DNA of 64,000 nucleotides. It comes from Bradyrhizobium quebecense. Lineage in GTDB: Bacteria > Pseudomonadota > Alphaproteobacteria > Rhizobiales > Xanthobacteraceae. Positions within the stretch are counted from its first letter, which is position 1; each line of letters starts with the position of its first letter. Under the pieces are notes generated by a model. The model was not told the DNA's origin. It ran no database searches and saw only the letters and a list, made by a program, of their open reading frames with translations. Location: contig NZ_CP088022.1 in assembly GCF_013373795.3 (NCBI RefSeq), positions 1,116,001-1,180,000 of the forward strand, written 5' to 3'. This document shows, one piece after another, positions 1 to 64,000 of the stretch. The position numbers and the translations under genes were made by a program.

Positions 1-1107
1 GCCGACATGTTCAAGAAGAATCCGTTCACCGGCGACAACCCGCTGGCCGATTTCCCGAATGTCGATGGCGTCGTCGCGCTGACCCACAAGACCGGCTGCG
101 GCATGACCCAGGACGAGCCTTTGGCGCTGCTTCGCCGCACGCTCGGCGGCTACGCGCGCCACGTCAATTTCTCCAACGTCATCGTGCTCGGCCTCGGCTG
201 TGAGGTGAACCAGATCGGCGGCCTGATGGCCGAGCAGAAGCTCGCCGGCCGCCTGCGCGCGATGGACATCCAGGAAGTCGGCGGCACGCGCAAGACCGTG
301 GAAGCCGGTGTTGCCTTCGTGAAGGAGGCGCTCACCGACGCCAACAAGGTCAAGCGCGAGGCGGTGTCGGCAAGCGAGCTCACCGTAGCGCTGCAATGCG
401 GCGGCTCTGATGGCTACTCAGGCGTGTCGGCCAATCCAGCGCTCGGCGCGGCCAGCGACCTGCTCGTCCGTCACGGCGGCACGGTGATCCTCTCGGAGAC
501 GCCGGAGACCTACGGCGCCGAGCATCTGTTGACCCGCCGCGCCGTCAGCCGCGAGGTCGGCGAAAAGCTGGTCGGCCTGATGCGCTGGTGGGAGGAATAC
601 ACCCAGCGCGAAGGCGCCGAGATGAATGCCAATCCAAGCCCCGGCAACAAGGCCGGCGGCCTCACCACGATCCTAGAGAAGTCGCTCGGTGCGATGGCCA
701 AGGCCGGCAGCACCAACCTCGTCGACGTCCTGCACTACGCCGAGCCCGTCACCAAGAAGGGCTTTGTGTTCATGGACACGCCTGGCTACGACCCGGTCGC
801 TGCGACCGGGCAGGTCGCCGGCGGCGCCAACCTCGTCTGCTTCACCACCGGCCGCGGCAGCGTGTTCGGCTGCAAGCCCGCACCCTCGATCAAGCTCGCC
901 ACCAACACGCCGATGTACAAGCGGATGGAAGACGACATGGACGTCAATTGCGGCACCATCCTCGACGGCGAAGAGAGCGTGCAGGAATGCGGCCAGCGCA
1001 TCTTCGACCTGATCCTCAAGACCGCCTCGGGCCAGCCGACCAAGAGCGAGAGCTTTGATTTCGGCGGTGCGGAGTTCGCGCCGTGGGTCTTGGGCGCGAC
1101 GATGTAG
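1..1107 (+). CDS. UxaA/GarD-family dehydratase (altronate or galactarate dehydratase), 5' partial
   Basis: The reading frame is open from base 1 and ends at TAG 1105-1107, so the N-terminus lies outside the window and about 368 residues are visible. The visible part matches the large C-terminal catalytic region of the altronate/galactarate dehydratase family, with TGCGM, GLGCEVNQIGGL, QCGGSDGYSGVSANPALG and a late GCKPAPSIKLATN segment. The family performs iron-dependent dehydration of sugar acids such as D-altronate or D-galactarate to 2-keto-3-deoxy acids in the cytoplasm. The small N-terminal SAF domain, if it is fused here, is not visible. Which sugar acid is used cannot be decided from this fragment. 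The next gene is separated by about 250 bases of dispersed repeats, so this is probably the end of its transcription unit. Confidence 0.85.
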   Translation, partial: ADMFKKNPFTGDNPLADFPNVDGVVALTHKTGCGMTQDEPLALLRRTLGGYARHVNFSNVIVLGLGCEVNQIGGLMAEQKLAGRLRAMDIQEVGGTRKTVEAGVAFVKEALTDANKVKREAVSASELTVALQCGGSDGYSGVSANPALGAASDLLVRHGGTVILSETPETYGAEHLLTRRAVSREVGEKLVGLMRWWEEYTQREGAEMNANPSPGNKAGGLTTILEKSLGAMAKAGSTNLVDVLHYAEPVTKKGFVFMDTPGYDPVAATGQVAGGANLVCFTTGRGSVFGCKPAPSIKLATNTPMYKRMEDDMDVNCGTILDGEESVQECGQRIFDLILKTASGQPTKSESFDFGGAEFAPWVLGATM

Positions 1108-1172
1108 TTTAGGGCTACGATCTAGCCTTACACTCCGCTGTCGTCGCTGCCGAGTGCGCAATTGCGCACGGG

Positions 1173-1261
1173 AGCAGGGACCCATAACCACCGGCCGTAG
1201 TGATGTGCAAGGCGTCTGTCACCGTTTTTCATCGATGAATCACGCGGTATGGGTCCCTGCT
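1173..1261. repeat. Dispersed palindromic element (GGGTCCCTGC family)
   Basis: A 14-base perfect inverted repeat, AGCAGGGACCCATA at 1173-1186 and TATGGGTCCCTGCT at 1248-1261, brackets about 61 bases. It is followed at once by TTTTCGCAGGGACGACG, a second short hairpin. I read it as a small non-autonomous palindromic element of the kind scattered through Bradyrhizobium intergenic DNA. That family assignment is from memory. Confidence 0.6.
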
Positions 1262-1296
1262 TTTCGCAGGGACGACGAGTTCTATTGACGTGGCCT

Positions 1297-1323
1297 CCCG
1301 GATTGCGCTTCGCTCCATCCGGG
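1297..1323. repeat. Short palindromic repeat (CCCGGAT...ATCCGGG)
   Basis: CCCGGAT at 1297-1303 and ATCCGGG at 1317-1323 flank TGCGCTTCGCTCC. This is a REP-like unit directly upstream of the SGNH hydrolase ribosome binding site. An in-frame GTG at 1290 lies at the edge of this repeat and is not a credible start codon. Confidence 0.55.
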
Positions 1324-1358
1324 CTACAGGCTGGCGTTTCGATCTGAACGGAGGAAAG

Positions 1359-1862
1359 ATGCGCGCGGGTCGATTGGGAATCATTGGATGCCTCGCATTC
1401 CTGGCCGCCTTGAGTCTTGGCGTCGGTTCAGCCGACGCCGCAACCATCGTGGCGCTTGGCGCGAGCAACACCTACGGCAAGGGCGTGGCGCGCAACCAGG
1501 CCTATCCTGCGCAGCTCGAAGCGATCTTGCGGGCGAAGGGATTGAACGTCCGTGTCGTGAACGCCGGCATCAATGGCGACACCACGGAAGGGATGCTGCA
1601 ACGCCTGGACGGTGCCGTCCCGAACGGGACCCGTGCGGTGATTCTACAGCCGGGCGGCAATGACCGGCGCAAGGGCAGCCCCGACCGGACAGCGGATATC
1701 CAAAGTCGACTGAGCGCCCGTGGCGTCGCGGTGATCATGCTTCCTAACGGGATGCTGGGCGGGCTCCCGCATCAGCCCGATGGCCAGCATTTGACCCCCG
1801 AGGGCTATCACACGCTCGCCGAGCAGCTCGCTTCGCAGGTATCCGGCGCGATCGGCCGCTAG
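1359..1862 (+). CDS. Secreted SGNH/GDSL hydrolase (TesA-like lysophospholipase/arylesterase)
   Basis: The product has 167 residues. The start is ATG 1359, preceded by a strong GGAGGAAAG at 1350-1358; the longer frame from GTG 1290 would run through a repeat. A cleavable signal peptide covers about residues 1-27 (hydrophobic IIGCLAFLAALSLGVG, ending SADA). The family blocks are present: nucleophile serine in ALGASNTYG (GAS replacing the usual GDS), GINGDTT, PGGNDRR for block III, and DGQHLTPEGY carrying the catalytic Asp-x-x-His. Family members hydrolyse small esters or thioesters in the periplasm. No clear operon partner is present, and the substrate cannot be told from the sequence. Confidence 0.8.
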   Translation: MRAGRLGIIGCLAFLAALSLGVGSADAATIVALGASNTYGKGVARNQAYPAQLEAILRAKGLNVRVVNAGINGDTTEGMLQRLDGAVPNGTRAVILQPGGNDRRKGSPDRTADIQSRLSARGVAVIMLPNGMLGGLPHQPDGQHLTPEGYHTLAEQLASQVSGAIGR

Positions 1863-2004
1863 CGGCGAGGGTAACCAGCCACGCCAGTTGCTGAGGTCGG
1901 GACAACGCGGCGGATAATTCCTGGGCAGTCGCTGCCCGTTGTTAGTGCTTGATGTCGACCGGAACCAGTGTTCTGCTCAAAAAAGCTGCTGGAGTCCTCG
2001 GTCC

Positions 2005-5000
2005 GTGTCGATCTTCGTCGCACTGCATCACGTCACGCACTACAAATACGACCGGCCGATCGATCTCGGGCCTCAGACCATTCGGCTCCGGCCCGCGCCG
2101 CATACCCGCACGCCGATCCTGAGCTATTCGCTCAAGGTCACGCCATCAAATCATTTCGTGAACTGGCAGCAGGATCCGCAGGGCAACTGGCTGGCGCGCT
2201 ACGTGTTTCCGGAGAAGGCGACCGAGCTCAAGGTCGAGGTCGACTTCACCGCACAGATGACGGTGGTCAATCCGTTCGACTTCTTCGTCGAGCCCTATGC
2301 CGGCAGCTTTCCATTCGAATACCCCGGCGATCTCAAGACCGAGCTCGCGCCTTATCTTGAGACTGAGGTACCGGGGCCGTTGCTCGCGGCTTATTTGAAG
2401 GACATTCCGCACAAGGCCGACTCGACCGTCAATTTCCTGGTCGAGCTGAACGCGCAGCTGCAGAAGAAGATCGGCTACGTGATCCGCATGGAGGCCGGCA
2501 TCCAGACGCCGGAGGAGACGCTGGCCGCAGGCTCCGGCTCCTGCCGCGACTCGGCGTGGCTCTTGATCCAGGCGCTGCGCCATCTCGGGCTCGCCGCGCG
2601 CTTCGTCTCCGGATATCTCATTCAGCTGCGGCCCGACATCGATCCGCTCGAGGGGCCGCGCGAGGTCGAGAGCGATTTCACCGACCTGCACGCTTGGGCC
2701 GAGGTCTATCTGCCGGGTGCGGGCTGGATCGGGTTCGACGTCACCTCCGGCATGCTGACGGGTGAGGGACACATCCCGGTCTGCGCCACGCCGCACTACC
2801 GCTCGGCGGCCCCGGTGACCGGCACCGCGGGCTTCGCCAATGTCGAGTTCGGCTTCGAGATGAGCGTCAAGCGGATCCGCGAGGCGCCGCGGATCACCAA
2901 GCCGTTTTCGGATGAATCCTGGGCGCGGCTCGACCGGCTCGGCGAACAGGTCGATGCCGACCTGGAGAAGGACGACGTGCGGCTGACCATGGGCGGCGAG
3001 CCGACCTTCGTCTCGGTCGACGATCTGGAATCGCCGGAGTGGAACGTTGCCGCGGTCGGTCCGACCAAACGCGGGCTGGCCGACGAGTTGATCCGCAAGC
3101 TGCGCACGCGGTTCGCGCCCGGCGGCCTGCTGCATTATGGCCAGGGCAAATGGTATCCCGGCGAGAGCCTGCCGCGCTGGGCGTTCGGCCTCTACTGGCG
3201 CAAGGACGGCAAGCCGATCTGGAAGAATGCCGGCCTGATCGCTTGCGTCGAAAATCCGGGCAAAGCTGGGATCGCCGATGCGGAGCGCATCGCAATCGGC
3301 ATCGCCGCGCGGCTTGGCCTGAAGGCTGACTACGTCATGCCGGCCTTTGAGGACACTGCGTTCTGGCTCGAGCGCGAGGCCGGCTTGCCGGCCAATGTCA
3401 GCCCTGCGAATTCCAAACTGACCGATCCGGAAGAGCGCGCACGGCTGGCGCGGGTGTTCGACGAGGGTCTGACCACGCCGAAAGGCTATATGCTGCCGAT
3501 CCAGCGCTGGAGCCCGCTCGGCGATCGCGTGCCGGCGCGCTGGCGCAGCGAGCGCTGGAAGATCCGGCGCAGCCATCTGTTCCTCTTTCCGGGCGATTCC
3601 CCGCTGGGCTTGCGGCTTCCGATCGCTTCGCTCGAACACGTCCCGCCCGAGGATTTTCCCTACGTCATCGAGCGGGATCCGATGGCGCCGCGCGATGCGC
3701 TTGGGGAGATCGATCCGGAGCTGACGCGGGCGCTCAAGGACATTGAAGAGCCGCTGCCGGTGCGTACCGCGATGTCGATCGAGGTGCGCGATGGCGTGCT
3801 ATGCGCCTTCATGCCGCCGGTCGAGAAGGTCGAGGATTATCTCGAACTGATCGCCGCGATCGAAGCTGCCGCTGAAGAGCTGCAACTGCAAGTCCATGTC
3901 GAAGGCTACGCGCCGCCGTTCGATCCGCGGATCGAGGTGATCAAGGTGACGCCGGATCCCGGCGTGATCGAGATCAACGTGCAGCCGGCACAAAGCTGGC
4001 GCGAGGCCGTCGACATCACCCTCGGTCTCTATGAGGACTCCGCGAAGACGCGGCTCGGGGCCAACCGTTTCCTGATCGATGGCCGCCACACCGGTACTGG
4101 CGGCGGCAACCACATCGTGGTCGGCGGCAGCAAGCCGGAGGATTCGCCGTTCCTGCGCCGGCCCGATCTGCTGAAGAGCCTCGTGCTGTACTGGCAGCGG
4201 CATCCGTCGCTGTCCTATCTGTTCTCCGGCATGTTCATCGGCCCGACCAGCCAGGCGCCGCGCATTGACGAGGCGCGGCATGATGGACTCTATGAACTCG
4301 AGATCGCGCTGTCGCACGTGCCGCCGCCGGGCATGGATGCGCCGCTGTGGCTGGTCGATCGCCTGTTCCGGCACATTCTGGTCGACATCACCGGCAACAC
4401 CCATCGCGCCGAAATCTGTATCGACAAGCTCTATTCGCCCGACGGTCCGACCGGCCGGCTCGGCCTGGTCGAATTCCGCGCGCTCGAAATGCCGCCCGAC
4501 CCGCGGATGTCGCTGGCGCAGCAGCTCCTGATCCGCGCACTGATCGCAAAGCTGTGGCGCGAGCCGCAGCAGGGCAAGTTCGTGCGCTGGGGCACCGCGC
4601 TGCACGACCGCTTCATGCTGCCGCATTTCCTCTGGCAGGATTTTGTGGGCGTGCTCGCCGAGCTCAAGCAATCCGGTTATGACGTCGAGCCAGAGTGGTA
4701 TCAGGCCCAGCTCGAATTCCGCTTCCCCGCGTTCGGCCGCATCCATCACGGCGGCGTCGGCCTCGAGCTGCGGCAGGCGCTCGAGCCCTGGCACGTGCTG
4801 GGCGAGGAGGGCACCGCTGGCGGCACCGTGCGCTACGTCGATTCCTCGGTCGAGCGGTTGCAGGTGAAGGCGACGGGATTCGTCGAGGGCCGCCACGTCA
4901 TCACCTGCAACGGCAGGCGGATGCCGATGACCGAGACCGGCCGCGCCGGCGAGGCGGTCGCCGGGGTGCGCTTCAAGGCCTGGCAGCCGGCCTCCGGCCT

Positions 5001-5271
5001 GCATCCGACCATTCCCGTGCACGCGCCGCTGACGTTTGACCTGATCGATACCTGGAACGGCCGCTCGCTCGGCGGCTGCGTCTATCATGTCGCCCATCCC
5101 GGCGGCCGCAACTACGAGACCAAGCCGGTCAATTCCTACGAGGCCGAGGCGCGGCGGCTGGCGCGCTTCCAGGAGCACGGTCATACCCCCGGCAGGATCG
5201 AACCGCCGCCGGAGGAACGCACAATTGAGTTTCCGTTGACCCTCGACTTGCGGACGCCGCTCCTGCAGTAA
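2005..5271 (+). CDS. Transglutaminase-DUF2126 putative amidoligase fusion
   Basis: The protein has 1088 residues. I chose GTG 2005 ([15 protein letters not shown]), because proteins of this family begin right at that N-terminal beta-rich domain; an upstream in-frame TTG at 1939 adds only non-conserved residues. Order: bacterial transglutaminase N-domain (about 1-85), transglutaminase core with Cys180 in GSGSCRDS, His229 in DLHAWAEV and Asp245 in GFDVTSG, then from about residue 300 the DUF2126 region, annotated as a putative amidoligase. It is followed after 20 bases by the ATP-grasp/alpha-E gene and then by a second transglutaminase. Comparative work has linked this neighbourhood to peptide or amide bond modification, but no substrate is known. 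No signal peptide is visible, so the site is probably cytoplasmic. Confidence 0.88.
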
Positions 5272-5291
5272 TTGGATGCAGGGGAAGTGCA

Positions 5292-7835
5292 ATGACCGCA
5301 TCGGGTGGCCAAGGAAGCAGTCAAGGAAGCAGTCAGGAGAGCAGGGCCCGTCCCGGTCAGCGCCGGATGGCGCAGTGGACCCGCGACTATGTCCGTCTGC
5401 CCGGCATTCCCGATGAATATATTGCCGAGAACGGCGCGGCGCGGCCGGTCTGGGCGCGCTTCTTCGATGCCTTTGCCGGGCTGTCGCCGGCCGATATCGA
5501 ACGCCGCTTCGCCTCCGCCGACCGCCATCTGCGCGAGGCCGGCGTCACCTATCGCGCGCCCGGCGATACCTCGGACAGGATCTGGCCGCTCAGCCATCTG
5601 CCGCTGATCATCGATGCGGCCGATTGGCGGCAACTCGCCGCCGGCGTCGCGCAGCGCGCGCAGCTCTTGGAAATGGTGCTGGCCGATCTCTACGGCGAGG
5701 GCCGTCTCGTTGCTGACGGTGCCATCCCCGCGGCAGCGATCGCCGGCAGCAGCGAGTATCTGCGTGCGGTCAGCGGCATCAAGCCGCCGGGCGGCCGCTA
5801 TCTGCATCTCTATGCCGCCGACATCGGCCGGGGGCCTGACGGCCGCTGGTGGGTGCTCGGCGATCGCACGCAGGCACCGTCGGGCGCCGGCTATGCGCTG
5901 GAAAACCGCCTGGTGCTGTCGCGCGCCTTCTCCAACCTCTATAAGTCGATGAATGTCGAGCGCGTCGCGCCGTTCTTCGAAGCGTTCCGCGATTCGCTGC
6001 GGGCCAGTGCCGACCGCGACGAGCCGCGGATCGGCCTGCTGACGCCAGGGGCGTTCAGCGAGACCTATTTCGAGCATGCCACGCTCGCGCGCTATCTCGG
6101 CTTCCTGCTGGTCGAGGGCGACGACCTCGCGGTCTCCGGCGACCGCATCCATATCCGCACCGTTGCCGGGCTGAAGCGGCTCGACGTGCTGCTGCGCCGG
6201 GTCGATTCCAACATGCTCGATCCGCTCGAGCTCGACGCCTCCTCCTATCTCGGCGTGCCCGGGCTCGTCGAGGTGCTGCGCAAGAGCGGCGTCGTGGTCG
6301 CCAACATGCCGGGCTCGGGCGTGATGGAGGCAAGGGCGCTGCTCGGCTTCCTGCCCAGCCTGTGCCGGCGTCTGCTCTCTGAAGACCTGATGATGCCGAA
6401 CATCGCGACCTGGTGGTGCGGCCAGAAGTCCGCCCGCGAGCAGGTGCTGTCGCGGTTCGACGAATTCGCAATCGAAGGCGCCTATGGCCGCGGCGTTGCG
6501 GATTTTCTAGGCCACGGGCCGGTGCTTCCGGGCGAACTGTCGGCTGCGGACCGCGACCGCCTGAAGGATGCGATCAGCCATCGCGGCATCGACTATGTCG
6601 GACAGGAGCTGGTGCGGCTGTCGACCACGCCGGTGTGGGAGAACGGCCGCATTGCGCCGCGTCCGTTCGTGCTGCGGGTGTTCGCGGCGGCGACGCCGAA
6701 CGGCTGGACCGTGTTGCCTGGCGGCTTCTGCCGGATTGCCGATCGGGCGGATGCGCGCGCGGTGTCGATGGGCGATGGCGCGGTGTCCGCCGACGTCTGG
6801 GTGGTCTCCGACAAGGCGGTTGCGACCTCGACCTTGCTGCCAGCGGTCGACACCGTCCGCATCCGCCGCATCGCGGGCGTGCTGCCGAGCCGCGCCGCCG
6901 ACAATCTGTTCTGGCTCGGCCGCTATCTCGAGCGCGCCGAAGCGACCATTCGCTTGATCCGCGCGCTGTGCACGCCGCTGCGCGATCCGGCGCGGGCCAA
7001 TGCGACCGGCTCGACGCCGGCGATGCATTCGGCCGAGCGCATCCAGCGCATGCTGGTTACCTGGAGCGCGGCCTCGCAGACCGCGCGCGCCAATCCCGCC
7101 AAGGTCGCGCTCGAAGCGTTGCAGAGCGAGGAGAAGTTCGGCTCGGCGCTGTCGCTGGTGCGATCGGCGCAGCGCACGGCCACCTCGCTGCGCGAGCGGC
7201 TCTCGCCGGACGCCTGGCAGGTCATCACCGAGATGGCGGATCGGCTCGCGATCGAGGTTCACGACGATGACGGCGTCGTCAGCGCCGCCGAGCTGACCTT
7301 GCAGGAGCTCGCAAGCTTCGCAGGCCTCGCGCAGGAGAACATGAACCGCGCGGCGGGCTGGCGCTTCCTCGAGATGGGCCGCCGCGCCGAGCGCGCTATC
7401 AACACCACGCGCTTTGCCCGCCAGTTCGCCTATGACGAAGCCGGTGACGAGGATCTCGACGTCCTGCTCACGCTGGTCGACTGCCAGATCACCTATCGCT
7501 CGCGCTATCTGGTGCAGCCGCTGCTCACGCCGGTGCGCGATCTCGCCGTGCTCGATCCCTACAATCCTCGCTCGGTCGCATTCCAGGTCGAGGCGCTGAA
7601 CGAGCATATCGCCGCGCTGCCGAGCCTGAAGGAGCACGGCCTGATCGAGCGGCCGCAGCGGCTTGCGGTTACGGTCGAGGCGATGTTGACGACGGCCGAA
7701 GCCGGCAACCTCGACGTCAAGACGCTGTTTGCGCTGGAGCAGGATCTGCTCAACCTCGCCGATTCGGTCGGGCTGCATTATTTCCCACACGGACCGAACG
7801 CCAGCCGGCCGGAGAAGCTCACGGGGCTGGCGTGA
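5292..7835 (+). CDS. Circularly permuted ATP-grasp / alpha-E domain fusion protein
   Basis: The product has 847 residues. The N-terminal roughly 500 residues are a circularly permuted ATP-grasp domain (DUF404/DUF407 type), shown by YAADIGRGPDGRWWVLGDRTQAPSG, ALENRLVLSRAF and NMPGSGVMEARALLGFLP. From about residue 525, starting LPSRAADNLFWLGRYLERAE, comes the all-helical alpha-E domain (DUF403). In many genomes these are two adjacent genes; here they are fused. The start ATG 5292 follows GGGGAAGTGCA. A low-complexity GSSQGSSQES stretch sits at residues 8-17. It lies 20 bases after the amidoligase and overlaps the next gene by 4 bases, so the three are surely co-transcribed. The expected chemistry is ATP-dependent ligation of a carboxyl to an amino group; the substrate is unknown. 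Confidence 0.87.
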   Translation: MTASGGQGSSQGSSQESRARPGQRRMAQWTRDYVRLPGIPDEYIAENGAARPVWARFFDAFAGLSPADIERRFASADRHLREAGVTYRAPGDTSDRIWPLSHLPLIIDAADWRQLAAGVAQRAQLLEMVLADLYGEGRLVADGAIPAAAIAGSSEYLRAVSGIKPPGGRYLHLYAADIGRGPDGRWWVLGDRTQAPSGAGYALENRLVLSRAFSNLYKSMNVERVAPFFEAFRDSLRASADRDEPRIGLLTPGAFSETYFEHATLARYLGFLLVEGDDLAVSGDRIHIRTVAGLKRLDVLLRRVDSNMLDPLELDASSYLGVPGLVEVLRKSGVVVANMPGSGVMEARALLGFLPSLCRRLLSEDLMMPNIATWWCGQKSAREQVLSRFDEFAIEGAYGRGVADFLGHGPVLPGELSAADRDRLKDAISHRGIDYVGQELVRLSTTPVWENGRIAPRPFVLRVFAAATPNGWTVLPGGFCRIADRADARAVSMGDGAVSADVWVVSDKAVATSTLLPAVDTVRIRRIAGVLPSRAADNLFWLGRYLERAEATIRLIRALCTPLRDPARANATGSTPAMHSAERIQRMLVTWSAASQTARANPAKVALEALQSEEKFGSALSLVRSAQRTATSLRERLSPDAWQVITEMADRLAIEVHDDDGVVSAAELTLQELASFAGLAQENMNRAAGWRFLEMGRRAERAINTTRFARQFAYDEAGDEDLDVLLTLVDCQITYRSRYLVQPLLTPVRDLAVLDPYNPRSVAFQVEALNEHIAALPSLKEHGLIERPQRLAVTVEAMLTTAEAGNLDVKTLFALEQDLLNLADSVGLHYFPHGPNASRPEKLTGLA

Positions 7836-8710
7836 TCTACGACATCCGTCACGTCACGACCTACAGCTACGAGACCCAGGTCAGCTTCGCGCGCTGCGCG
7901 CTGCGGCTGGAGCCGATCACCGGCGACGGGCAGGAACTGGTTTCCCATTCGGTCGAGATTCGTCCGAAGCCCGCGGAGCGCACCGCGCGGCGCGACTTTT
8001 TCGGCACGCTGACCGAAAGCGTCCTGATCGAGACCGCGCATCGCAGCCTTCGCATCGATTCCCGCTCGCGGGTCACCGTAACGCGGCAGCCGCCGGCGCG
8101 TGACGCGGCGAGCCCGCCCTGGGAGTGCGTGCGCGACAACGCGTTCGAGGCATTGAGCCTCGATGCGGGCTCGCCGGTCGGCTACGTCTTCGCCAGCGCG
8201 CTGGTGCCGGTGCTGCGGCCGGTGACGGCCTACGCTTCCGCGAGCTTTTCGCCCGGCGGTGGCATCCTTGCCGGTGCGGCCGACCTGATGCGTCGCATCC
8301 GCGGCGACTTCAAATACGATCCGAAGGCGACCGTGATATCGACGCCGCTTCGCGACGTATTCGAGAAGCGCCACGGCGTCTGCCAGGATTTTGCCCATGT
8401 GATGATCGCGGGGCTTCGCGGCCTCGGTCTGCCGGCGGCCTATGTCAGCGGTTATCTGCGCACCATTCCGCCGCCGGGTCAGCCGCGGTTGCAGGGCGCG
8501 GACGCAACCCACGCCTGGGTGTCGGTCTGGTGCGGTAGCGAGCTCGGCTGGGTCGGGTTCGATCCGACCAACGATCTCATGGTCGCCAACGACCACATCA
8601 TTCTCGCCATCGGCCGCGACTTCGCCGATGTCTCGCCGGTCGACGGCGTCATCGTCGGTGCGCGCAAGCAGAAGCTCAGCGTCGCCGTCGACGTGCTGCC
8701 GGTGGAGTGA
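7832..8710 (+). CDS. Transglutaminase family protein
   Basis: The protein has 292 residues. GTG 7832 overlaps the upstream stop as GTGA, indicating translational coupling. It has the bacterial transglutaminase N-terminal domain (IYDIRHVTTYSYE...) and a transglutaminase-like core with Cys184 in RHGVCQDFAHVM, His227 in DATHAWVSVW and Asp244 in GFDPTND, so the catalytic triad is complete. It closes the amidoligase / ATP-grasp / alpha-E operon. Such papain-fold enzymes can act as peptidases or as amide-transferring enzymes; here it may hydrolyse or transfer the product of the neighbouring ligases, which is inference. No signal peptide is present. Confidence 0.88.
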   Translation: MIYDIRHVTTYSYETQVSFARCALRLEPITGDGQELVSHSVEIRPKPAERTARRDFFGTLTESVLIETAHRSLRIDSRSRVTVTRQPPARDAASPPWECVRDNAFEALSLDAGSPVGYVFASALVPVLRPVTAYASASFSPGGGILAGAADLMRRIRGDFKYDPKATVISTPLRDVFEKRHGVCQDFAHVMIAGLRGLGLPAAYVSGYLRTIPPPGQPRLQGADATHAWVSVWCGSELGWVGFDPTNDLMVANDHIILAIGRDFADVSPVDGVIVGARKQKLSVAVDVLPVE

Positions 8711-8755
8711 GCCGAGGGGACAGGCGCGCGTTCGGCCGCGCCGCCGCGATCTCGA

Positions 8756-10258
8756 TCAGGCGACCTGCCGCTTGCCCGATTTGTCCCACCCGATCGGGCT
8801 GATGATGACGCGGTCGCGGCCTTCATGCTTGGCTTGATAGAGCGCGAGGTCCGCGGCCTTGAGCAGATCGCGCGACGTGCGCTCGTGATCCGGGACGAGG
8901 CAAGACAGTCCGATGCTGATGGTCGGCAACTCATGCTCGGATTCGCGCGCCGCGGTCAGCTTCGCGCGAATCTGCTCGGCAACTTCCAATGCGCCCGACT
9001 TGCCGATGCCAGGCAGCAACACCGAAAACTCCTCGCCGCCGTAGCGCGCGCCGAGATCGGTTGCACGCTTGGTGCTGGTGGCGATGCACCGTCCCACAGT
9101 GGCGAGCACAGCGTCGCCGGCCTGATGGCCGTACGTGTCATTGAAGGTCTTGAAATGATCGACGTCGATCATCAGAAGCGATACCGGCGACTTTGCGCGC
9201 ATGCCACGCCGCCATTCGACGTCAAGCGTATCGTCGAGGCGGCGGCGGTTGGCGAGGCCTGTCAGCGCATCGGTGTTCGCGAGGTGCGCGAGCCGGCTTT
9301 CCGCGGCGGCTCGGCGTTTGAGAGCGGCCAGCAGGTAGAACATCAGGACGATCGAGAAGCCACAGAGCGCCGCCACCACGCTTCCGATCAGCCAGAGCTG
9401 TTGCCACCAATCGGCATAGATGCCGTCGAGCGCGAGGCCCTCGGCGATCAGCAGGGGATGGTGTCCGACCGCCTGAAAGACATAGAGCCGGCTGACGTGA
9501 TCGACGATCGATTTCGTCATGTACGAGCCGGATTGCCGTGCCGGGAACTGCTTGAAGACCTGTGAGTCCTTGATGCTTTGCCCGATCTTGCCGATATCGA
9601 ACGGTGCTCGCATCAGCATGACGCCATCGGTGTTGAACAACGCCATGCTATCGCCGAGGCCGAAGCTCAGCTTGCGAAACAGATTGTGGAAATAGCTGAG
9701 CCGCATGCTGCCCGCGACGACGCCGGCAAAGGACCCGTCGGCATTGCTGATGCGGCGGCTCAGCCTGATCAGATATTCGCCGTCTGAAGTCACCCAGGGA
9801 GCGCTGATGAACAGTCCGCTGTCGGCTCGCGCCTGATGCACCCGGAAGAAGTCCCGATCGGCGAAATTTGCGGTCCGCGGCGTCAATGTCCGGGAATCGA
9901 GCGTGACGTCTCCCGCCGTATTCAGCACGAGGATCGAGCCGAGATCCTTGGCGGTGGCGGCGCGGTCGAACAGCACGACCTGGCGAAGCTCCGGGCTGAT
10001 CTTGCCGAGCTCCGGCAGCTTGACGCCGTCGGCGACGGCCTGCAGCGACAGGTCATAGAGCTCGATGTTGCGGTCGATCTCGCTGGCGATGGAGGCGACG
10101 AGGTTGGTCGCGCCTTCCTTCGCATGCTGATAGTCCTTGCCGGCCATCTCCCAGAGAATGGACGCGCAGATCGCCGAAAAGCACAAGACGAGACCGACCC
10201 CGAGCGCGAGGAGCCGTTTGGTCGGCACGGCCCTCGGCTTTGGCAACAGTCCGTTCAT
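8756..10258 (-). CDS. Membrane-bound diguanylate cyclase with Cache-type sensor
   Basis: The protein has 500 residues. The start is ATG at 10258, preceded by GGGAAGTGGAAG; an in-frame start 33 bases upstream has no better signal. A transmembrane segment near residues 14-36 is followed by an extracytoplasmic sensor domain of double-Cache type (to about residue 275), a second membrane segment (QQLWLIGSVVAALCGFSIVLMFY) and a C-terminal GGDEF domain. The active site is intact as GGEEF, and an inhibitory I-site RATD sits five residues upstream, so both catalysis and product feedback are predicted. It makes cyclic di-GMP in response to a periplasmic small molecule. It is convergent with the transglutaminase gene 45 bases away and has no operon partner. 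Confidence 0.9.
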   Translation of the reverse strand: MNGLLPKPRAVPTKRLLALGVGLVLCFSAICASILWEMAGKDYQHAKEGATNLVASIASEIDRNIELYDLSLQAVADGVKLPELGKISPELRQVVLFDRAATAKDLGSILVLNTAGDVTLDSRTLTPRTANFADRDFFRVHQARADSGLFISAPWVTSDGEYLIRLSRRISNADGSFAGVVAGSMRLSYFHNLFRKLSFGLGDSMALFNTDGVMLMRAPFDIGKIGQSIKDSQVFKQFPARQSGSYMTKSIVDHVSRLYVFQAVGHHPLLIAEGLALDGIYADWWQQLWLIGSVVAALCGFSIVLMFYLLAALKRRAAAESRLAHLANTDALTGLANRRRLDDTLDVEWRRGMRAKSPVSLLMIDVDHFKTFNDTYGHQAGDAVLATVGRCIATSTKRATDLGARYGGEEFSVLLPGIGKSGALEVAEQIRAKLTAARESEHELPTISIGLSCLVPDHERTSRDLLKAADLALYQAKHEGRDRVIISPIGWDKSGKRQVA

Positions 10259-10429
10259 TGCTCGCTTCCACTTCCCCGCGCCCCCGCGCACTTTGACTTT
10301 CTATAGGGGCATCAAATTGAGAAAGGCGACCGCAAGCACCGGCAATTTGCGCCCGCGCGTTGCGATAGTCTTAACCATTCCAGGTTGGTCGGAACCTGAC
10401 GCCGGGCCCGGACGGATCGCCTGATCCGT

Positions 10430-12181
10430 TCAGGTTCCGGTCCGTCGCAGGTCCTCGGCGGCATCGCTGCGCAAGTTGCGGAAGAACTGCTCGACCTCGC
10501 GCGACAGCGTCTCGGCGGTTGCGGTCAGATCGTTCGATGCCGCGAGCACCGATTCCGCAGCCTTGCTGGTCTGGTCCATGTCGTCGCGAAGCGAGCCGAC
10601 ATTCGTCACCAGGGTTTCGTTGCCCTGAGCGGCCATCTGTGCGTTGGCGGAGATTTCGCGCGTGGCTGCGTCCTGCTGGCCGATCGCGCTGGCGATGCTG
10701 GCGGTGACGTTGCTGATCTCGCGCACCGCCTGGCCGATCTCGCGCACGGCGGCCACCGAGTTGCGGGTCGAGGCCTGGATCAGGCCGACATTCTCGCTGA
10801 TCTCGGCGGTTGCCTTGGCGGTCTGCCCGGCCAGCGCCTTCACTTCGTGCGCAACGACCGCGAAGCCGCGGCCGGCGTCGCCGGCGCGGGCGGCTTCGAT
10901 GGTAGCGTTGAGCGCGAGCAGGTTGGTCTGCTCGGCGATCGCCTGGATCAGGTTCAGCACACCGTCGATGCGCTGCGTGGTGGCGGCAAGGCTCTCGATC
11001 TCGGTGATCGACCGGTCGGTGCGCGCACCTGCCTGATCGACCGCCCCCGACGACTGCTTGACCTGGCGGCCGATCTCCTCGACCGAGGCGGAGAGCTCTT
11101 CGGCTGCGCTTGCCACCGCAGACACGTTGCTCGAGGCCTGTTCGGTCGCACCTGCCGCCGCAACGGTCCGGCCGCTGGCGTCCGCCGCGACGGTTGCGAT
11201 GGTCTGCGCGGTTTGACGCATCGTAGCAGCGTTGTCGTGCACCGCGCGGAGCACCTCACCGATGGTGCCGCGGAATGTCTCGACGAAGCTTTCGATATGC
11301 CGGCCGCGGGCGTCGCGAGCCTCGGAGTCCTGCACGACTTGCGCGTTCAGGCTGCGATTGCGGTTCATCGCCTCCTGGAAGACCTTGATGGCGCGGGCCA
11401 GTGCGCCGATTTCGTCGCTGCGCCCGACATGCGGCACGTCGACATGGTCGGCGCCCTCGGCGACGTGCTTGATGGTCGTGGTGATCTGCGACAGTGGCCG
11501 CGCCACCGAGCGGGCGATGATCAGCACGCCGAGCACCACCACGATCAGGGCCGCCGCGCCGAGCCCGGTCAGCAGCAGCGCCAGCTCGCGGTTGGTGTCG
11601 GTCTGTTGTGCCAGCTTCTTGCTGCGCTCCGCGTAGACCTTTGACAGCGCCTCGAGGTCCTTGTTCAGTGCGGTGCGCACGTCGCGGTTGGCGTCGTTGT
11701 CGCCCCACTCACGCCCGGCAGCGGCGCCGATTTCGATGCCGCGGCGGACCAGCTCTTTCCGGAACTCGATGAATTGCTCGATGCGCTTCTTGAACACCGC
11801 GAACTGCGCGGCGTCGTCGGCCTGCACCAGGGTCTCCCAGTTCCTCACCACGCCTAGGATGCGGTCGTTGAACGCCAGCAGCCCGTCGCCGTATTTCTTC
11901 ACCGCCGGAGGTTCGGTCGACATGTAGATGCCGCGGGATTCCATCACCACCGCGTAAACCAGCGAGTTGACCCGCTCGACATTGAGCGCGGCGCGGCTTG
12001 CGAGGTCGACGGCCGCGGTCAGCTCGGCATTGCGCCGCGCGTTGTAGTCGGACAGGACGGTGATGGCTGCGGTCAGCGCCGCAATCAGCGCAAACGTCGA
12101 GTACAGCCTGGCAGCAAGCGAGAATCGGGATGCCATTGGAGGCCGGGATGTGGAGATGGGGGATGTGACGGGGGACGGCAT
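10430..12181 (-). CDS. Methyl-accepting chemotaxis protein
   Basis: The protein has 583 residues. I chose ATG 12181 because GGAG lies eight bases upstream; a TTG at 12220 has no ribosome binding site, and a Met 15 codons downstream (12136) is a weaker alternative. It has an N-terminal membrane segment ([18 protein letters not shown]), a helical periplasmic ligand-binding domain, a second membrane segment ([22 protein letters not shown]), HAMP, and a cytoplasmic signalling domain. The conserved hairpin tip reads [22 protein letters not shown]. No CheB/CheR-recruiting pentapeptide is visible at the C-terminus (RRTGT). It senses an unknown ligand and signals to a CheA complex encoded elsewhere. 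It is transcribed divergently from eutB across about 300 bases. Confidence 0.9.
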
Positions 12182-12484
12182 TGCGGGCACTCCAAGAGGC
12201 CGGGGAGTACCTTCGGCCAATCAAAGCTTATGCAAAATCTTCATGGACAATTTCTTAACGCGTGCGTTTCGTAGCGGTCGCAACCGTTAAAATCTCTAAA
12301 TAATACCAATGTCTTATGAGACACGCCGAGGCGGTCTGGTTCCCTCAGTCTGCCGCCGTGTTGAATGACGGACCGCCATCATCATCATTCATCAACATCC
12401 CCCGGCGCACCGGGAGAAGCTGATGGCACGACTTTCGCTAAGAGGTGCTAGGTTACGCCGTCCCCAGCCTCGACGCGAATCCCC
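12182..12484. other. Divergent intergenic region, chemoreceptor / eutB
   Basis: This 303-base stretch carries the promoters of two divergent genes. An AT-rich part (about 12230-12320, with TTTCTTAACG and AAATCTCTAAATAATACCAATG) is the likely chemoreceptor promoter zone. A GGCGGTC/GACCGCC inverted repeat near 12331-12391 and CCCCCGGCGCACCGGG near 12403 could fold in the eutB leader. I saw no GCCACTG box or other hallmark of a cobalamin riboswitch, although eutB and hpnP products depend on B12. No small gene was recognised. Confidence 0.4.
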
Positions 12485-13867
12485 ATGCTCTATCGTCACA
12501 CCATCGACGCCACCAATTATGCATTCGACGATCTGCGCATCCTGCTTGCCAAGGCCTCCCCGCCGCGGTCCGGCGACCGTTTGGCCGGCATCGCGGCCGA
12601 CAGCGCCGCGGAGATGATCGCCGCGCGGCTGGCGCTTGCCAACGTTCCGCTGAAGCAATTCCTCGATGAGCCGGTCATCCCCTATGAGGACGACGAAGTC
12701 ACCCGCCTGATCCTCGACAGCCACGACGTTGCCGGCTTCCTGCCGGTGTCGTCGCTCACCGTCGGCGGCTTCCGCGACTGGCTGCTGTCGGATGCCGCCA
12801 CTGGAGACGCGATCAACAGGATCTCGCGCGGCATCACGCCGGAGATGGTGGCGGCAGTGTCGAAGCTGATGCGCAACCAGGATCTGATCCTGGTCGCGAA
12901 GAAATGCGAGGTGACGACCCGCTTCCGCAACACCATCGGCTTGCGCGGGCGAATGAGCACGCGGCTGCAGCCGAACCATCCGTTCGACGATGCCAAGGGC
13001 ATCACCGCATCGATCCTCGACGGGCTGCTGCTCGGATCCGGCGACGCCTGCATCGGCATCAATCCGGCGAGCGACGATCCGAACGTCATCGGCACCCTGC
13101 TGCGGCTGCTGGACGACGTCATCACCCGGCTCGGGATTCCGACGCAAGGCTGCGTGCTGACCCATGTCACGACCACGCTCGGCCTGATCGGACAGGGGCT
13201 GCCGGTCGATCTCGTGTTCCAGTCGATCGCTGGCACCGAGGCGGCCAACCGCAGTTTCGGCGTCGACCTCTCGCTCCTCCGGGAGGCACGGGAAGCCGGG
13301 CTGTCGCTCCGCCGCAGCACGGTCGGCGACAATGTCATGTATTTCGAGACCGGGCAGGGCTCGGCCCTGTCGGCCAACGCCCATCACCAGGTCGACCAGC
13401 AGACCTGCGAGGCGCGGGCCTACGCGGTGGCGCGGGCGTTCGATCCGCTGCTCGTCAACAGCGTGGTCGGCTTCATCGGTCCCGAATACCTCTATGACGG
13501 CAAGGAAATCATCCGCGCCGGGCTCGAGGATCATTTCTGCGGCAAGCTGCTCGGCCTGCCGCTCGGGATCGACGTCTGCTACACCAACCACGCCGAGGCC
13601 GATCAGGACGACATGGACAATCTCCTGACGCTGCTTGCGGCCGCCGGCGTGAACTTCATCATGGGCGTGCCGGGCGCCGATGACGTGATGCTGAACTATC
13701 AGTCGACATCGTTTCACGATGCGCTCTACGTCCGCGACCTGTTCGGCCTGAAGCGGGCGCCCGAATTCGACGACTGGCTGGCGAGCGTGGGCCTTGCCGG
13801 GCAGGACTTCCGCCTCGTTGCCGATGCGGGGCAGCTGCCCGACCTCGCCGCCAGGCTCTTGACCTGA
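12485..13867 (+). CDS. eutB: Ethanolamine ammonia-lyase large subunit
   Basis: The protein has 460 residues, close to the usual 450-465. It starts MLYRHTIDATNYAFDDLRILLAKASPPRSGD and carries the TIM-barrel segments NTIGLRGRMSTRLQPNHPFDD, GDACIGINPASDD and FETGQGSALSANAHH, as expected for EutB. With EutC it forms the adenosylcobalamin enzyme that converts ethanolamine to acetaldehyde and ammonia in the cytoplasm. The small subunit gene is not next to it: hpnP (13996-15582) sits between eutB and eutC. No eut microcompartment shell genes or eutA reactivase lie nearby, so this looks like a catabolic eut system without a microcompartment. Confidence 0.95.
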   Translation: MLYRHTIDATNYAFDDLRILLAKASPPRSGDRLAGIAADSAAEMIAARLALANVPLKQFLDEPVIPYEDDEVTRLILDSHDVAGFLPVSSLTVGGFRDWLLSDAATGDAINRISRGITPEMVAAVSKLMRNQDLILVAKKCEVTTRFRNTIGLRGRMSTRLQPNHPFDDAKGITASILDGLLLGSGDACIGINPASDDPNVIGTLLRLLDDVITRLGIPTQGCVLTHVTTTLGLIGQGLPVDLVFQSIAGTEAANRSFGVDLSLLREAREAGLSLRRSTVGDNVMYFETGQGSALSANAHHQVDQQTCEARAYAVARAFDPLLVNSVVGFIGPEYLYDGKEIIRAGLEDHFCGKLLGLPLGIDVCYTNHAEADQDDMDNLLTLLAAAGVNFIMGVPGADDVMLNYQSTSFHDALYVRDLFGLKRAPEFDDWLASVGLAGQDFRLVADAGQLPDLAARLLT

Positions 13868-13904
13868 CGGGATAGCTAAATTCTGCAGAGCAACTATCTC
13901 ACCG

Positions 13905-13928
13905 TTGTGACGTTGGTAAGCGCCACAA
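13905..13928. promoter_or_regulatory. Inverted repeat between eutB and hpnP
   Basis: TTGTGACG at 13905-13912 and CGCCACAA at 13921-13928 form an 8-base inverted repeat with one mismatch and an 8-base spacer, about 70 bases upstream of hpnP. It may be a regulator site for hpnP. It has no T-tract, so it is a poor terminator. The binding protein is unknown. Confidence 0.3.
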
Positions 13929-13995
13929 TGTTGAAGAATTTCTGGCCCAGCGTTCCGCGCCGTGGTTAGATTTGCGGGTGCTTCGGGGTCGATTG

Positions 13996-15582
13996 ATGAG
14001 AGCTGAGGGCATAAAGACAGCACGGCGTATCCTCTGCGTCTTTCCGCGCTATACGTCGTCCTTTGGGACCTTCGAGCACGCCTACCCCCTGACCGACGGC
14101 GTCAAGGCGTTCATGCCGCCGCAGGGCTTGCTGCTGATCGCCGCATACCTCCCCGAGAACTGGCCGGTCCGTTTCGTCGACGAGAATCTGCGTCCGGCCA
14201 CGACGGAGGATTTCGAGTGGGCGGACGCGGTGTTCGTCAGCGGTATGCACATCCAGCGCCAGCAGATGAACGATATCTGCCGCCGCGCGCATGACCATGA
14301 TCTGGTGGTCGCGATCGGCGGCCCGTCGGTCAGTGCCTGTCCGGACTACTACCCCTCATTCGACTACCTTCATGTCGGCGAGCTCGGCGATGCGACGAAT
14401 GAGCTGATCAAGCGTCTGGAGCAGGACACCAGGCGTCCGGACGAGCAGGTGGTGCTCAAGACCATCGACCGCCTGCCGATGACGGATTTTCCGCTGCCGG
14501 CCTATGAGCTCGCCGAAACCAAGAAGTACTTCCTCGGGAGCATCCAGTTTTCCTCGGGCTGCCCCTATCAGTGCGAGTTCTGCGACATCCCCGGGCTCTA
14601 TGGCCGCAATCCGCGCCTGAAGTCGCCGCAGCAGATCATCGCCGAGCTCGACAAGCTGCGCGCCTGCGGCGCGACCGACACCGTCTATTTCGTCGACGAC
14701 AACTTCATCGGCAACCGCAAGGCGGCGAGCGAGCTACTGCCGCATCTGATCGAGTGGCAGAAGCGGACCGGCTATGTCACGCGCCTCGCGTGCGAGGCGA
14801 CGCTCAACATCGCCAAGCGGCCCGAGATCCTGGAGAAGATGCGCGAGGCCTTCTTCGTGACGATCTTCGTCGGCATCGAGACGCCCGATCCCGACGCGCT
14901 GAAGGCGATGCACAAGGATCAGAACATGATGGTTCCGATCCTGGAGGGCGTGCGCACCATCAACTCGTTCGGCATGGAGGTCGTCTCCGGCATCATCATG
15001 GGGCTCGATACCGACAAGCCCCAGACCGCTGACGCGCTGCTCTCGTTCGTCGAGGAGTCACGGATTCCGCTCCTCACCATCAACCTGCTGCAGGCGCTGC
15101 CGAAGACGCCGCTGTGGGATCGCCTCGAAAAGGCAGGAAGGCTGGTCCATGACGACGGCCGCGACTCCAATGTCGAGTTCCTGCTGCCCTACGAGGACGT
15201 GGTCAGTTCCTGGCGCAAATGCATGGAGATCGCCTACCAGCCCGAGAAGCTGTTCGAGCGCTACTTGCATCAATGCAACTACACCTATGCCAACCGCATC
15301 AAGCTGCCGGTCAGCCCGGAGATGAAGAGCTGGGCCAACATCCGGCGCGGCCTGATCATGCTTCGCAACATCTTCTGGAAGGTCGGCGTGCTCGGCGACT
15401 ACAAGCGCGTGTTCTGGAAGTTTGCGCTCGGCCGGCTCAAGCGTGGCGACATCGAGGGGCTGATCTCGGCGACGCTGGTTGCGCATCATCTGATCACGTT
15501 TGCGCGTGCAGCCTCCAGCGGCCGGCAGAACGCCTCGAACTACTCGATCCGGCTGCGCGAGGCTTCCGTACCCGCCGAATGA
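13996..15582 (+). CDS. hpnP: Hopanoid C-2 methylase (B12-binding radical SAM)
   Basis: The protein has 528 residues. I chose ATG 13996 ([24 protein letters not shown]); an upstream TTG at 13972 is unlikely. The N-terminal domain (about 10-150) resembles a B12-binding Rossmann domain. The radical SAM core has the 4Fe-4S motif Cys189-x3-Cys193-x2-Cys196 in [15 protein letters not shown], followed by [13 protein letters not shown]-terminal DUF4070-like region (from about 370) is typical of HpnP. The enzyme uses SAM and cobalamin to methylate C-2 of bacteriohopanepolyols, the source of 2-methylhopanes. It lies between eutB (128 bases upstream) and eutC (ATG 4 bases after its stop). Related B12 radical SAM enzymes with other substrates exist, but the N-terminus and nearby hpn genes favour HpnP. 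Confidence 0.85.
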
Positions 15583-15586
15583 CACC

Positions 15587-16381
15587 ATGACCACACCGCC
15601 GGCGCCATCGCCCCCGTCGCTTCCCGATTTTCGCGACCTCACGCCGGCGCGTGTCGGTCTCGGCCGGTCCGGAGCCAGCCTGCCGACTGATGCGCTGCTC
15701 TCGTTCACGCTCGACCACGCTCGGGCCCGCGACGCCGTTCACGCGGCCTTCGATGTCAGCGGCATTACGGCCGGTCTTGCCGGCCTTGGCATCACGCCGC
15801 ACGAGGTGTCGAGCCAGGCGCCCGGCCGGCGCGACTATCTGCGCCGGCCCGATCTCGGACGCATGCTGGACTCCGCATCGCGACGGTCGCTGGAGGGGTG
15901 CGGCATCACCGCATGCTCCTGCGCCCTCGTGATCGGGGACGGCCTGTCGCCGACCGCGGTCAATGTGCACGCCGTCGAATTGATCCGGCACCTCGTGCCG
16001 CGGCTTGCGGCCGACGGAGTCGACACTGGTGCGGTGATCGTCGCGTCAGGCGCGCGCGTCGCGCTCGGTGACGAGATCGGCGCCATCATCGGCGCGCGCA
16101 TGCTGGTGATGTTGATCGGCGAACGGCCCGGCCTGTCCGCGCCCGACAGCCTTGGCGCCTATCTCACCTTCGCGCCGCGGATCGGCCTCACCGATGCCGA
16201 CCGCAACTGCATCTCCAACATCCAGCGCGCCGGGCTGAGTTATCCGGAAGCCGCATTCAGGATCTCGTGGCTTGTGCGCGAGGGACTGGCACGCCGGGTG
16301 ACGGGGGTCGCGTTGAAAGATGAAAGCGGCGGTGGATCGTCACAGAATGCGCTACCGGGGTGTGACAAATCAGATACTTAA
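15587..16381 (+). CDS. eutC: Ethanolamine ammonia-lyase small subunit
   Basis: The protein has 264 residues. ATG 15587 comes 4 bases after the hpnP stop. It has the EutC segments [51 protein letters not shown] sequence (here [17 protein letters not shown]) and [20 protein letters not shown], plus [20 protein letters not shown]. The length is near the family norm of about 250-300. It binds the lower face of adenosylcobalamin in the EutBC complex. Its separation from eutB by hpnP is odd, since the subunits normally sit side by side. The close spacing implies that hpnP and eutC are on the same message. Confidence 0.94.
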
Positions 16382-16451
16382 TGGTGGGGATCAACGGTTC
16401 CCCGCGCATTTGATTCTACCCTCGCGCTTGCGAGCAAAGGGACGGACAGGT

Positions 16452-16483
16452 AAAACACGCGCCGGTCAATATTCGCGTGTTTT
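16452..16483 (+). terminator. Hairpin terminator after eutC
   Basis: AAAACACGCG at 16452-16461 pairs perfectly with CGCGTGTTTT at 16474-16483 over a 12-base loop; the 3' arm ends in TTTTC. It lies 70 bases after the eutC stop and before the RND exporter, so it plausibly separates the two units. The T-run is short, hence moderate confidence. Confidence 0.5.
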
Positions 16484-16578
16484 CAAGGACTAGCGCCGAT
16501 AAGCCGCGCTCACCCGCCTCATTCGCGCCCCTAGACCCAAGCTAGACAGATTGAGCCGTTTTCAGAACTGGACAGGGC

Positions 16579-18963
16579 ATGCTCGAAAAGAACTCCGAAA
16601 GTCAGGTCCACGTCGAGAAGGTCGAAGAGCCGCGGTCGGGCCCCAGCATCGCGTTCGGGATCGAGCGTCTCGGCCTGATCCCGATGCGGGCGCCGATCCT
16701 GTCCTGCATCGTGCTCGTCCTGTTGTTGATCGGCGCGGTGTTCGGCGTGCATCGGATCAAGATCGACGACTCGCTGTCGCAGCTGTTCCGTTCCGAATCC
16801 AAGGACTACAAGCAATATGAGGCGGTGACCAAGCGCTTCCCGGCGACCGAGTTCGACGTCCTCGTCGTGGTCGAAGGCAAGACGCTGCTCGAGCGCGACA
16901 ATCTCGGCAAGCTCCGTGACATGGTCACAGACCTGCAGCTCGTCGAGGGTGTGCGCGGTCTGGTGTCGCTGTTCTCCGCGCGCCAGGCGCCGGAGCCCGG
17001 CAAGCTGCCGGCGGCGCTGTTCCCCAATGAACTCCCCGAGGGCGCGGCCTACGACAAGTTCGTCGAGACCGTCAAAAGCAACGAAATCATCCGCGGCAAG
17101 CTGCTGTCGGAGGACGGCACGCTAGCGCTGGTCGTGCTGTCGCTCGAGCCGGAGGTGGTTGGCAGCAACAAGCTCAGCAAGGTGGTCGGCGACATCAGGA
17201 AGATCATGGCCGACGATCTCAGCGGCAGCGGGCTCAACGCCCAGCTGTCCGGCGTGCCGGTCATGCAGCTCGAGATCCGCAATGCGGTCGAGCGCGACGG
17301 CCTGACCTACAACATTCTCGGCATCCTCGCCGGCTGCGTCATCGCCATCATCTTCTTCCGCAAGATATCCTTCATGGTGGCGGCGGCGTTCCCGCCGATG
17401 ATCGCGATCCTGCTCGCGCTCGGCGGCCTCGGCTGGGCCAATTTCAATCTCAACATGTTCCTCAACGTGATGACGCCGCTCATCATGGTGATCAGCTTCT
17501 CCGACTCGATGCAGCTGACATTCGCGGCGCGCGACCGGCTGATCGCGGGCCAGGACAAGTTCACCGCATTCAAGAACGCGGTGCTGGTGGTCGGCCCGGC
17601 CTGCGTGCTGACGCACGGCACGGCGGGCATTTCGTTCATCGCGCTACAGTTCTCGGATTCCGATCTGATCCGCAAATTCGGCGAGGCCGGGCTTGCGGCG
17701 ACCATCATCGCGCTGGTCGCGGTGCTGTCGCTGGTGCCGGTGTTCGGCATCCTGCTGGTGCGCAACGAGAAGGTCTTTGCGGTCAAGTTCCAGAGCGCGG
17801 ACGCCGGGGTGCAGGCGCTGCGCAATTTCTGCTACTGGATCGCGGTGCGGATGGTCGGCCGTCCCGGGCTGTTCAGCCTGCTCGCGCTGATCGTCGTCGG
17901 CGGCCTCGGCATCATCTACGCCAATCTCGAGCCGCGCTACCGGCTCGCCGACCAGGTGCCGGACAAGCGGCAGGCGGTGGAGGCGTCGAGCCGGCTCGAC
18001 GCCAAGCTGACCGGCGCCAATCCAGTCGATGTGCTGATCGAATTCCCCAAGGGCCAATCGCTCTACTCGCCGGAGACGCTGAAGACGATCGCCGACGTTC
18101 ACGCGATGGTCGAGGACAGCGCCGGCGTCGGCAACGTCTGGTCGCTGGAAACCCTGCGGCGCTGGCTCGCCGAGAAGGCCGGCAGCAACGATGTCGCGAC
18201 GCTGAAGGAATATGTCAGCGTGATTCCCGAGCATCTCGTGCGCCGCTTCATCTCGAAGGATCAGGATGCCGTCGTGGTGTCGGGCCGCGTCCCGGATCTC
18301 GATTCGAGCCAGTTGCTTCCGGTGGTGAACAAGCTCGATCATTCGCTGGACAAGGTCCGCGCGGAGCATCCCGGCTACGAGATCGCGGTGACCGGCCTGT
18401 CGGTGATTGCCGCGCGCAACAGCGCCAACATGATCGAGAAGCTCAACCGCGGCCTCACCGTGGAGTTCGCGCTGGTCGCGATCTTCATCGGGCTCGCGTT
18501 CCGCTCGGTCGTGGTGATGTTCTCCTGCATCCTGCCCGGTATCTTCCCGGTGGTGCTGTCAGGCACGGTGCTGTGGCTGCTCGGGGAGGGGCTGCAATTC
18601 GCCAGCGTCGTGGCGTTGACCGTGTCGTTCGGCCTCGGCCTCAGCGCCACCATCCACTTCCTCAATCGCCTGCGGCTGGAGACCAAGCCCGGTGTCACGC
18701 CGGAGCTTGCGGTGGAGCGCGCCACGGTGCTGGTCGGCCCGGCGCTGATCCTGACTACGGTGGTGCTGGCCTGCGGCCTCGTCGTCACCGTGTTCTCCGA
18801 CCTGCCGTCGCTGCGGCTGTTCGGCTGGCTCAGCGCGTTCTCGATGGTCGCGGCCTTGGTCGCGGACCTCTTCATCCTGCGGCCGACCTCGATGTTCCTG
18901 ATCAACCTGTCGCAAAGGCTCCGCGGCAAGGGCGGGCAACCGGCGCCGATCGAGAAGGCTTGA
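16579..18963 (+). CDS. RND/MMPL-family exporter, HpnN-like
   Basis: The protein has 794 residues. The architecture is that of a short RND exporter: a first membrane helix (APILSCIVLVLLLIGAVFGV, residues 36-55), a periplasmic loop starting DSLSQLFRSESKDYKQYE, a block of membrane helices from about 235 to 430 including FLNVMTPLIMVISFSDSMQLTF, then a second loop and helix block (about 620-775). No outer-membrane or adaptor partners are adjacent, as is usual for the hydrophobe-exporter branch that includes HpnN. It lies just after eutB-hpnP-eutC and before the hpnC operon, so a lipid or hopanoid substrate is plausible but unproven. It ends in a strong terminator. Confidence 0.85.
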   Translation: MLEKNSESQVHVEKVEEPRSGPSIAFGIERLGLIPMRAPILSCIVLVLLLIGAVFGVHRIKIDDSLSQLFRSESKDYKQYEAVTKRFPATEFDVLVVVEGKTLLERDNLGKLRDMVTDLQLVEGVRGLVSLFSARQAPEPGKLPAALFPNELPEGAAYDKFVETVKSNEIIRGKLLSEDGTLALVVLSLEPEVVGSNKLSKVVGDIRKIMADDLSGSGLNAQLSGVPVMQLEIRNAVERDGLTYNILGILAGCVIAIIFFRKISFMVAAAFPPMIAILLALGGLGWANFNLNMFLNVMTPLIMVISFSDSMQLTFAARDRLIAGQDKFTAFKNAVLVVGPACVLTHGTAGISFIALQFSDSDLIRKFGEAGLAATIIALVAVLSLVPVFGILLVRNEKVFAVKFQSADAGVQALRNFCYWIAVRMVGRPGLFSLLALIVVGGLGIIYANLEPRYRLADQVPDKRQAVEASSRLDAKLTGANPVDVLIEFPKGQSLYSPETLKTIADVHAMVEDSAGVGNVWSLETLRRWLAEKAGSNDVATLKEYVSVIPEHLVRRFISKDQDAVVVSGRVPDLDSSQLLPVVNKLDHSLDKVRAEHPGYEIAVTGLSVIAARNSANMIEKLNRGLTVEFALVAIFIGLAFRSVVVMFSCILPGIFPVVLSGTVLWLLGEGLQFASVVALTVSFGLGLSATIHFLNRLRLETKPGVTPELAVERATVLVGPALILTTVVLACGLVVTVFSDLPSLRLFGWLSAFSMVAALVADLFILRPTSMFLINLSQRLRGKGGQPAPIEKA

Positions 18964-18979
18964 TTGATCGAAAACAAAA

Positions 18980-19015
18980 GGCCCGGTTCCGAAGCGTTCG
19001 GAACCGGGCCTTTTT
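18980..19015 (+). terminator. Strong rho-independent terminator
   Basis: A perfect 14-base stem (18980-18993 with 18997-19010, GGCCCGGTTCCGAA paired across a GCG loop) is followed by TTTTT at 19011-19015. It lies 17 bases after the RND exporter stop. The secreted protein gene at 19043 converges on it; there is no matching T-run in the other direction apart from a short CTTTTG. Confidence 0.9.
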
Positions 19016-19042
19016 ATTGGCCGGCGAAATCGGTCGGGAATG

Positions 19043-19546
19043 TCAGGTCTTCGTCATCGTGATCGTGACGCCGCGGATCTCGCCCTTGGAGTCGATCTGC
19101 ACCACCTGCTTGGAGCCGTTGGTCTGCAGGTTCAGGTTTGCCGCAAAGCCGGACGCCTCGACAAACACGTCGATCCGGCCGCCGCCCGCGGTGCCCTGCA
19201 AATTGCCGAAGATGTTGCGGCTTGCCTCGCTCCAGTTGCCGGAGATCCGGTCGCCCTGGCTGGTGACGTCGCTGGAAAGGTCGAACTTGTAGCTGTCGCT
19301 CGCGCAATGCAGCGATTGCTTCAGGTTCATGCCCGATGGCGCGACCTTGTAATCCGCCTTGCAACGAATGCGTTCGGTCGTGCCGTTGGACAACGCCACC
19401 GTGCCCGTTCCGGTCCACGAGCCGGCAAAACCGGCAAATGGACCATTGGCCTGGGCATGGACTGCGGAGGCGGACAGCATCAGTGCGGCGCCGACGCCCA
19501 CAGCTCTGAGGGCCTGACCATAAGGGCTGGAACCAAACAGTTTCAT
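19043..19546 (-). CDS. Secreted protein of unknown function
   Basis: The product has 167 residues from ATG 19546, with GATGGGAA about ten bases upstream; in-frame starts at 19561 and 19570 would add 5 or 8 residues and have no better ribosome site. A signal peptide is clear (VGVGAALMLSASAVHAQ). The mature part begins FAGFAGSWTGTGTVALSNGTTERIRCKADY and is rich in beta-strand-like sequence with three cysteines. The start resembles lipocalin-like proteins that open with a GxW-x-G-x-G motif. It likely lies in the periplasm. I cannot assign a function. It converges on the RND exporter terminator. Confidence 0.65.
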   Translation of the reverse strand: MKLFGSSPYGQALRAVGVGAALMLSASAVHAQANGPFAGFAGSWTGTGTVALSNGTTERIRCKADYKVAPSGMNLKQSLHCASDSYKFDLSSDVTSQGDRISGNWSEASRNIFGNLQGTAGGGRIDVFVEASGFAANLNLQTNGSKQVVQIDSKGEIRGVTITMTKT

Positions 19547-19951
19547 TGTGAATTTTCCCATCAAAATCAACGCCTCTTTCGCAAGAAAGCGTCTCGCCGC
19601 GTCGAAGGTTTAGTGTCACCCAAGAATGTTAGGTTCAAACGACAGAAGCTGCGCGCGCGAGCCCTGTTGTCAACGAACAGAATCAGAAACCGTTGCCCTC
19701 TTGATGGCATCTAGCTTTGCGCGAGTGCGATCCGCAATACCCAAACGCGACAAAGTGATGGCATGAATCGTTGTTGTGAATCAATAGCTTAGGCGGGGGT
19801 TTACAGCGCCGCAAATTTAGCCGCATTTAGCAGTGCTTGTCGTCAATCCGTTGCCGCGTTACGTGGCGTCTGCAATCCCCAAAATCCGTCCCGGCCATGC
19901 CGAAACGCGTTTCGGGAACAGATTTTCTGCTGTCGGAAATGAAGGAATACG
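19547..19951. other. Intergenic region with a 16-base perfect palindrome
   Basis: This 405-base stretch separates two divergent small secreted-protein genes. It contains the perfect palindrome CCGAAACGCGTTTCGG at 19900-19915, about 37 bases upstream of the plus-strand gene, which could be an operator. GAAATGAAGGAATACG at 19937-19952 supplies the ribosome binding site of that gene. I see no convincing additional gene. Confidence 0.4.
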
Positions 19952-20191
19952 ATGCGTAAATTTCTCCTGGCTGTTGCCCTGTTGTCGATCCCGCTCTCGT
20001 CCAGCGCCTTCGCCCAGCAGCAAGGGCGCGGCGGTACGCCCGATGAGCAGAAGGCCTGCACGCGCGACGTGCAGCGTCACTGCCGCTCCGTCATCGATCA
20101 GGGCGATTTCACCATTCTCGCCTGCCTGCAGCAGAACCGCAGCAAGATCAGCGCCGCCTGCGACCAGGTGCTGAAGACCCACGGCCAATAA
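19952..20191 (+). CDS. Small secreted cysteine-rich-repeat protein
   Basis: The product has 79 residues and a signal peptide (MRKFLLAVALLSIPLSSSAFAQ). The mature part, about 57 residues, has the spacing C-x7-C ... C-x10-C seen in cysteine-rich-repeat (GLG1-like) small proteins: ACTRDVQRHCRSVIDQGDF, then LACLQQNRSKISAACDQVL. Four cysteines suggest two disulfides in the periplasm. Such proteins are common in Bradyrhizobium, with no known activity. An AAGGA about 8 bases upstream supports the start. It precedes the hpnC operon by about 200 bases and is probably transcribed separately. Confidence 0.7.
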   Translation: MRKFLLAVALLSIPLSSSAFAQQQGRGGTPDEQKACTRDVQRHCRSVIDQGDFTILACLQQNRSKISAACDQVLKTHGQ

Positions 20192-20387
20192 GACCGAATT
20201 CAGGTCTCAAGGGACCGCTATCGACACCGCGGCTGGCAGCCATGCCGGCCGCGGCTACGTATGCTGGCGGTCACAGATAGCATTGGTTTTGGTGGCGTAT
20301 TCCCCTATATGGGGCTCGCAAATCCCCCGCATGCGCCTGACCGTCCGCGCCTGCGTCGTGCCATGACCAGTGTAGCCCAAATTTCCC

Positions 20388-21266
20388 ATGACCACCGCGA
20401 GCGACCTGCGATCCGGAAAGACCCACCGCGACGAGAATTTTCCGGTCGCGTCGTGGATCATTCATCCGCGGCATCGTGCCCTGATCCTGGCCTTCTATAA
20501 TTTCGTCCGCACCGCCGACGATATCGCCGATCACGGCACGCTGCCGGCCGAGGAGAAGCTGCGCTATCTCGACCTCATGGAGGCCGAGCTGCTCGGCAAT
20601 GGCGATAGCCAGAAGGAAGCGGTCAGCCTGCGCCGCGCCTTCGCCGAGCGCGGCATGCCGCCGCGGCATGCGCTCGACGTGCTGGTGGCGTTCCGCCTCG
20701 ACGTCACCAAGCTGCGCTACGAAAACTGGGACGACGTGATCGATTATTGCCGTTACTCGGCAATGCCGGTCGGGCGCTTCATGCTCGACGTGCATGGCGA
20801 GGATATTTCGACCTGGGCGGCGTCGGATGCGCTCTGCGCCGCATTGCAGATCAACAACCATCTGCAGGACTGCGGCAAGGACTACCGGAATCTGAACCGC
20901 GTCTATCTGCCGCGCGATGCGCTGGCCGCTACGGGTGCGACCGTCGAGATGCTCGGCGAGGCGAAATCGCAGCCGGCCCTGCTCAAATGCCTGCAGGCGC
21001 TCGCGCTGCGCACCGCGGCGCTGCTCGACCAGAGCAAGTCGCTCGCCGCCGAAGTGAAGGATTTCCGGCTCGGGCTCGAGATCTCGGTGATCCAGGCGTT
21101 CGCCGACAAGATCGTCAACCTGCTGAAGGTGCGCGACCCGCTCAGCGAGCGCGTGCATCTGAGCCCGGTCGAATTGCTGTTGCAGAGCCTTGGCGGCGTC
21201 GCCGGCGAGACCGCGCGGCGGGCGATCGGACGGCGTGCGGTCTCCAAGACGGCGGCAGGGGCATGA
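20388..21266 (+). CDS. hpnC: Hydroxysqualene synthase HpnC
   Basis: The protein has 292 residues and the all-alpha trans-isoprenyl fold. The first aspartate-rich motif reads RTADDIADHG and the second NNHLQDCGKDYRNLNRVYLPRD. HpnC hydrolyses presqualene diphosphate to hydroxysqualene, the middle step of the HpnCDE route to squalene. It is the first gene of a tightly packed operon; its stop overlaps the hpnD start as ATGA. The ATG at 20388 is preceded by TTTCCC and no obvious Shine-Dalgarno sequence. The 196 bases upstream hold a GC-rich hairpin (20227-20254, 12-base stem, one G-T pair) without a T-run. Confidence 0.93.
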   Translation: MTTASDLRSGKTHRDENFPVASWIIHPRHRALILAFYNFVRTADDIADHGTLPAEEKLRYLDLMEAELLGNGDSQKEAVSLRRAFAERGMPPRHALDVLVAFRLDVTKLRYENWDDVIDYCRYSAMPVGRFMLDVHGEDISTWAASDALCAALQINNHLQDCGKDYRNLNRVYLPRDALAATGATVEMLGEAKSQPALLKCLQALALRTAALLDQSKSLAAEVKDFRLGLEISVIQAFADKIVNLLKVRDPLSERVHLSPVELLLQSLGGVAGETARRAIGRRAVSKTAAGA

Positions 21267-22099
21267 GTGCTGAGGCGGCGGCCAACGCAAATTACGGAAG
21301 CACCGCGTCGGGCAGCTCGTTCTATGCCGCGATGCGCATCCTGCCGCACGCGCAGCGCGAGGCGATGTTCCAGATCTACAGCTTCTGCCGGCAGGTCGAC
21401 GACATCGCCGATTCCGATGGTCCGCGGCCGGAGCGCCTGGCGGCCTTGCAGCAGTGGCGCGACGATATCGACGCGCTGTATGCGGGGCACCCGCCGGAGC
21501 GGCTGAAAGACTATGTCGGGTCGGTGAAGGCCTTCGGCCTGAAGCGCGAGGATTTCGTCGCGATCGTCGACGGCATGGAGATGGACGTGCCGCAGGACAT
21601 CCGCGCGCCGGATCTTGCGACGCTCGACCTGTATTGCGATCGCGTCGCGAGCGCGGTCGGCCGGCTGTCGGTGCGCGTGTTCGGGCTGCCCGAGGAAGAC
21701 GGCATCCAACTCGCCTACCATCTCGGCCGCGCGCTGCAGCTCACCAACATCCTGCGCGACATCGACGAGGATGCCGGTCTCGGCCGGCTCTATCTGCCGC
21801 GCGAATGGCTCTGGCATGCCGGCATCACCAACAACGACCCGGCCCGCGTCACTGCCGACCGCGCGCTACCGAAAGTCTGCGCGCCGCTTGCCGAGCGCGC
21901 CAAGATGCACTTCCAGAAGTCCGACGAGATCATGAAGCGCAATTCGCGCCGCGCCGTGCGCGCGCCGCGGATCATGTCGAAATACTACCGCGCGATCCTC
22001 GATCTTTTAATCGCGCGCGGCTTCGCCGCTCCGCGTGAGCCGGTGCGTGTGTCCAAGGCCGCCAAGATCGGCATTCTTCTTCGTTACGCGATCATCTGA
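21263..22099 (+). CDS. hpnD: Presqualene diphosphate synthase HpnD
   Basis: The protein has 278 residues. ATG 21263 overlaps the hpnC stop by four bases. The two Mg-binding motifs are QVDDIADSDG and NILRDIDEDAGLGRLYLPRE, and SFYAAMRILP matches the N-terminal diphosphate-binding helix of this family. It condenses two farnesyl diphosphates to presqualene diphosphate. Its stop overlaps the hpnE ATG by one base (TGATG). It is a paralogue of HpnC; the order hpnC-hpnD and the conserved second motif fix which is which. Confidence 0.94.
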   Translation: MSAEAAANANYGSTASGSSFYAAMRILPHAQREAMFQIYSFCRQVDDIADSDGPRPERLAALQQWRDDIDALYAGHPPERLKDYVGSVKAFGLKREDFVAIVDGMEMDVPQDIRAPDLATLDLYCDRVASAVGRLSVRVFGLPEEDGIQLAYHLGRALQLTNILRDIDEDAGLGRLYLPREWLWHAGITNNDPARVTADRALPKVCAPLAERAKMHFQKSDEIMKRNSRRAVRAPRIMSKYYRAILDLLIARGFAAPREPVRVSKAAKIGILLRYAII

Positions 22100-23349
22100 T
22101 GCAAAAGACCGTTCATATCATCGGTGCCGGTATTTCCGGCCTCTCCGCGGCCGTGCGGCTCGCCAATGGCGGCTACAAGGTTGCCGTCCACGAGGCGACG
22201 CAGCAGGCCGGTGGCCGCTGCCGCTCTTATTTCGACGCCGCCACCAATCTCACCATCGACAACGGCAACCATCTGCTGCTGTCGGGCAACCGCCATGCGC
22301 TGAGCTACGCGCGTTCGATCGGCACCGAGGCGGGTCTCGTGGGACCTGCGCGCGCGCAGTTTCCGTTCGTCGACCTGGCCTCCGGCCAGCGCTGGCAGCT
22401 CGACCTCGGCGATTCCCGCCTGCCGCTGTGGGTGTTCGACGAGGCGCGCCGCGTCCCGGACACCAGCCTGCGCGATTATCTCGCATTGGCGCCGCTGGCC
22501 TGGGCCGGCACCGAGGCGCTGGTCGGCAACACGATTCCCTGCAAGGGCACGCTGTATGACCGCCTGGTGCAGCCGCTGCTGCTCGCCGCACTGAACGTCG
22601 ATCCGCCGGAGGGCTCGGCCGGGCTTGCCGGCGCCATCGTGCGCGAGACGCTGCTCGCCGGCGGGCAGGCCTGCCGTCCGCTGATCGCGCGCGACGGCCT
22701 GAGCTCGGTACTGATCGAGCCGGCCGTGAAGCTGCTGCAGGAGCGGGGCCATAGCGTCCAGTTCAGTCACGAATTGCGTACGCTTGGCATGTCGGGTGAT
22801 CGCATCAGCGAGCTCGACTTCGGCGGTGGCGACAAGATCACGCTGGCCGCCGACGATGCCGTCGTGCTCGCGGTGCCGCCGCGCGCCGCGGCAACGCTGC
22901 TGCCCGGCCTGAAAACCCCGACCAAATTCCGCGCCATTGTGAATGCGCATTTCCGCGTCGATCCGCCGCGCGACGCCGCGCCCATTCTCGGCGTGGTCGG
23001 CGGCCTCGTGGAATGGCTGTTCGCATTCCCGCAGCGGCTGTCGGTGACGATCAGCAACGGCGACCGCCTGGTCGACATGCCGCGCGAGGAGCTCGCGCAG
23101 GCGATCTGGCGGGACATCTGCAAGGCATCCGGCGTTTCCGGCGACTTGCCGCCGTGGCAGATCGTGCGCGAGCGCCGCGCCACATTTGAGGCGACGCCGG
23201 AGCAGAACGCCCTGCGTCCGGGGCCCACGACGGCGCAAAAAAACCTGTTCCTTGCCGGCGACTGGACTGCTACCGGGTTGCCGGCAACCATCGAGGGGTC
23301 GGTGCGGTCGGGTGATCGCGCCGCAGATCTGGTTCTGGCCAGGCGTTAA
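22099..23349 (+). CDS. hpnE: Squalene-forming FAD-dependent oxidoreductase HpnE
   Basis: The protein has 416 residues. The N-terminal dinucleotide-binding motif is IIGAGISGLSAAVRLANGG, followed by HEATQQAGGRC, as in the phytoene desaturase-like amine oxidase superfamily. A C-terminal FLAGDWTATGLPATIEGSVRSG matches the second FAD-binding element. HpnE reduces hydroxysqualene to squalene and completes the HpnCDE pathway. It overlaps hpnD by one base and is followed 45 bases later by shc. Confidence 0.94.
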   Translation: MQKTVHIIGAGISGLSAAVRLANGGYKVAVHEATQQAGGRCRSYFDAATNLTIDNGNHLLLSGNRHALSYARSIGTEAGLVGPARAQFPFVDLASGQRWQLDLGDSRLPLWVFDEARRVPDTSLRDYLALAPLAWAGTEALVGNTIPCKGTLYDRLVQPLLLAALNVDPPEGSAGLAGAIVRETLLAGGQACRPLIARDGLSSVLIEPAVKLLQERGHSVQFSHELRTLGMSGDRISELDFGGGDKITLAADDAVVLAVPPRAAATLLPGLKTPTKFRAIVNAHFRVDPPRDAAPILGVVGGLVEWLFAFPQRLSVTISNGDRLVDMPREELAQAIWRDICKASGVSGDLPPWQIVRERRATFEATPEQNALRPGPTTAQKNLFLAGDWTATGLPATIEGSVRSGDRAADLVLARR

Positions 23350-23394
23350 ATTCGACCTGTTAAGCGGCCGCGGCTTTCGATCAGCCGGTCCGCA

Positions 23395-25377
23395 ATGAAG
23401 AGGATATCGAGCGAAATGCTTTCGAGAGATCACGGCGTCGCAGTCGATCCGGTCGCGCTGGAGAAGAGCATCTCCAAGGCAACCGAAGCGCTGCTCGGCT
23501 ATCGCCAGTCCGACGGGCACTGGATATTCGAGCTCGAGGCCGACAGCACCATTCCGGCCGAGTACATCCTGCTGCGTCACTACCTGGCCGAGCCCGTCGA
23601 CGCCGCGCTCGAGGCCAAGCTCGGCAACTATCTGCGTCGCGTCCAGGGCGCGCATGGCGGCTGGCCGCTGGTGCATGACGGCCCGTTCGACATGAGCGCC
23701 AGCGTGAAGTCGTACTTCGCGCTGAAGATGATCGGCGATTCCGTCGACGCGCCGCACATGGTGCGGGCGCGCGAGGCGATCCGTTCGCGCGGCGGGGCTT
23801 CGGGCAGCAACGTGTTCACGCGCTTCCTGCTTGCGCTTTATGGCGTCGTGACCTGGCGCGCGACGCCGGTACTGCCGATCGAGATCATGCTGCTGCCGAT
23901 GTGGTCGCCGTTCCACATCAACAAGATCTCCTACTGGGCGCGCACCACCATGGTGCCGCTGATGGTGCTCGCTGCGCTGAAGCCGCGCGCCAAGAATCCG
24001 AAGGGCGTCGGCATCGACGAACTGTTCCTGGAAGATCCGAAGTCGGTCCGCATGGCGCCGAAGGCGCCGCATCAGAGCGCGAGCTGGTTCTATCTGTTCC
24101 GCTCGCTCGACGCCGTGCTGCGCGTGATCGAGCCGATGTTTCCGAAGCGCCTGCGCCAGCGCGCGATCGACGCCGCGCTCGCCTTCACCGAAGAGCGGTT
24201 GAACGGCGAAGACGGCATGGGCGCGATCTATCCGCCGATGGCCAACATCGTCATGATGTATGAGGCGCTCGGCAAGGACGAGAGTTTCCCGCCGCGCGCC
24301 GTCACCCGCCGCGGCATCGACAAGCTGCTGGTGGTCGGCGAGCACGAGGCCTATTGCCAACCCTGCGTCTCGCCGGTGTGGGACACCGCGCTGACCTGTC
24401 ATGCGTTGCAGGAAGCGGGCGGCGACGACACGCTCGCCAAGGCCAAGCAGGGGCTCGACTGGCTGAAGCCACGCCAGGTGCTGGAGCTGAAGGGCGACTG
24501 GGCGGTCAAGGCGCCGGACGTCCGTCCCGGTGGCTGGGCGTTCCAGTACAACAACGATCACTATCCTGATCTCGACGACACTGCCGTGGTCGTGATGGCG
24601 ATGGACCGCGTGCGGCGCCATAGCGGAACCAGGGAATATGACGAGGCGATCGCGCGCGGCCGCGAGTGGATCGAGGGGCTGCAGAGCCGCGACGGCGGCT
24701 GGGCGGCGTTCGACGTCAACAACCTCGAATATTACCTCAACAACATCCCGTTCTCCGATCACGGAGCCTTGCTCGATCCGCCGACCGAGGATGTCACCGC
24801 GCGCTGCATCTCGATGCTGGGCCAGCTCGGCGAGACCGCCGAGAGCAACAAGGCGATGGCCGACGGTATCGCCTATCTGCGCCGCACCCAGCTCGCCGAG
24901 GGCTCCTGGTACGGCCGCTGGGGCCTGAATTACGTCTACGGCACGTGGTCGGTGCTCTCCGCGCTAAATGTCGCAGGGATCGATCGCAACGACCCGATGA
25001 TTCGGAAAGCGGTCGATTGGCTGGCGTCAGTCCAGAATCAGGACGGCGGCTGGGGCGAGGACGCCGTCAGTTACCGGCTGGATTACAAGGGTTATGAAGT
25101 TGCGCCGTCGACCTCCTCGCAAACGGCATGGGCCTTGCTTGGATTGATGGCGGCCGGAGAGGTCGAAAATCCCGCCGTTGCGCGGGGGGTGGAGTACCTA
25201 AAGGCAACACAGACGGAAAAAGGGCTGTGGGACGAGCAGCGATACACAGCTACGGGGTTTCCGCGGGTATTTTACTTGCGATATCATGGCTACTCGAAGT
25301 TCTTTCCGCTCTGGGCGCTGGCGCGGTATCGAAATTTGAGAAGCACCAATAGCAGGGTGGTAGGGGTCGGGATGTGA
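23395..25377 (+). CDS. shc: Squalene-hopene cyclase
   Basis: The protein has 660 residues (also called hpnF). The catalytic DXDD motif is Asp392-Leu-Asp394-Asp395 in HYPDLDDTAVV, and QW repeats are visible (QSRDGGWAAF, QNQDGGWGE, EGSWYGRWG). It is a monotopic membrane protein that cyclises squalene to hopene and diplopterol. ATG 23395 lacks a clear ribosome site; ATG 23416, preceded by AAGAGGA, is an alternative that would shorten the protein by seven residues. The stop overlaps the hpnG GTG by four bases. Confidence 0.96.
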   Translation: MKRISSEMLSRDHGVAVDPVALEKSISKATEALLGYRQSDGHWIFELEADSTIPAEYILLRHYLAEPVDAALEAKLGNYLRRVQGAHGGWPLVHDGPFDMSASVKSYFALKMIGDSVDAPHMVRAREAIRSRGGASGSNVFTRFLLALYGVVTWRATPVLPIEIMLLPMWSPFHINKISYWARTTMVPLMVLAALKPRAKNPKGVGIDELFLEDPKSVRMAPKAPHQSASWFYLFRSLDAVLRVIEPMFPKRLRQRAIDAALAFTEERLNGEDGMGAIYPPMANIVMMYEALGKDESFPPRAVTRRGIDKLLVVGEHEAYCQPCVSPVWDTALTCHALQEAGGDDTLAKAKQGLDWLKPRQVLELKGDWAVKAPDVRPGGWAFQYNNDHYPDLDDTAVVVMAMDRVRRHSGTREYDEAIARGREWIEGLQSRDGGWAAFDVNNLEYYLNNIPFSDHGALLDPPTEDVTARCISMLGQLGETAESNKAMADGIAYLRRTQLAEGSWYGRWGLNYVYGTWSVLSALNVAGIDRNDPMIRKAVDWLASVQNQDGGWGEDAVSYRLDYKGYEVAPSTSSQTAWALLGLMAAGEVENPAVARGVEYLKATQTEKGLWDEQRYTATGFPRVFYLRYHGYSKFFPLWALARYRNLRSTNSRVVGVGM

Positions 25378-26129
25378 TTGTTGAGGCGGGGGCCGCCGAG
25401 ACCGTGGGCAGTAGAATTGATCCTCGGCCGGTATTGATTGTGACTGGATTGGTGCAGGAGGCCCGCATCGCAGCCGGTCCCGGCATGATCGTGATCTGCA
25501 GCTCGAGCGATCCGCAGCAGCTGCGTGAATTGCTGGCGACGCTGGATCCGACGAGCTTCCGTGGCGTGATTTCGTTCGGCGTGGCCGGCGGGCTCGATCC
25601 GTCGCTGAAGTCGGGCGACGTCGTGGTGGCGACCGAAGTGATGTCCGGCGATACCCGTTTCCTGGCCGCATCCGCCCTGAACGAAGAGATGATCGCCAGC
25701 GCCGCGCTGAAGCGCCGCAGGATCGTCCGCGGCGGGCTTGCCGGCGTCGAACAGGTGATCGCGGCGAAGGCCTGCAAGGCCGCCCTGCGCTCGATGACGG
25801 GCGCAGCCGCAGTCGACATGGAAAGCCATATCGCGGCAGCGTATGCGGCCAAGGCGGGCGTTCCGTTCGCCGCGCTGCGCGTGATCAGCGATCCGGCGCA
25901 CCGGGCGCTGCCCGAGCTGGCGAAATCCGCGGTGAAGCCGAACGGCGACATCGACCTGCGCAAGGTGCTGCGCGGCATCGTGCGCAATCCGCGGACGGTG
26001 CGGGCGCTGGTGTCGACCGGAATCGATTTCAATCGCGCGCTGCGCTCGCTGCGCAGCTGCCGCGGCTTCCTGCTCGGCAGCGACGTGCTGATGCCGGTGG
26101 ACGACGTACTGGTGGCGAAGGCGGCCTGA
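25374..26129 (+). CDS. hpnG: Hopanoid nucleoside hydrolase/phosphorylase HpnG
   Basis: The protein has 251 residues. GTG 25374 overlaps the shc stop (GTGA). It is a member of the purine nucleoside phosphorylase/MTA nucleosidase superfamily: ISFGVAGGLDPSLKSGDVVVA and AAAVDMESHIAAAYAAKAGVPFAALRVISD carry the nucleoside-binding core. HpnG removes adenine from adenosylhopane to give the ribosyl side chain precursor. It is the last gene of hpnCDE-shc-hpnG and is followed by a clean terminator at 26200. Confidence 0.92.
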   Translation: MIVEAGAAETVGSRIDPRPVLIVTGLVQEARIAAGPGMIVICSSSDPQQLRELLATLDPTSFRGVISFGVAGGLDPSLKSGDVVVATEVMSGDTRFLAASALNEEMIASAALKRRRIVRGGLAGVEQVIAAKACKAALRSMTGAAAVDMESHIAAAYAAKAGVPFAALRVISDPAHRALPELAKSAVKPNGDIDLRKVLRGIVRNPRTVRALVSTGIDFNRALRSLRSCRGFLLGSDVLMPVDDVLVAKAA

Positions 26130-26199
26130 TCCAACTGTCCCGGGCCGGGACGGCGTGGCTCGCTGCACCAAGCTCAAAACAACCAAGCTCAAAAGTAGA

Positions 26200-26229
26200 G
26201 GCCCGATCGCATCGCGATCGGGCCCTTTT
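26200..26229 (+). terminator. Terminator of the hpnC-hpnG operon
   Basis: GGCCCGATCGC at 26200-26210 pairs with GCGATCGGGCC at 26214-26224 across an ATC loop, followed by CTTTTG at 26225-26230. It lies 70 bases after hpnG and isolates that operon from the TetR unit downstream. Confidence 0.85.
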
Positions 26230-26455
26230 GCTTTGGTGCCTGATGGTTTGGCTTGATGCCACGCCGGTCCGGTTCCGGGCGTTCAGCGGGCGATCTGCCG
26301 GGCGTGCATTTGCCGGCTTGCGGGCGGATGACCCCTCGAGGCCTGTCCCTGCCTGCGGGTGGCACGGCAAGTTTCCGACGATCATTGGTCCTGCAGGTGC
26401 AGCGTACGCAGGCGGCGCGCGCCGTCCTGCGACCTCGCACCGGCCCCGTGGATGC

Positions 26456-26505
26456 TTGACAGATACCGCTATTCGACCGAGTATGAATTACGATCCTGTA
26501 TTCAT
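26456..26505 (+). promoter_or_regulatory. Promoter and palindromic operator of the TetR operon
   Basis: TTGACA at 26456-26461 is a consensus -35 box. The -10 lies 17 bases on, near GAGTAT at 26479-26484. An inverted repeat ATGAAT (26483-26488) / ATTCAT (26500-26505) overlaps the -10 and start region. The layout is typical of a TetR-family autorepressor operator just ahead of its own gene (ATG 26521). AAGG at 26511-26514 is the ribosome site. Regulator identity is inferred from position. Confidence 0.55.
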
Positions 26506-26520
26506 GAATTAAGGTTCACT

Positions 26521-27165
26521 ATGGCAATAGCGGCGGTTCGCCTCAACCAACTCGTCGAGACCAAGGCCCGCATTCTGGATGCCGCCAGGGACGCCGTGGC
26601 GCTGAGTGGGTGGAAGGACGCCCAGATCGCCCTGATCGCCTCACGGGCCGGCGTGGCCACGGGCAGCGTGTATCGCTACTTCGACTCGAAGGCGGACCTG
26701 TACGCGCAGGTGCTCGCCCTGGTTTCCGAGCGCGAGGTGGCCGTTGTCGCCGCGGTCGTCGAGGCGGAGGGATCTGCGTCCCAGTGTCTGGTGGACGCGA
26801 TCTACACCTTCTCGGTCCGGGCGATGCGCGGCCGCCGTCTGGCCTATGCGTTGATCGCCGAACCCTGCGAGCCCGAGATCGATGCGGCGCGCCTGAAATA
26901 CCGGGCGGCCCTGGCCGACCAGATCGCAAGGCTGGTCCGGCGCGGCATCGCCAACGGCGAGTTCGTCGATATCGATGCGAATGTCGCGGCATCCTGCGTG
27001 GCTGGCGCCTTCATGGAGGCGCTGGTCGGTCCGCTGGCGCCCGAAGCAGCCCCGGACTCCGACGCGGCAAAGGCGATCGCTCAGATGATCGCGGGGCTTT
27101 CCGCGCGCATGCTGTTTCGCCATCCCGCGCCTGAATTGACCCCTGTATCGAGAGTTTCCGCATGA
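26521..27165 (+). CDS. TetR-family transcriptional regulator
   Basis: The protein has 214 residues. I chose ATG 26521, preceded by AAGG at a 6-base spacing; the open frame continues upstream but through the promoter and operator. The N-terminal helix-turn-helix is clear: KARILDAARDAVALSGWK, IALIASRAGVATGSVYRYFDSKADLYAQV. The C-terminal ligand domain is variable. Its stop overlaps the start of the acyl-CoA dehydrogenase as ATGA, so it controls and is co-transcribed with that operon. The inducer is unknown; acyl-CoA or a related acid would fit the neighbours. Confidence 0.9.
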   Translation: MAIAAVRLNQLVETKARILDAARDAVALSGWKDAQIALIASRAGVATGSVYRYFDSKADLYAQVLALVSEREVAVVAAVVEAEGSASQCLVDAIYTFSVRAMRGRRLAYALIAEPCEPEIDAARLKYRAALADQIARLVRRGIANGEFVDIDANVAASCVAGAFMEALVGPLAPEAAPDSDAAKAIAQMIAGLSARMLFRHPAPELTPVSRVSA

Positions 27166-28850
27166 ATGCGCGTGTCCAGCCGGTTGCCGTCGCGGAAGCA
27201 AAACCCAGTGCGTTCGCGACCCATGAAGTCCGCAATCAGGCGCGGCCAGCCACAGGCTTCAACGCGTTCGATGACGACCGCGCGTTGAGCGATCTGATCG
27301 CAAGGATGGTGCCATGGGCGAAGGACAGGCTTTCCGCGCTCGGAGCCCATGCCGGCAGCGAAGCTGTGCAGGAGGCCGCGCGGCTTGCCAATGAGTACGA
27401 GCCGAAGCTCTTGACCCATGACCGGTACGGCAACCGCAATGATTGGGTCGAGTTTCATCCGGCATGGCATCAATTGATGGCGCTGGCGTTCCAGAGCGAG
27501 GTCCATAGCCTGGCCTGGTCGACGTCCGAGCCACATGGCCATTTGGCGCGCGCGGCGCTGAGCTATCTCTGGAATCAGATCGAGAACGGCGTCGGGTGTC
27601 CGACCGGGATGGCGTACGCCGCGATCGCCGGGTTTTCCGGCAAGCCGCAATTCAGTCTGTGGCGGGAGCGAACGCTGGCAGCGGATTACGATCCACGCCG
27701 GCTTCCAATCGAGGCCAAGCGTGCGGCGGTGATCGGTTATGCGATGACCGAGAAGCAGGGCGGCTCCGATCTGCGTGAGACCCAGACCACCGCGCGCTTC
27801 GTCGAGCGCGGCGCGCATGGCGAGATCTATGCGATCACCGGCCACAAATGGTTCTTCTCGGTGCCGGTCGCCGATGGATTCTACACGCTGGCCCGCACCC
27901 AATCCGGCGTCAGTTGCCTGTTCGTGCCGCGCCTCTTGCCGGACGGCAGCGCCAACCGCATCCACATTCAGCGCCTGAAGGACAAGTGCGGCAACCGCTC
28001 GAACGCGTCGAGCGAGATCGAGTATCACGATACGTGGTCGATCCTGGTCGGTGAAGAAGGCCGCGGCATCGCGGAGATCCTTTCGCATGCTCATTTGACG
28101 CGGCTGGATTTCGCGGTCGGCTCCGCCGGGCTGATGCGGCAGGCGTTGAGCCTGGCACTGAACCACGCGCAAACGCGAACCGCGTTCGGCAAGCCGATGG
28201 CCGAGCTCCCGATGCAGCGCAATGTGCTCGCCGACCTCGCACTCGAGACCGAGGCGGCGATGCTTGGCGCATTTCGCGTCGCGCGTGCGACCGATGGCCT
28301 GGAGACGAGCGACCACGAACGGCTGCTGGCGCGGGTCGCGACTCCCGTGGTGAAGTTCTGGAATTGCCAGCGCGCGCCGGCTTTCACCTACGAGTGCCTG
28401 CAGGTGCATGGCGGCAACGGCTTCATCATGGAGAATGCGATGGCGCGGCTCTATCGCGAGGCGCCGTTGAACTCGATCTGGGAAGGCACCTCCAACATGA
28501 TGTGCATGGACGTGCTGCGGGCCATGCAACGGGATGCAAATTGCCGGGACGCGTTCGCCGACGAACTGCGCGCGAGCAGGGGCCTCAATGCGGTCTATGA
28601 CCGTTGCACGGACGACCTCGCGGATCGCTTGCTGGCACGATATCCGGACGATGGGCATGCGCGGGCGCTCGTCACCCGCATGGCGCATGCGTTGCAGGCG
28701 GCCGAGATGTTAAGGCACGGCGATGCCACTGCGGCCGATCTCTTCGTGCAATCCAGGCTTGGCGCGGATGGGATGCATGTGTTCGGTGCGCTTCCTTCGT
28801 CGGAAGGCCTTGGCAAGTTCGTCGAACGCGCCTCCGTCATCCGTCATTAA
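27162..28850 (+). CDS. AidB-like acyl-CoA dehydrogenase
   Basis: The protein has 562 residues, the length of the AidB / isovaleryl-CoA dehydrogenase-like branch and longer than ordinary acyl-CoA dehydrogenases. Family marks are AYAMTEKQGGSDLRETQT-like flavin binding (here VIGYAMTEKQGGSDLRE), ITGHKWFFSVPVADGFYTLARTQ, and the active-site segment SIWEGTSNMMCMD with its conserved Glu. It is an FAD flavoprotein in the cytoplasm. It overlaps the tetR gene by four bases and is followed 13 bases on by a class II aldolase. True AidB acts in alkylation resistance, but here the operon context points to metabolism of an unknown acid. Confidence 0.85.
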   Translation: MNARVQPVAVAEAKPSAFATHEVRNQARPATGFNAFDDDRALSDLIARMVPWAKDRLSALGAHAGSEAVQEAARLANEYEPKLLTHDRYGNRNDWVEFHPAWHQLMALAFQSEVHSLAWSTSEPHGHLARAALSYLWNQIENGVGCPTGMAYAAIAGFSGKPQFSLWRERTLAADYDPRRLPIEAKRAAVIGYAMTEKQGGSDLRETQTTARFVERGAHGEIYAITGHKWFFSVPVADGFYTLARTQSGVSCLFVPRLLPDGSANRIHIQRLKDKCGNRSNASSEIEYHDTWSILVGEEGRGIAEILSHAHLTRLDFAVGSAGLMRQALSLALNHAQTRTAFGKPMAELPMQRNVLADLALETEAAMLGAFRVARATDGLETSDHERLLARVATPVVKFWNCQRAPAFTYECLQVHGGNGFIMENAMARLYREAPLNSIWEGTSNMMCMDVLRAMQRDANCRDAFADELRASRGLNAVYDRCTDDLADRLLARYPDDGHARALVTRMAHALQAAEMLRHGDATAADLFVQSRLGADGMHVFGALPSSEGLGKFVERASVIRH

Positions 28851-28863
28851 GGGTTCCTGTCAT

Positions 28864-29706
28864 ATGCGTCAGACCGAAGCTTGTGCCGTCAACGATGTCA
28901 GGGCCATCGTCGGAGACGAGGAGTGGGCAACCCGGGTCGATCTCGCGGCGTGCTACCGCTTGGTCGCGCTCTATGGAATGACCGACCTGATCTACAACCA
29001 CATCAGCGCGCAGGTCCCGGGACATGACGATCGGTATCTGATTAATCCGTACGGCATGCTCTACGAGGAGATCACGGCGTCGAGCCTCGTCAAGATCGAC
29101 ATCGAGGGGCGGACCTTGCTGCAGCCCGACCACGGCTACAACGTCAACGTGGCCGGGTTCTATTTGCATGCCCCGATCCATCGCGCACGGCCCGACGTGA
29201 AATGCGTTCTGCATACCCACACCCGGGCAGGGACCGCGGTCAGCACGCTTGCCGAAGGGCTGCTTCCGCTGTCGCAGACGGCGATGCGGTTTCACGGGCG
29301 GATCGGCTATCACGACTTCGAGGGGCCGGCGATCGATCGCGACGAATGCGACCGCGTCGTCACCGATCTCGGCCGCAACAACGCGCTGGTGTTGCGCAAT
29401 CATGGCCTCCTGGTCTGCGGCAACACGATTCCGCAGGCGTTCAATGCGATCTACTGGCTGGAGCAGGCCTGCCGGATCCAGGTCGATGCGCTCGGCTGCG
29501 GCCGGCCGCTGCACGCGCCGAGCGAGCTGGCGATCGGCAACACGGTGACCTGCTTTGCCGGTACCGAGATCACGCTGGACAATGAGCGCGACACCAATCC
29601 GGTGCTGAATGAGGCGGCGCAAAACCTGCAGGCCGGTTACGGGCTGCTGGAATGGCCGGCGCTGCGGCGCAGGCTCGACCGCATCGACGGGAGCTACGCG
29701 CAATGA
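28864..29706 (+). CDS. Class II aldolase/adducin family protein
   Basis: The protein has 280 residues from ATG 28864, with AAGGG 12 bases upstream. The zinc site is visible as HTHTRAG (two His) plus RNHGLLVCG (third His), and NHISAQVPGHDDRYLINPYGMLYEEI matches the N-terminal substrate loop. Family members cleave sugar phosphates (fuculose-1-phosphate aldolase type) or decarboxylate/epimerise related acids; some bacterial members have no known substrate. It lies between the acyl-CoA dehydrogenase and the DUF2520 gene, with a 4-base overlap to the latter. The exact reaction is unknown. Confidence 0.85.
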   Translation: MRQTEACAVNDVRAIVGDEEWATRVDLAACYRLVALYGMTDLIYNHISAQVPGHDDRYLINPYGMLYEEITASSLVKIDIEGRTLLQPDHGYNVNVAGFYLHAPIHRARPDVKCVLHTHTRAGTAVSTLAEGLLPLSQTAMRFHGRIGYHDFEGPAIDRDECDRVVTDLGRNNALVLRNHGLLVCGNTIPQAFNAIYWLEQACRIQVDALGCGRPLHAPSELAIGNTVTCFAGTEITLDNERDTNPVLNEAAQNLQAGYGLLEWPALRRRLDRIDGSYAQ

Positions 29707-30602
29707 GCACGTCGCCGGCGGCGTCGCGGATCGGCTTCATCGGCGCCGGCCGCGTGGCGCAGACGCTCGCACCGGCATTCGCCCGCGCGGATCTGAACGT
29801 CGCGGCCTTTCACAACCGCGGTCTCGATGCCGCGCAGCGTCTCGGATCCCGCGTCCCGTCGGCACGGCCGATGACCGACGCGCAACAGGTCGTGGACAGC
29901 TGCGACATGGTTTTCCTCACGGTGAGCGACGACGCGATCCTGCCGGTCTGCCGCGGTCTGCGCTGGGAGCCGCGTCACCGCGTGGTCCATTGCAGCGGCG
30001 CGACCGAACTGGCGGCGCTCGATCATGCGCGGTCCGCGGGAGCCGCAACCGGCGGATTTCATCCAATGCAGATGTTTGCAAATCCCGACGTCGCGCTTGA
30101 AGGGCTGCGCGGATGCACCGTCGGCATCGAGGCGGAAGGCGACTTCCGGCACGACCTCGAGCGGCTCGCCACCAGCATCGGCTGCGAGCCGCTGGCGCTG
30201 CCGGCCGGCGTGCGGGCGCTCTATCATGCCTCGGCCTACTATGTCGGTCCGTTCCTGATCTCGCTGCTCAAGGAAGGCGTCGAGCTCTGGAAGAGCTTTG
30301 GCGCCAGCGAGGCCGACGCGCTGCGCGCCATGATGCCGCTGCTGCGGGGCACCGTCGCGGCCGTTCTCGACGGTGGCCTCGCCAACGGCATGGGTGGCTG
30401 CGTGGCGCGCGGCGACGTTGGAACGATCGTCAAGCACCTGCGGGCCCTGGACGAGCGCTTTCCCGCCTCGGGCGCGTTGTACCGCGAACTGGCTCTGCGC
30501 AACGTCCCGCTCGGGATCGAGCGTGGCACACTCAGCGCTTCGCGCGCCGCAGAGATCGAGCAGCTGCTGTTGCGAACCCGGCAAGAGCAGGCGGCATCCT
30601 GA
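29703..30602 (+). CDS. Rossmann-fold / DUF2520 dehydrogenase-like protein
   Basis: The protein has 299 residues. ATG 29703 overlaps the aldolase stop. The N-terminus has the NAD(P)-binding motif IGFIGAGRVAQTLAPAFARA; the C-terminal half (from about 150, ALPAGVRALYHASAYYVGPFLISLLKEGVELW) is the DUF2520 helical domain found with ketopantoate reductase-like and ProC-like proteins. It is probably an NADP-dependent oxidoreductase acting on the product of the aldolase or dehydrogenase. It ends the tetR operon; the next gene, hpnH, converges on it. Confidence 0.85.
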   Translation: MSTSPAASRIGFIGAGRVAQTLAPAFARADLNVAAFHNRGLDAAQRLGSRVPSARPMTDAQQVVDSCDMVFLTVSDDAILPVCRGLRWEPRHRVVHCSGATELAALDHARSAGAATGGFHPMQMFANPDVALEGLRGCTVGIEAEGDFRHDLERLATSIGCEPLALPAGVRALYHASAYYVGPFLISLLKEGVELWKSFGASEADALRAMMPLLRGTVAAVLDGGLANGMGGCVARGDVGTIVKHLRALDERFPASGALYRELALRNVPLGIERGTLSASRAAEIEQLLLRTRQEQAAS

Positions 30603-30608
30603 TCCAAG

Positions 30609-30641
30609 AAAAAAGGGCCCCGGTTCGCTGAACCGAGGCCC
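30609..30641 (-). terminator. Terminator of hpnH
   Basis: A 12-pair stem with one mismatch (30615-30626 with 30630-30641, loop GCT) is followed on the minus strand by six T (A-run 30609-30614). It lies 33 bases beyond the hpnH stop and just after the stop of the convergent DUF2520 gene. It works mainly for the minus strand. Confidence 0.8.
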
Positions 30642-30673
30642 CTCAACTTTCTGCTGTCCGCTCACATGGAGCA

Positions 30674-31834
30674 TCAGGCGGCGGTGGAAGCCTTCTGTTG
30701 CTGCTTGGCAGCGGCGGCCTCAGCCTCGTCGCGGCGGATATCCGAGAGCTTCTTCTGGACCTGCTCGGCGAAGATGTACTGCGCCGGACGCTGCTTCGAC
30801 ATGTCGATCTCCGGCGCCATCGGGCCAGTGGTCTTGATGCCGCGCAGCGCGACCCACATCGCCTTCAGCGGATTGTTGATCGCAGCGGTCGCCGCGGTCG
30901 GCTCGTAACCGCAATGGGCCATACAGTCGGCGCACTTCTCGTACTTGCCGGTGCCGTAGGTCTCCCAATCCGTGGTGTCCATCAGCTCCTTGAAGGTCTT
31001 GGCGTAGCCTTCACCGAGCAGATAGCAGGGCTTCTGCCAGCCGAAGATGTTGCGCGCCGGCATGCCCCAGGGCGTGCACTCGTATTCCTGGTTGCCGGCG
31101 AGGAAGTCGAGGAACAGACCGGAATGCATGAAATTCCACTTCTTGCCCTTGCCGAGCGCAAAGACGTCGCGGAACAGCTTCTTGGTCTTGGTACGGTTGA
31201 GGAAGTGCTCCTGGTCGGGCGCACGCTCATAGGCATAACCCGGCGACATCGAGACGCCGACGCCGAGCTCGGTGGTGAAGTCGAGGAATTTGGCGATCTC
31301 CTCGGCCGGATGGCCGTCGAAGATCGTGGCGTTGACGTTGACCGTGAAGCCGCGCGCCTTCGCTGCCTTGATCGCGGAAACGGCGCGATCGAACACGCCC
31401 TTCTGCGACACCGCCTTGTCGTGATGGTCCTTCAGGCCGTCGAGATGCACCGAGAAGAACAAATAGGGCGACGGCTCGAACAGATCGAGCTTCTTCTCGA
31501 GCAGCAGCGCGTTGGTGCACAGCGAGACGAACTTCTTGCGCGCCACGAGGCCGCGCACGATCTCGCCGATCTCCTTGTGGATCAGCGGCTCGCCGCCCGG
31601 GATCGCCACCATCGGTGCGCCGCATTCATCGGCCGCGTCCCAGCATTCCTGCGCGGTCATGCGGCGATTGAGGATCGCATCGGGATAATCGATCTTGCCG
31701 CAGCCAACGCAGGCGAGGTTGCAACGGAACAGCGGTTCCAGCATCAGCACGAGCGGATAGCGTTTGCGGCCAAGCAGCTTCTGCTTGATCAGATAACCGC
31801 CGATACGCATTTCCTTGAAGAACGGTATAGCCAT
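30674..31834 (-). CDS. hpnH: Adenosylhopane synthase, radical SAM protein HpnH
   Basis: The protein has 386 residues. I chose ATG 31834 because HpnH proteins begin MAIPFF; a GTG at 31855 would add seven residues. The radical SAM motif is Cys38-x3-Cys42-x2-Cys45 in RCNLACVGCGK, followed by AIPGGEPLIHKEIGEIV. A second cysteine-rich segment (YEKCADCMAHCGYEP) could bind another cluster or metal. The enzyme joins a 5'-deoxyadenosyl group to hopene to give adenosylhopane, the first side-chain step. The Ala/Gln/Lys-rich C-terminal tail is unremarkable. It is followed on the same strand by nothing; ispH lies upstream by 45 bases and is probably in the same operon. Confidence 0.94.
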   Translation of the reverse strand: MAIPFFKEMRIGGYLIKQKLLGRKRYPLVLMLEPLFRCNLACVGCGKIDYPDAILNRRMTAQECWDAADECGAPMVAIPGGEPLIHKEIGEIVRGLVARKKFVSLCTNALLLEKKLDLFEPSPYLFFSVHLDGLKDHHDKAVSQKGVFDRAVSAIKAAKARGFTVNVNATIFDGHPAEEIAKFLDFTTELGVGVSMSPGYAYERAPDQEHFLNRTKTKKLFRDVFALGKGKKWNFMHSGLFLDFLAGNQEYECTPWGMPARNIFGWQKPCYLLGEGYAKTFKELMDTTDWETYGTGKYEKCADCMAHCGYEPTAATAAINNPLKAMWVALRGIKTTGPMAPEIDMSKQRPAQYIFAEQVQKKLSDIRRDEAEAAAAKQQQKASTAA

Positions 31835-31879
31835 TAGACGATTTTCTTTCTGCACTTATCAAAGGGAAGTGGGTTCAGA

Positions 31880-32806
31880 TCAGCCCGCGGTCAGTTCGGC
31901 CGGCAGCCGGAATTCGATATTTTCTTCTCGGCCCGGAACGACCGAGACCGACACCGGTCCGATGCGCCGCAGGGCCTCGATGACATCGTCGACCAAAACT
32001 TCAGGTGCCGATGCACCCGCCGTAATGCCGACGGCCTTCGCATCCTTCAGCCAATCCGAGTTGAGCTCGCTCCCATCGGCAACGAGATAACTCGCGACAC
32101 CAACCTCGGTGCCGATCTCACGAAGCCTGTTCGAGTTGGAACTATTGGCGGCCCCCACCACCAAAATGACGTCCACCAGCTTACTTAGGTCCCTTACCGC
32201 AGATTGGCGGTTCTGTGTCGCATAGCAGATATCCCTGATGTCCGGGCCTTGAATATCTGTAAATTTTGCCTGAAGGGCCGCGATGATGTCCCTGGTGTCG
32301 TCCACCGACAGGGTGGTCTGGGTGATATAGGCGACCGGGGCGTCGGTCGGCAGCCGCAATTCCGCCACATCCTGAACGCTCTGGACCAGCAGGACCGGCC
32401 CTGGAACCTGCCCCATGGTTCCCTCGACCTCGGGATGGCCGGCATGCCCGATCAGGATCAGGGCGCGGCCCCTCGAGATGTAGCGCTTGCCCTGGTTGTG
32501 GACCTTGGTGACGAGCGGGCAGGTGGCATTGAGCACGGGCAGGTCGCGGGCCTCCGCCTCCTCCTCGACGCTCTTGGCGACGCCATGGGCACTGAAGACG
32601 GTCACCGCCTTGGCCGGCACTTCCGACAGGTCCTCGACGAAGATCGCACCCTTCTTCTTCAGGCTTTCGACGACGTATTTGTTGTGAACGATCTCGTGGC
32701 GGACATAGACCGGCGGGCCATACTTCTGCAGCGCGCGTTCGACGATTTCGATCGCGCGCACAACGCCCGCGCAAAAGCCGCGCGGCTGGGCAAGAAACAC
32801 TTCCAT
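31880..32806 (-). CDS. ispH: 4-hydroxy-3-methylbut-2-enyl diphosphate reductase
   Basis: The protein has 308 residues starting [15 protein letters not shown] at ATG 32806; a TTG at 32824 is a poor alternative. The three cluster cysteines are present in GFCAGV, NATCPLV and ICYATQNRQ, as are the active-site HEIVHNKYV and SAHG. It makes IPP and DMAPP in the last step of the MEP pathway, supplying the farnesyl diphosphate used by HpnD. It lies 45 bases upstream of hpnH and is likely co-transcribed, an arrangement that couples isoprenoid supply with hopanoid synthesis. Confidence 0.95.
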
Positions 32807-33259
32807 AGGTCGTCCGTTACGCAAATTGCACCAATCTCATTCCATGCCCTGCGGCCAGTTCGGCGACGCACTCCACGCGGTCGGACGCCGCAACTTCCAT
32901 TGCAATGTCCGCACCATCTCAGGTCCTGCACGTGATCCGCGCCCTCAAGGGCATGGAAATACAGGGATTTGTGGCAAAAAGGTAGCGCTTCGAGCGGATG
33001 AGTAGCCAGTCAAGTGAGGCGGTTGAGGTAATATGGTATGGATTTTGGGCCCTGTGACCCTCCGTCTCCCTCACTTGTTCGTCACTTTATCGCCCACTCC
33101 TGCGGTCTATACCGGCCACTCGTGGCCGTTCCTGTGCTTTGGAACCTCCTCACCATCTCGTCGAGGAAGATAACCAAAACAACATTAGATCGGTCCCGGG
33201 AACTCCGCTACAGAGCGGGCGTTTTCGGCCATGCTTCCCCGAGATTAGAAAGAAACGAA
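32807..33259. other. Divergent intergenic region, ispH / hpnN
   Basis: This 453-base stretch serves ispH-hpnH leftward and hpnN rightward. The open frame of hpnN continues upstream to about 33038, but that part has no hopanoid transporter similarity, no signal peptide and contains a promoter-like site at 33199, so I treat it as non-coding. No other gene was recognised. Confidence 0.45.
33199..33223 (+). promoter_or_regulatory. EcfG-like general stress promoter upstream of hpnN
   Basis: GGAAC at 33199-33203 and CGTT at 33220-33223 are 16 bases apart, matching the alphaproteobacterial EcfG (general stress ECF sigma) consensus GGAAC-N16/17-CGTT. Initiation would fall near 33230, about 30 bases before the hpnN GTG. 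Published work on Rhodopseudomonas palustris links EcfG to hopanoid methylation, so stress control of hopanoid export would be reasonable. The call rests on nine bases at the right spacing and position. Confidence 0.5.
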
Positions 33260-35875
33260 GTGCTGACAAATATTGTCGTCTCCGTTGTTAGAACCTGTAC
33301 GCGTTTTGCCCTTCCGGTTGTCATTCTCTCGGTGCTGCTGTCGATCGGCGCCGGCTTCTATACGGCTCGCAACTTCTCGATCAACACCGACATCAACAAG
33401 CTGATCTCGCCGGATCTGGATTGGCGCAAGCGCGACAACCAGTTCGAGGAAGCCTTTGATCGCGAGCGGCTGATCCTGGCTGTCGTCGAGGCGGCGACGC
33501 CCGAGCTGACCAGCTCGGCCGCGAAGGCGCTCACCGCGAAGCTGCAAGCCGACAAGAAGAACTTCGAGGCGATCACCGCGCTTGGCTCCGGCGAATTCTT
33601 CGAGAAGAACGGCTTGCTGTTCCTGCCGACCGAAGAGGTCGGCAAGGTCACGGGCCAGCTCGAATCGGCCGCGCCGCTGATCGAGATCATGGCCGGCGAC
33701 CCTTCAATCCGCGGGCTGACCGGTGCGCTCGAGACCGGGCTTGCCGGCGTCAAGCGCGGACAGGTCAAGCTCGACAATGCGGCTCCGCCCTTCAACCTGA
33801 TCTCCGAGACCGTCGAGACTGTCCTCGCCAAGGGCAACGCGACCTTCTCCTGGCGCGAGCTCACCAGCGACAAGCCGCTGACCGATTCGGACAAGCGCGC
33901 CTTCATCGAGATCAAGCCGATCATCGACTATTCGGCGCTGGAGCCGGGCAAGGACGCAACCGACGCGATCCGCCAGGCGGCGGCCGACCTGAAATTCCCG
34001 ACCGAGTATCACGCGCGCGTCCGCCTGACCGGACCCGTGCCGATCGCCAACGAAGAATACGCCACCGTGCAGGACGGCGCGATCCGCAACGGCATCGGCA
34101 CCGTGGTGATCGTGCTGATCATCCTCTGGCTGGCACTGCATTCCGGCAAGATCATCTTCGCGGTGTTCGTGAACCTGTTCATCGGCCTTGCCATCACCAC
34201 GGCGGTCGGCCTGATGATGGTCGGGTCGCTGAACCTGCTCTCGATCGCCTTCGCGGTGCTGTTCGTTGGCCTCGGTGTCGACTTCGGCATCCAGTTCAGC
34301 GTCCGCTACCGCTCCGAGCGCTACAAGAACGACAACCTGACGCTGGCGCTGGAAAACGCCGCGCGCCGCTCGGCGGTGCCGCTGTCGCTTGCGGCGATGG
34401 CGACCGCGGCCGGCTTCCTGTGCTTCCTGCCGACCGACTACAAGGGCATCTCCGAACTCGGCAAGATCGCCGGCGCCGGAATGCTGGTGGCCTTCATCAC
34501 CAGCATCACGGTGTTGCCGGCGCTGCTCGACCTGCTCAATCCGCCTGGAGAGAAGGAGCCGGTCGGCTACGCCTTCCTGGCGCCGCTCGATCACTTCCTC
34601 GAAAAGCATCGCGTCCCGATCATCGTCGGCACGATCCTGGTCACGGTCGCGGGCCTGCCGCTGCTGCACTACATGAAGTTCGACTTCAACCCGATCAATC
34701 TGCGCAACAAGCACGCGGAATCGATCGCGACCTTCCTCGACCTGAGAAACGATCCGAACACCGGCGCCAACGCCATCAACGTGATGACGCGCTCGGAGGC
34801 CGACGCCAAGAAGATCGAGGCCAAGCTCGAGAAGCTGCCGGAAGTGTCGCGCGTGATGTCGCTCGACAGCTTCGTGCCTGATGATCAGCCGGCCAAGCTG
34901 AAGCTGATCGCGCAGGCTGCCAAGACGCTCGGCCCCGCGCTCAACCCCGACTCGGTCGATCCGGCGCCGTCGGATCAGGAGAATGTCGAGTCGCTGAAGA
35001 GCTCGGTCGACAGCCTGCGCAGGACCGCGGGCGACGGCAAGGGGGCGGGCGCGGTTGCCGCGCGCCGGCTCGCCGACGCCCTGCAGAAGCTGGCCGATTC
35101 GAACCAGTCCATCCGTGACAAGGCCCAGGACGTATTCGTTGCGCCGTTGAAGATCGTGTTCGATCAGCTCCGCAACACGCTGCAGGCCCAGACCGTCACG
35201 CTGCAGAACCTGCCGCCGGAACTGGTCGAGAGCTGGAGGACCAAGGACGGCCTGATGCGTGTCGAGGTCGAGCCGAAGGGCGATCCGAACGACAACGACA
35301 ATCTGCGCCGTTTTGCCGACGCCGTGCTCGCCGCCGAGCCGACCGCGATCGGCGGGCCGGTCTCGATCCTGAAGTCGGGCGATGTCATCGTGAATGCGTT
35401 CATCCACGCCGGCATCCTGGCGCTGGTCACGATCGGCCTGCTGCTGTGGCTGACGCTGCGCCGCGTCGTCGACGTGCTGATGACGCTGGTGCCGCTCCTG
35501 GTCGCCGGCATCGTCACGCTGGAGATCTGCGTGCTGATCGGACTGCCGCTCAACTTCGCCAACATCGTCGCGCTGCCGCTGCTGCTCGGCGTCGGCGTCG
35601 CGTTCAAGATCTACTATGTCACGGCATGGCGGCAGGGCAGGACAAACCTGCTGCAGTCGAGCCTGACGCGTGCGATCTTTTTCAGCGCGCTGACCACGGC
35701 GACCGCGTTCGGCAGCCTGTGGCTGTCCAGCCATCCCGGCACCGCGAGCATGGGCAAGCTGCTCGCGCTCTCGCTCGTCACCACGCTCGCGGCAGTGTTG
35801 TTGTTCCAGCCGGCGCTGATGGGCAAGCCGCGCGAGGCCCTCAAGGAGGAGGATATCGCCAACGACGTCACCTGA
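33260..35875 (+). CDS. hpnN: Hopanoid transporter HpnN (RND family)
   Basis: The protein has 871 residues from GTG 33260, with AGAAAG upstream. The first membrane helix (FALPVVILSVLLSIGAGFYTA) comes right after the start, then NFSINTDINKLISPDLDWRKRD opening the first periplasmic domain. Helix blocks lie at about residues 280-430 and 710-855, separated by a second periplasmic domain, giving the standard RND plan. HpnN moves hopanoids from inner to outer membrane. The position between ispH/hpnH and hpnO supports the name. It has an EcfG-like promoter upstream. The MMPL protein at 16579 is a probable paralogue. Confidence 0.92.
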   Translation: MLTNIVVSVVRTCTRFALPVVILSVLLSIGAGFYTARNFSINTDINKLISPDLDWRKRDNQFEEAFDRERLILAVVEAATPELTSSAAKALTAKLQADKKNFEAITALGSGEFFEKNGLLFLPTEEVGKVTGQLESAAPLIEIMAGDPSIRGLTGALETGLAGVKRGQVKLDNAAPPFNLISETVETVLAKGNATFSWRELTSDKPLTDSDKRAFIEIKPIIDYSALEPGKDATDAIRQAAADLKFPTEYHARVRLTGPVPIANEEYATVQDGAIRNGIGTVVIVLIILWLALHSGKIIFAVFVNLFIGLAITTAVGLMMVGSLNLLSIAFAVLFVGLGVDFGIQFSVRYRSERYKNDNLTLALENAARRSAVPLSLAAMATAAGFLCFLPTDYKGISELGKIAGAGMLVAFITSITVLPALLDLLNPPGEKEPVGYAFLAPLDHFLEKHRVPIIVGTILVTVAGLPLLHYMKFDFNPINLRNKHAESIATFLDLRNDPNTGANAINVMTRSEADAKKIEAKLEKLPEVSRVMSLDSFVPDDQPAKLKLIAQAAKTLGPALNPDSVDPAPSDQENVESLKSSVDSLRRTAGDGKGAGAVAARRLADALQKLADSNQSIRDKAQDVFVAPLKIVFDQLRNTLQAQTVTLQNLPPELVESWRTKDGLMRVEVEPKGDPNDNDNLRRFADAVLAAEPTAIGGPVSILKSGDVIVNAFIHAGILALVTIGLLLWLTLRRVVDVLMTLVPLLVAGIVTLEICVLIGLPLNFANIVALPLLLGVGVAFKIYYVTAWRQGRTNLLQSSLTRAIFFSALTTATAFGSLWLSSHPGTASMGKLLALSLVTTLAAVLLFQPALMGKPREALKEEDIANDVT

Positions 35876-35962
35876 CGCGTTCGTGGTCCGCTTTCGATCC
35901 GATTTGGCGGCAGCCGCCGCCAAGCCGCGATGTCAGCGGGCGATGTTGCCCGCTCGCTTCCC

Positions 35963-36619
35963 TCAATGCGTCGGTCGCGCGATGTCGGGGAGCAGGCAGA
36001 TATCGCCCACGACGTCAGCAGACGCATTGGCGCTGCCTGGGGCAGTGGCTGCCTGCTTTTGACCCGGCTTGGTGGCAGGCGCCACGGCGCCGGTGGTCTT
36101 CTGCGGCGCTGCCGATTTGGGCAGGGCTCCCTTCGCTGCAGGGCTGCCCGCGGCAGGCGGGTTGCCGGCGACGCTGACCGGGATCGGCGGACCAACGCGA
36201 GTCCAGGTCTCGCCGCCACACAGGAAGCCGAGCACGCAGCCCTGGATCTCGAGCTGATCGGTGCCGACGGGCTTGATGGTCGAGCTGTAGAGCTGGCCGT
36301 CCTTCGCATTGTAGACTTGGCCTTCCCACGCATCGGTTCCGGCCTTCTTCTTCATGTCGATCAGGATCGGCATGCCGAGCGTCGGCCTGCTTTGCTTCGC
36401 GGGATCAGGATTGTTCTTATCCTTGCCGCCGGGGGTTTTTTCCCAGGACACCGCACCCCACATGCTGCCATTACATTGGGCGACGCGGATGGTGGCGACA
36501 CCGTCTGCGACCTTCCAGTCGCCGGTCGGGTCCGCTGCAAGCGCCGGCGATAATACGGTGGCCAAAAATAAACCTGAAAAGGCTATTGTACGCGCGAAAG
36601 TTCTTGGGCAGTGCAACAT
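35963..36619 (-). CDS. Secreted DUF2147 protein
   Basis: The protein has 218 residues. A signal peptide is evident (IAFSGLFLATVLSPALAADP). The mature N-terminal half is a DUF2147 domain: DPTGDWKVADGVATIRVAQCNGSMWGAVSW, LGMPILIDMKKKAG, and GQVYNAKDGQLYSSTI followed by LEIQGCVLGFLCGGETWTRV. The C-terminal third is a Pro/Ala/Lys-rich low-complexity tail. DUF2147 proteins are periplasmic with no known reaction. It is divergent from hpnO and sits inside the hopanoid cluster, so a link to the cell envelope is possible. The stop at 35963 converges on hpnN. Confidence 0.8.
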   Translation of the reverse strand: MLHCPRTFARTIAFSGLFLATVLSPALAADPTGDWKVADGVATIRVAQCNGSMWGAVSWEKTPGGKDKNNPDPAKQSRPTLGMPILIDMKKKAGTDAWEGQVYNAKDGQLYSSTIKPVGTDQLEIQGCVLGFLCGGETWTRVGPPIPVSVAGNPPAAGSPAAKGALPKSAAPQKTTGAVAPATKPGQKQAATAPGSANASADVVGDICLLPDIARPTH

Positions 36620-36660
36620 GGTCCAAACCTGTGCTTAACTAGACGATCCGAGCGGGGGTC

Positions 36661-36683
36661 AAAACGCCGCTAGCGAGCGTTTT
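36661..36683. promoter_or_regulatory. Nested palindrome between the DUF2147 gene and hpnO
   Basis: AAAACGC (36661-36667) and GCGTTTT (36677-36683) form a perfect inverted repeat whose spacer holds a second perfect palindrome, CGCTAGCG (36668-36675). It lies in the 102-base divergent region, about 40 bases from each start codon. It may be an operator shared by both promoters. The 3' TTTT could also act as a weak terminator. Confidence 0.35.
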
Positions 36684-36721
36684 AAGTTGACGAGATGGCC
36701 ATCAACCGACGTATGTAACGA

Positions 36722-38113
36722 ATGGTAAGTTCCAATTTAGACGTTTCCGAGATTTTTGTGGAGCGCGAGGGGCAGCGCGGTGCCATGCACACGCGTCACC
36801 TCAACGAGCAGCTCGTTCGCGTCCTCAAGACCATCGGCTATGACGTCGGCTTCCAGAAGGGGCAAGGCCAATACCTCTTCGATCGTCAGGGGGCTCGTTA
36901 CCTCGATCTATTGAGCGGATTTGGCGTTTTTGCGATTGGTCGCAATCATCCGGACCTGCGCAAGGCGCTGAAGAGCGTGCTCGACGCCGATCTGCCGAAT
37001 CTGGTGCAGCTCGACGTCTCTACGCTCGCCGGCGTGCTCGCGGAACGGCTTCTGGAATATGTCCCATATCTGGACAAGGTGTTTTTCGCCAATTCCGGTG
37101 CCGAAACCGTCGAAGCGGCGATCAAGTTCGCGCGCGGCGCGACCGGCCGTCCCGGTATCGTCTATTGCGGGCATTCGTTCCACGGCCTGTCCTACGGCGC
37201 GCTGTCGCTGACCGATGATTCGAATTTCCGCAGCGGCTTCGAGCCGCTGCTGCCGGGCTGCACCCCGATCCCCTACAACGATCTCGAGGCGCTCGAAAAG
37301 GCGCTGTCGTCGCGCCAGGTCGGCGCTTTCATCGTCGAGCCGATCCAGGGCAAGGGCGTCAACATGCCCACCGACGAGTTCCTGCCCGGCGCACTGGCGC
37401 TGTGCCGCAAATACGGCACGCTGTTCATCGCCGACGAGATCCAGACGGGCATCGGCCGCACCGGCAAGTTCCTCGCGATCGAGCACTGGGGCATCGAGCC
37501 CGACATGGTGCTGCTGGCGAAGGCGCTCTCCGGCGGCCACGTGCCGATCGGCGCGCTGCTGACGCGCAAGAACATCTTCGACAAGATCTTCAACCAGATG
37601 GACCGCGCCGTCGTGCATGGCTCGACCTTCGCCAAGAACGATCTGGCGATGGCCGCCGGCATCGCCACGCTCGATGTCATCAAGGCCGAGAAGCTCGTCG
37701 AGAACGCCGCCAAGCGCGGCGCCGAGCTGCGCCTTGCCCTGACGCGCATGGTGCCGGGCTATGAGCTGATGAAGGAAGTCCGCGGCAAGGGCCTGATGAT
37801 CGGCGTCGAGTTCGGTCCGCCGAAATCGCTGCGGCTCAAGGCGTCGTGGAATCTGCTGGAGACCGCCAACAAGGGTCTGTTCTGCCAGCTGATCACGGTG
37901 CCGCTGTTCAAGGATCACAAGATCCTGACCCAGGTCGCCGGCCACGGCCTCCACACCATCAAGCTGCTGCCGCCGCTCGTGATCACCGAAGAGGACTGCA
38001 GCTGGATCGAAAGATCGTTCGACGAGGTGATCGCCGGCAGCCACAAGGTGCCCGGCGCGATCTGGTCGCTCGGCAAGACGTTGGTCGACAACGCGGTGCG
38101 CAAGTCGGCGTAA
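36722..38113 (+). CDS. hpnO: Aminobacteriohopanetriol-forming aminotransferase HpnO
   Basis: The protein has 463 residues. It is a class III PLP aminotransferase: [20 protein letters not shown] for phosphate binding, [30 protein letters not shown], and the PLP lysine Lys267 in [15 protein letters not shown]. HpnO converts the ribosylhopane-derived aldehyde into aminobacteriohopanetriol. The N-terminal 30 residues (to HTRHLNEQL) fit HpnO rather than ornithine or acetylornithine aminotransferases, and the hpn neighbours support it. It is followed by a dispersed repeat at 38180. Confidence 0.9.
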
Positions 38114-38179
38114 ACTCGTAGAGTCACACTGCATAGGGCGGATTGGCCGAAGGCGTAATGCAGCCGACGAGAGACTGAC

Positions 38180-38244
38180 GGCGGGTTACGCGGAGCCTGT
38201 CATCGGGCCGCGCTTTGCGCGGACCCGTTGGCTACTAACCCGCC
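38180..38244. repeat. Dispersed palindromic repeat after hpnO
   Basis: GGCGGGTTA (38180-38188) and TAACCCGCC (38236-38244) are inverted arms. Between them lies CGGAGCCTGTCATCGGGC (38191-38208) and a small hairpin ending GACCCGTTGGCT. The same 18-base block recurs at 52555-52572. The preceding 38120-38165 (GGCGGATTGGCCGAAGGCG...) looks like a second unit of another family. It may serve as a transcription end for hpnO. Confidence 0.6.
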
Positions 38245-38259
38245 CTACCGATCTACAAA

Positions 38260-39024
38260 TCACCCTTCCTTGTTCGCGCGCATCGCGCCCTCGAACTTGT
38301 CGCCGAACTCGGTCAGTTCGTCGGCGCCGAGATCGCTGACTGCCCAGTAGTTCAGGCCGCGGTCGCTCCAGCGCCGGATGTTGAAGCCCTGCAAGGTCGA
38401 GATCTTCGCGGACTTCCGTTCGGTGCTCGCGGTCTGCGCCACGAACAGGTTGATGACGTGCTGGCGCCGCTTGTAGACCACGGAGCCGATCTCGCGGGCG
38501 TTGACGTAGTCGAGCCGGCCGCCGATCAGGGTAAAGCCCTGTGCGGTGAGATCGATCACCGGCGGCGAGACGTCGAGCTTGCCGTTGAACCAGGGCTTGA
38601 CCGTATGCTGATCGGTCGAGACCACGTCGATCAGGTGGCCGGCCTGCAGCGAGCGCAGATGCGCCGACACCACCTCGTTCTCGATGCGCTGCTCGTCGTC
38701 ATTGCGGAGCACGATCGCGACGAGGCCCGTCGCGGCCATCGCCGACACGGCGGAGCCCATCGCGAAGCCGCGCAGCACCGAGCGCCGGGTCGGCGCCGCC
38801 TGCGGCTGCGGCAACGCCTTCTCGATCTTGCGGCGCAGCTCGAGCGGTGCCTTGTAGCGCACATCGCTCTCGGCGATCGCCTGGCGGATCTCCTGATATT
38901 CCTTCATCAGGGCGGCGCAATGCGCGCAACCCTCGATATGGGCTTCCACTTCGCGTGCATGGCCGGCATCGAGTTCGCCGTCGATCAGCGCGTGGACCAG
39001 CACTTCGGTCTCCTCGCAGTTCAT
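38260..39024 (-). CDS. Membrane-anchored anti-sigma factor (zinc-finger type)
   Basis: The protein has 254 residues. ATG 39024 overlaps the sigma factor stop as ATGA. The N-terminus has a ZAS-type zinc motif, EAHIEGCAHCAAL (H-x3-C-x2-C), which holds the sigma factor. A single membrane segment lies near residues 90-110 (VLRGFAMGSAVSAMAATGLVAIVLR), so the C-terminal 140 residues are periplasmic. That domain (KLDVSPPVIDLTAQGFTLIGGRLDYV) resembles other transmembrane anti-sigma factors. It likely releases the sigma factor in response to a redox or metal signal; this is inference from the zinc motif and neighbours. Confidence 0.85.
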   Translation of the reverse strand: MNCEETEVLVHALIDGELDAGHAREVEAHIEGCAHCAALMKEYQEIRQAIAESDVRYKAPLELRRKIEKALPQPQAAPTRRSVLRGFAMGSAVSAMAATGLVAIVLRNDDEQRIENEVVSAHLRSLQAGHLIDVVSTDQHTVKPWFNGKLDVSPPVIDLTAQGFTLIGGRLDYVNAREIGSVVYKRRQHVINLFVAQTASTERKSAKISTLQGFNIRRWSDRGLNYWAVSDLGADELTEFGDKFEGAMRANKEG

Positions 39025-39578
39025 TTCACTTGCTCCTGTTCCGCGAGCCAGGCCGATCGCAGCATGGCGCGGGCGCGTGCGAGGCGGGACATCACGGTGC
39101 CGACAGGCACGGCGGCGACATCGGCGATCTCGCGGTAAGAAAGATTCTGGATTTCCCTGAGCACAAAGGTCTCGCGGAACGGCTCGGCGAGCGCCGCGAC
39201 CAGCTTGCGCACGGTGTCGCCGTCGAAGCGACGCAGCAGCTGCTTTTCCGGTGTCTCCGGCGCCTCGTTCCACAGCGGGGTCTGATCGCCGCCCTCGGGC
39301 AGCTCCTCGACCGCGGTGGGGGCGGTCTTGCGGCGTGCATATTCGGCGCGGCAGACATTGCGCAGGATCGCAAACAGCCACGGCTTCATCGCAGGTCCAC
39401 GGTAGCTGTCGAAATGCTTGTAGGCGCGCAGATAGCATTCCTGCACCGCATCCTCGGCGTCGGCGGCATCGCGCAACAAATAGCGTGCCAGGGTATAGGC
39501 GTCGTCAAGGTACGGCAGTGCGGCTTCGCGGAAGCGCCGCGCTTTTTCGGGATCGTCTTGCGACGCTTTGACAACCAT
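39021..39578 (-). CDS. ECF RNA polymerase sigma factor
   Basis: The protein has 185 residues from ATG 39578, preceded by AGGA at a six-base spacing. Region 2 reads YTLARYLLRDAADAEDAVQECYLRAYKHFDSYRG and region 4 REIQNLSYREIADVAAVPVGTVMSRLARARAML, so it is a standard two-domain ECF factor. The 4-base overlap with the anti-sigma gene fixes its regulator. It is the third gene after the metallophosphoesterase and cupredoxin on the same strand, which may be its target and carry its promoter. Confidence 0.92.
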   Translation of the reverse strand: MVVKASQDDPEKARRFREAALPYLDDAYTLARYLLRDAADAEDAVQECYLRAYKHFDSYRGPAMKPWLFAILRNVCRAEYARRKTAPTAVEELPEGGDQTPLWNEAPETPEKQLLRRFDGDTVRKLVAALAEPFRETFVLREIQNLSYREIADVAAVPVGTVMSRLARARAMLRSAWLAEQEQVK

Positions 39579-39612
39579 CGTGTCCTGCCCGGCATGTCGA
39601 GAGACGGCTTGT

Positions 39613-39645
39613 GCCCGGCCGGGGGCGGAGGGCCACCGGCCGGGC
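39613..39645. repeat. GC-rich hairpin between cupredoxin and sigma factor genes
   Basis: GCCCGGCCGG (39613-39622) pairs perfectly with CCGGCCGGGC (39636-39645) across 13 bases. It lies in the 94-base gap between the cupredoxin stop and the sigma factor start. There is no T-run; it could be a processing or attenuation element that lowers sigma factor expression relative to upstream genes. Confidence 0.4.
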
Positions 39646-39672
39646 ATCGCTGTGATTGTATGGCTGGTCACG

Positions 39673-39996
39673 TTACCCAACCTTGATACTGCCTGTCATG
39701 TGCGGATGCAGCGAGCAGAAATACTTGTACTCGCCGGGCTCCGTGAAGGTGAACGAGAAGGTGCCGTCGGTATCCATGGTCTTGGAGCGGAATTTGCCCG
39801 CACACACCACGGTGTGCGGGATGTCGTCGCGGTTGGTCCAGGTCACGGTGGTGCCGACCTTCACCTCGAGCGGGTTCGGCGCGAACGAGAAGTTGTCGAT
39901 GTGGACCGCGACGTCTTCGGCGCGGGCCGCCGTGACAGGAAGCAGCATGGTCGCGACCACGGCTATACCGAAATCGCGTCGATTGATCGAACTCAT
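39673..39996 (-). CDS. Tat-exported cupredoxin (amicyanin/pseudoazurin type)
   Basis: The product has 107 residues. The leader MSSINRRDFGIAVVATMLLPVTAARA carries a twin-arginine motif, so it is probably exported folded by Tat. The type 1 copper ligands are His61 (IPHTVV), Cys94, His97 and Met100 in YFCSLHPHM, with the amicyanin-like C-x2-H-x2-M loop. It would carry single electrons in the periplasm. It starts 25 bases after the metallophosphoesterase stop and is followed by the sigma factor. The partner oxidase or dehydrogenase is not visible here. Confidence 0.88.
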   Translation of the reverse strand: MSSINRRDFGIAVVATMLLPVTAARAEDVAVHIDNFSFAPNPLEVKVGTTVTWTNRDDIPHTVVCAGKFRSKTMDTDGTFSFTFTEPGEYKYFCSLHPHMTGSIKVG

Positions 39997-40021
39997 CGGT
40001 CTCTTCCCTCAGCCTTGTGCC

Positions 40022-40975
40022 TCAGCCCTGCAGCGGTGTGTCGATGATCGCCAGCGGCTGGCTGTTCTGCTTGAAGTTGATGCTGGCGACGCCGAGCATG
40101 CTGCGCAGCTTGGCATCCTCGACCTTCATCGGGCCGGGCGAGGGGGCGGCACCCGGCGCGGGCTGCGGGAAGGCCGTCGAACGCGCGGTGTGGAAGGTGA
40201 CGTTGCCCTCGACCTTCTGCATCACCTGGTGGATGTGGCCGTTCAGCACGGTGACCGAGCCGAAGCCCTTGACGTACTCCAGTGCGCGGGCGCCGTCCTC
40301 GGTACCCCAACCCCATTGCGGATAGACCGTCCACAGCGGGATGTGGGCGAACAGCACGATTGGCGTCGACTTCGAGCGGCCCTTGAGGTCGTTCTCGAGC
40401 CATTCCAGCTGCTCGTTGCCGAGATTGCCGAGGCCGCCGCCCTTGAGGTCGACGACGTTGACGAGGCCAACGAAATGCACGCCGCCTGCGTCGAAGGAGT
40501 AGTAGCCCGGACCCTTGGTGCCCTTGCCGTAACGCTCCTTGTAGAGCTTGACCTCTTCGTCGATGAAATCGTGCTCGCCCGGCACGTAATGCACGTCGAG
40601 CTTGGCCTGCGAGATGATGCGATCGGCGTCATCGAATTCGGACGCCTTCGACAGATGCGTGATGTCGCCGGTGTGGATCATAAACGACGGCTTGACCTGC
40701 ATCGCCCGAACCTTGTTGATGGCCTCCTCAAGCGTGCCGATGGCATTCGGGTTGGCCGGCTTGTCGAAGCCGACATGGCTGTCGCTGATCTGCATGAAGG
40801 TCATACCGGTGGTCGCTTCGGCTGCGGCCGCCGAGCCGACGATGCCGAGCGAATGCGGCACGCCGCCGGTAACCGTCCAGAGTACGCCGGTGCCGGCCCA
40901 GGTCATGCATTCCAGCACCTTGCGTCGGCTGACGCCCTTCTCTTCATCGTGGTGGTCGTGATCGTGTCCGCTCAT
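40022..40975 (-). CDS. Tat-exported metallophosphoesterase with His-rich N-terminus
   Basis: The protein has 317 residues. The start (ATG 40975, GGGAG upstream) is followed by a metal-binding-like HDHDHHDEE stretch and then a twin-arginine signal (SRRKVLECMTWAGTGVLW). The calcineurin-like metal site is visible: QISDSHVGF, HTGDITH, VPGEHDF, LFAHIPLW and LNGHIHQ. It is probably a periplasmic phosphoesterase with two metals. It heads the unit metallophosphoesterase - cupredoxin - sigma - anti-sigma and is preceded by an ECF-like promoter (41020-41046). The substrate is unknown. Confidence 0.88.
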   Translation of the reverse strand: MSGHDHDHHDEEKGVSRRKVLECMTWAGTGVLWTVTGGVPHSLGIVGSAAAAEATTGMTFMQISDSHVGFDKPANPNAIGTLEEAINKVRAMQVKPSFMIHTGDITHLSKASEFDDADRIISQAKLDVHYVPGEHDFIDEEVKLYKERYGKGTKGPGYYSFDAGGVHFVGLVNVVDLKGGGLGNLGNEQLEWLENDLKGRSKSTPIVLFAHIPLWTVYPQWGWGTEDGARALEYVKGFGSVTVLNGHIHQVMQKVEGNVTFHTARSTAFPQPAPGAAPSPGPMKVEDAKLRSMLGVASINFKQNSQPLAIIDTPLQG

Positions 40976-41019
40976 AGCAAGTCTCCCGTTGGGCCCAGGG
41001 ATTGGGTTTCCGGGAAGGT

Positions 41020-41046
41020 GATCGGCGGGCCTAAGGGTTTATTCCC
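41020..41046 (-). promoter_or_regulatory. Candidate ECF promoter of the metallophosphoesterase operon
   Basis: On the minus strand, GGGAAT (41046-41041), sixteen bases, then CGATC (41024-41020) resembles ECF promoters with a GGAAT-type -35 and a CG-containing -10. It lies about 45 bases before the start codon of the first gene. Autoregulation by the sigma factor at 39021 is inferred. Confidence 0.35.
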
Positions 41047-41214
41047 GGGCTTTGGAGGGGGTTGAGGGTCGGGATGACGATTTCGTGAGAGCCGGAAAGC
41101 CGGACAGCCATACGGCCGGCGCGACAGGTGGACGCAAGGGCAAGATGCGCCATTAAAAGTTTGGGGCCTGCAACGCTATCGACCCGGCAAACCACTGATC
41201 GGTCGGAGGAAAAC

Positions 41215-41622
41215 ATGGCTGGCGTTACCGGCGGCTGTCACTGCGGCGAGATTCGTTACGAGGTGACCGGGAAACCGGTCGTCCATGCGCTGTGTCATTG
41301 CACCGATTGCCGGCGCCATGCCGGCGCGCCGATGGTCGGCTGGGTGATGGTCGCAGAAGGCATGGTCAAGGTGACCAAGGGGCAGCCCAGCATCTACCGG
41401 TCCTCCGAGCATGGCCGGCGGCATTTCTGCGCGAACTGCGGTACCGGGCTTTTCTACACCAATGGCAACATGTTGCCCGGGTTCATCGACATCCAGAGCG
41501 GCACCTATGACGATCCCGATGCGGTGCCAGTCACGATGCATATCCAGGTCGCGGAGCGGCTGCGCTGGATGGAAGCGGCGCATGAGCTGCCGACCGTCGA
41601 GCGCTTTCCGCCGCCGGAATGA
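41215..41622 (+). CDS. GFA-family (glutathione-dependent formaldehyde-activating-like) protein
   Basis: The protein has 135 residues from ATG 41215, with GGAGGA just upstream. Zinc-binding cysteines follow the GFA/CENP-V pattern: GGCHCGEIRYEV, HALCHCTDCRRHAG and HFCANCGTGLFYTNG. Gfa binds formaldehyde and glutathione, but many members of this fold have other or unknown roles, so only the fold is firm. It is divergent from the metallophosphoesterase operon (240 bases). Its C-terminus is ordinary. Confidence 0.85.
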   Translation: MAGVTGGCHCGEIRYEVTGKPVVHALCHCTDCRRHAGAPMVGWVMVAEGMVKVTKGQPSIYRSSEHGRRHFCANCGTGLFYTNGNMLPGFIDIQSGTYDDPDAVPVTMHIQVAERLRWMEAAHELPTVERFPPPE

Positions 41623-41784
41623 GCGGCGGCCGATGTGCGTAGCGGCGCTGACGCGCGCCGCAACATGGCGAGGTCCCGCAACATAGATGAACAACCGCAA
41701 CAAAGCTGTCTTGCAGCCGTCAGCATAATGTCAGCGCTCCTGCATAAGAATGGCGGACTTCATTCGCCACACCGGGAGATCTTC

Positions 41785-42000
41785 ATGAGCGACCACGCAG
41801 GCGTTGAGCATCATCACAAGGCAGCTGAGCATCACGAACACGCGGCGCGTCATCACCGCGAAGCCGCCAAGCACCACGAAGCCGGCGATCACCACAAGGC
41901 GGCACATCACGCGCACAGCGCCCATGGTCACGCCAGCCATGCCCAGCATCACCACACCGAGGCGAGCCGGCATCACGCCGAGCACCACGGCGAACACTAA
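41785..42000 (+). CDS. Small histidine-rich protein
   Basis: The product has 71 residues, 27 of them histidine (about 38 percent), with Ala, Glu and Lys making up most of the rest. It starts MSDHAGVEHHHKAAEHHEHA, and HH pairs recur at about seven-residue spacing in the first half (HHKAAEHHEHAARHHREAAKHH), fitting an amphipathic helix with a His face. ATG 41785 follows GGGAGAT. No signal peptide is visible. It most likely binds nickel, cobalt, zinc or copper, for storage or buffering. A terminator follows at 42031. It does not belong to a recognised named family by sight. Confidence 0.75.
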   Translation: MSDHAGVEHHHKAAEHHEHAARHHREAAKHHEAGDHHKAAHHAHSAHGHASHAQHHHTEASRHHAEHHGEH

Positions 42001-42030
42001 TAAACGTTCCAGTACTGCGTGAGTGGCTTC

Positions 42031-42064
42031 CGCCGTCCCCCGCAAGGGGACGGCGATTTCTTTT
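42031..42064 (+). terminator. Terminator of the histidine-rich gene
   Basis: CGCCGTCCCC (42031-42040) pairs perfectly with GGGGACGGCG (42046-42055) over a five-base loop, followed by ATTTCTTTT to 42064. It lies 30 bases after the stop. Confidence 0.85.
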
Positions 42065-42083
42065 GGCGGGCGTTTGGCTGGTG

Positions 42084-42986
42084 CTACCCGGCTTGCGCGT
42101 CAAATGCCCTGAGCGCCGCAACCATCAACCCCGGCGCCTCCTGCGCGACGCAATGCCCGACGTTCTCGAACGTCCAGCGGCTGGCGTGCGGGATCAGGAC
42201 GGCGGCGCGGTCGGCCATCTCCTTGTAGACCGGCCATGACTGCTGCGCCGTGGCGATGCAGACCGGGCAAGCGATATCGGAGAACCACGGGAACGGATTG
42301 CCGCGCGCATCGCCGGTGTAGATCTGCTCCATGGCCTGGAAGATCGGCCCAAGCAGCGCCGACTCGATTTCAGGCGTGCAGCGTAGCTGCATGCGGCCGT
42401 CGCCGAGCCGCGCAAAACCGTGATGGACATAGGCCCACAGCGACGGCTCGGTCCACGGCGCGAACGCCGGTGCTTCGCGCAATCGCCGGAACAAATCGTC
42501 GGCATTGTCGAATTCGGCGCGGCGGCGCAGCACGCCCTGCACCGATGCATTCGCGATCTCGCTCAAGCCGCCGGTCCGCGGCGCGCGCGGATCCATCGCG
42601 GTCGGCTCCGTCACGAACAGCCGCGCGAAGCGGTCCGGCATCAGCTTCGTTGCGAGCATCAGGTCGGTCGCGCCGGCGCTGTGACCGATGCCGTAGATGT
42701 CATGGAGATCGAGGCGTTCGACCACCATGCAGACATCGTCGGCGAAATCCTGGAAATGGTAGCGGTCGGCCGGCGGCTTGTGGCTCAGGCCATGGCCGCG
42801 GCGGTCGAGCGCATAAACGGTGTAGTCGGCGGCCAGCGCTTCCGCGACCTCGGTCCACACTTCGGCGACAAAGCCGGTGCCGTGCAGCAACAGCGCCGGC
42901 GGCTTGCCGGAGGCCGGCTCGCCCCATCGTGCCAGCGCGATCTGCGCGCCGGCATCGCCAACGAGAATGCGCTTCCGGGAGTTCAT
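42084..42986 (-). CDS. Alpha/beta hydrolase
   Basis: The protein has 300 residues. The start ATG 42986 lies 7 bases after the GMC oxidoreductase stop; an in-frame ATG at 43004 would overlap that gene. Oxyanion-hole region LLLHGTGF and the nucleophile elbow GIGHSAGATD (G-x-S-x-G) are clear, and a C-terminal NVGHCV supplies the catalytic His. It belongs to the large epoxide hydrolase / lactonase-like group. It is the last gene of the GMC/hydrolase pair; a small ester or lactone substrate is likely. No signal peptide is present. Confidence 0.85.
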   Translation of the reverse strand: MNSRKRILVGDAGAQIALARWGEPASGKPPALLLHGTGFVAEVWTEVAEALAADYTVYALDRRGHGLSHKPPADRYHFQDFADDVCMVVERLDLHDIYGIGHSAGATDLMLATKLMPDRFARLFVTEPTAMDPRAPRTGGLSEIANASVQGVLRRRAEFDNADDLFRRLREAPAFAPWTEPSLWAYVHHGFARLGDGRMQLRCTPEIESALLGPIFQAMEQIYTGDARGNPFPWFSDIACPVCIATAQQSWPVYKEMADRAAVLIPHASRWTFENVGHCVAQEAPGLMVAALRAFDAQAG

Positions 42987-42993
42987 CGTCGCT

Positions 42994-44613
42994 CTATCGT
43001 GCATCCTGCAGGATCATCGCCGCGGCCTTCTCGGCGATCATCGCGGTCGGCGTGTTGGTGTTGCCGGAGGTGATGGTCGGCATCACGGAGGCATCCGCGA
43101 TGCGCAGGCCGTTGAGGCCGTAGAAGCGCAGGCGCTCGTCGACCACGGCCATCGGATCGTTTGCCGTTCCCATCTTCGCGGTGCCGACGGGATGGAAGAT
43201 CGTAGTGCCGATGTCGCCGGCGGCCTTGGCGAGCGAAGCGTCGTCGTCGCCGACCGAGGGGCCGGGCAGGAATTCCTCGGGACGATATTTCTCCAGCGCC
43301 TTCTGCTTCATCAGTCTGCGCGTGGTGCGGATCGCGTCGGCCGCGACCTGGCGGTCGTCCTCGGTCGACAGGTAATTCGGCGCGATCGACGGCTTGTCGT
43401 CGGGCGCGGTCGAGCGGATCCGCACCGTGCCGCGCGAGGTCGGCTGCAGATTGCAGGCGCTCACCGTGATTGCCGGGAAGCGATGCAGCGGATCGCCGAA
43501 CTTGTCGAGCGACAGCGGCTGCACGTGGAACTGAATGTTGGCGCGCGAGCGCGTCGCATCCGAGCGCGTGAAGATGCCGAGCTGCGACGGCGCCATGGTC
43601 AGTGGCCCGCGGCGGCGGAACGCGTAGTCGAGGCCCATCAGGCCGCGGCGCACGAGGTTGTAGTAGGTCTCGTTCAGCGTGCGCACGCCCGATACCTTGT
43701 AGATCGCGCGCTGCTGCAGATGGTCCTGCAGATTGTGGCCGATGCCCTGCACGTCAGCCACGATGTCGATGCCGAGCGGCGACAGCCATTCGGACGGGCC
43801 GATGCCGGAACGATGCAGCACCTGCGTGGTGCCGATCGAGCCGGCGCAGAGGATCACTTCGCCTTTGGCGCGCGCTTCTACCGTCTCGTTGCCCTGACGG
43901 AACAGCACGCCGGCGGCGCGGCCGCTCTCGATGATCAGGCGGTCGACCAGCACGTCGGTCTCGAGCCTGAGGTTGCCGCGGTTCAGCACCGGCTTGAGGA
44001 AGCCGCGCGCCGACGACCAGCGCCGCCCGCGCTTCTGGTTGACGTGGAAGTAGCTGGTGCCTTCGTTGTCGCCGGTGTTGAAGTCAGGGATGCGCTTGAT
44101 GCCCATCTCCTCGGCGGCATCGCCGACCGCGTCGAGGATCTGCCACGACAGCCGCGGCGCTTCGATGCGCCAGCCCCCGCCGACGCCATGATGCTCGCTT
44201 TCGCCGAGGAAGTGATCCTCCAGCCGCTTGAATGCCGGCAGCACGTCGCTGTAGCTCCACCCGGCGAGACCGAGCTGGCGCCAGTGATCGTAGTCCGCGG
44301 CCTGGCCGCGCATCGAGATCATGGCGTTGATCGCCGACGAGCCCCCGATCACCTTGCCGCGCGGATAGGCGAGCGCGCGGCCGTTCAGGCCGGGCTCGGC
44401 CTCGGTCTTGAACATCCAGTCCGAGCGCGGATTGCCGATCGCGAAGAGATAGCCGACCGGAATGTGAAACCAGATCCAATTGTCCTTGCCGCCGGCTTCC
44501 AGCAGCAGCACGCGCTTCTTCGGATCGGCCGACAGGCGGTTGGCCATGATGCAGCCCGCCGTGCCTGCGCCGACGATAATGTAGTCGAAATCACCTTCGA
44601 GCCTTCGCGGCAT
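42994..44613 (-). CDS. GMC-family FAD oxidoreductase (choline dehydrogenase-like)
   Basis: The protein has 539 residues. The N-terminal FAD motif is DYIIVGAGTAGCIMANRLSAD, with GMC signature 1 around ARGKVIGGSSAINAMI-like sequence (YPRGKVIGGSSAINAM), signature 2 around GSIGTTQVLHRSGIGPSEWL, and the C-terminal HPVGTAKMG and GNTNTPTAMIAEKAA with the active-site His and Asn. The group oxidises alcohols, passing electrons to a quinone or cytochrome. The substrate cannot be set from sequence. It is followed directly by the alpha/beta hydrolase and preceded by the MFS gene, from which it is separated by a terminator-like hairpin. Confidence 0.9.
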   Translation of the reverse strand: MPRRLEGDFDYIIVGAGTAGCIMANRLSADPKKRVLLLEAGGKDNWIWFHIPVGYLFAIGNPRSDWMFKTEAEPGLNGRALAYPRGKVIGGSSAINAMISMRGQAADYDHWRQLGLAGWSYSDVLPAFKRLEDHFLGESEHHGVGGGWRIEAPRLSWQILDAVGDAAEEMGIKRIPDFNTGDNEGTSYFHVNQKRGRRWSSARGFLKPVLNRGNLRLETDVLVDRLIIESGRAAGVLFRQGNETVEARAKGEVILCAGSIGTTQVLHRSGIGPSEWLSPLGIDIVADVQGIGHNLQDHLQQRAIYKVSGVRTLNETYYNLVRRGLMGLDYAFRRRGPLTMAPSQLGIFTRSDATRSRANIQFHVQPLSLDKFGDPLHRFPAITVSACNLQPTSRGTVRIRSTAPDDKPSIAPNYLSTEDDRQVAADAIRTTRRLMKQKALEKYRPEEFLPGPSVGDDDASLAKAAGDIGTTIFHPVGTAKMGTANDPMAVVDERLRFYGLNGLRIADASVMPTITSGNTNTPTAMIAEKAAAMILQDAR

Positions 44614-44710
44614 GTCCTCGTTCCCGGCAAGCGTCTTTTGTTGACGTCCTTCTATAGCGTTTTCGAGCGAAGTGGAGCCCGGTTCGCGTGAAGAAAACGC
44701 GTCAATACAA

Positions 44711-44753
44711 GAAAATAGAACTCGGTTCTGACAGAGTCAGAATCGAGTTCTAT
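44711..44753 (-). terminator. Hairpin after the MFS gene
   Basis: An 18-base arm at 44715-44732 pairs with 44736-44753 across AGA with a single G-T mismatch. On the minus strand it is followed by TTTTCTTG. It lies 58 bases past the MFS stop and about 100 bases before the GMC start, so it fits a terminator or attenuator between the two. Confidence 0.6.
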
Positions 44754-44810
44754 CCAGACGCAGCCGGTCGAGACAAGCCCGGCCGACGGCGCCGGGCGTG
44801 CGCTGGATGA

Positions 44811-46118
44811 TCAGGGACGGCTCGGTTCGGCGAGCGTGACCTCGGGTCCAGGCCGCGGCACACAGACGATCAGCGTCAGCATGCCGATCGCGAGCACGGC
44901 GCCGACCAGGGCGAGCGGTGTGTAGATGCTCCCGGTCGCGACATTCATCCAGCCGATCAGGGCAGGGCAGACCGCGCCGCCGAACGAGCCTATCGCGCTG
45001 ATCAGCGCGATACCGCCCGCCGCGGCGCTGCCTTCCAGCATCGCGTTCGGAATGGTCCAGAACAGGGAGAGAATCGCGAAGATGCCGATCGAGGCGATGG
45101 CGAGCAGCGTCACGGTCAGCAGGATGCTGCCTTGCGCGGCCTGCAAGGCGATGAAGCACGCCGCTGCGACGAGACCGCAGCAGACCACGTGCCAGCGCCG
45201 TTCCCGCGTGCGATCGGAGCTGTAGCCGATCGCGACCATGCCGATCGCCGAGGCGACCGAGATCGCGCCGCTCAGCCAGCCGATCTCGGTGGTGGTCGCC
45301 ACGCCGACGCGCTTGAGCAGCGTCGGCGTCCACAGCAGGATGGTGTTGAGCGAGCAGAAGAACGCGAAATAGATGAAGGACAAGAGATAGACGCGCGGCT
45401 CGCGCAGCGCCGCCACGAAGCTGCGCGTGGTGCCGGGAACGGCGGCGCGGTCGCGGGCGAGATCGCTTGCGACCAGCCGTCGCTCGTCGGCGCTGAGCCA
45501 GTTCGCGGCCTGTGGCCCGTCGGCGAGATAAAGATACGCGGCGATGCCGAGCAGCACGGCGGGAACGCCTTCGAGGATGAACAGCCACTGCCAGCCATGC
45601 AGGCCATGGACGCCCTGCATGTGATCCATGATCAGGCCCGACAGCGGTCCCGCGATGACGCCGCCGAGCGGCACCGCCATCACGAACAGGCTGGTCATGC
45701 GGCCGCGCACGCGGTCCGGAAACCACAGCGTCAGGTAATACAGGATGCCGGGGAAGAAGCCGCCCTCGGCGGCGCCGAGCAGGAAGCGCAGCAGATAGAG
45801 GTGATACTGGTTCTGCACCAGCGCGAGCAGCACGGTCACAGCGCCCCACAGCAGCATGATCCGCAGCAGCGTCTTGCGGACGCCGATCCTGACCAGCAGC
45901 AGATTGCTCGGCACTTCGAGCGCGACATAGCCGACCGAGAAGATGCCGGCGGCCAGCCCGAACACGGCGTCATCAATGTTCAAATCGTGCAGGAATTGCA
46001 GCTTGGCAAAGCCGATGTTGAAGCGATCGATGATCGCAACCGTGTAGCACGCCAGCAGGAACGGGATCAGGCGCCAGGCGAACCGTCCATAGAGCCGCGA
46101 ATGGGCCGCATCCTGCAT
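44811..46118 (-). CDS. MFS transporter, anion:cation symporter type
   Basis: The protein has 435 residues with about twelve membrane helices. ATG 46118 follows GGAGG at an ideal distance. Segments such as YTVAIIDRFNIGFAKLQFLHDLNIDDAVFGLAAGIFSVGYVALEVPSNLLL and EAGFFPGILYYLTLWFP (here EGGFFPGILYYLTLWFPD) are typical of the ACS family, which takes up organic anions such as tartrate, phthalate or glucarate by proton symport. It lies upstream of the GMC oxidoreductase on the same strand and downstream of two MaoC-like genes; together with the IclR regulator this suggests import and breakdown of an organic acid. Confidence 0.88.
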   Translation of the reverse strand: MQDAAHSRLYGRFAWRLIPFLLACYTVAIIDRFNIGFAKLQFLHDLNIDDAVFGLAAGIFSVGYVALEVPSNLLLVRIGVRKTLLRIMLLWGAVTVLLALVQNQYHLYLLRFLLGAAEGGFFPGILYYLTLWFPDRVRGRMTSLFVMAVPLGGVIAGPLSGLIMDHMQGVHGLHGWQWLFILEGVPAVLLGIAAYLYLADGPQAANWLSADERRLVASDLARDRAAVPGTTRSFVAALREPRVYLLSFIYFAFFCSLNTILLWTPTLLKRVGVATTTEIGWLSGAISVASAIGMVAIGYSSDRTRERRWHVVCCGLVAAACFIALQAAQGSILLTVTLLAIASIGIFAILSLFWTIPNAMLEGSAAAGGIALISAIGSFGGAVCPALIGWMNVATGSIYTPLALVGAVLAIGMLTLIVCVPRPGPEVTLAEPSRP

Positions 46119-46180
46119 TGAAACCTCCAAATGATTCTTTTGATTGTTGAGTCGCTTAGCGCGACGATGGCGGTTGGCTC

Positions 46181-46317
46181 CCTCGCCCCGTTCTTACCGG
46201 GAGAGGGTTGGGGTGAGGGGCTGTCTCCGCATAATGCGGCTGAGCCCGCGGAGGCTCCCCCTCACCCGGAACGCATCTGACGATGCGTTCCGACCTCTCC
46301 CCGCAGGCGGGGCGAGG
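46181..46317. repeat. Dispersed palindromic element, intergenic copy
   Basis: Outer arms CCTCGCCCCG (46181-46190) and CGGGGCGAGG (46308-46317), with an inner perfect hairpin GGAACGCATC (46268-46277) / GATGCGTTCC (46282-46291), and GGGAGAGGGTTGGGGTGAGGGG near the left arm. The same layout recurs inside imuB at 61258-61378. It lies between the MFS gene and the MaoC pair. Confidence 0.75.
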
Positions 46318-46358
46318 CGAGGTGAAGCGGAGCCCGCCGCGCGCTCTCGATCGTCCCG

Positions 46359-46808
46359 CTAGCTCGCCTTCGCGCTGGGAAACTCCAGCATCGCTTCGCC
46401 GGCCGCGACCGTCTCGCCGCGCTGGTTCTGCACGGCGACATCGACCAGCACCCAGCGTGACTTCGCGGTGGTCTGTTTGGCCTTGATGGTGCCGGCCGGG
46501 CGGATCGTGTCGCCGGGCTTCACCGGCTTCAGCCAGCGCGTCTCGAGCCTTCGATGGATCGCGCCGGCAGGCAGAGCCCAGTCGGTCAGCATGCGCGAGA
46601 TCAGGCCGAAATTGTTCATGCCATGCATGATGATGCCGCCGAAATTGGTCTTGCCGAAGTCGCCCTTCATGTAGTTGTCGTCGAGATGCAGCGGGTTGTA
46701 GTCGAGCGATGCATCGCAGAACAGGCGGATCGATTCGCGCGAGACGGCGAAAGCGGGGCCGTCGATGGTATCGCCGGCCTTGAGAGCATCGAAATTCGCT
46801 GAGGTCAT
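46359..46808 (-). CDS. MaoC-like dehydratase domain protein (second gene of pair)
   Basis: The protein has 149 residues from ATG 46808, with GGAGG eight bases upstream. It has the hot-dog fold hydratase pattern: SRESIRLFCDASLDYNPLHLDDNYM with the catalytic Asp-x4-His, and FGGIIMHGMNNFG. It likely hydrates a trans-enoyl-CoA. It starts just after the first MaoC-like gene (11 bases), so the pair may form a heterodimer as in other split two-domain hydratases. The acyl substrate is unknown. Confidence 0.82.
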   Translation of the reverse strand: MTSANFDALKAGDTIDGPAFAVSRESIRLFCDASLDYNPLHLDDNYMKGDFGKTNFGGIIMHGMNNFGLISRMLTDWALPAGAIHRRLETRWLKPVKPGDTIRPAGTIKAKQTTAKSRWVLVDVAVQNQRGETVAAGEAMLEFPSAKAS

Positions 46809-46819
46809 CGTGATCCTCC

Positions 46820-47311
46820 TTACATCGGACGGATGGTCTGGCCGCGACCCGAGCAGATCACGTCGCCATGCTGGTTGAAGAAGACGTTGTCGTGCACCAC
46901 GAACAGCCGCTCGCGCTTGATGAACTTGTCGAGCGCGCGGGCCTGCAGGGTGATGGTGTCGCCGGGACGGGCAGGGATGTTGTAGCTCCACGACTGCCCG
47001 GCATTGACGGTACCCGGCGAGCGCATCCAGTCGTCGGCCGGCGTGCAGGCGAACATCAACAGGATATGGATCGCGGGCGGCGCGATCAGCCCGCCATAAG
47101 GCCCGGCCTTCGCGGCGGTCTCGTCGAGATAGAGCGGGTTGGTCTCGCCGACCGCCCGGCAGTACAGCGCGATCGCCTCCTGCGTCAGCTTGTAGGGCAG
47201 CGTCTTGCGCGGCTCGCCGGGGACGATGTCGTCCCACACCTTGCGCAGCTTCGCGTCCTTCCAGAAATCGGTTTCGAACGGGGTGGCCGCAGAACTTTCT
47301 GCTTGCGCCAT
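46820..47311 (-). CDS. MaoC/FAS1-like dehydratase domain protein (first gene of pair)
   Basis: The protein has 163 residues from ATG 47311, with AGGAGG seven bases upstream. KLTQEAIALYCRAVGETNPLYLDETAAKAG and YGGLIAPPAIHILLMF match the N-terminal MaoC-like domain found in mesaconyl-CoA hydratase-like proteins; the strict catalytic His of the partner is replaced by Tyr in NPLYLD, so this subunit may be structural. It faces the iclR gene across 169 bases containing three regulator half-sites. Confidence 0.8.
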   Translation of the reverse strand: MAQAESSAATPFETDFWKDAKLRKVWDDIVPGEPRKTLPYKLTQEAIALYCRAVGETNPLYLDETAAKAGPYGGLIAPPAIHILLMFACTPADDWMRSPGTVNAGQSWSYNIPARPGDTITLQARALDKFIKRERLFVVHDNVFFNQHGDVICSGRGQTIRPM

Positions 47312-47332
47312 CGAGAATCCTCCTGCTATGCA

Positions 47333-47358
47333 GTTCGCCAAGCGAACAGTTCATTCGC
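47333..47358. promoter_or_regulatory. Putative IclR operator with three TTCGC half-sites
   Basis: GTTCGC (47333-47338) and GCGAAC (47342-47347) form a perfect palindrome, and a third half-site TTCGC (47354-47358) pairs with GCGAA of the second. They lie between the divergent MaoC and iclR genes and overlap the likely MaoC promoter. Binding by the adjacent IclR protein is inferred. Confidence 0.5.
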
Positions 47359-47480
47359 TGTGTGAATTGACGCTAGCGCGGTCGGGAGCCCCTGACAAGC
47401 GGGCACCGCCGCGTCATGTGCAGGCAGCCATGCGGGCTGCGATGTGAAGAGCAGGACGACGCCCCCACCAAGATGACGCC

Positions 47481-48251
47481 ATGAGCAAAGAGAGTGACGG
47501 CTTCGTGCGCGCGATCGCGCGCGGCTTCTCGATCATCGAGGCGCTCGGCAAGCCGCCGGGCCGGCACACGCTGGCGGAGGCCGCCGACACCGCCGGTCTC
47601 AACCGCGCCACCGCGCGCCGCATTCTTGCGACCCTGGTGGCGCTGAAATACTGCGCCTCCGACGGACGCTATTTCAGCCTGCGGCCGCGCGCGCTCGGGC
47701 TCGGCCTGTCCTATCTCAATGCGCTGCCTTATTGGGCGCATGCGCAGCGTGCGTTGGAGAATTTGCGCAACGAGATCGGGGAGTCCTGCGCGATGGCGGT
47801 GCTCGACGAGGACGAGATCGTCTATGCGCTACGCCTGCCGGCGCGGCGGATCCTGTCGGCCAATCTCGGCGTCGGCAGCCGCCTCCCGGCGCATCTGGTG
47901 TCGCTCGGCCGCGTCATGCTCGCGGCGCTGCCGCCTGGCGCCCGCGAGGCCTATCTTGCGACCGGCGGCTTCAAGCAGGTCACGCCGCGCACCGTGACCG
48001 ATCCGGAGCGTCTCGGCGAATCGCTCGCGCGGGTCGAGAGCGACGGCTATGCCTGGGTCGATGGCGAGCTTGATCCGGCGATCTGCGGCATCGCCGTGCC
48101 GCTGCGCGATCCGGCCGGCGCGGTGGTCGCAGCGCTCAGCGTCAACACGATCTCCGGCACGGTCAGCGAGGCCGGCGCGCGCAAGAAATTTCTGCTGCCG
48201 CTGCGCCGCACCGCACAGGAGATCCGCAGCCAGATGCTCAGCTCGTGCTAG
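47481..48251 (+). CDS. IclR-family transcriptional regulator
   Basis: The protein has 256 residues. The N-terminal winged helix reads AIARGFSIIEALGKPPGRHTLAEAADTAGLNRATARRILATLVALKY and the effector domain contains CGIAVPLRDPAGAVVAALSVNT. The subgroup resembles PcaR/PobR-type activators of aromatic acid catabolism. It probably controls the divergent MaoC pair and perhaps the MFS/GMC/hydrolase genes beyond. A conserved C-terminal stretch FLLPLRRTAQEIRSQML occurs in degraded form again near 49730. Confidence 0.9.
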   Translation: MSKESDGFVRAIARGFSIIEALGKPPGRHTLAEAADTAGLNRATARRILATLVALKYCASDGRYFSLRPRALGLGLSYLNALPYWAHAQRALENLRNEIGESCAMAVLDEDEIVYALRLPARRILSANLGVGSRLPAHLVSLGRVMLAALPPGAREAYLATGGFKQVTPRTVTDPERLGESLARVESDGYAWVDGELDPAICGIAVPLRDPAGAVVAALSVNTISGTVSEAGARKKFLLPLRRTAQEIRSQMLSSC

Positions 48252-48369
48252 GCGCGCACACGCTCTCGATCAGTCATTGTTTCCAATCGCCTTGCCTGCT
48301 TAGATCGCGGAGCCGAGCCCGGCCTGGCGTTCGGGATGCAATATCCGGGTTTCGGTTGGAGCGATTGCC

Positions 48370-49707
48370 ATGAACAAGATTGTTCTCACGCTGCTTGCGT
48401 CCGCCGCGCTCTGCGCTTCATTGCCGCACCGCGCCAATGCCGAACTGGATGTCGTCGCGCTGAAGGGTGCAATCGAGAAGTCGGTCGAGACCGACTATCC
48501 GAAACTCGACGCGCTCTACAAGGATCTTCACGCCCATCCCGAGATCGCTTTTCAGGAGGAGAAGACCGCGGCCAAACTGGCTGCCGAGATGCGGGCGCTG
48601 GGCTTCGAGGTGACGGAGCATGTCGGCAAGACCGGGCTGGTCGCGATCCACAGGAACGGCGAGGGCCCCACCATCATGGTGCGCACCGAGCTCGATGCGC
48701 TGCCGATGGAGGAGAAGACCGGGCTTCCCTATGCCAGCCACGACAAGACCAACTGGCAGGGACGGGAAACCTTCGTGGCGCACAGCTGCGGCCACGACGT
48801 CCACATGGCGAGCTGGGTGGGGACGGCCAAGACGCTGGTCGGCCTGAAAGACCAGTGGCACGGCACGCTGATGTTCATCGCCCAGCCGGCTGAAGAGATC
48901 GTGGCGGGCGCCAAGGCGATGCTGGCGGATGGTCTGTTCACGAGGTTTCCAAAGCCGGATTTCGGCTTCGCCTTGCACGATGGCCCGTTCGCCTACGGAA
49001 CAGTGCGCTATCGCGTCGGGATCGGCTCGTCCGCCGCCGATGGCCTCTACATCAAATTCCGTGGCCGCGGTGGGCACGGTGCGGTACCGCAGGCGACGAT
49101 CGATCCCGTGATGATGGCCGCGCGCTTTGTCGTCGATGTTCAGAGCGTGATCAGCCGCGAAAAGGACCCGACCGAATTCGGCGTGGTCAGCATCGGCGCA
49201 ATTCACGGCGGCACCGCGTCAAATATCATTCCTGATGATGTGGTGCTGCTCGGCACCATTCGCACCTTCAAGCCCGAGGTGCGCGCCAAAATGCTTGCAG
49301 GCATCGAGCGGACGGCGAGGGCGGTCGCCGTCATGTCGAATGCGCCGGAGCCTGAGATCAACCTCGCCGAAGGGACCAAGGCCGTGATCAACGATCCCGA
49401 CGTGGTCGGCACGGCGGAAAAGGTGCTGAAGGCGGCGTTTGGCGACAGGTTCGCAACCTCGCCGCCCGGCACGCCCAGCGAGGATTATTCGGAATTCGTC
49501 AGCGCCGGTGTGCCGTCGATGTTCTTCAACATCGGTGTCTACGAGCCGGAGCGCGTCGCCGCGGCGCGGGCGGGCAGCGGCCCGCCATTGCCGACCAACC
49601 ACTCGCCGCTGTTCGCGCCGGTACCGGAGCCGACCATCAAGACCGGCGTCGAGGCCATGACGCTTGCCGTGTTGAGCGCGTTCGACCGGCAGGCGCGAGG
49701 AAATTAG
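48370..49707 (+). CDS. Secreted M20-family amidohydrolase
   Basis: The protein has 445 residues with a signal peptide (MNKIVLTLLASAALCASLPHRANA). The M20D metal and catalytic motifs are present: DLHAHPEIAFQEEKTAA, VRTELDALPMEEKTG, SCGHDVHMA, QPAEEIVAGAKAM and SEDYSEF. The dimerisation domain starts near FRGRGGHGAVPQATIDPV. Such enzymes remove N-acyl groups from amino acids or hydrolyse hippurate-like amides. Being exported makes it unusual for a subgroup mostly found in the cytoplasm, though secreted M20D enzymes exist. It is 118 bases downstream of iclR. Confidence 0.88.
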   Translation: MNKIVLTLLASAALCASLPHRANAELDVVALKGAIEKSVETDYPKLDALYKDLHAHPEIAFQEEKTAAKLAAEMRALGFEVTEHVGKTGLVAIHRNGEGPTIMVRTELDALPMEEKTGLPYASHDKTNWQGRETFVAHSCGHDVHMASWVGTAKTLVGLKDQWHGTLMFIAQPAEEIVAGAKAMLADGLFTRFPKPDFGFALHDGPFAYGTVRYRVGIGSSAADGLYIKFRGRGGHGAVPQATIDPVMMAARFVVDVQSVISREKDPTEFGVVSIGAIHGGTASNIIPDDVVLLGTIRTFKPEVRAKMLAGIERTARAVAVMSNAPEPEINLAEGTKAVINDPDVVGTAEKVLKAAFGDRFATSPPGTPSEDYSEFVSAGVPSMFFNIGVYEPERVAAARAGSGPPLPTNHSPLFAPVPEPTIKTGVEAMTLAVLSAFDRQARGN

Positions 49708-49812
49708 CCACCTGCGGCCGGGCGCGCCCAGGAGATTCTGCTGCCGCTGCGCCGCATGTTCTCGCCGTGCAAAAACTTGCAGATCGGTTGCTCAACTTGC
49801 TGGAGGAGTCCT

Positions 49813-50439
49813 GTGGCAGATCCCGTTCGCGCCCCTTTCTACCACGACGGAATGCGTGAGTTGCAGGACCGCTTCGACGGTCGTCGCGTCGCCGACGGCC
49901 TCGAGAAGCATCGCCTCCACTTCGAATTCTGGGAACAGGAGCGCAAGCTCATCGAGGAGACGCGGTTCTTTTTCATTGCAACGAGCTATCAGGACAATGT
50001 CGATTGTTCGATGCGTTGTGGCGATCCCGGCTTCGTGAAGATCACCGGGCCCGACACGCTTGAATACCCCGAGTATGACGGCAACAACATGTACCGCACG
50101 CTCGGCAATATTCACCGCAACCCGAACGTCGGGTTGCTGTTTGTGCGCCTCGACGGCAAGACGTTTCGCGCGCGCATCCGAGGCAAGGCAACGATCCACG
50201 ACGGCGCGGAAACGCTTGCCCGGCATCATGGTGCGAAGCTTGTCGTCAGCGTCAAATGCGAAATCTTCCCGAATTGCCCGCGCTACATTCCGGACATGAT
50301 GGGCGCGTCAGCGGATGTGGCGGCGAATCCGTTCGTTCCTCGGCCCGGCTACGAGCCGCCCGCACCGGAATGGAAGAGCCGGGATTACCTCAAAGACGTA
50401 CTTTCGAAATACGATCCGCATCGGAAACGCGACGCATAG
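49813..50439 (+). CDS. Pyridoxamine 5'-phosphate oxidase-family protein
   Basis: The protein has 208 residues. I chose GTG 49813 because GGAGGAG lies about six bases upstream; an in-frame ATG at 49756 would prepend an unlikely MFSPCKNLQIGC sequence. The split-barrel flavin-binding fold is suggested by TRFFFIATSYQDNVDCSMRCGDPGFVKI, LGNIHRNPNVGLLFV and KTFRARIRGKATIHD. It may be an FMN- or F420-dependent reductase or oxidase; the substrate is not known. The C-terminus (RPGYEPPAPEWKSRDYLKDVLSKYDPHRK) is typical of this subfamily. Confidence 0.8.
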   Translation: MADPVRAPFYHDGMRELQDRFDGRRVADGLEKHRLHFEFWEQERKLIEETRFFFIATSYQDNVDCSMRCGDPGFVKITGPDTLEYPEYDGNNMYRTLGNIHRNPNVGLLFVRLDGKTFRARIRGKATIHDGAETLARHHGAKLVVSVKCEIFPNCPRYIPDMMGASADVAANPFVPRPGYEPPAPEWKSRDYLKDVLSKYDPHRKRDA

Positions 50440-50550
50440 CGAGCAGGCGAGAACGGATCTTGCTCTGCGCCGCGCTTCGAGGGCAAAGCGGACGCGGCTT
50501 CCAATCTTGCGCGCCCCAAGCGGATATGGGATCGGCGGAGCAACGCCCGA

Positions 50551-50976
50551 TCAAGGCAGCGGCGCCATATAGGGAATGCCGCCGACCAGAACGAAGACCT
50601 GAACCGCATTGCACAGCATGCCGCCCCAATGCAGCCGGCGGAGCCGCCGCACCGCGGTGGGATCGCCAAGGTCTCTCGCGTTCGCCTCGGCATCGAGCCG
50701 CCGCAGGAACCATCGGCGCGCCAGCACCGCGAACGCCGCGATCAAGGCGATGCCAAGCGCGACGGCCGGCCGGCCCGCCGCGGCAAAGGCGAGCGTCCCG
50801 ATTACACCCGAGACCGTCAGCACCAGGAAATAGGCATTGAACATGCCGCGCAGCAGGCGGGTGACGGGCGGGACGTCGAGCTTCACGAGCAGGAACGCGG
50901 GAGCCGCGAGCAGGAAGTAGCCCATCGGCACCAGCAGGATGACGGTGGAGAACAAGACCGCTTGATCCGGCGTCAT
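50551..50976 (-). CDS. Small membrane protein of unknown function
   Basis: The protein has 141 residues and about four predicted membrane helices (LFSTVILLVPMGYFLLAAPAFLLV, FNAYFLVLTVSGVIGTLAFAAA, AVALGIALIAAFAVLA, MLCNAVQVFVLVGGIPYM). A charged segment (RRWFLRRLDAEANARDLGDPTAVRRLRRL) separates the last two. ATG 50976 has only a weak upstream AAGGG. I do not recognise a family. It faces the M20 gene at 51260 and converges on the PPOX gene. Confidence 0.6.
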   Translation of the reverse strand: MTPDQAVLFSTVILLVPMGYFLLAAPAFLLVKLDVPPVTRLLRGMFNAYFLVLTVSGVIGTLAFAAAGRPAVALGIALIAAFAVLARRWFLRRLDAEANARDLGDPTAVRRLRRLHWGGMLCNAVQVFVLVGGIPYMAPLP

Positions 50977-51259
50977 GCAGCCGCGCCCTTCTTTGAAGGC
51001 TGGAGGATTTCGGTGCGGAAACCTGAAGTAGTATCCGCATGAGAAATCCCCGGCACTATTGGGCTTTGGTCGGATGCGATCCCGTCGGGCCAGACATTGG
51101 CGAACGGACGCAAGGTCGCCCAGCCCCCATGTCCTGGGCACATTCGGCATCTTATTTGCGAATGCAGGACCCAGGCCGGAGGCATGCCACATCTGTTGGG
51201 TGGACCGGCTCTTGCATGCTAGACAAGTCTTACGTCCAACCTCTGAGGCCAGAATTCTC

Positions 51260-52432
51260 ATGCCCATCGTCAACCGCGTCGCCGATCTGCAACCCGATAT
51301 CCAGGCCTGGCGCCGCAACATCCATGAAAACCCCGAACTGCTGTATGACGTGCACCGCACTGCATCATTCGTGGCCGACCGGCTGCGGGAATTCGGCTGC
51401 GACGAGGTCGTGACCGGGCTTGGCAAAACCGGCGTGGTCGGGGTCATCAAGGGCAAGAAGGGGGCGGCCAAAGGCGACGTCAAGGTGATCGGCCTGCGCG
51501 CCGACATGGACGCGCTGCCGATCCACGAGGAAACCAACCTGCCTTACGCCTCGAAGACGCCGGGCAAGATGCACGCGTGCGGCCACGACGGCCACACCGC
51601 GATGCTGCTCGGCGCGGCGCGCTATCTCGCCGAGACGCGCAATTTCGCCGGCGATGCGGTCGTGATCTTCCAGCCGGCCGAGGAGGGTGGGGCCGGCGCG
51701 GCCGCCATGATCAAGGACGGCCTGATGGACCGCTTCGGCGTCCAGCAGGTTTACGGCATGCACAACGGTCCGGGGATTGCGATCGGCTCGTTCGCGATCC
51801 GCTCCGGTCCGATCATGGCGTCCACCGACGAGGTCAATATCAACATCGAGGGGCTCGGCGGCCACGCCGCGCGGCCGCACAAATGCATCGATTCGGTGAT
51901 GGTCGGCGCGCAACTGATCACCGCGCTGCAGTCGATCGTGTCGCGCAGCGTCGATCCGCTCGATTCCGCCGTGATCTCGATCTGCGAATTCCACGCCGGC
52001 AATGCCCGCAACGTGATTCCGCAGACCGCGGTCTTGCGCGGCACCGTCCGCACCCTGACCCCGGAGGTCCGGCAATTGATCGAGAAGCGCATCGGCGAAG
52101 TGGTCAAAGGCGTGGCTCAATTGACCGGCGCCCGGATCGATCTCGACTACAAGCGCGGCTATCCCGTGACCGTCAACCACGCGTCGCAGACCGAATTCGC
52201 GACCCGGATCGCCAAGGAAGTGGCCGGCGACAGCAACGTGCATCCGATGCCGCCGCTGATGGGCGGCGAGGATTTTTCGTACATGCTGGAAGCGCGGCCC
52301 GGCGCCTTCATCTTCTGCGGCAACGGCGACAGCGCCGGTCTTCATCACCCCGCCTATAATTTCAACGACGAGGCGATCGTTTACGGCACCTCGTATTTCG
52401 TGAAGATCGTGGAGGACGCGCTGGCGGCGTGA
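51260..52432 (+). CDS. M20-family amidohydrolase (hippurate hydrolase-like)
   Basis: The protein has 390 residues from ATG 51260 and no signal peptide. Motifs are WRRNIHENPELLYDVHRTA, GLRADMDALPIHEETNLPYASKTPGKMHACGHDGHTAMLLG, FQPAEEGGAGAAAMIKDGLM, GLGGHAARPHKCID and PPLMGGEDFSYML, all standard for M20D. It is the cytoplasmic counterpart of the secreted enzyme at 48370. It likely hydrolyses N-acyl amino acids. The 280 bases upstream include the start region of the small membrane protein gene. Confidence 0.9.
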   Translation: MPIVNRVADLQPDIQAWRRNIHENPELLYDVHRTASFVADRLREFGCDEVVTGLGKTGVVGVIKGKKGAAKGDVKVIGLRADMDALPIHEETNLPYASKTPGKMHACGHDGHTAMLLGAARYLAETRNFAGDAVVIFQPAEEGGAGAAAMIKDGLMDRFGVQQVYGMHNGPGIAIGSFAIRSGPIMASTDEVNINIEGLGGHAARPHKCIDSVMVGAQLITALQSIVSRSVDPLDSAVISICEFHAGNARNVIPQTAVLRGTVRTLTPEVRQLIEKRIGEVVKGVAQLTGARIDLDYKRGYPVTVNHASQTEFATRIAKEVAGDSNVHPMPPLMGGEDFSYMLEARPGAFIFCGNGDSAGLHHPAYNFNDEAIVYGTSYFVKIVEDALAA

Positions 52433-52510
52433 TGCACGCTGTCTGCGTCGCAAATTCAACCGTCATTGCCTGCGACAAACGCGAAGCGTTTGCGCAAGGG
52501 AGCGCGGCGA

Positions 52511-52590
52511 CGAAGCAATCCATGCTTCAGCGAGCGAAGAGATGGATTGCTTCGCGGAGCCTGTCATCGGGCGCGCGTTCGCGCGACCCG
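52511..52590. repeat. Dispersed palindromic repeat (GCAATCCAT family)
   Basis: CGAAGCAATCCAT (52511-52523) and ATGGATTGCTTCG (52542-52554) form a perfect inverted repeat, followed by CGGAGCCTGTCATCGGGC (52555-52572), a CGCGCG hairpin and GACCCGTTGGCT. The 18-base block is identical to that at 38191. The rest of 52433-52754 shows no gene. Confidence 0.65.
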
Positions 52591-52754
52591 TTGGCTCGCA
52601 ATGACGAGCCAGTGCGCGTACTCATGAGTTCTCATGATGTCCGCTGCGCTCCGCTAACGGCCGCCTTGTGCAGCAGCAGCAAATGACGCGAGGGGCCAGA
52701 AGGCGACGTCGCTGACGCGCCACATGTCGCCGGCGACGTCTTCGAGTGAGCTGC

Positions 52755-53726
52755 CTAGCCGTGAAGTTGCGAGTTGAGGCCGTCCCAATTTTCTGTGCGT
52801 CTGGTTGCCTCGAGAGCGCCGCTCTGGGAATTGCGACGAAACAGAAGGCCCTTCTGGCCTGAGAGTTCTTTGGCTTTCAGCACTCGGCCATCTTCCAAAA
52901 GGATGCGCGCGCCTGCCGTGACATAACAGCCCGCCTCGACGATACAATCGTTACCCAATGAAATGCCGATACCGGCGTTGGCGCCGATCAGGCAGCGTTC
53001 ACCAACTGTAATCCGCTCTTTCCCGCCTCCGGACAGAGTGCCCATGATCGACGCTCCGCCACCAACGTCGCTGCCGCTTCCCACAACCACACCAGCGCTT
53101 ATCCGGCCTTCGACCATGCAGGGACCGAGCGTACCTGCATTAAAATTGCAAAAGCCTTCATGCATGACGGTCGTGCCCGGAGCCAAGTAGGCTCCGAGCC
53201 TTACGCGATCCGCATCCGCAATTCTCACGTCCGCAGGCGTTACATAGTCAGTCATGCGCGGAAACTTGTCCACGCCTGTCACCTCAAACGCGAGCGCACG
53301 CTTTCGTGCCATCAGTCGTGCTTCCGGTACACGGGAGCATTCACAGGGACCGAGGGTCGTCCAGGCAACGTTAGGTAACAGACTGAAAATTCCATCAAGG
53401 TTCAGGCAATTCGGCTGAACGAGCCGGTGGCTCAGTAGATGGAGTCGAAGATATGCGTCGTGCGCATCAGTCGGCGCAGATGCAAGGGAGCCAACTTCCG
53501 TACGGATTGGAACGATGTCGACATTGCGGACGTCGTCGTGTCGCGCATATCCGTCTGCCGACCCACCCAACGATCTGTTGATCTCGTCCTTCGTCAGCCG
53601 TACCGTTGCCGCGTTGCCGGCCTCCGCGACCAGGCGCAGCTGAAGGAACCAGGAATCCAACACGCGACCGTCAACGGCGATCGTCGCAAATCCCTCGCCG
53701 CTCGCGCCCCTCAGCTCTATCGCCAT
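52755..53726 (-). CDS. Actinobacterial-type tetrahydrodipicolinate N-succinyltransferase (DapD-like)
   Basis: The protein has 323 residues. It matches the DapD of mycobacteria rather than the shorter proteobacterial enzyme: DAYLRLHLLSHRLVQPN, GVDKFPRMTDYV, VRIADADRVRLGAYLAPGTTVMHEGF, MVEGRISAGVVVGSGSDVGGGASIMG, and ELSGQKGLLFRRNSQSGALE. The left-handed beta-helix repeats are evident. It would succinylate tetrahydrodipicolinate in lysine and diaminopimelate synthesis, but no other dap gene is nearby. GC content looks lower and codon use less biased than in neighbours, and repeat-rich non-coding DNA flanks it, suggesting transfer. Confidence 0.8.
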   Translation of the reverse strand: MAIELRGASGEGFATIAVDGRVLDSWFLQLRLVAEAGNAATVRLTKDEINRSLGGSADGYARHDDVRNVDIVPIRTEVGSLASAPTDAHDAYLRLHLLSHRLVQPNCLNLDGIFSLLPNVAWTTLGPCECSRVPEARLMARKRALAFEVTGVDKFPRMTDYVTPADVRIADADRVRLGAYLAPGTTVMHEGFCNFNAGTLGPCMVEGRISAGVVVGSGSDVGGGASIMGTLSGGGKERITVGERCLIGANAGIGISLGNDCIVEAGCYVTAGARILLEDGRVLKAKELSGQKGLLFRRNSQSGALEATRRTENWDGLNSQLHG

Positions 53727-54083
53727 TTAAATTGCTCACACTACGACCCTACACATAGTGCATACGCGAGTTCTCCTGGAATTGGCAACTTCTGCACGCT
53801 CAAACACGTCCGCTTTGGGCCATTTTCGACGAATTGAGCGGGGGAGCCGACGGGTGATGTCCGCTTCTGCCCGTAGGCCGGGGCCGGGCCGAGAGCGTTG
53901 CGTCCTGCCGGATCCCCGTGATTCAAACTCCCAAGCAACCGGGTCGAGAGGTTCTTCAACGGGATCGAACAATGTCTGGTAGCGACGCGCTAAGGCAGGC
54001 TTGCCGCCGACTACCTTGCCTTCGTTCAACGCGCGTCAATCAGGCCGTGGCTGCAGCTTAATGAGTCCGCGTCCCGGACGACC
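53727..54083. other. Non-coding region between dapD-like gene and P450
   Basis: These 357 bases hold no gene I can support. A minus-strand open frame (about 53736-54029) reads through GGATCCCCGTGATTC and contains the string LFDPVEEPLD, which I associate with small hypothetical frames near rhizobial insertion sequences. CGTCCGCTTTGGGCC and GATGTCCGCTTC near 53806 and 53855 resemble a dispersed repeat. It may be degenerate mobile DNA. Confidence 0.35.
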
Positions 54084-55265
54084 TCACGCATCCCATCGCA
54101 CCGGCAGCGTCACCGGTCCGCGGAACACCCAGCCGCGGACGACAGGCGGCGCCTCCGCGCGGAGGCGCAAATTGGGCAAGCGCGCGAACAGCATCGGCAC
54201 CACGATCTTGCCGACGGTGAGCCGCGACACCCAGGTGCCGGCACAGAAATGCGGTCCGGCGCCGAACGCCAGATGCGATTGCTTCGGTCGCGTCACGTCA
54301 AAACGATCGGGCTCGGCGAAGCGATTGCCGTCGCGGTTCGCCGCGCCGACGCAGAGCCCGATCTGAAGGCCCTCAGGCAGCGTGGTGCCGGAAAGATCGA
54401 CATCGCGGGTGACGCGGCGCGGATACATACCGATCGGCGAGATCCAGCGCACCGCTTCCTCGAGCGCAGCTGGCCATAGTTCCGGCTGCGCCAGCACGCT
54501 GTCCTTCTGCGCCGGGTTTTGCAGGAGACCGAGCACGAGGGTCAGGATCGCATCGCGCGGCTCGTTCAGTCCGCCGCCGATGATCACCTTGATGTTGGCG
54601 CGGATGCCCTCGATCGGCATCGGCGGATCGGCGTTGACCATCGAGGACAGGATCGAGGGATTGGGGTGGCTGCGGTGATCGTCGAGCACCGCGTCGATCG
54701 CGGCGTCGACATCGGCGCTCGCCTGCATCGCCTTGCGCTCGATCCCGGCATCGGCTGTGTAATTGCCCGCGCCGTCGATCAGCGCCTGCGACCAGTCGGC
54801 CAGGATCTGCCACGGCATCGCGCGAAAGCCGATCATCGTCATCAGGCTGCGCGAAGCCATCGGCGCGGCGAGCGCTGAGAACAGATCGGGCTCATCGGCA
54901 GCGGACAGGTCATCGATCAGCTCTTGCGCGATCGCGGTGAATTTCGGCGCCCAATACTCCTTGATCGTGGCCGGGCGGAACGAGGGCTCGATCGCCTTGC
55001 GGCCGATCGCGTGCTCGGCGCCGTCCTTGCGCATGAAGGTCGGCCCCATCACCTTGTTGACCAGCGAGGTGGGATTGTCGGCCGAGTAGGTCGCGGGATC
55101 GCGCTCGATCCGCACGATGTCGTCGAACCGCGTCACCAGCGTCAGCCTCGCGGGCTCGACGAACACCGCCGGCGCCAGCTCGCCCAGGCGGCGGAAGATC
55201 GGATAGGGGTCGTCGAGCAGATCCTGATACGCGATGTCGGTGACGACGGGCACAGTGCTGGTCAT
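54084..55265 (-). CDS. Cytochrome P450
   Basis: The protein has 393 residues, a soluble bacterial P450. The haem ligand is Cys341 in FGAGPHFCAGTW. The ExxR motif is EEAVRW. The I-helix normally holds Gly-Gly-x-Asp/Glu-Thr, but here it is GGGLNEPRDAI, with no acid-alcohol pair, which may change proton delivery. The N-terminus shows no membrane anchor. ATG 55265 follows GGGAGGACC. It is divergent from a LysR regulator. No ferredoxin or reductase genes lie beside it. Confidence 0.92.
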   Translation of the reverse strand: MTSTVPVVTDIAYQDLLDDPYPIFRRLGELAPAVFVEPARLTLVTRFDDIVRIERDPATYSADNPTSLVNKVMGPTFMRKDGAEHAIGRKAIEPSFRPATIKEYWAPKFTAIAQELIDDLSAADEPDLFSALAAPMASRSLMTMIGFRAMPWQILADWSQALIDGAGNYTADAGIERKAMQASADVDAAIDAVLDDHRSHPNPSILSSMVNADPPMPIEGIRANIKVIIGGGLNEPRDAILTLVLGLLQNPAQKDSVLAQPELWPAALEEAVRWISPIGMYPRRVTRDVDLSGTTLPEGLQIGLCVGAANRDGNRFAEPDRFDVTRPKQSHLAFGAGPHFCAGTWVSRLTVGKIVVPMLFARLPNLRLRAEAPPVVRGWVFRGPVTLPVRWDA

Positions 55266-55319
55266 TGGTCCTCCCGGGGCGCTTTTTGCGAAGGCTAGCG
55301 CTTGGGGCCGTCATCGTTC

Positions 55320-55351
55320 AATTCGATGAGATCGATATCATCCATCGAATT
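55320..55351. promoter_or_regulatory. LysR-type inverted repeat between P450 and lysR
   Basis: AATTCGATG (55320-55328) and CATCGAATT (55343-55351) are a perfect nine-base inverted repeat with a 14-base spacer, placed 55 bases from the P450 start and 50 from the lysR start. The spacing and position fit a LysR regulator site. The spacer holds ATCGATATCATC. Confidence 0.5.
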
Positions 55352-55402
55352 ATTCAATGACATCGTGCTAGGCTGGGCCGCCAGCAAGGCGGGAGGTGCA
55401 GC

Positions 55403-56311
55403 GTGGCGGCCAATTCCTCGATCGATCCGATCGACATCGGGACCTTGCGGACGCTTGTGCTGGTCTACGACCTGCAGTCGTTCTCGGCGGCTGCCAAGCG
55501 GCTCGACGTCAACCAGTCCACCATCAGCTATGCGGTCGAGCGGCTGCGCGGCGCGCTCGGTGATCCCTTGTTCGTCCGCAACGGCAATGGCGTGATGGCG
55601 ACCGAGCGCTGCGCGGCGCTGGTCAGCTGGGCGCGGGACATGATCGGCGAGATCGATGGGCTCGCCTCACCGGTCGAATTCGATCCGGCGACGGCGCAGG
55701 GCAGCGTGACGATCTCCTGCAACTATCACGAACGCCAGACCCTGATCCCGCAATTCAGTGCGCGGCTACGTGCCGGCGCGCCGCGGGTCCGCCTCGTGCT
55801 GCTCGACGCCGCGGGCCATGGCGACGTCCATCTCAAGCAGAACCAGTGCGACATCGTGCTCGGTCCGGTCGGGGTCGTCGGCGAAAGCTTCTTCCGGCGC
55901 CATATCCTCACCGATTACTATGTCTGCGTGATGGATCCGGCCAATCCGCTGGCGCGCGGCCGGATCGCATTATCGGCCTACGCCAAGGCCGAACACGTCT
56001 TCATCACCCATAGCGGCGAGTGGCAGCCGCTTTATCTCGAGGCGCTCAAGGCGAGGGAGATCGAGATCGAGCCCGCGGTCAGCCTTCCGAACCACGACAG
56101 TCTGGAGCGCATCGTCGCCGGCACAAGGCTCGTTGCGACGATCCCGCATCACCTGGCGCGGGCGATACGCGGCGGCCTGCACGTCGCGTCGCTGCCGTTC
56201 CGGGGGCCGATCTCGATCGACATGTATTGGAGCGCCCGGACGGCCAAGTCCGGCCTGCACAAATGGGCGCGCGGTCTGCTGGCGGAGGTCGCCAAGGCTT
56301 GCGCGGCTTGA
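55403..56311 (+). CDS. LysR-family transcriptional regulator
   Basis: The protein has 302 residues from GTG 55403, with GGGAGGTG upstream. The helix-turn-helix reads LRTLVLVYDLQSFSAAAKRLDVNQSTISYAVERLRGALGDPLFVRNG, followed by a LysR substrate domain (GSVTISCNYHERQTLIPQF ...). The group is NodD/LinR-like by the type of its effector domain, which is a weak inference. It probably regulates the divergent P450 gene through the 55320 site. Confidence 0.9.
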   Translation: MAANSSIDPIDIGTLRTLVLVYDLQSFSAAAKRLDVNQSTISYAVERLRGALGDPLFVRNGNGVMATERCAALVSWARDMIGEIDGLASPVEFDPATAQGSVTISCNYHERQTLIPQFSARLRAGAPRVRLVLLDAAGHGDVHLKQNQCDIVLGPVGVVGESFFRRHILTDYYVCVMDPANPLARGRIALSAYAKAEHVFITHSGEWQPLYLEALKAREIEIEPAVSLPNHDSLERIVAGTRLVATIPHHLARAIRGGLHVASLPFRGPISIDMYWSARTAKSGLHKWARGLLAEVAKACAA

Positions 56312-56349
56312 CCAAGCTACGTGACGCTTGCGCTCTATCTAGCCTGTTC

Positions 56350-56425
56350 GTCATTGCGAGCGCAGCGAAGCAATCCATCACGTCACTTGCGGAGGCATGG
56401 ATTGCTTCGCTGTGCTCGCAATGAC
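56350..56425. repeat. Dispersed palindromic repeat (GCAATCCAT family), complete copy
   Basis: Outer arms GTCATTGCGAGC (56350-56361) and GCTCGCAATGAC (56414-56425) and inner arms AGCGAAGCAATCCAT (56364-56378) and ATGGATTGCTTCGCT (56397-56411) are all perfect. This is the full form of the repeat whose 3' part occurs at 52511. It lies after lysR. Confidence 0.75.
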
Positions 56426-56442
56426 GGCAATACCCAAAAAAG

Positions 56443-56473
56443 AAAAGGCCCGCAACAATGGCGCGGGCCTTTT
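56443..56473. terminator. Bidirectional terminator between lysR and the phosphate transporter
   Basis: AAAAGGCCCGC (56443-56453) pairs with GCGGGCCTTTT (56463-56473) around a nine-base loop. Each arm supplies a T-run on one strand, so it can end both the lysR transcript and the convergent transporter transcript. Confidence 0.8.
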
Positions 56474-56508
56474 GCCCGGCGCGTTGCCGCGCCGAAAGCG
56501 TGTCGGCA

Positions 56509-58131
56509 TCAGAACACGTGGTAGAACACGTAGTACAGACAGCCCGAGATGATCATCGCGGCGGGCAGGGTCAGCATCCAGGCCATCGCGATATTGCGGA
56601 TCGTCGACCATTGCAGGCCGGAGCCGTTGGCGGCCATGGTGCCGGCAATGCCTGACGACAGCACGTGTGTGGTCGAGACCGGCAGGCCGTAGCCGTCGGC
56701 CGCCGCAATCGTCGCGGCCGCCGTGATCTCGGCGCAGGCGCCCTGCGCGTAGGTCAGGTGGGTCTTGCCGATCTTCTCGCCGACGGTGACGACGATCCGC
56801 TTCCAGCCGACCATGGTGCCGAGGCCGAGCGCGATGGCGACGGCGAACTTCACCCAGCTCGGGATGAACTTTGTCGCGCTGTCGAGCGAGCCCTTGTACT
56901 CGTTCAGCGTGGCGACCTCGGCGGCAGTCAGCTCGGCTTCCTTGTCCTTCATCAGGAAGCGGATCGCCTCGGACGCCAGGTACATGTCGTTACGGGTGTT
57001 GCCGACCGCGTCGGCCGGGAACTTGGCCAGCGAGCCATACTGGGCAACCTGCTGGCCGATGTCACGCACCAGCATCGCGAGCGACGGATAGGTGCCTTCG
57101 TTGATCTGGTGCTGCGCGACATAGTTGGTCACGGCCGGGCGCGGATTGCCGATCACATTGTAACCGGCGGCCTTGCCTTCGATGACCTTGCTGGCCGAGG
57201 TGGAATGCGCGGCGAACTGCTCGATCTGGCTCGCGGGCAGCGCGCGGTTCAGCGCGTAGGCGGTCGGCACGGTGCCGATCAGGATCAGCATGATCAGGCC
57301 CATGCCCTTCTGACCGTCGTTCGAGCCGTGGAAGAAGCTGACCAGCGTGCAGGTCAGGATCAGGATGCCGCGGATCCACCACGGCGGCGGCTGGTTGCCG
57401 ACCGGCTCGCCGAACAGCGCCGGCGTCGCGCGCGCCAGCACGATCTTGAGGATGTAGAGCAGGCCGGCGGCGAGCGCGAAGCCGAACAGCGGCGACAGCA
57501 GCAGCGCCTTGGCGATGTTGGTCGCCTGCGACCAGTCAACACCGGAGGTGCCGTCGCGGCCTCGCAGCAGCGCGTTGGTGATGCCGACGCCCATGATCGA
57601 GCCGATCAGGGTGTGCGAGCTCGAGGCCGGCAAGCCGAGCCACCAGGTGCCGAGATTCCAGATGATGGCGGCGATCAGCAGCGCGAACACCATCGCAAAG
57701 CCGGCGCTGGAGCCGACCTGCAGGATCAGTTCGACCGGAAGCAGCGACACGATGCCGAACGCGACGGCGCCGCTCGAGAGCAGCACGCCGATCAGGTTGA
57801 AGATGCCCGACCAGACCACGGCGACATGCGCCGGCAGCGAGCGGGTGTAGATCACGGTGGCGACCGCGTTGGCGGTGTCGTGGAAGCCGTTGACGAATTC
57901 GAAGCCGAGCGCGATCAGCAGCGCGACGAACAGCAGGATGTAGGGCAGGAACGAGGTGATGCGCGTACCGGTGGCGTCGACGTCGACATAGATGCTGTAG
58001 GCAACAAACAGCAGCGCGGCCGCAACCACGCCCAAATAGATGACGCCGGTCAGAGGATGAAAGCCCTTGTCGAGGTCCGGTCCCTTTTTCAGGGCGGGCT
58101 CGATCGAGCCGGGTAACGCCATATCGCTCAT
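56509..58131 (-). CDS. PiT-family inorganic phosphate transporter
   Basis: The protein has 540 residues from ATG 58131, with AGGAG seven bases upstream; the frame is open further upstream but without a ribosome site. The two PiT signature repeats are visible, GFEFVNGFHDTANAVATVIYT in the N-terminal half and FFHGSNDGQKGMGLIML in the C-terminal half, plus LPASSSHTLIG and LPVSTTHVLSSGI. About ten membrane helices are expected, with a larger cytoplasmic loop near residues 300-440. It takes up phosphate (as metal-phosphate) by proton symport. No PhoU-like gene is adjacent. Confidence 0.92.
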   Translation of the reverse strand: MSDMALPGSIEPALKKGPDLDKGFHPLTGVIYLGVVAAALLFVAYSIYVDVDATGTRITSFLPYILLFVALLIALGFEFVNGFHDTANAVATVIYTRSLPAHVAVVWSGIFNLIGVLLSSGAVAFGIVSLLPVELILQVGSSAGFAMVFALLIAAIIWNLGTWWLGLPASSSHTLIGSIMGVGITNALLRGRDGTSGVDWSQATNIAKALLLSPLFGFALAAGLLYILKIVLARATPALFGEPVGNQPPPWWIRGILILTCTLVSFFHGSNDGQKGMGLIMLILIGTVPTAYALNRALPASQIEQFAAHSTSASKVIEGKAAGYNVIGNPRPAVTNYVAQHQINEGTYPSLAMLVRDIGQQVAQYGSLAKFPADAVGNTRNDMYLASEAIRFLMKDKEAELTAAEVATLNEYKGSLDSATKFIPSWVKFAVAIALGLGTMVGWKRIVVTVGEKIGKTHLTYAQGACAEITAAATIAAADGYGLPVSTTHVLSSGIAGTMAANGSGLQWSTIRNIAMAWMLTLPAAMIISGCLYYVFYHVF

Positions 58132-58724
58132 GGTAAACTCCTGTCCCAATGCCGCCGATTTTGATCGATGCATATGACAGGCAATTGAAATCCGGCCCGC
58201 GAAATGAGCCGGCCCACCCATGACGGTGGACATCCCGCCGAATTGTTGTGCAACGCATTGAAGGTCCACGGGCCTTCGCGGCCTCGTGGCAATCTTCAGC
58301 AACAGACGATCACCGATCGCGCAATGATCGTGACTGAGGTCACCGTCCGGGTTTCGCGGAGCGAGACATGTGGAAGGTGAGGACGCCGGCAGCGAGACGT
58401 CGGGCCCGTGAAGCCACGCCACGGGGAATCGAGGTCACCGGAAAACCTGGCAACCAGGAATTCAAATAACCAGAAATCCAGCGCGTGCTGCGGACGAGTG
58501 AGTGAGGAGGGAGGATTGCGAGATGAGGTGGCGCGCCGCACGATTGGGGCTAGCAAACCGTGCAGTGCGCCCGCCTCAGGTACGTCATGGCGTGAACATG
58601 ACGCCCGATACCTATGGAACATGTCACAGTACCACGGATCAATTAAAGGTTGTAGGTATTTGTCAGCGTCCAGAAACAATTTCACGTTGAAGTGTTGTCC
58701 CTGGTTCCGCCGGTTTGGCGCAAC
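58132..58724. other. Long intergenic region between phosphate transporter and UdgX gene
   Basis: These 593 bases hold the transporter promoter and the 3' end of the UdgX gene. CTGTCAT (minus strand, near 58172) is a single half of a PHO box; I found no second half at the usual spacing. A possible short gene at 58523 is listed separately. I saw no RNA gene. Confidence 0.35.
58523..58690 (+). CDS. Possible small hypothetical protein
   Basis: ATG 58523 is preceded by GGAGGGAGG with the best spacing (eight bases from the final GAGG). The frame encodes 55 residues (MRWRAARLGLANRAV...) and ends TGA 58688-58690. There is no recognisable domain and the composition is unremarkable. The ribosome site is the only real support, so it may be a chance frame. 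Confidence 0.2.
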   Translation: MRWRAARLGLANRAVRPPQVRHGVNMTPDTYGTCHSTTDQLKVVGICQRPETISR

Positions 58725-60188
58725 TCAGGCCGCGCGGGCCGGATTGCGCAACTGATCTGCGGCAATTTTCAGATCGTCGACAAAACGCTGATATTCCAGC
58801 GCTCTGGCTTTCTCGTCGGGCAGCCGCAACAGGTAGGACGGGTGTACGGTGACGAGCACCTTGGTTCCGTCGTGATCGATCAGGCGGCCGCGGTTCTTGT
58901 TGATCGGGGTGATCTTGCCGAGCACGCTCTGCGCTGCGGTGGCGCCGAGCGCCACCACGAGTTCCGGCCTGATGGCGTCAAGCTCGCGTGCGTACCACTG
59001 GCGGCAGGCGCGGATCTCCGGCGTGCCCGGCTTCTGGTGCAGCCGGATCTTGCCGCGCGGCACGAATTTGAAGTGCTTCACCGCGTTGGTGATGTAGACC
59101 TTGGCGCGCGCGATGCCGGCGTTCTCAAGCGCGCGATCGAGCATCTGCCCGGCCGGTCCGACAAAGGGATGGCCTGCGAGATCTTCCTTGTCGCCGGGCT
59201 GCTCGCCGACCAGCATCAGCGACGCGTCTTGTGGCCCTTCTCCGAACACGGTCTGGGTTGCGTCCTTCCATAGCGGGCAGGCGCGGCAATCGGCGGCCTC
59301 TTCGCGCAAGGCAGCGATCGTGTCGTGAGCTTGTTTGTCTTGGATCTGCTTGTCTTTGACTTGTTTGTCTCGGGCTTGCTTGCGGGCCATCGGCTCATCC
59401 TGCGGCTTCAGCGGCGCGGCCGCCTTGCGTGCAATGAAGGGGCCGCTGGTCATGCGCATGGCGTCTTCGATCAGCGGCTTAATGATCGAGTCCTCGGGCA
59501 GGTTCCTCCAATAGGCCTGCGGCATCTCCATCACTTTCAGCCGTGCGGGATTGAAGAGGCCGTTGTCATGACGCCGCCAAGCCTCCTCGAGCCGATCCTC
59601 GCTCGGCACCTCGGATTTGGCGATGCCCGGCGAGATCGAGATCGCGTGCCCGTCCCAATGCGCGCAGACGTCGGGAGTCAGGATCGACCACGGCATGTCG
59701 GCGAAGCGGCCGGCGAAGAAAGGTGCGGCGAGCTCGACGATGCGATGCTCCGGCTCGAACCAGGCGACGTAATGCGCCGTCCGCTCGCGGCCGATCTCGC
59801 GGAAGCGGAGCTGTGCGTGCATCCTGTCGATGTCGCCATAGACCGCGCGCGCCATCGCGTGGACCTCGGCGACGTCAGGATCATCAGTTGCGCTGAGCAG
59901 ATCGTGATGGCTGCGCAGCCGCCACAGCAGGCGATAGAGCAGGGCGAAGCGCTCGTCGTTGCGATGCAGGATCGCGGCCTTTGCAAGCTCGACGAATATG
60001 GCTGTCACGTTGAACCGCGCCTGTGGCGCATCGGGCAAGTCATTCACGCAGGAGGCTGACGACAGTTCGTCGTCCTTGCGTACGGTCCACGTGACCTCCG
60101 CAGGCTTCACATCATTCAGCGCCAATCGCCGCGCGGCCTTGCGCCAGCCCTCGAAATCGGTGTCGTTGTCGAGCACGATGATACGCAT
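58725..60188 (-). CDS. UdgX-family uracil-DNA glycosylase-like protein with DUF4130 domain
   Basis: The protein has 487 residues. The N-terminal about 240 residues are a DUF4130 / putative DNA metabolism domain (RFNVTAIFVELAKAAILHRNDERFALLYRLLWRL, WFEPEHRIVELAAPFFAGRF). A charged linker with ARDKQ/KDKQ repeats (about 262-285) joins it to a family-4-like uracil-DNA glycosylase domain: RACPLWKDATQTVFGEGP, VGEQPGDKEDLAGHPFVGPAG, and HPSYLLRLPD. In UdgX the loop KRRIH carries the His that bonds to uracil; here it is KIRLH (FVPRGKIRLHQKPG), so the His is kept and two other residues differ. It is a DNA-repair protein divergent from imuA. Confidence 0.88.
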   Translation of the reverse strand: MRIIVLDNDTDFEGWRKAARRLALNDVKPAEVTWTVRKDDELSSASCVNDLPDAPQARFNVTAIFVELAKAAILHRNDERFALLYRLLWRLRSHHDLLSATDDPDVAEVHAMARAVYGDIDRMHAQLRFREIGRERTAHYVAWFEPEHRIVELAAPFFAGRFADMPWSILTPDVCAHWDGHAISISPGIAKSEVPSEDRLEEAWRRHDNGLFNPARLKVMEMPQAYWRNLPEDSIIKPLIEDAMRMTSGPFIARKAAAPLKPQDEPMARKQARDKQVKDKQIQDKQAHDTIAALREEAADCRACPLWKDATQTVFGEGPQDASLMLVGEQPGDKEDLAGHPFVGPAGQMLDRALENAGIARAKVYITNAVKHFKFVPRGKIRLHQKPGTPEIRACRQWYARELDAIRPELVVALGATAAQSVLGKITPINKNRGRLIDHDGTKVLVTVHPSYLLRLPDEKARALEYQRFVDDLKIAADQLRNPARAA

Positions 60189-60356
60189 GCGGTTGCTCCG
60201 TTTCCGTCACGCCGCCATTTTGGGGGCCTGCGCGCCTGACTTGCGGAAGAGCAGGGCCCATCCGGTTCGGCGGCTGCTGAATCCCATTGATTCCATTCAT
60301 GAATCGATGGGCTCACCAATCCGATTGACTCCGCGGGCCCTGTTAGCTTTATATTA

Positions 60357-60371
60357 GAACATATCATGAAC
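60357..60371 (+). promoter_or_regulatory. LexA (SOS) box upstream of imuA
   Basis: GAAC (60357-60360), seven bases, GAAC (60368-60371) matches the alphaproteobacterial SOS box GAAC-N7-GAAC exactly. TTGACT at 60325-60330 and TTTATA at 60348-60353 (17-base spacer) give a plausible promoter just before it, so LexA would cover the start point. The box lies between UdgX (minus) and imuA (plus) and could control both. Confidence 0.85.
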
Positions 60372-60443
60372 AAATGGGCCAGTCCCTGGTTCTCTGTTCT
60401 GGTCAGTGACGGCCTCAAATTTTCAGGTGGAAGGAGCGGCGCA

Positions 60444-61235
60444 ATGAATGGCGCACGCACGGGTACGCTTGCGTCTCTGCGCGGCAGCATCGCGCGCATC
60501 GAGGCGCCATCGGAGGCGGCGATGCCGAATCGCATCGCGCTTGGACACACGAGCGCGGACGCGATGCTGCGCGGCGGGCTTGCACCGGCCGCGCTGCACG
60601 AGGTGTTCGCGGCCGGCCATCAAGGCGGCGCGGCGACCGGCTTCATCGCCGGGCTCGCCGGGCGGGTGTCAGCGCGCAAGCCGCTGGTCTGGGTGCGGCA
60701 GGATTTTTCCGATCGCGAAAACGGCGCGCTATCGATGCGCGGGCTCGCCGAACTCGGCCTCGATCCGCGCCTCTTGGTCACCGTGCGTGCCGCCGATGTC
60801 GACAGCGGCCTGCGCACCGCGGCCGACGCGCTCGCCTGCGATGCGCTCGGCGCGGTCGTGCTCGAGATCTGGGGCCATGCGCGCCAGCTCGATCTCGTCG
60901 CCAGCCGCAAACTGACCTTGGCTGCGCAAGCCTCCGGCGTCACCGCGCTGGTGCTGCGGATCGCAGCGACGGCGATCCCCTCGACCGCGGAGACGCGCTG
61001 GATCGTGCGCGCGGCGCATTCGCCGCCCGGCAATGCGGCTTGCGCCTGGGGCGCGCCGCGCTTCGAGGCCGAACTCGTGCGCAACCGTCATGGCCCGGTC
61101 GGGCGATGGATCATGGAATGGAAATGTGATGAGTGCCAATTCAGTGAACCGTCGGCGTATCCTCAGCCTGTGGCTGCCACGCCTGCCCATCGACCGCATC
61201 AAGCGCAAGCTCGCGCAGTCCGTCTCGCAAGCTGA
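60444..61235 (+). CDS. imuA: ImuA, damage-induced mutagenesis protein
   Basis: The protein has 263 residues. I chose ATG 60444, with GGAAGGAG upstream; an ATG at 60366 overlaps the LexA box and is not a credible start. It is a RecA/SulA-like ImuA: LASLRGSIARIEA, LRGGLAPAALHEVFA, KPLVWVRQDFSDRENGALSMRGLAELGLDPRLLVTVRAADVDSGLRTAADALACDALGAVVLEIWG. It binds ImuB and helps recruit DnaE2 to lesions. Its end overlaps imuB by about 107 bases in another frame, longer than the usual overlap. Confidence 0.88.
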   Translation: MNGARTGTLASLRGSIARIEAPSEAAMPNRIALGHTSADAMLRGGLAPAALHEVFAAGHQGGAATGFIAGLAGRVSARKPLVWVRQDFSDRENGALSMRGLAELGLDPRLLVTVRAADVDSGLRTAADALACDALGAVVLEIWGHARQLDLVASRKLTLAAQASGVTALVLRIAATAIPSTAETRWIVRAAHSPPGNAACAWGAPRFEAELVRNRHGPVGRWIMEWKCDECQFSEPSAYPQPVAATPAHRPHQAQARAVRLAS

Positions 61236-62907
61236 TGCACGGGAGGTCGTAGGGCTCCCTCTCCCGCTTGCGGGGGAGGGCTGGGGTGGGGGTCTCGCCA
61301 CGAGTCCCGCTGAGGAGAGAGCCCCCACCCGGATCGCATCTCGCGATGCGATCCGGCCTCCCCCGCAAGCGGGAGAGGCGAAGAAAGAACTTCGCTTTCT
61401 GCTGCAAGCGACAACAGTGCAAAAACTCCCCAGCATCGTGGTCGCAAAGGACCGCAACGCGATCCTGCTGCACGCGATCGACGAAGCGGCGGTGCGCGCC
61501 GGGCTGTCGATCGGGCTGCCGCTCGCCAATGCGCGGGCGATCTGCCCGGAGCTCACGGTCTACGACGCCGATCCCGCCGCCGATCTGAAGACGCTGAACG
61601 ACATTGCCGACTGGTGCGACCGTTTCACGCCGCTGGTCGCGCTCGATCCGCCTTACGGGCTGTTCCTCGACATCACCGGCTGCGCGCATCTGTTCGGCGG
61701 CGAGCGCGCGCTGCTGCAGATCGTCATCAATGCGCTGAGCCGGCGCGGCTTTGCCGTCAGCGCGGCGATTGCCGGCACCTCGATCGCGGCGCGCACGCTG
61801 ACGCGCTACGCCTCGGGGCAGATCATTGCCGATGGCGCTGAGGCGGAGGCCGTCGGCCCGCTGCCGGTGTCGGCGCTCGGCGCCGATCCTGCCGTCACCA
61901 CCGGCCTGCGCCGCGCCGGCCTGAAGACCATCGGCGATGTCGCCTCGCGCGCGCCGCATGAGATCTCGGCGCGGTTCGGCGCTGATTTCACGACCTTGCT
62001 CGGCCACGCGCTCGGGCAGGGCGATGCCCCGATCAGCCCGCGCAAGCCGCTGCCCGATTACATCGTCGAGAAACGTTTCCCCGAGCCCATCGCGACCGAC
62101 ACCGTGATCGCGCTGACACTCTCAAGCCTCGCCAAGACGCTGGTTGCGGCGATGGACAAGCAGGGCAAGGGCGCGCGGCAGCTGGAAGCGAGCTTCTTCC
62201 GCACCGACGGCGCCGTGCGCGCGATCATGGTCGAGACCGGGCGTCCGGTGACGCGGCCGGAGATGATCGACCGCCTGTTCCGCGAGCGGCTCGATGCGCT
62301 CAACGATCCGCTCGATCCCGGCTTCGGCTTCGATCTCATCCGCCTCGCCGCAGGGCGTACCGAGATCGTGGTGCAGCAGCAGCGCGACCTCGACACCACC
62401 GTGCACGGCAATGACGAGATCTCGGCGCTGATCGACCGCATCGCCGCCCGCATCGGGGGCAAACGCGTCGTCGTGCATCTGCCGCTCGAGAGCCACATCC
62501 CCGAACGCGCTGCGCTCGTGCTGCCGGCGCAGCATCATCTGGCCGCGGCGAGCGCGGCCGCCTGGCCGGACCGCGTCGCCGGCGAGCCGCCGCTGCGACC
62601 GCTCAGGCTGTTCGAGCGGCCCGAGCCCATCAAGGTGCCGTTCGCGAGCGTGCCGGACGGTCCGCCGCACCAGTTCACCTGGCGGCGCGCCTTGCATGCG
62701 GTGGTGCGGGTCGAAGGCCCCGAGCGCATCGCGATGGAATGGTGGAAGCAGGACGGCGCGGCGCTGACGCGCGACTACTTCCGCGTCGAGGATGCCGAGG
62801 GCCAGCGCTTCTGGATCTTTCGCGACGGCCTCTACGAGAGCGAGCTGCGCGACGAGGCGGGCGAGCCGGTCCCGGCCAACTGGTATGTGCACGGGCTGTT
62901 CGCATGA
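61129..62907 (+). CDS. imuB: ImuB, Y-family polymerase-like protein, with repeat insertion
   Basis: The protein has 592 residues from ATG 61129 (MSANSVNRRRILSLWLPRLPIDRIKRK). It is a Y-family fold lacking the usual catalytic acids, seen in LDITGCAHLFGGE where active polymerases have Asp-Glu. The clamp-binding region is near PLRPLRLFERPEPI. Residues about 43-84 (VGLPLPLAGEGWGGGL ... PPPQAGEA) are not ImuB-like; they are the translation of an embedded palindromic element at 61258-61378, kept in frame. ImuB links the clamp, ImuA and DnaE2 in error-prone repair. It overlaps imuA and, by four bases, dnaE2. Confidence 0.88.
   Translation: MSANSVNRRRILSLWLPRLPIDRIKRKLAQSVSQADAREVVGLPLPLAGEGWGGGLATSPAEERAPTRIASRDAIRPPPQAGEAKKELRFLLQATTVQKLPSIVVAKDRNAILLHAIDEAAVRAGLSIGLPLANARAICPELTVYDADPAADLKTLNDIADWCDRFTPLVALDPPYGLFLDITGCAHLFGGERALLQIVINALSRRGFAVSAAIAGTSIAARTLTRYASGQIIADGAEAEAVGPLPVSALGADPAVTTGLRRAGLKTIGDVASRAPHEISARFGADFTTLLGHALGQGDAPISPRKPLPDYIVEKRFPEPIATDTVIALTLSSLAKTLVAAMDKQGKGARQLEASFFRTDGAVRAIMVETGRPVTRPEMIDRLFRERLDALNDPLDPGFGFDLIRLAAGRTEIVVQQQRDLDTTVHGNDEISALIDRIAARIGGKRVVVHLPLESHIPERAALVLPAQHHLAAASAAAWPDRVAGEPPLRPLRLFERPEPIKVPFASVPDGPPHQFTWRRALHAVVRVEGPERIAMEWWKQDGAALTRDYFRVEDAEGQRFWIFRDGLYESELRDEAGEPVPANWYVHGLFA
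61258..61378. repeat. Palindromic element embedded in imuB
   Basis: A perfect 22-base inverted repeat (61258-61279 and 61357-61378) encloses a second perfect hairpin GGATCGCATC (61331-61340) / GATGCGATCC (61345-61354). The layout and key blocks match the intergenic element at 46181-46317. Here it lies inside a coding region and stays in frame with no stop. Confidence 0.8.
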
Positions 62908-64000
62908 CGACGCCAGCGCCCGACTATGCCGAGATCGGCATCACCAGCAATTTCTCCTTCCTGCGCGGCGGCTCCGATCCGCGCGCCTATGTGCATCAGG
63001 CGAGCGAACTCGGGATTCCCGTGATCGGGCTCGCCGATCACAACACGCTGGCCGGCGTGGTGCGCGCCTGGAAGGAGCTCGACAGCGACAAGGTCGCCCA
63101 TCCGCCCAAGCTTCTGATCGGCGCCCGCATCGTCTTCATCGATGGCACGCCCGACATCCTGGTCTATCCGCGCGACCGCGCCGCCTACGGCCGGCTGTGC
63201 CAATTGCTCACCCGCGGCAAGCGCGGCGGCGGCATCGAGCGGATCGAGAAGGGCGACTGCCGTCTCGCTCTGTCCGATCTCGTCGACTTCGCCGAAGGTC
63301 AGCTCCTGGTGCTGGCGCTGCCGCATCGGTTCGAGGCGGAGAAAGCGCTCGATGTGCTCGCGCAACTCAAGGCCAGTGCCGCCGATGGCGTCTGGCTCGC
63401 GGCAAGCCTGCTCTATCGCGGCGACGACAGGCGCCGCCTCGCGCGGATGCATGGCCTCGCTGCTGATGCCGGCGTGCCGCTGCTCGCTACCAACGAGGTG
63501 CTCTATCACCATCCCGCCCGCCGCCCGTTGCAGGATGTGCTGACCTGCATCCGCGAAAAGACCACGATCGAGGCTGTCGGTCGCAGGCTCGAGGCCAATG
63601 CCGAGCGGCATCTCAAGCCGGCGCATGAGATGGCGAGGCTGTTCCGCGATCTGCCGGATGCGATCGCGGAGACCATGCGCTTTGCCAAACGCATTTCTTT
63701 CTCGCTCGACCAGCTCAAATACCAGTATCCCGACGAGCCGGTGCCGCCGGGCAAGACCGCGCAGCAGCATCTGGAGGACCTGACCTGGGCCGGCGTCGAT
63801 AAATATTTCGGCGGCACGATCGACGAAAAACTTCGCGCCACCCTGAACAAGGAGCTCGCGCTGATCGCCGAGCTGAAATACGCGCATTACTTCCTCACCG
63901 TGCACGACATCGTGCACTATGCACGCAGCCAGAACATCCTGTGCCAGGGCCGGGGCTCGGCGGCCAATTCGGCGGTGTGCTACGTACTTGGCGTCACCTC
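62904..64000 (+). CDS. dnaE2: Error-prone DNA polymerase DnaE2, 3' partial
   Basis: ATG 62904 overlaps the imuB stop as ATGA, and the frame runs off the window with 365 complete codons. The N-terminal PHP domain is visible ([43 protein letters not shown]), and near the end comes the polymerase segment [22 protein letters not shown] typical of DnaE2. It is the catalytic polymerase of the ImuA-ImuB-DnaE2 translesion mutasome. The whole cassette starts from the SOS promoter at 60325-60371. About two thirds of the protein lies outside the window. Confidence 0.92.
   Translation, partial: [365 protein letters not shown]

What the first reader, a model, noticed from the sequence alone, without database searches (positions are those of the whole stretch)
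12485..16381. hpnP lies between the two subunit genes of ethanolamine ammonia-lyase
eutB (12485-13867) and eutC (15587-16381) encode one enzyme and are normally adjacent. Here the C-2 hopanoid methylase gene separates them, with only 4 bases between hpnP and eutC. Both proteins need cobalamin, and ethanolamine is a membrane-lipid head group, so the three genes may form a B12-dependent lipid-linked unit. The layout is seen directly; the functional link is inference.
Basis: partly seen in the sequence, partly recalled or inferred. Interest (0 to 1): 0.7.

Follow-up and report, generated by a model that had tools for sequence, protein, structure and literature searches.

The report
Ethanolamine lyase operon split by hpnP
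In Bradyrhizobium and its relatives the two genes for one vitamin-B12 enzyme (ethanolamine ammonia-lyase) have long been kept apart by a third gene that methylates membrane hopanoids; this looks like one old insertion that became locked in, not proof that the two enzymes work together.

Summary
The layout is real. eutB (12485-13867), hpnP (13996-15582) and eutC (15587-16381) are intact, co-directional genes, with 4 bp between hpnP and eutC. It is not a quirk of one strain: eutB lies upstream of hpnP in 79 of 80 Bradyrhizobium-type loci. It recurs in related genera (of 60 fetched loci 29 have both eut genes, 31 neither, none only one). Split EutB and split EutC each form one group set apart from contiguous pairs; the HpnP tree needs 6 changes, read as 1 gain and 5 losses. 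So hpnP probably entered an ordinary eutB-eutC pair once. In 25 of 28 split genomes searched, the split pair is the only EutB; catalytic residues and purifying selection are kept. The losses seen remove both eut genes and spare hpnP (BRP22 keeps eut remnants on both sides). hpnP has its own conserved promoter region inside the split, an EcfG-type site in 31 of 37 non-Bradyrhizobium loci. eutC is coupled to hpnP (129 of 157 gaps from -4 to +10 bp). Best reading: evolutionary lock-in, with eutC riding on hpnP's transcript. A B12/lipid functional unit is unproven.

The parts
12485..13867 (+). eutB, ethanolamine ammonia-lyase large subunit (460 aa)
   Evidence: aligns to 3abo_A over residues 5-449; R160, Q162, N193, E288, F330, D363 match the active-site residues recalled for the E. 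coli enzyme
13868..13995 (+). eutB-hpnP gap (128 bp), holding hpnP's own upstream region
   Evidence: sequence; conserved across relatives
13922..13950 (+). conserved block GCCACAATNTTGARRAATTTSTRGCCCAG upstream of hpnP
   Evidence: core found in 119 of 142 Bradyrhizobium and 17 of 37 other loci, 0 of 24 far loci; one copy in the 9.17 Mb genome at up to 3 mismatches
13963..13971 (+). TGg-TTAGAT, possible extended -10 element at fixed spacing behind the block
   Evidence: read; inference, the promoter scan did not list it
13996..15582 (+). hpnP, hopanoid C-2 methylase (B12-binding, radical SAM, DUF4070; 528 aa)
   Evidence: CxxxCxxC motif seen in the translation
15587..16381 (+). eutC, ethanolamine ammonia-lyase small subunit (264 aa)
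   Evidence: aligns to 3any_B over residues 12-242
16384..16405 (+). terminator-like hairpin just after eutC
   Evidence: weak, 2 such sites found where shuffles give 2.7
16579..18963 (+). MMPL/HAE3-type RND transporter, downstream neighbour (not HpnN)
   Evidence: HpnN model TIGR03480 63.7 bits, cut-off 751.85
10430..12220 (-). methyl-accepting chemotaxis protein, divergent neighbour of eutB

Best explanation
hpnP, carrying its own promoter, inserted once between eutB and eutC of an ordinary eutBC pair in an ancestor of Bradyrhizobium, Rhodopseudomonas-type genera (name inferred) and their kin. The EutB and EutC proteins still form a normal ethanolamine ammonia-lyase. eutB is read from upstream. 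hpnP is read from the promoter region in the eutB-hpnP gap: a general-stress (EcfG-type) site in most of the other genera sampled, another conserved block in Bradyrhizobium. eutC has almost no leader of its own and is made from the hpnP transcript, or by read-through from eutB, coupled to the end of hpnP. The order persists because eutC now depends on transcription through hpnP and only an exact excision would restore the old pair (lock-in), not because methylated hopanoids and ethanolamine breakdown form one pathway. Shown: layout, conservation, one split group in each subunit tree, joint absence of eutB and eutC with hpnP kept, conserved hpnP-side elements. Inferred: direction of change, transcripts, promoter activity and the reason for persistence.
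For: Split EutB is one side of a branch (SH-aLRT 100) and so is split EutC (99); 49 split and 25 contiguous rows. HpnP tree: 6 changes over 102 rows, 62 split, 40 none. Among 60 fetched loci 29 have both eut genes, 31 neither, 0 one. BRP22 (L033) keeps eutB and eutC remnants around intact hpnP and has another eutB elsewhere. Bradyrhizobium genomes G710, G744, G667 and G752 lack eut at hpnP and have contiguous eutBC elsewhere. Split pair is the only EutB in 25 of 28 split genomes. dN/dS 0.04-0.27 in 11 pairs for all three genes. EcfG-type site 31 of 37 (expected 0.36), in 16 of 20 eut+ and 15 of 17 eut- loci; none within 200 bp upstream of eutC (0 of 20) or the RND gene (0 of 28) in those genera, or of contiguous eutB (0 of 23). 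hpnP-eutC gap -4 to +10 bp in 129 of 157 loci.
Against: No transcript data. The block and the extended -10 in Bradyrhizobium have no known factor; the EcfG consensus is recalled. Long persistence over many species could also mean a selected link. Loci were mostly fetched through hpnP, so eutBC that had lost hpnP inside the clade would be under-sampled; within Bradyrhizobium 264 of 265 genomes have hpnP, and the one miss has eutB cut at a contig end. The trees were quick ones; deep branches of the HpnP and EutB trees are weakly supported, and the subunit trees were rooted on one very distant row (L225), so the direction contiguous-to-split rests partly on general knowledge. The window's own genome is one more split genome with a second eutBC, which makes its split copy dispensable in principle.
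Confidence: 0.72

Rival explanations
1. The three genes are a selected B12-dependent lipid-linked unit: ethanolamine from phospholipid turnover is broken down while hopanoids are 2-methylated, with shared control by stress or B12 supply.
For: Order kept over many species and genera; hpnP-eutC coupling; both enzymes use B12 (domains; B12 dependence of HpnP from passages).
Against: hpnP lives without eut in 40 of 102 rows; the losses seen spare hpnP; the hpnP promoter region is kept in eut-less genomes; contiguous eutBC in G000 sits with choline/ethanolamine-kinase-like genes, not hopanoid genes; no riboswitch in the window.
Confidence: 0.15
2. EutB or EutC at this locus has a new role, for example serving HpnP, and no longer acts as an ethanolamine ammonia-lyase.
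For: EutC has the highest dN/dS of the three in 10 of 11 pairs; G000 and three of the 28 split genomes searched also hold a second eutBC.
Against: Active-site residues kept; the subunits are absent together; it is the only EutB in 25 of 28 split genomes.
Confidence: 0.06
3. The split pair is decaying and the order is neutral debris.
For: eutB in pieces in G572 and in draft loci L008, L049 and L133; an in-frame stop near the end of eutB in L082.
Against: Low dN/dS; eutB matched over at least 90% in one stop-free piece in 73 of 78 named loci holding both genes (two of the five misses are cut by contig ends); only EutB copy in most split genomes.
Confidence: 0.04

Closest known systems
Contiguous eutB-eutC of the same bacterial family (L202-L224 and the genome's own L005)
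   Same: Same two subunit families, same order and strand.
   Different: Subunit genes overlap or nearly touch there (commonest value -4 bp, 15 of 25); here a 1.6 kb gene and a promoter region lie between them.
hpnP of Rhodopseudomonas palustris TIE-1, under EcfG (Kulkarni et al. 2013, title seen in reference lists; paper not held)
   Same: Same gene; the fetched loci of a group I take to be Rhodopseudomonas (g165; name inferred) show the split order and an EcfG-type site.
   Different: Bradyrhizobium lacks the EcfG-type site (1 of 142, expected 1.0) and carries another conserved block.
Standalone hpnP of the groups I take to be Afipia and Nitrobacter (g177, g160; names inferred)
   Same: Same HpnP clade, beside the same RND gene, most with hpnC near, EcfG-type site.
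   Different: Both eut genes are absent there, save for one g160 genome (G549, L145), which has the split order.

Membership tests
Ethanolamine ammonia-lyase (EutBC) | EutB family over curated cut-off, full length | tested here: met
Ethanolamine ammonia-lyase (EutBC) | EutC family over curated cut-off | tested here: met
Ethanolamine ammonia-lyase (EutBC) | catalytic residues (recalled E. coli positions R160, Q162, N193, E287, F329, D362) | tested here: met
   placed by the alignment; a seventh position tried, 257, is S here
Ethanolamine ammonia-lyase (EutBC) | adjacent subunit genes | tested here: not met
   hpnP between them; a usual but not enzyme-defining trait
Ethanolamine ammonia-lyase (EutBC) | AdoCbl-dependent deamination of ethanolamine | not testable with these tools
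   needs assay
HpnP hopanoid C-2 methylase | B12-binding + radical SAM + DUF4070 domains | tested here: met
   definition from a passage of PMC10697835, which says HpnP-like proteins share it
HpnP hopanoid C-2 methylase | close to proteins named so; hopanoid genes in genome | tested here: met
   hpnC, hpnD, hpnE, shc, hpnG, hpnH and hpnN in the window (hpnD given as a part, 272.9 bits under its cut-off of 278.6)
HpnP hopanoid C-2 methylase | makes 2-methylhopanoids | not testable with these tools
   needs lipid analysis
EcfG (general stress) regulon | GGAAC-N16-18-GTT upstream (recalled consensus) | tested here: not met
   absent in the window and in 141 of 142 Bradyrhizobium loci; present in 31 of 37 loci of other genera
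B12-controlled unit | cobalamin riboswitch | tested here: not met
   no Rfam match in the window at gathering scores

The most novel reading that the evidence does not exclude
By splitting eutBC, hpnP put the small subunit of a B12 lyase under a membrane-stress promoter, so that ethanolamine breakdown can only be completed when hopanoid methylation is also switched on: a built-in AND gate that links phospholipid head-group recycling, hopanoid methylation and B12 demand.
Probability: 0.15. Interest if true: 0.7.

Novelty: new variant of a known kind. Interest (0 to 1): 0.42.

Why it matters
2-Methylhopanes are a much-used molecular fossil, and hpnP mutants of Rhodopseudomonas and Bradyrhizobium are a main test of what they do. 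If eutC is made from the hpnP transcript, disruptions of hpnP may also cripple ethanolamine use, and EcfG induction of hpnP would raise EutC too. The split also gives a clean case of a two-subunit enzyme whose genes have stayed separated by an unrelated gene for a long time, with repeated joint losses as natural experiments.

Tried and rejected
Cobalamin riboswitch: no Rfam match in the window. Leader peptide in the conserved block: in the window the block can be read as a short frame (M-L-K-N-F-W-P-S...), but a number of relatives have a stop in that frame (TTGTAG), so I dropped it. Regulon of the block: one match in the genome at up to 3 mismatches. Sigma-70 consensus promoters: none on the + strand in 12150-16650. 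Horizontal transfer of the split pair into the L185/L187 lineages, hinted at by the quick EutB tree: trees with the other split rows held together were likelier, p-AU 0.738 (EutB) and 0.761 (EutC), so vertical descent is kept. A plasmid source of hpnP: the best plasmid relative is 58% identical (Methylobacterium), not pursued. My label 'hpnN' for 16579-18963 in scripts was wrong. The first block pattern used a wrong base class; redone.

Papers: no held paper with hpnP and 'ethanolamine ammonia', or hpnP and eutB. Listings only: three with Bradyrhizobium and ethanolamine ammonia-lyase, six with 2-methylhopanoid and cobalamin (two of them, PMC10697835 and PMC12583986, also seen as passages), one with hopanoid and ethanolamine ammonia-lyase, on Zymomonas. 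PMC3542024: one legend passage. Passages only: PMC12583986, PMC11005386, PMC4337730, PMC10697835. This is a search of open-licence papers only; the EcfG-hpnP paper is not held.

Limits of counts: the 142 Bradyrhizobium rows and the 157 rows include some genomes twice; the 24 far loci include L102, the same genome as L186 of the near set. eutC starts were picked by rule (in one search the one nearest the eutB stop, which leans to short gaps). Rows L145 and L159 were left out of the EutB/EutC trees (partial or broken). L015 and L040 (eutC side) and L032, L055 and L085 (eutB side) are cut by contig ends.
Full report
OBSERVATION. The subunits pass the curated EutB and EutC cut-offs of NCBIfam and Pfam and align to solved ethanolamine ammonia-lyases. 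Six recalled catalytic residues of the E. coli enzyme are present. The middle protein has the B12-binding, radical SAM and DUF4070 domains, and some close homologues are named hopanoid C-2 methylase by their sources. I used codon 2 (13999) as the start in tool queries, so distances to hpnP are 3 bp too long.

SETTING. The window lies in a 9.17 Mb genome whose HpnP is 98% identical to that of named Bradyrhizobium records. hpnP sits at the edge of the hopanoid cluster: an RND transporter, hpnC, hpnD, hpnE, squalene-hopene cyclase, hpnG, and further on hpnH and hpnN. The genome has a second, contiguous eutBC at C1:1846647-1848732, beside choline/ethanolamine-kinase-like genes.

CONSERVATION. Of 80 loci found through HpnP in named genomes (307 stretches encoded a relative; the best 80 were kept), eutB lies upstream of hpnP on the same strand in 79 and eutC downstream in 78. 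L015 ends with its contig on the eutC side. L033 (Bradyrhizobium sp. BRP22) lacks both genes. L032, L055 and L085 hold part of eutB and L040 part of eutC at contig ends. hpnP is present in 264 of 265 Bradyrhizobium genomes; the miss, G864, has a eutB cut at a contig end, so its hpnP may simply be unassembled. In the family 227 of 391 genomes have hpnP. I fetched the surroundings of 60 of them, 47 outside Bradyrhizobium: 29 have both eut genes flanking hpnP, 31 have neither, none has one. By the tool's group codes the split order occurs in g1 (Bradyrhizobium), g3, g146, g165 and g182, in one fetched g157 genome, one of g5 and one of g160.

ORIGIN. On the HpnP tree (102 rows: 62 split, 40 none) the state needs at least 6 changes, which I read as one gain and five losses. 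Eight of the 40 'none' rows were seen with only 1.5 kb on each side, and L149 and L196 also have a short flank. In the EutB and EutC trees (74 rows) the 49 split rows form one side of a branch, with SH-aLRT 100 and 99, and the 25 contiguous rows the other. These are quick trees rooted on one very distant row (L225). In 15 of 25 contiguous pairs the genes overlap by 4 bp, taking the eutC start nearest the eutB stop. So an ordinary pair was probably opened once. The quick EutB tree put L185 and L187 within the split clade near Bradyrhizobium, against the HpnP tree; holding the other split rows together gave likelier trees for both subunits, so no transfer is needed.

FUNCTION OF THE SPLIT PAIR. 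I searched 80 family genomes with the EutB and EutC families: 47 have EutB and 48 EutC, the extra one being a 49-bit partial match. In 25 of the 28 split genomes among them the split locus is the only EutB, and EutC gives the same picture. The three exceptions are G236, G602 and G572; in G572 the split eutB is in two pieces. The window's own genome is a further split genome with a second pair. All three genes are under purifying selection in 11 pairs (dN/dS 0.04-0.27; EutC highest in 10 of 11). Of 78 named loci with both genes, eutB is matched over at least 90% in one stop-free piece in 73, eutC in 72. The misses are contig ends (L032, L055, L040), broken or stop-bearing drafts (L008, L049, L082), and four eutC matches with a stop 8 to 12 residues before the end of the match, probably the natural end. 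This argues for a working enzyme made from separated genes.

SEPARABILITY. hpnP does not follow the eut genes. In BRP22 remnants of eutB and of the eutC end remain on the two sides of an intact hpnP, so the pair was lost by deletions that spared hpnP; that genome has a eutB elsewhere (eutC was not searched there). In Bradyrhizobium genomes G710, G744, G667 and G752 the pair is gone from hpnP, and a contiguous pair of another lineage is present. Both genes are gone in g160 (4 of 5 fetched genomes) and g177 (4 of 4), among others. eutB and eutC thus behave as partners of each other, hpnP as a lodger. Sampling went mostly through hpnP, so the reverse loss would be seen less well.

CONTROL REGION. 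The gap between eutB and hpnP carries hpnP's own region. An EcfG-type site (GGAAC-N16-18-GTT, consensus recalled) occurs within 200 bp upstream of hpnP in 31 of 37 near loci outside Bradyrhizobium (expected 0.36), in 16 of 20 with eut and 15 of 17 without. It occurs in 1 of 142 Bradyrhizobium loci (expected 1.0) and in 2 of 24 far loci, one of which (L102) repeats a genome of the near set. It occurs in none of 23 contiguous eutB, and of 28 RND-gene and 20 eutC upstream regions in the near genera. Upstream of split eutB it occurs in 1 of 94 Bradyrhizobium loci and 1 of 20 others, the latter (L145) an artefact of a partial contig. EcfG control of hpnP in R. palustris TIE-1 is known (title in reference lists; paper not held). 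A second element, a block followed at fixed spacing by TGN-TTARAT, has its core in 119 of 142 Bradyrhizobium loci (BRP22 among them), 17 of 37 others (4 of them eut-less) and 0 of 24 far ones; 1 of 94 upstream of eutB. It is missing in the eut-less G710/G744/G667/G752 group. It occurs once in the genome. I read it as an hpnP promoter or operator; its factor is unknown.

COUPLING. The hpnP-eutC gap is between -4 and +10 bp in 129 of 157 loci (two undetermined; starts picked by rule), so in these eutC has no room for a promoter of its own outside hpnP. eutC is therefore probably made with hpnP. A few loci have wider gaps (L154 297 bp, L175 420 bp, L185 110 bp), so tight coupling is usual, not universal. 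A terminator-like hairpin follows eutC (16384-16405), no better than chance in number.

MECHANISM. One insertion of hpnP with its promoter, then lock-in: losing hpnP with its promoter risks losing eutC expression, and exact restoration is rare (none seen in these samples). The price is that the small subunit of a B12 lyase is read with a stress-controlled lipid gene. Whether this is useful is open. A link of ethanolamine breakdown to hopanoid methylation is possible, but most tests here point to independence. In B. diazoefficiens an hpnP mutant has no symbiotic or osmotic phenotype (passages of PMC11005386); the passages I saw do not say whether eutC was affected.

LITERATURE. No held paper joins hpnP with 'ethanolamine ammonia' or eutB. 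The word ethanolamine does not occur in the main text of PMC12583986, PMC11005386, PMC4337730 or PMC10697835 (term counts). Most subscription papers were not searchable, so the layout may have been noted there.

The recount bore out the locus counts; one number was mended (contiguous 4 bp overlaps: 15 of 25, not 16).

Noticed in passing
L225:5200-7330 (G414:C6): EutB and EutC in one open frame (749 aa by the search tool): a natural fused ethanolamine ammonia-lyase, distant (41% and 30%) from the window's subunits; the genome also has a normal contiguous pair.
   Followed up: partly
window 13996-25377: hpnP lies 7.8 kb from squalene-hopene cyclase, and hpnC lies in the fetched stretch of 65 of 80 named loci, while PMC10697835 states that no cyclase-HpnP synteny was seen in any phylum (passage).
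   Followed up: partly
window 13922-13971: Strongly conserved element upstream of hpnP with no known factor; it may stand in for the EcfG-type site that Bradyrhizobium lacks, though some other genera have both.
   Followed up: partly
window 16579-18963: RND transporter between eutC and hpnC weakly resembles HpnN but is not HpnN; the true HpnN is at 33038-35875.
   Followed up: partly
window 10430-12220; L143, L144, L156, L161: A chemoreceptor gene neighbours eutB: divergent in most Bradyrhizobium loci, a different co-directional one in several other genera; perhaps ethanolamine taxis.
   Followed up: no
G000:C1:1846647-1848732 (L005): Second, contiguous eutBC of another lineage beside choline/ethanolamine-kinase-like genes.
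   Followed up: partly
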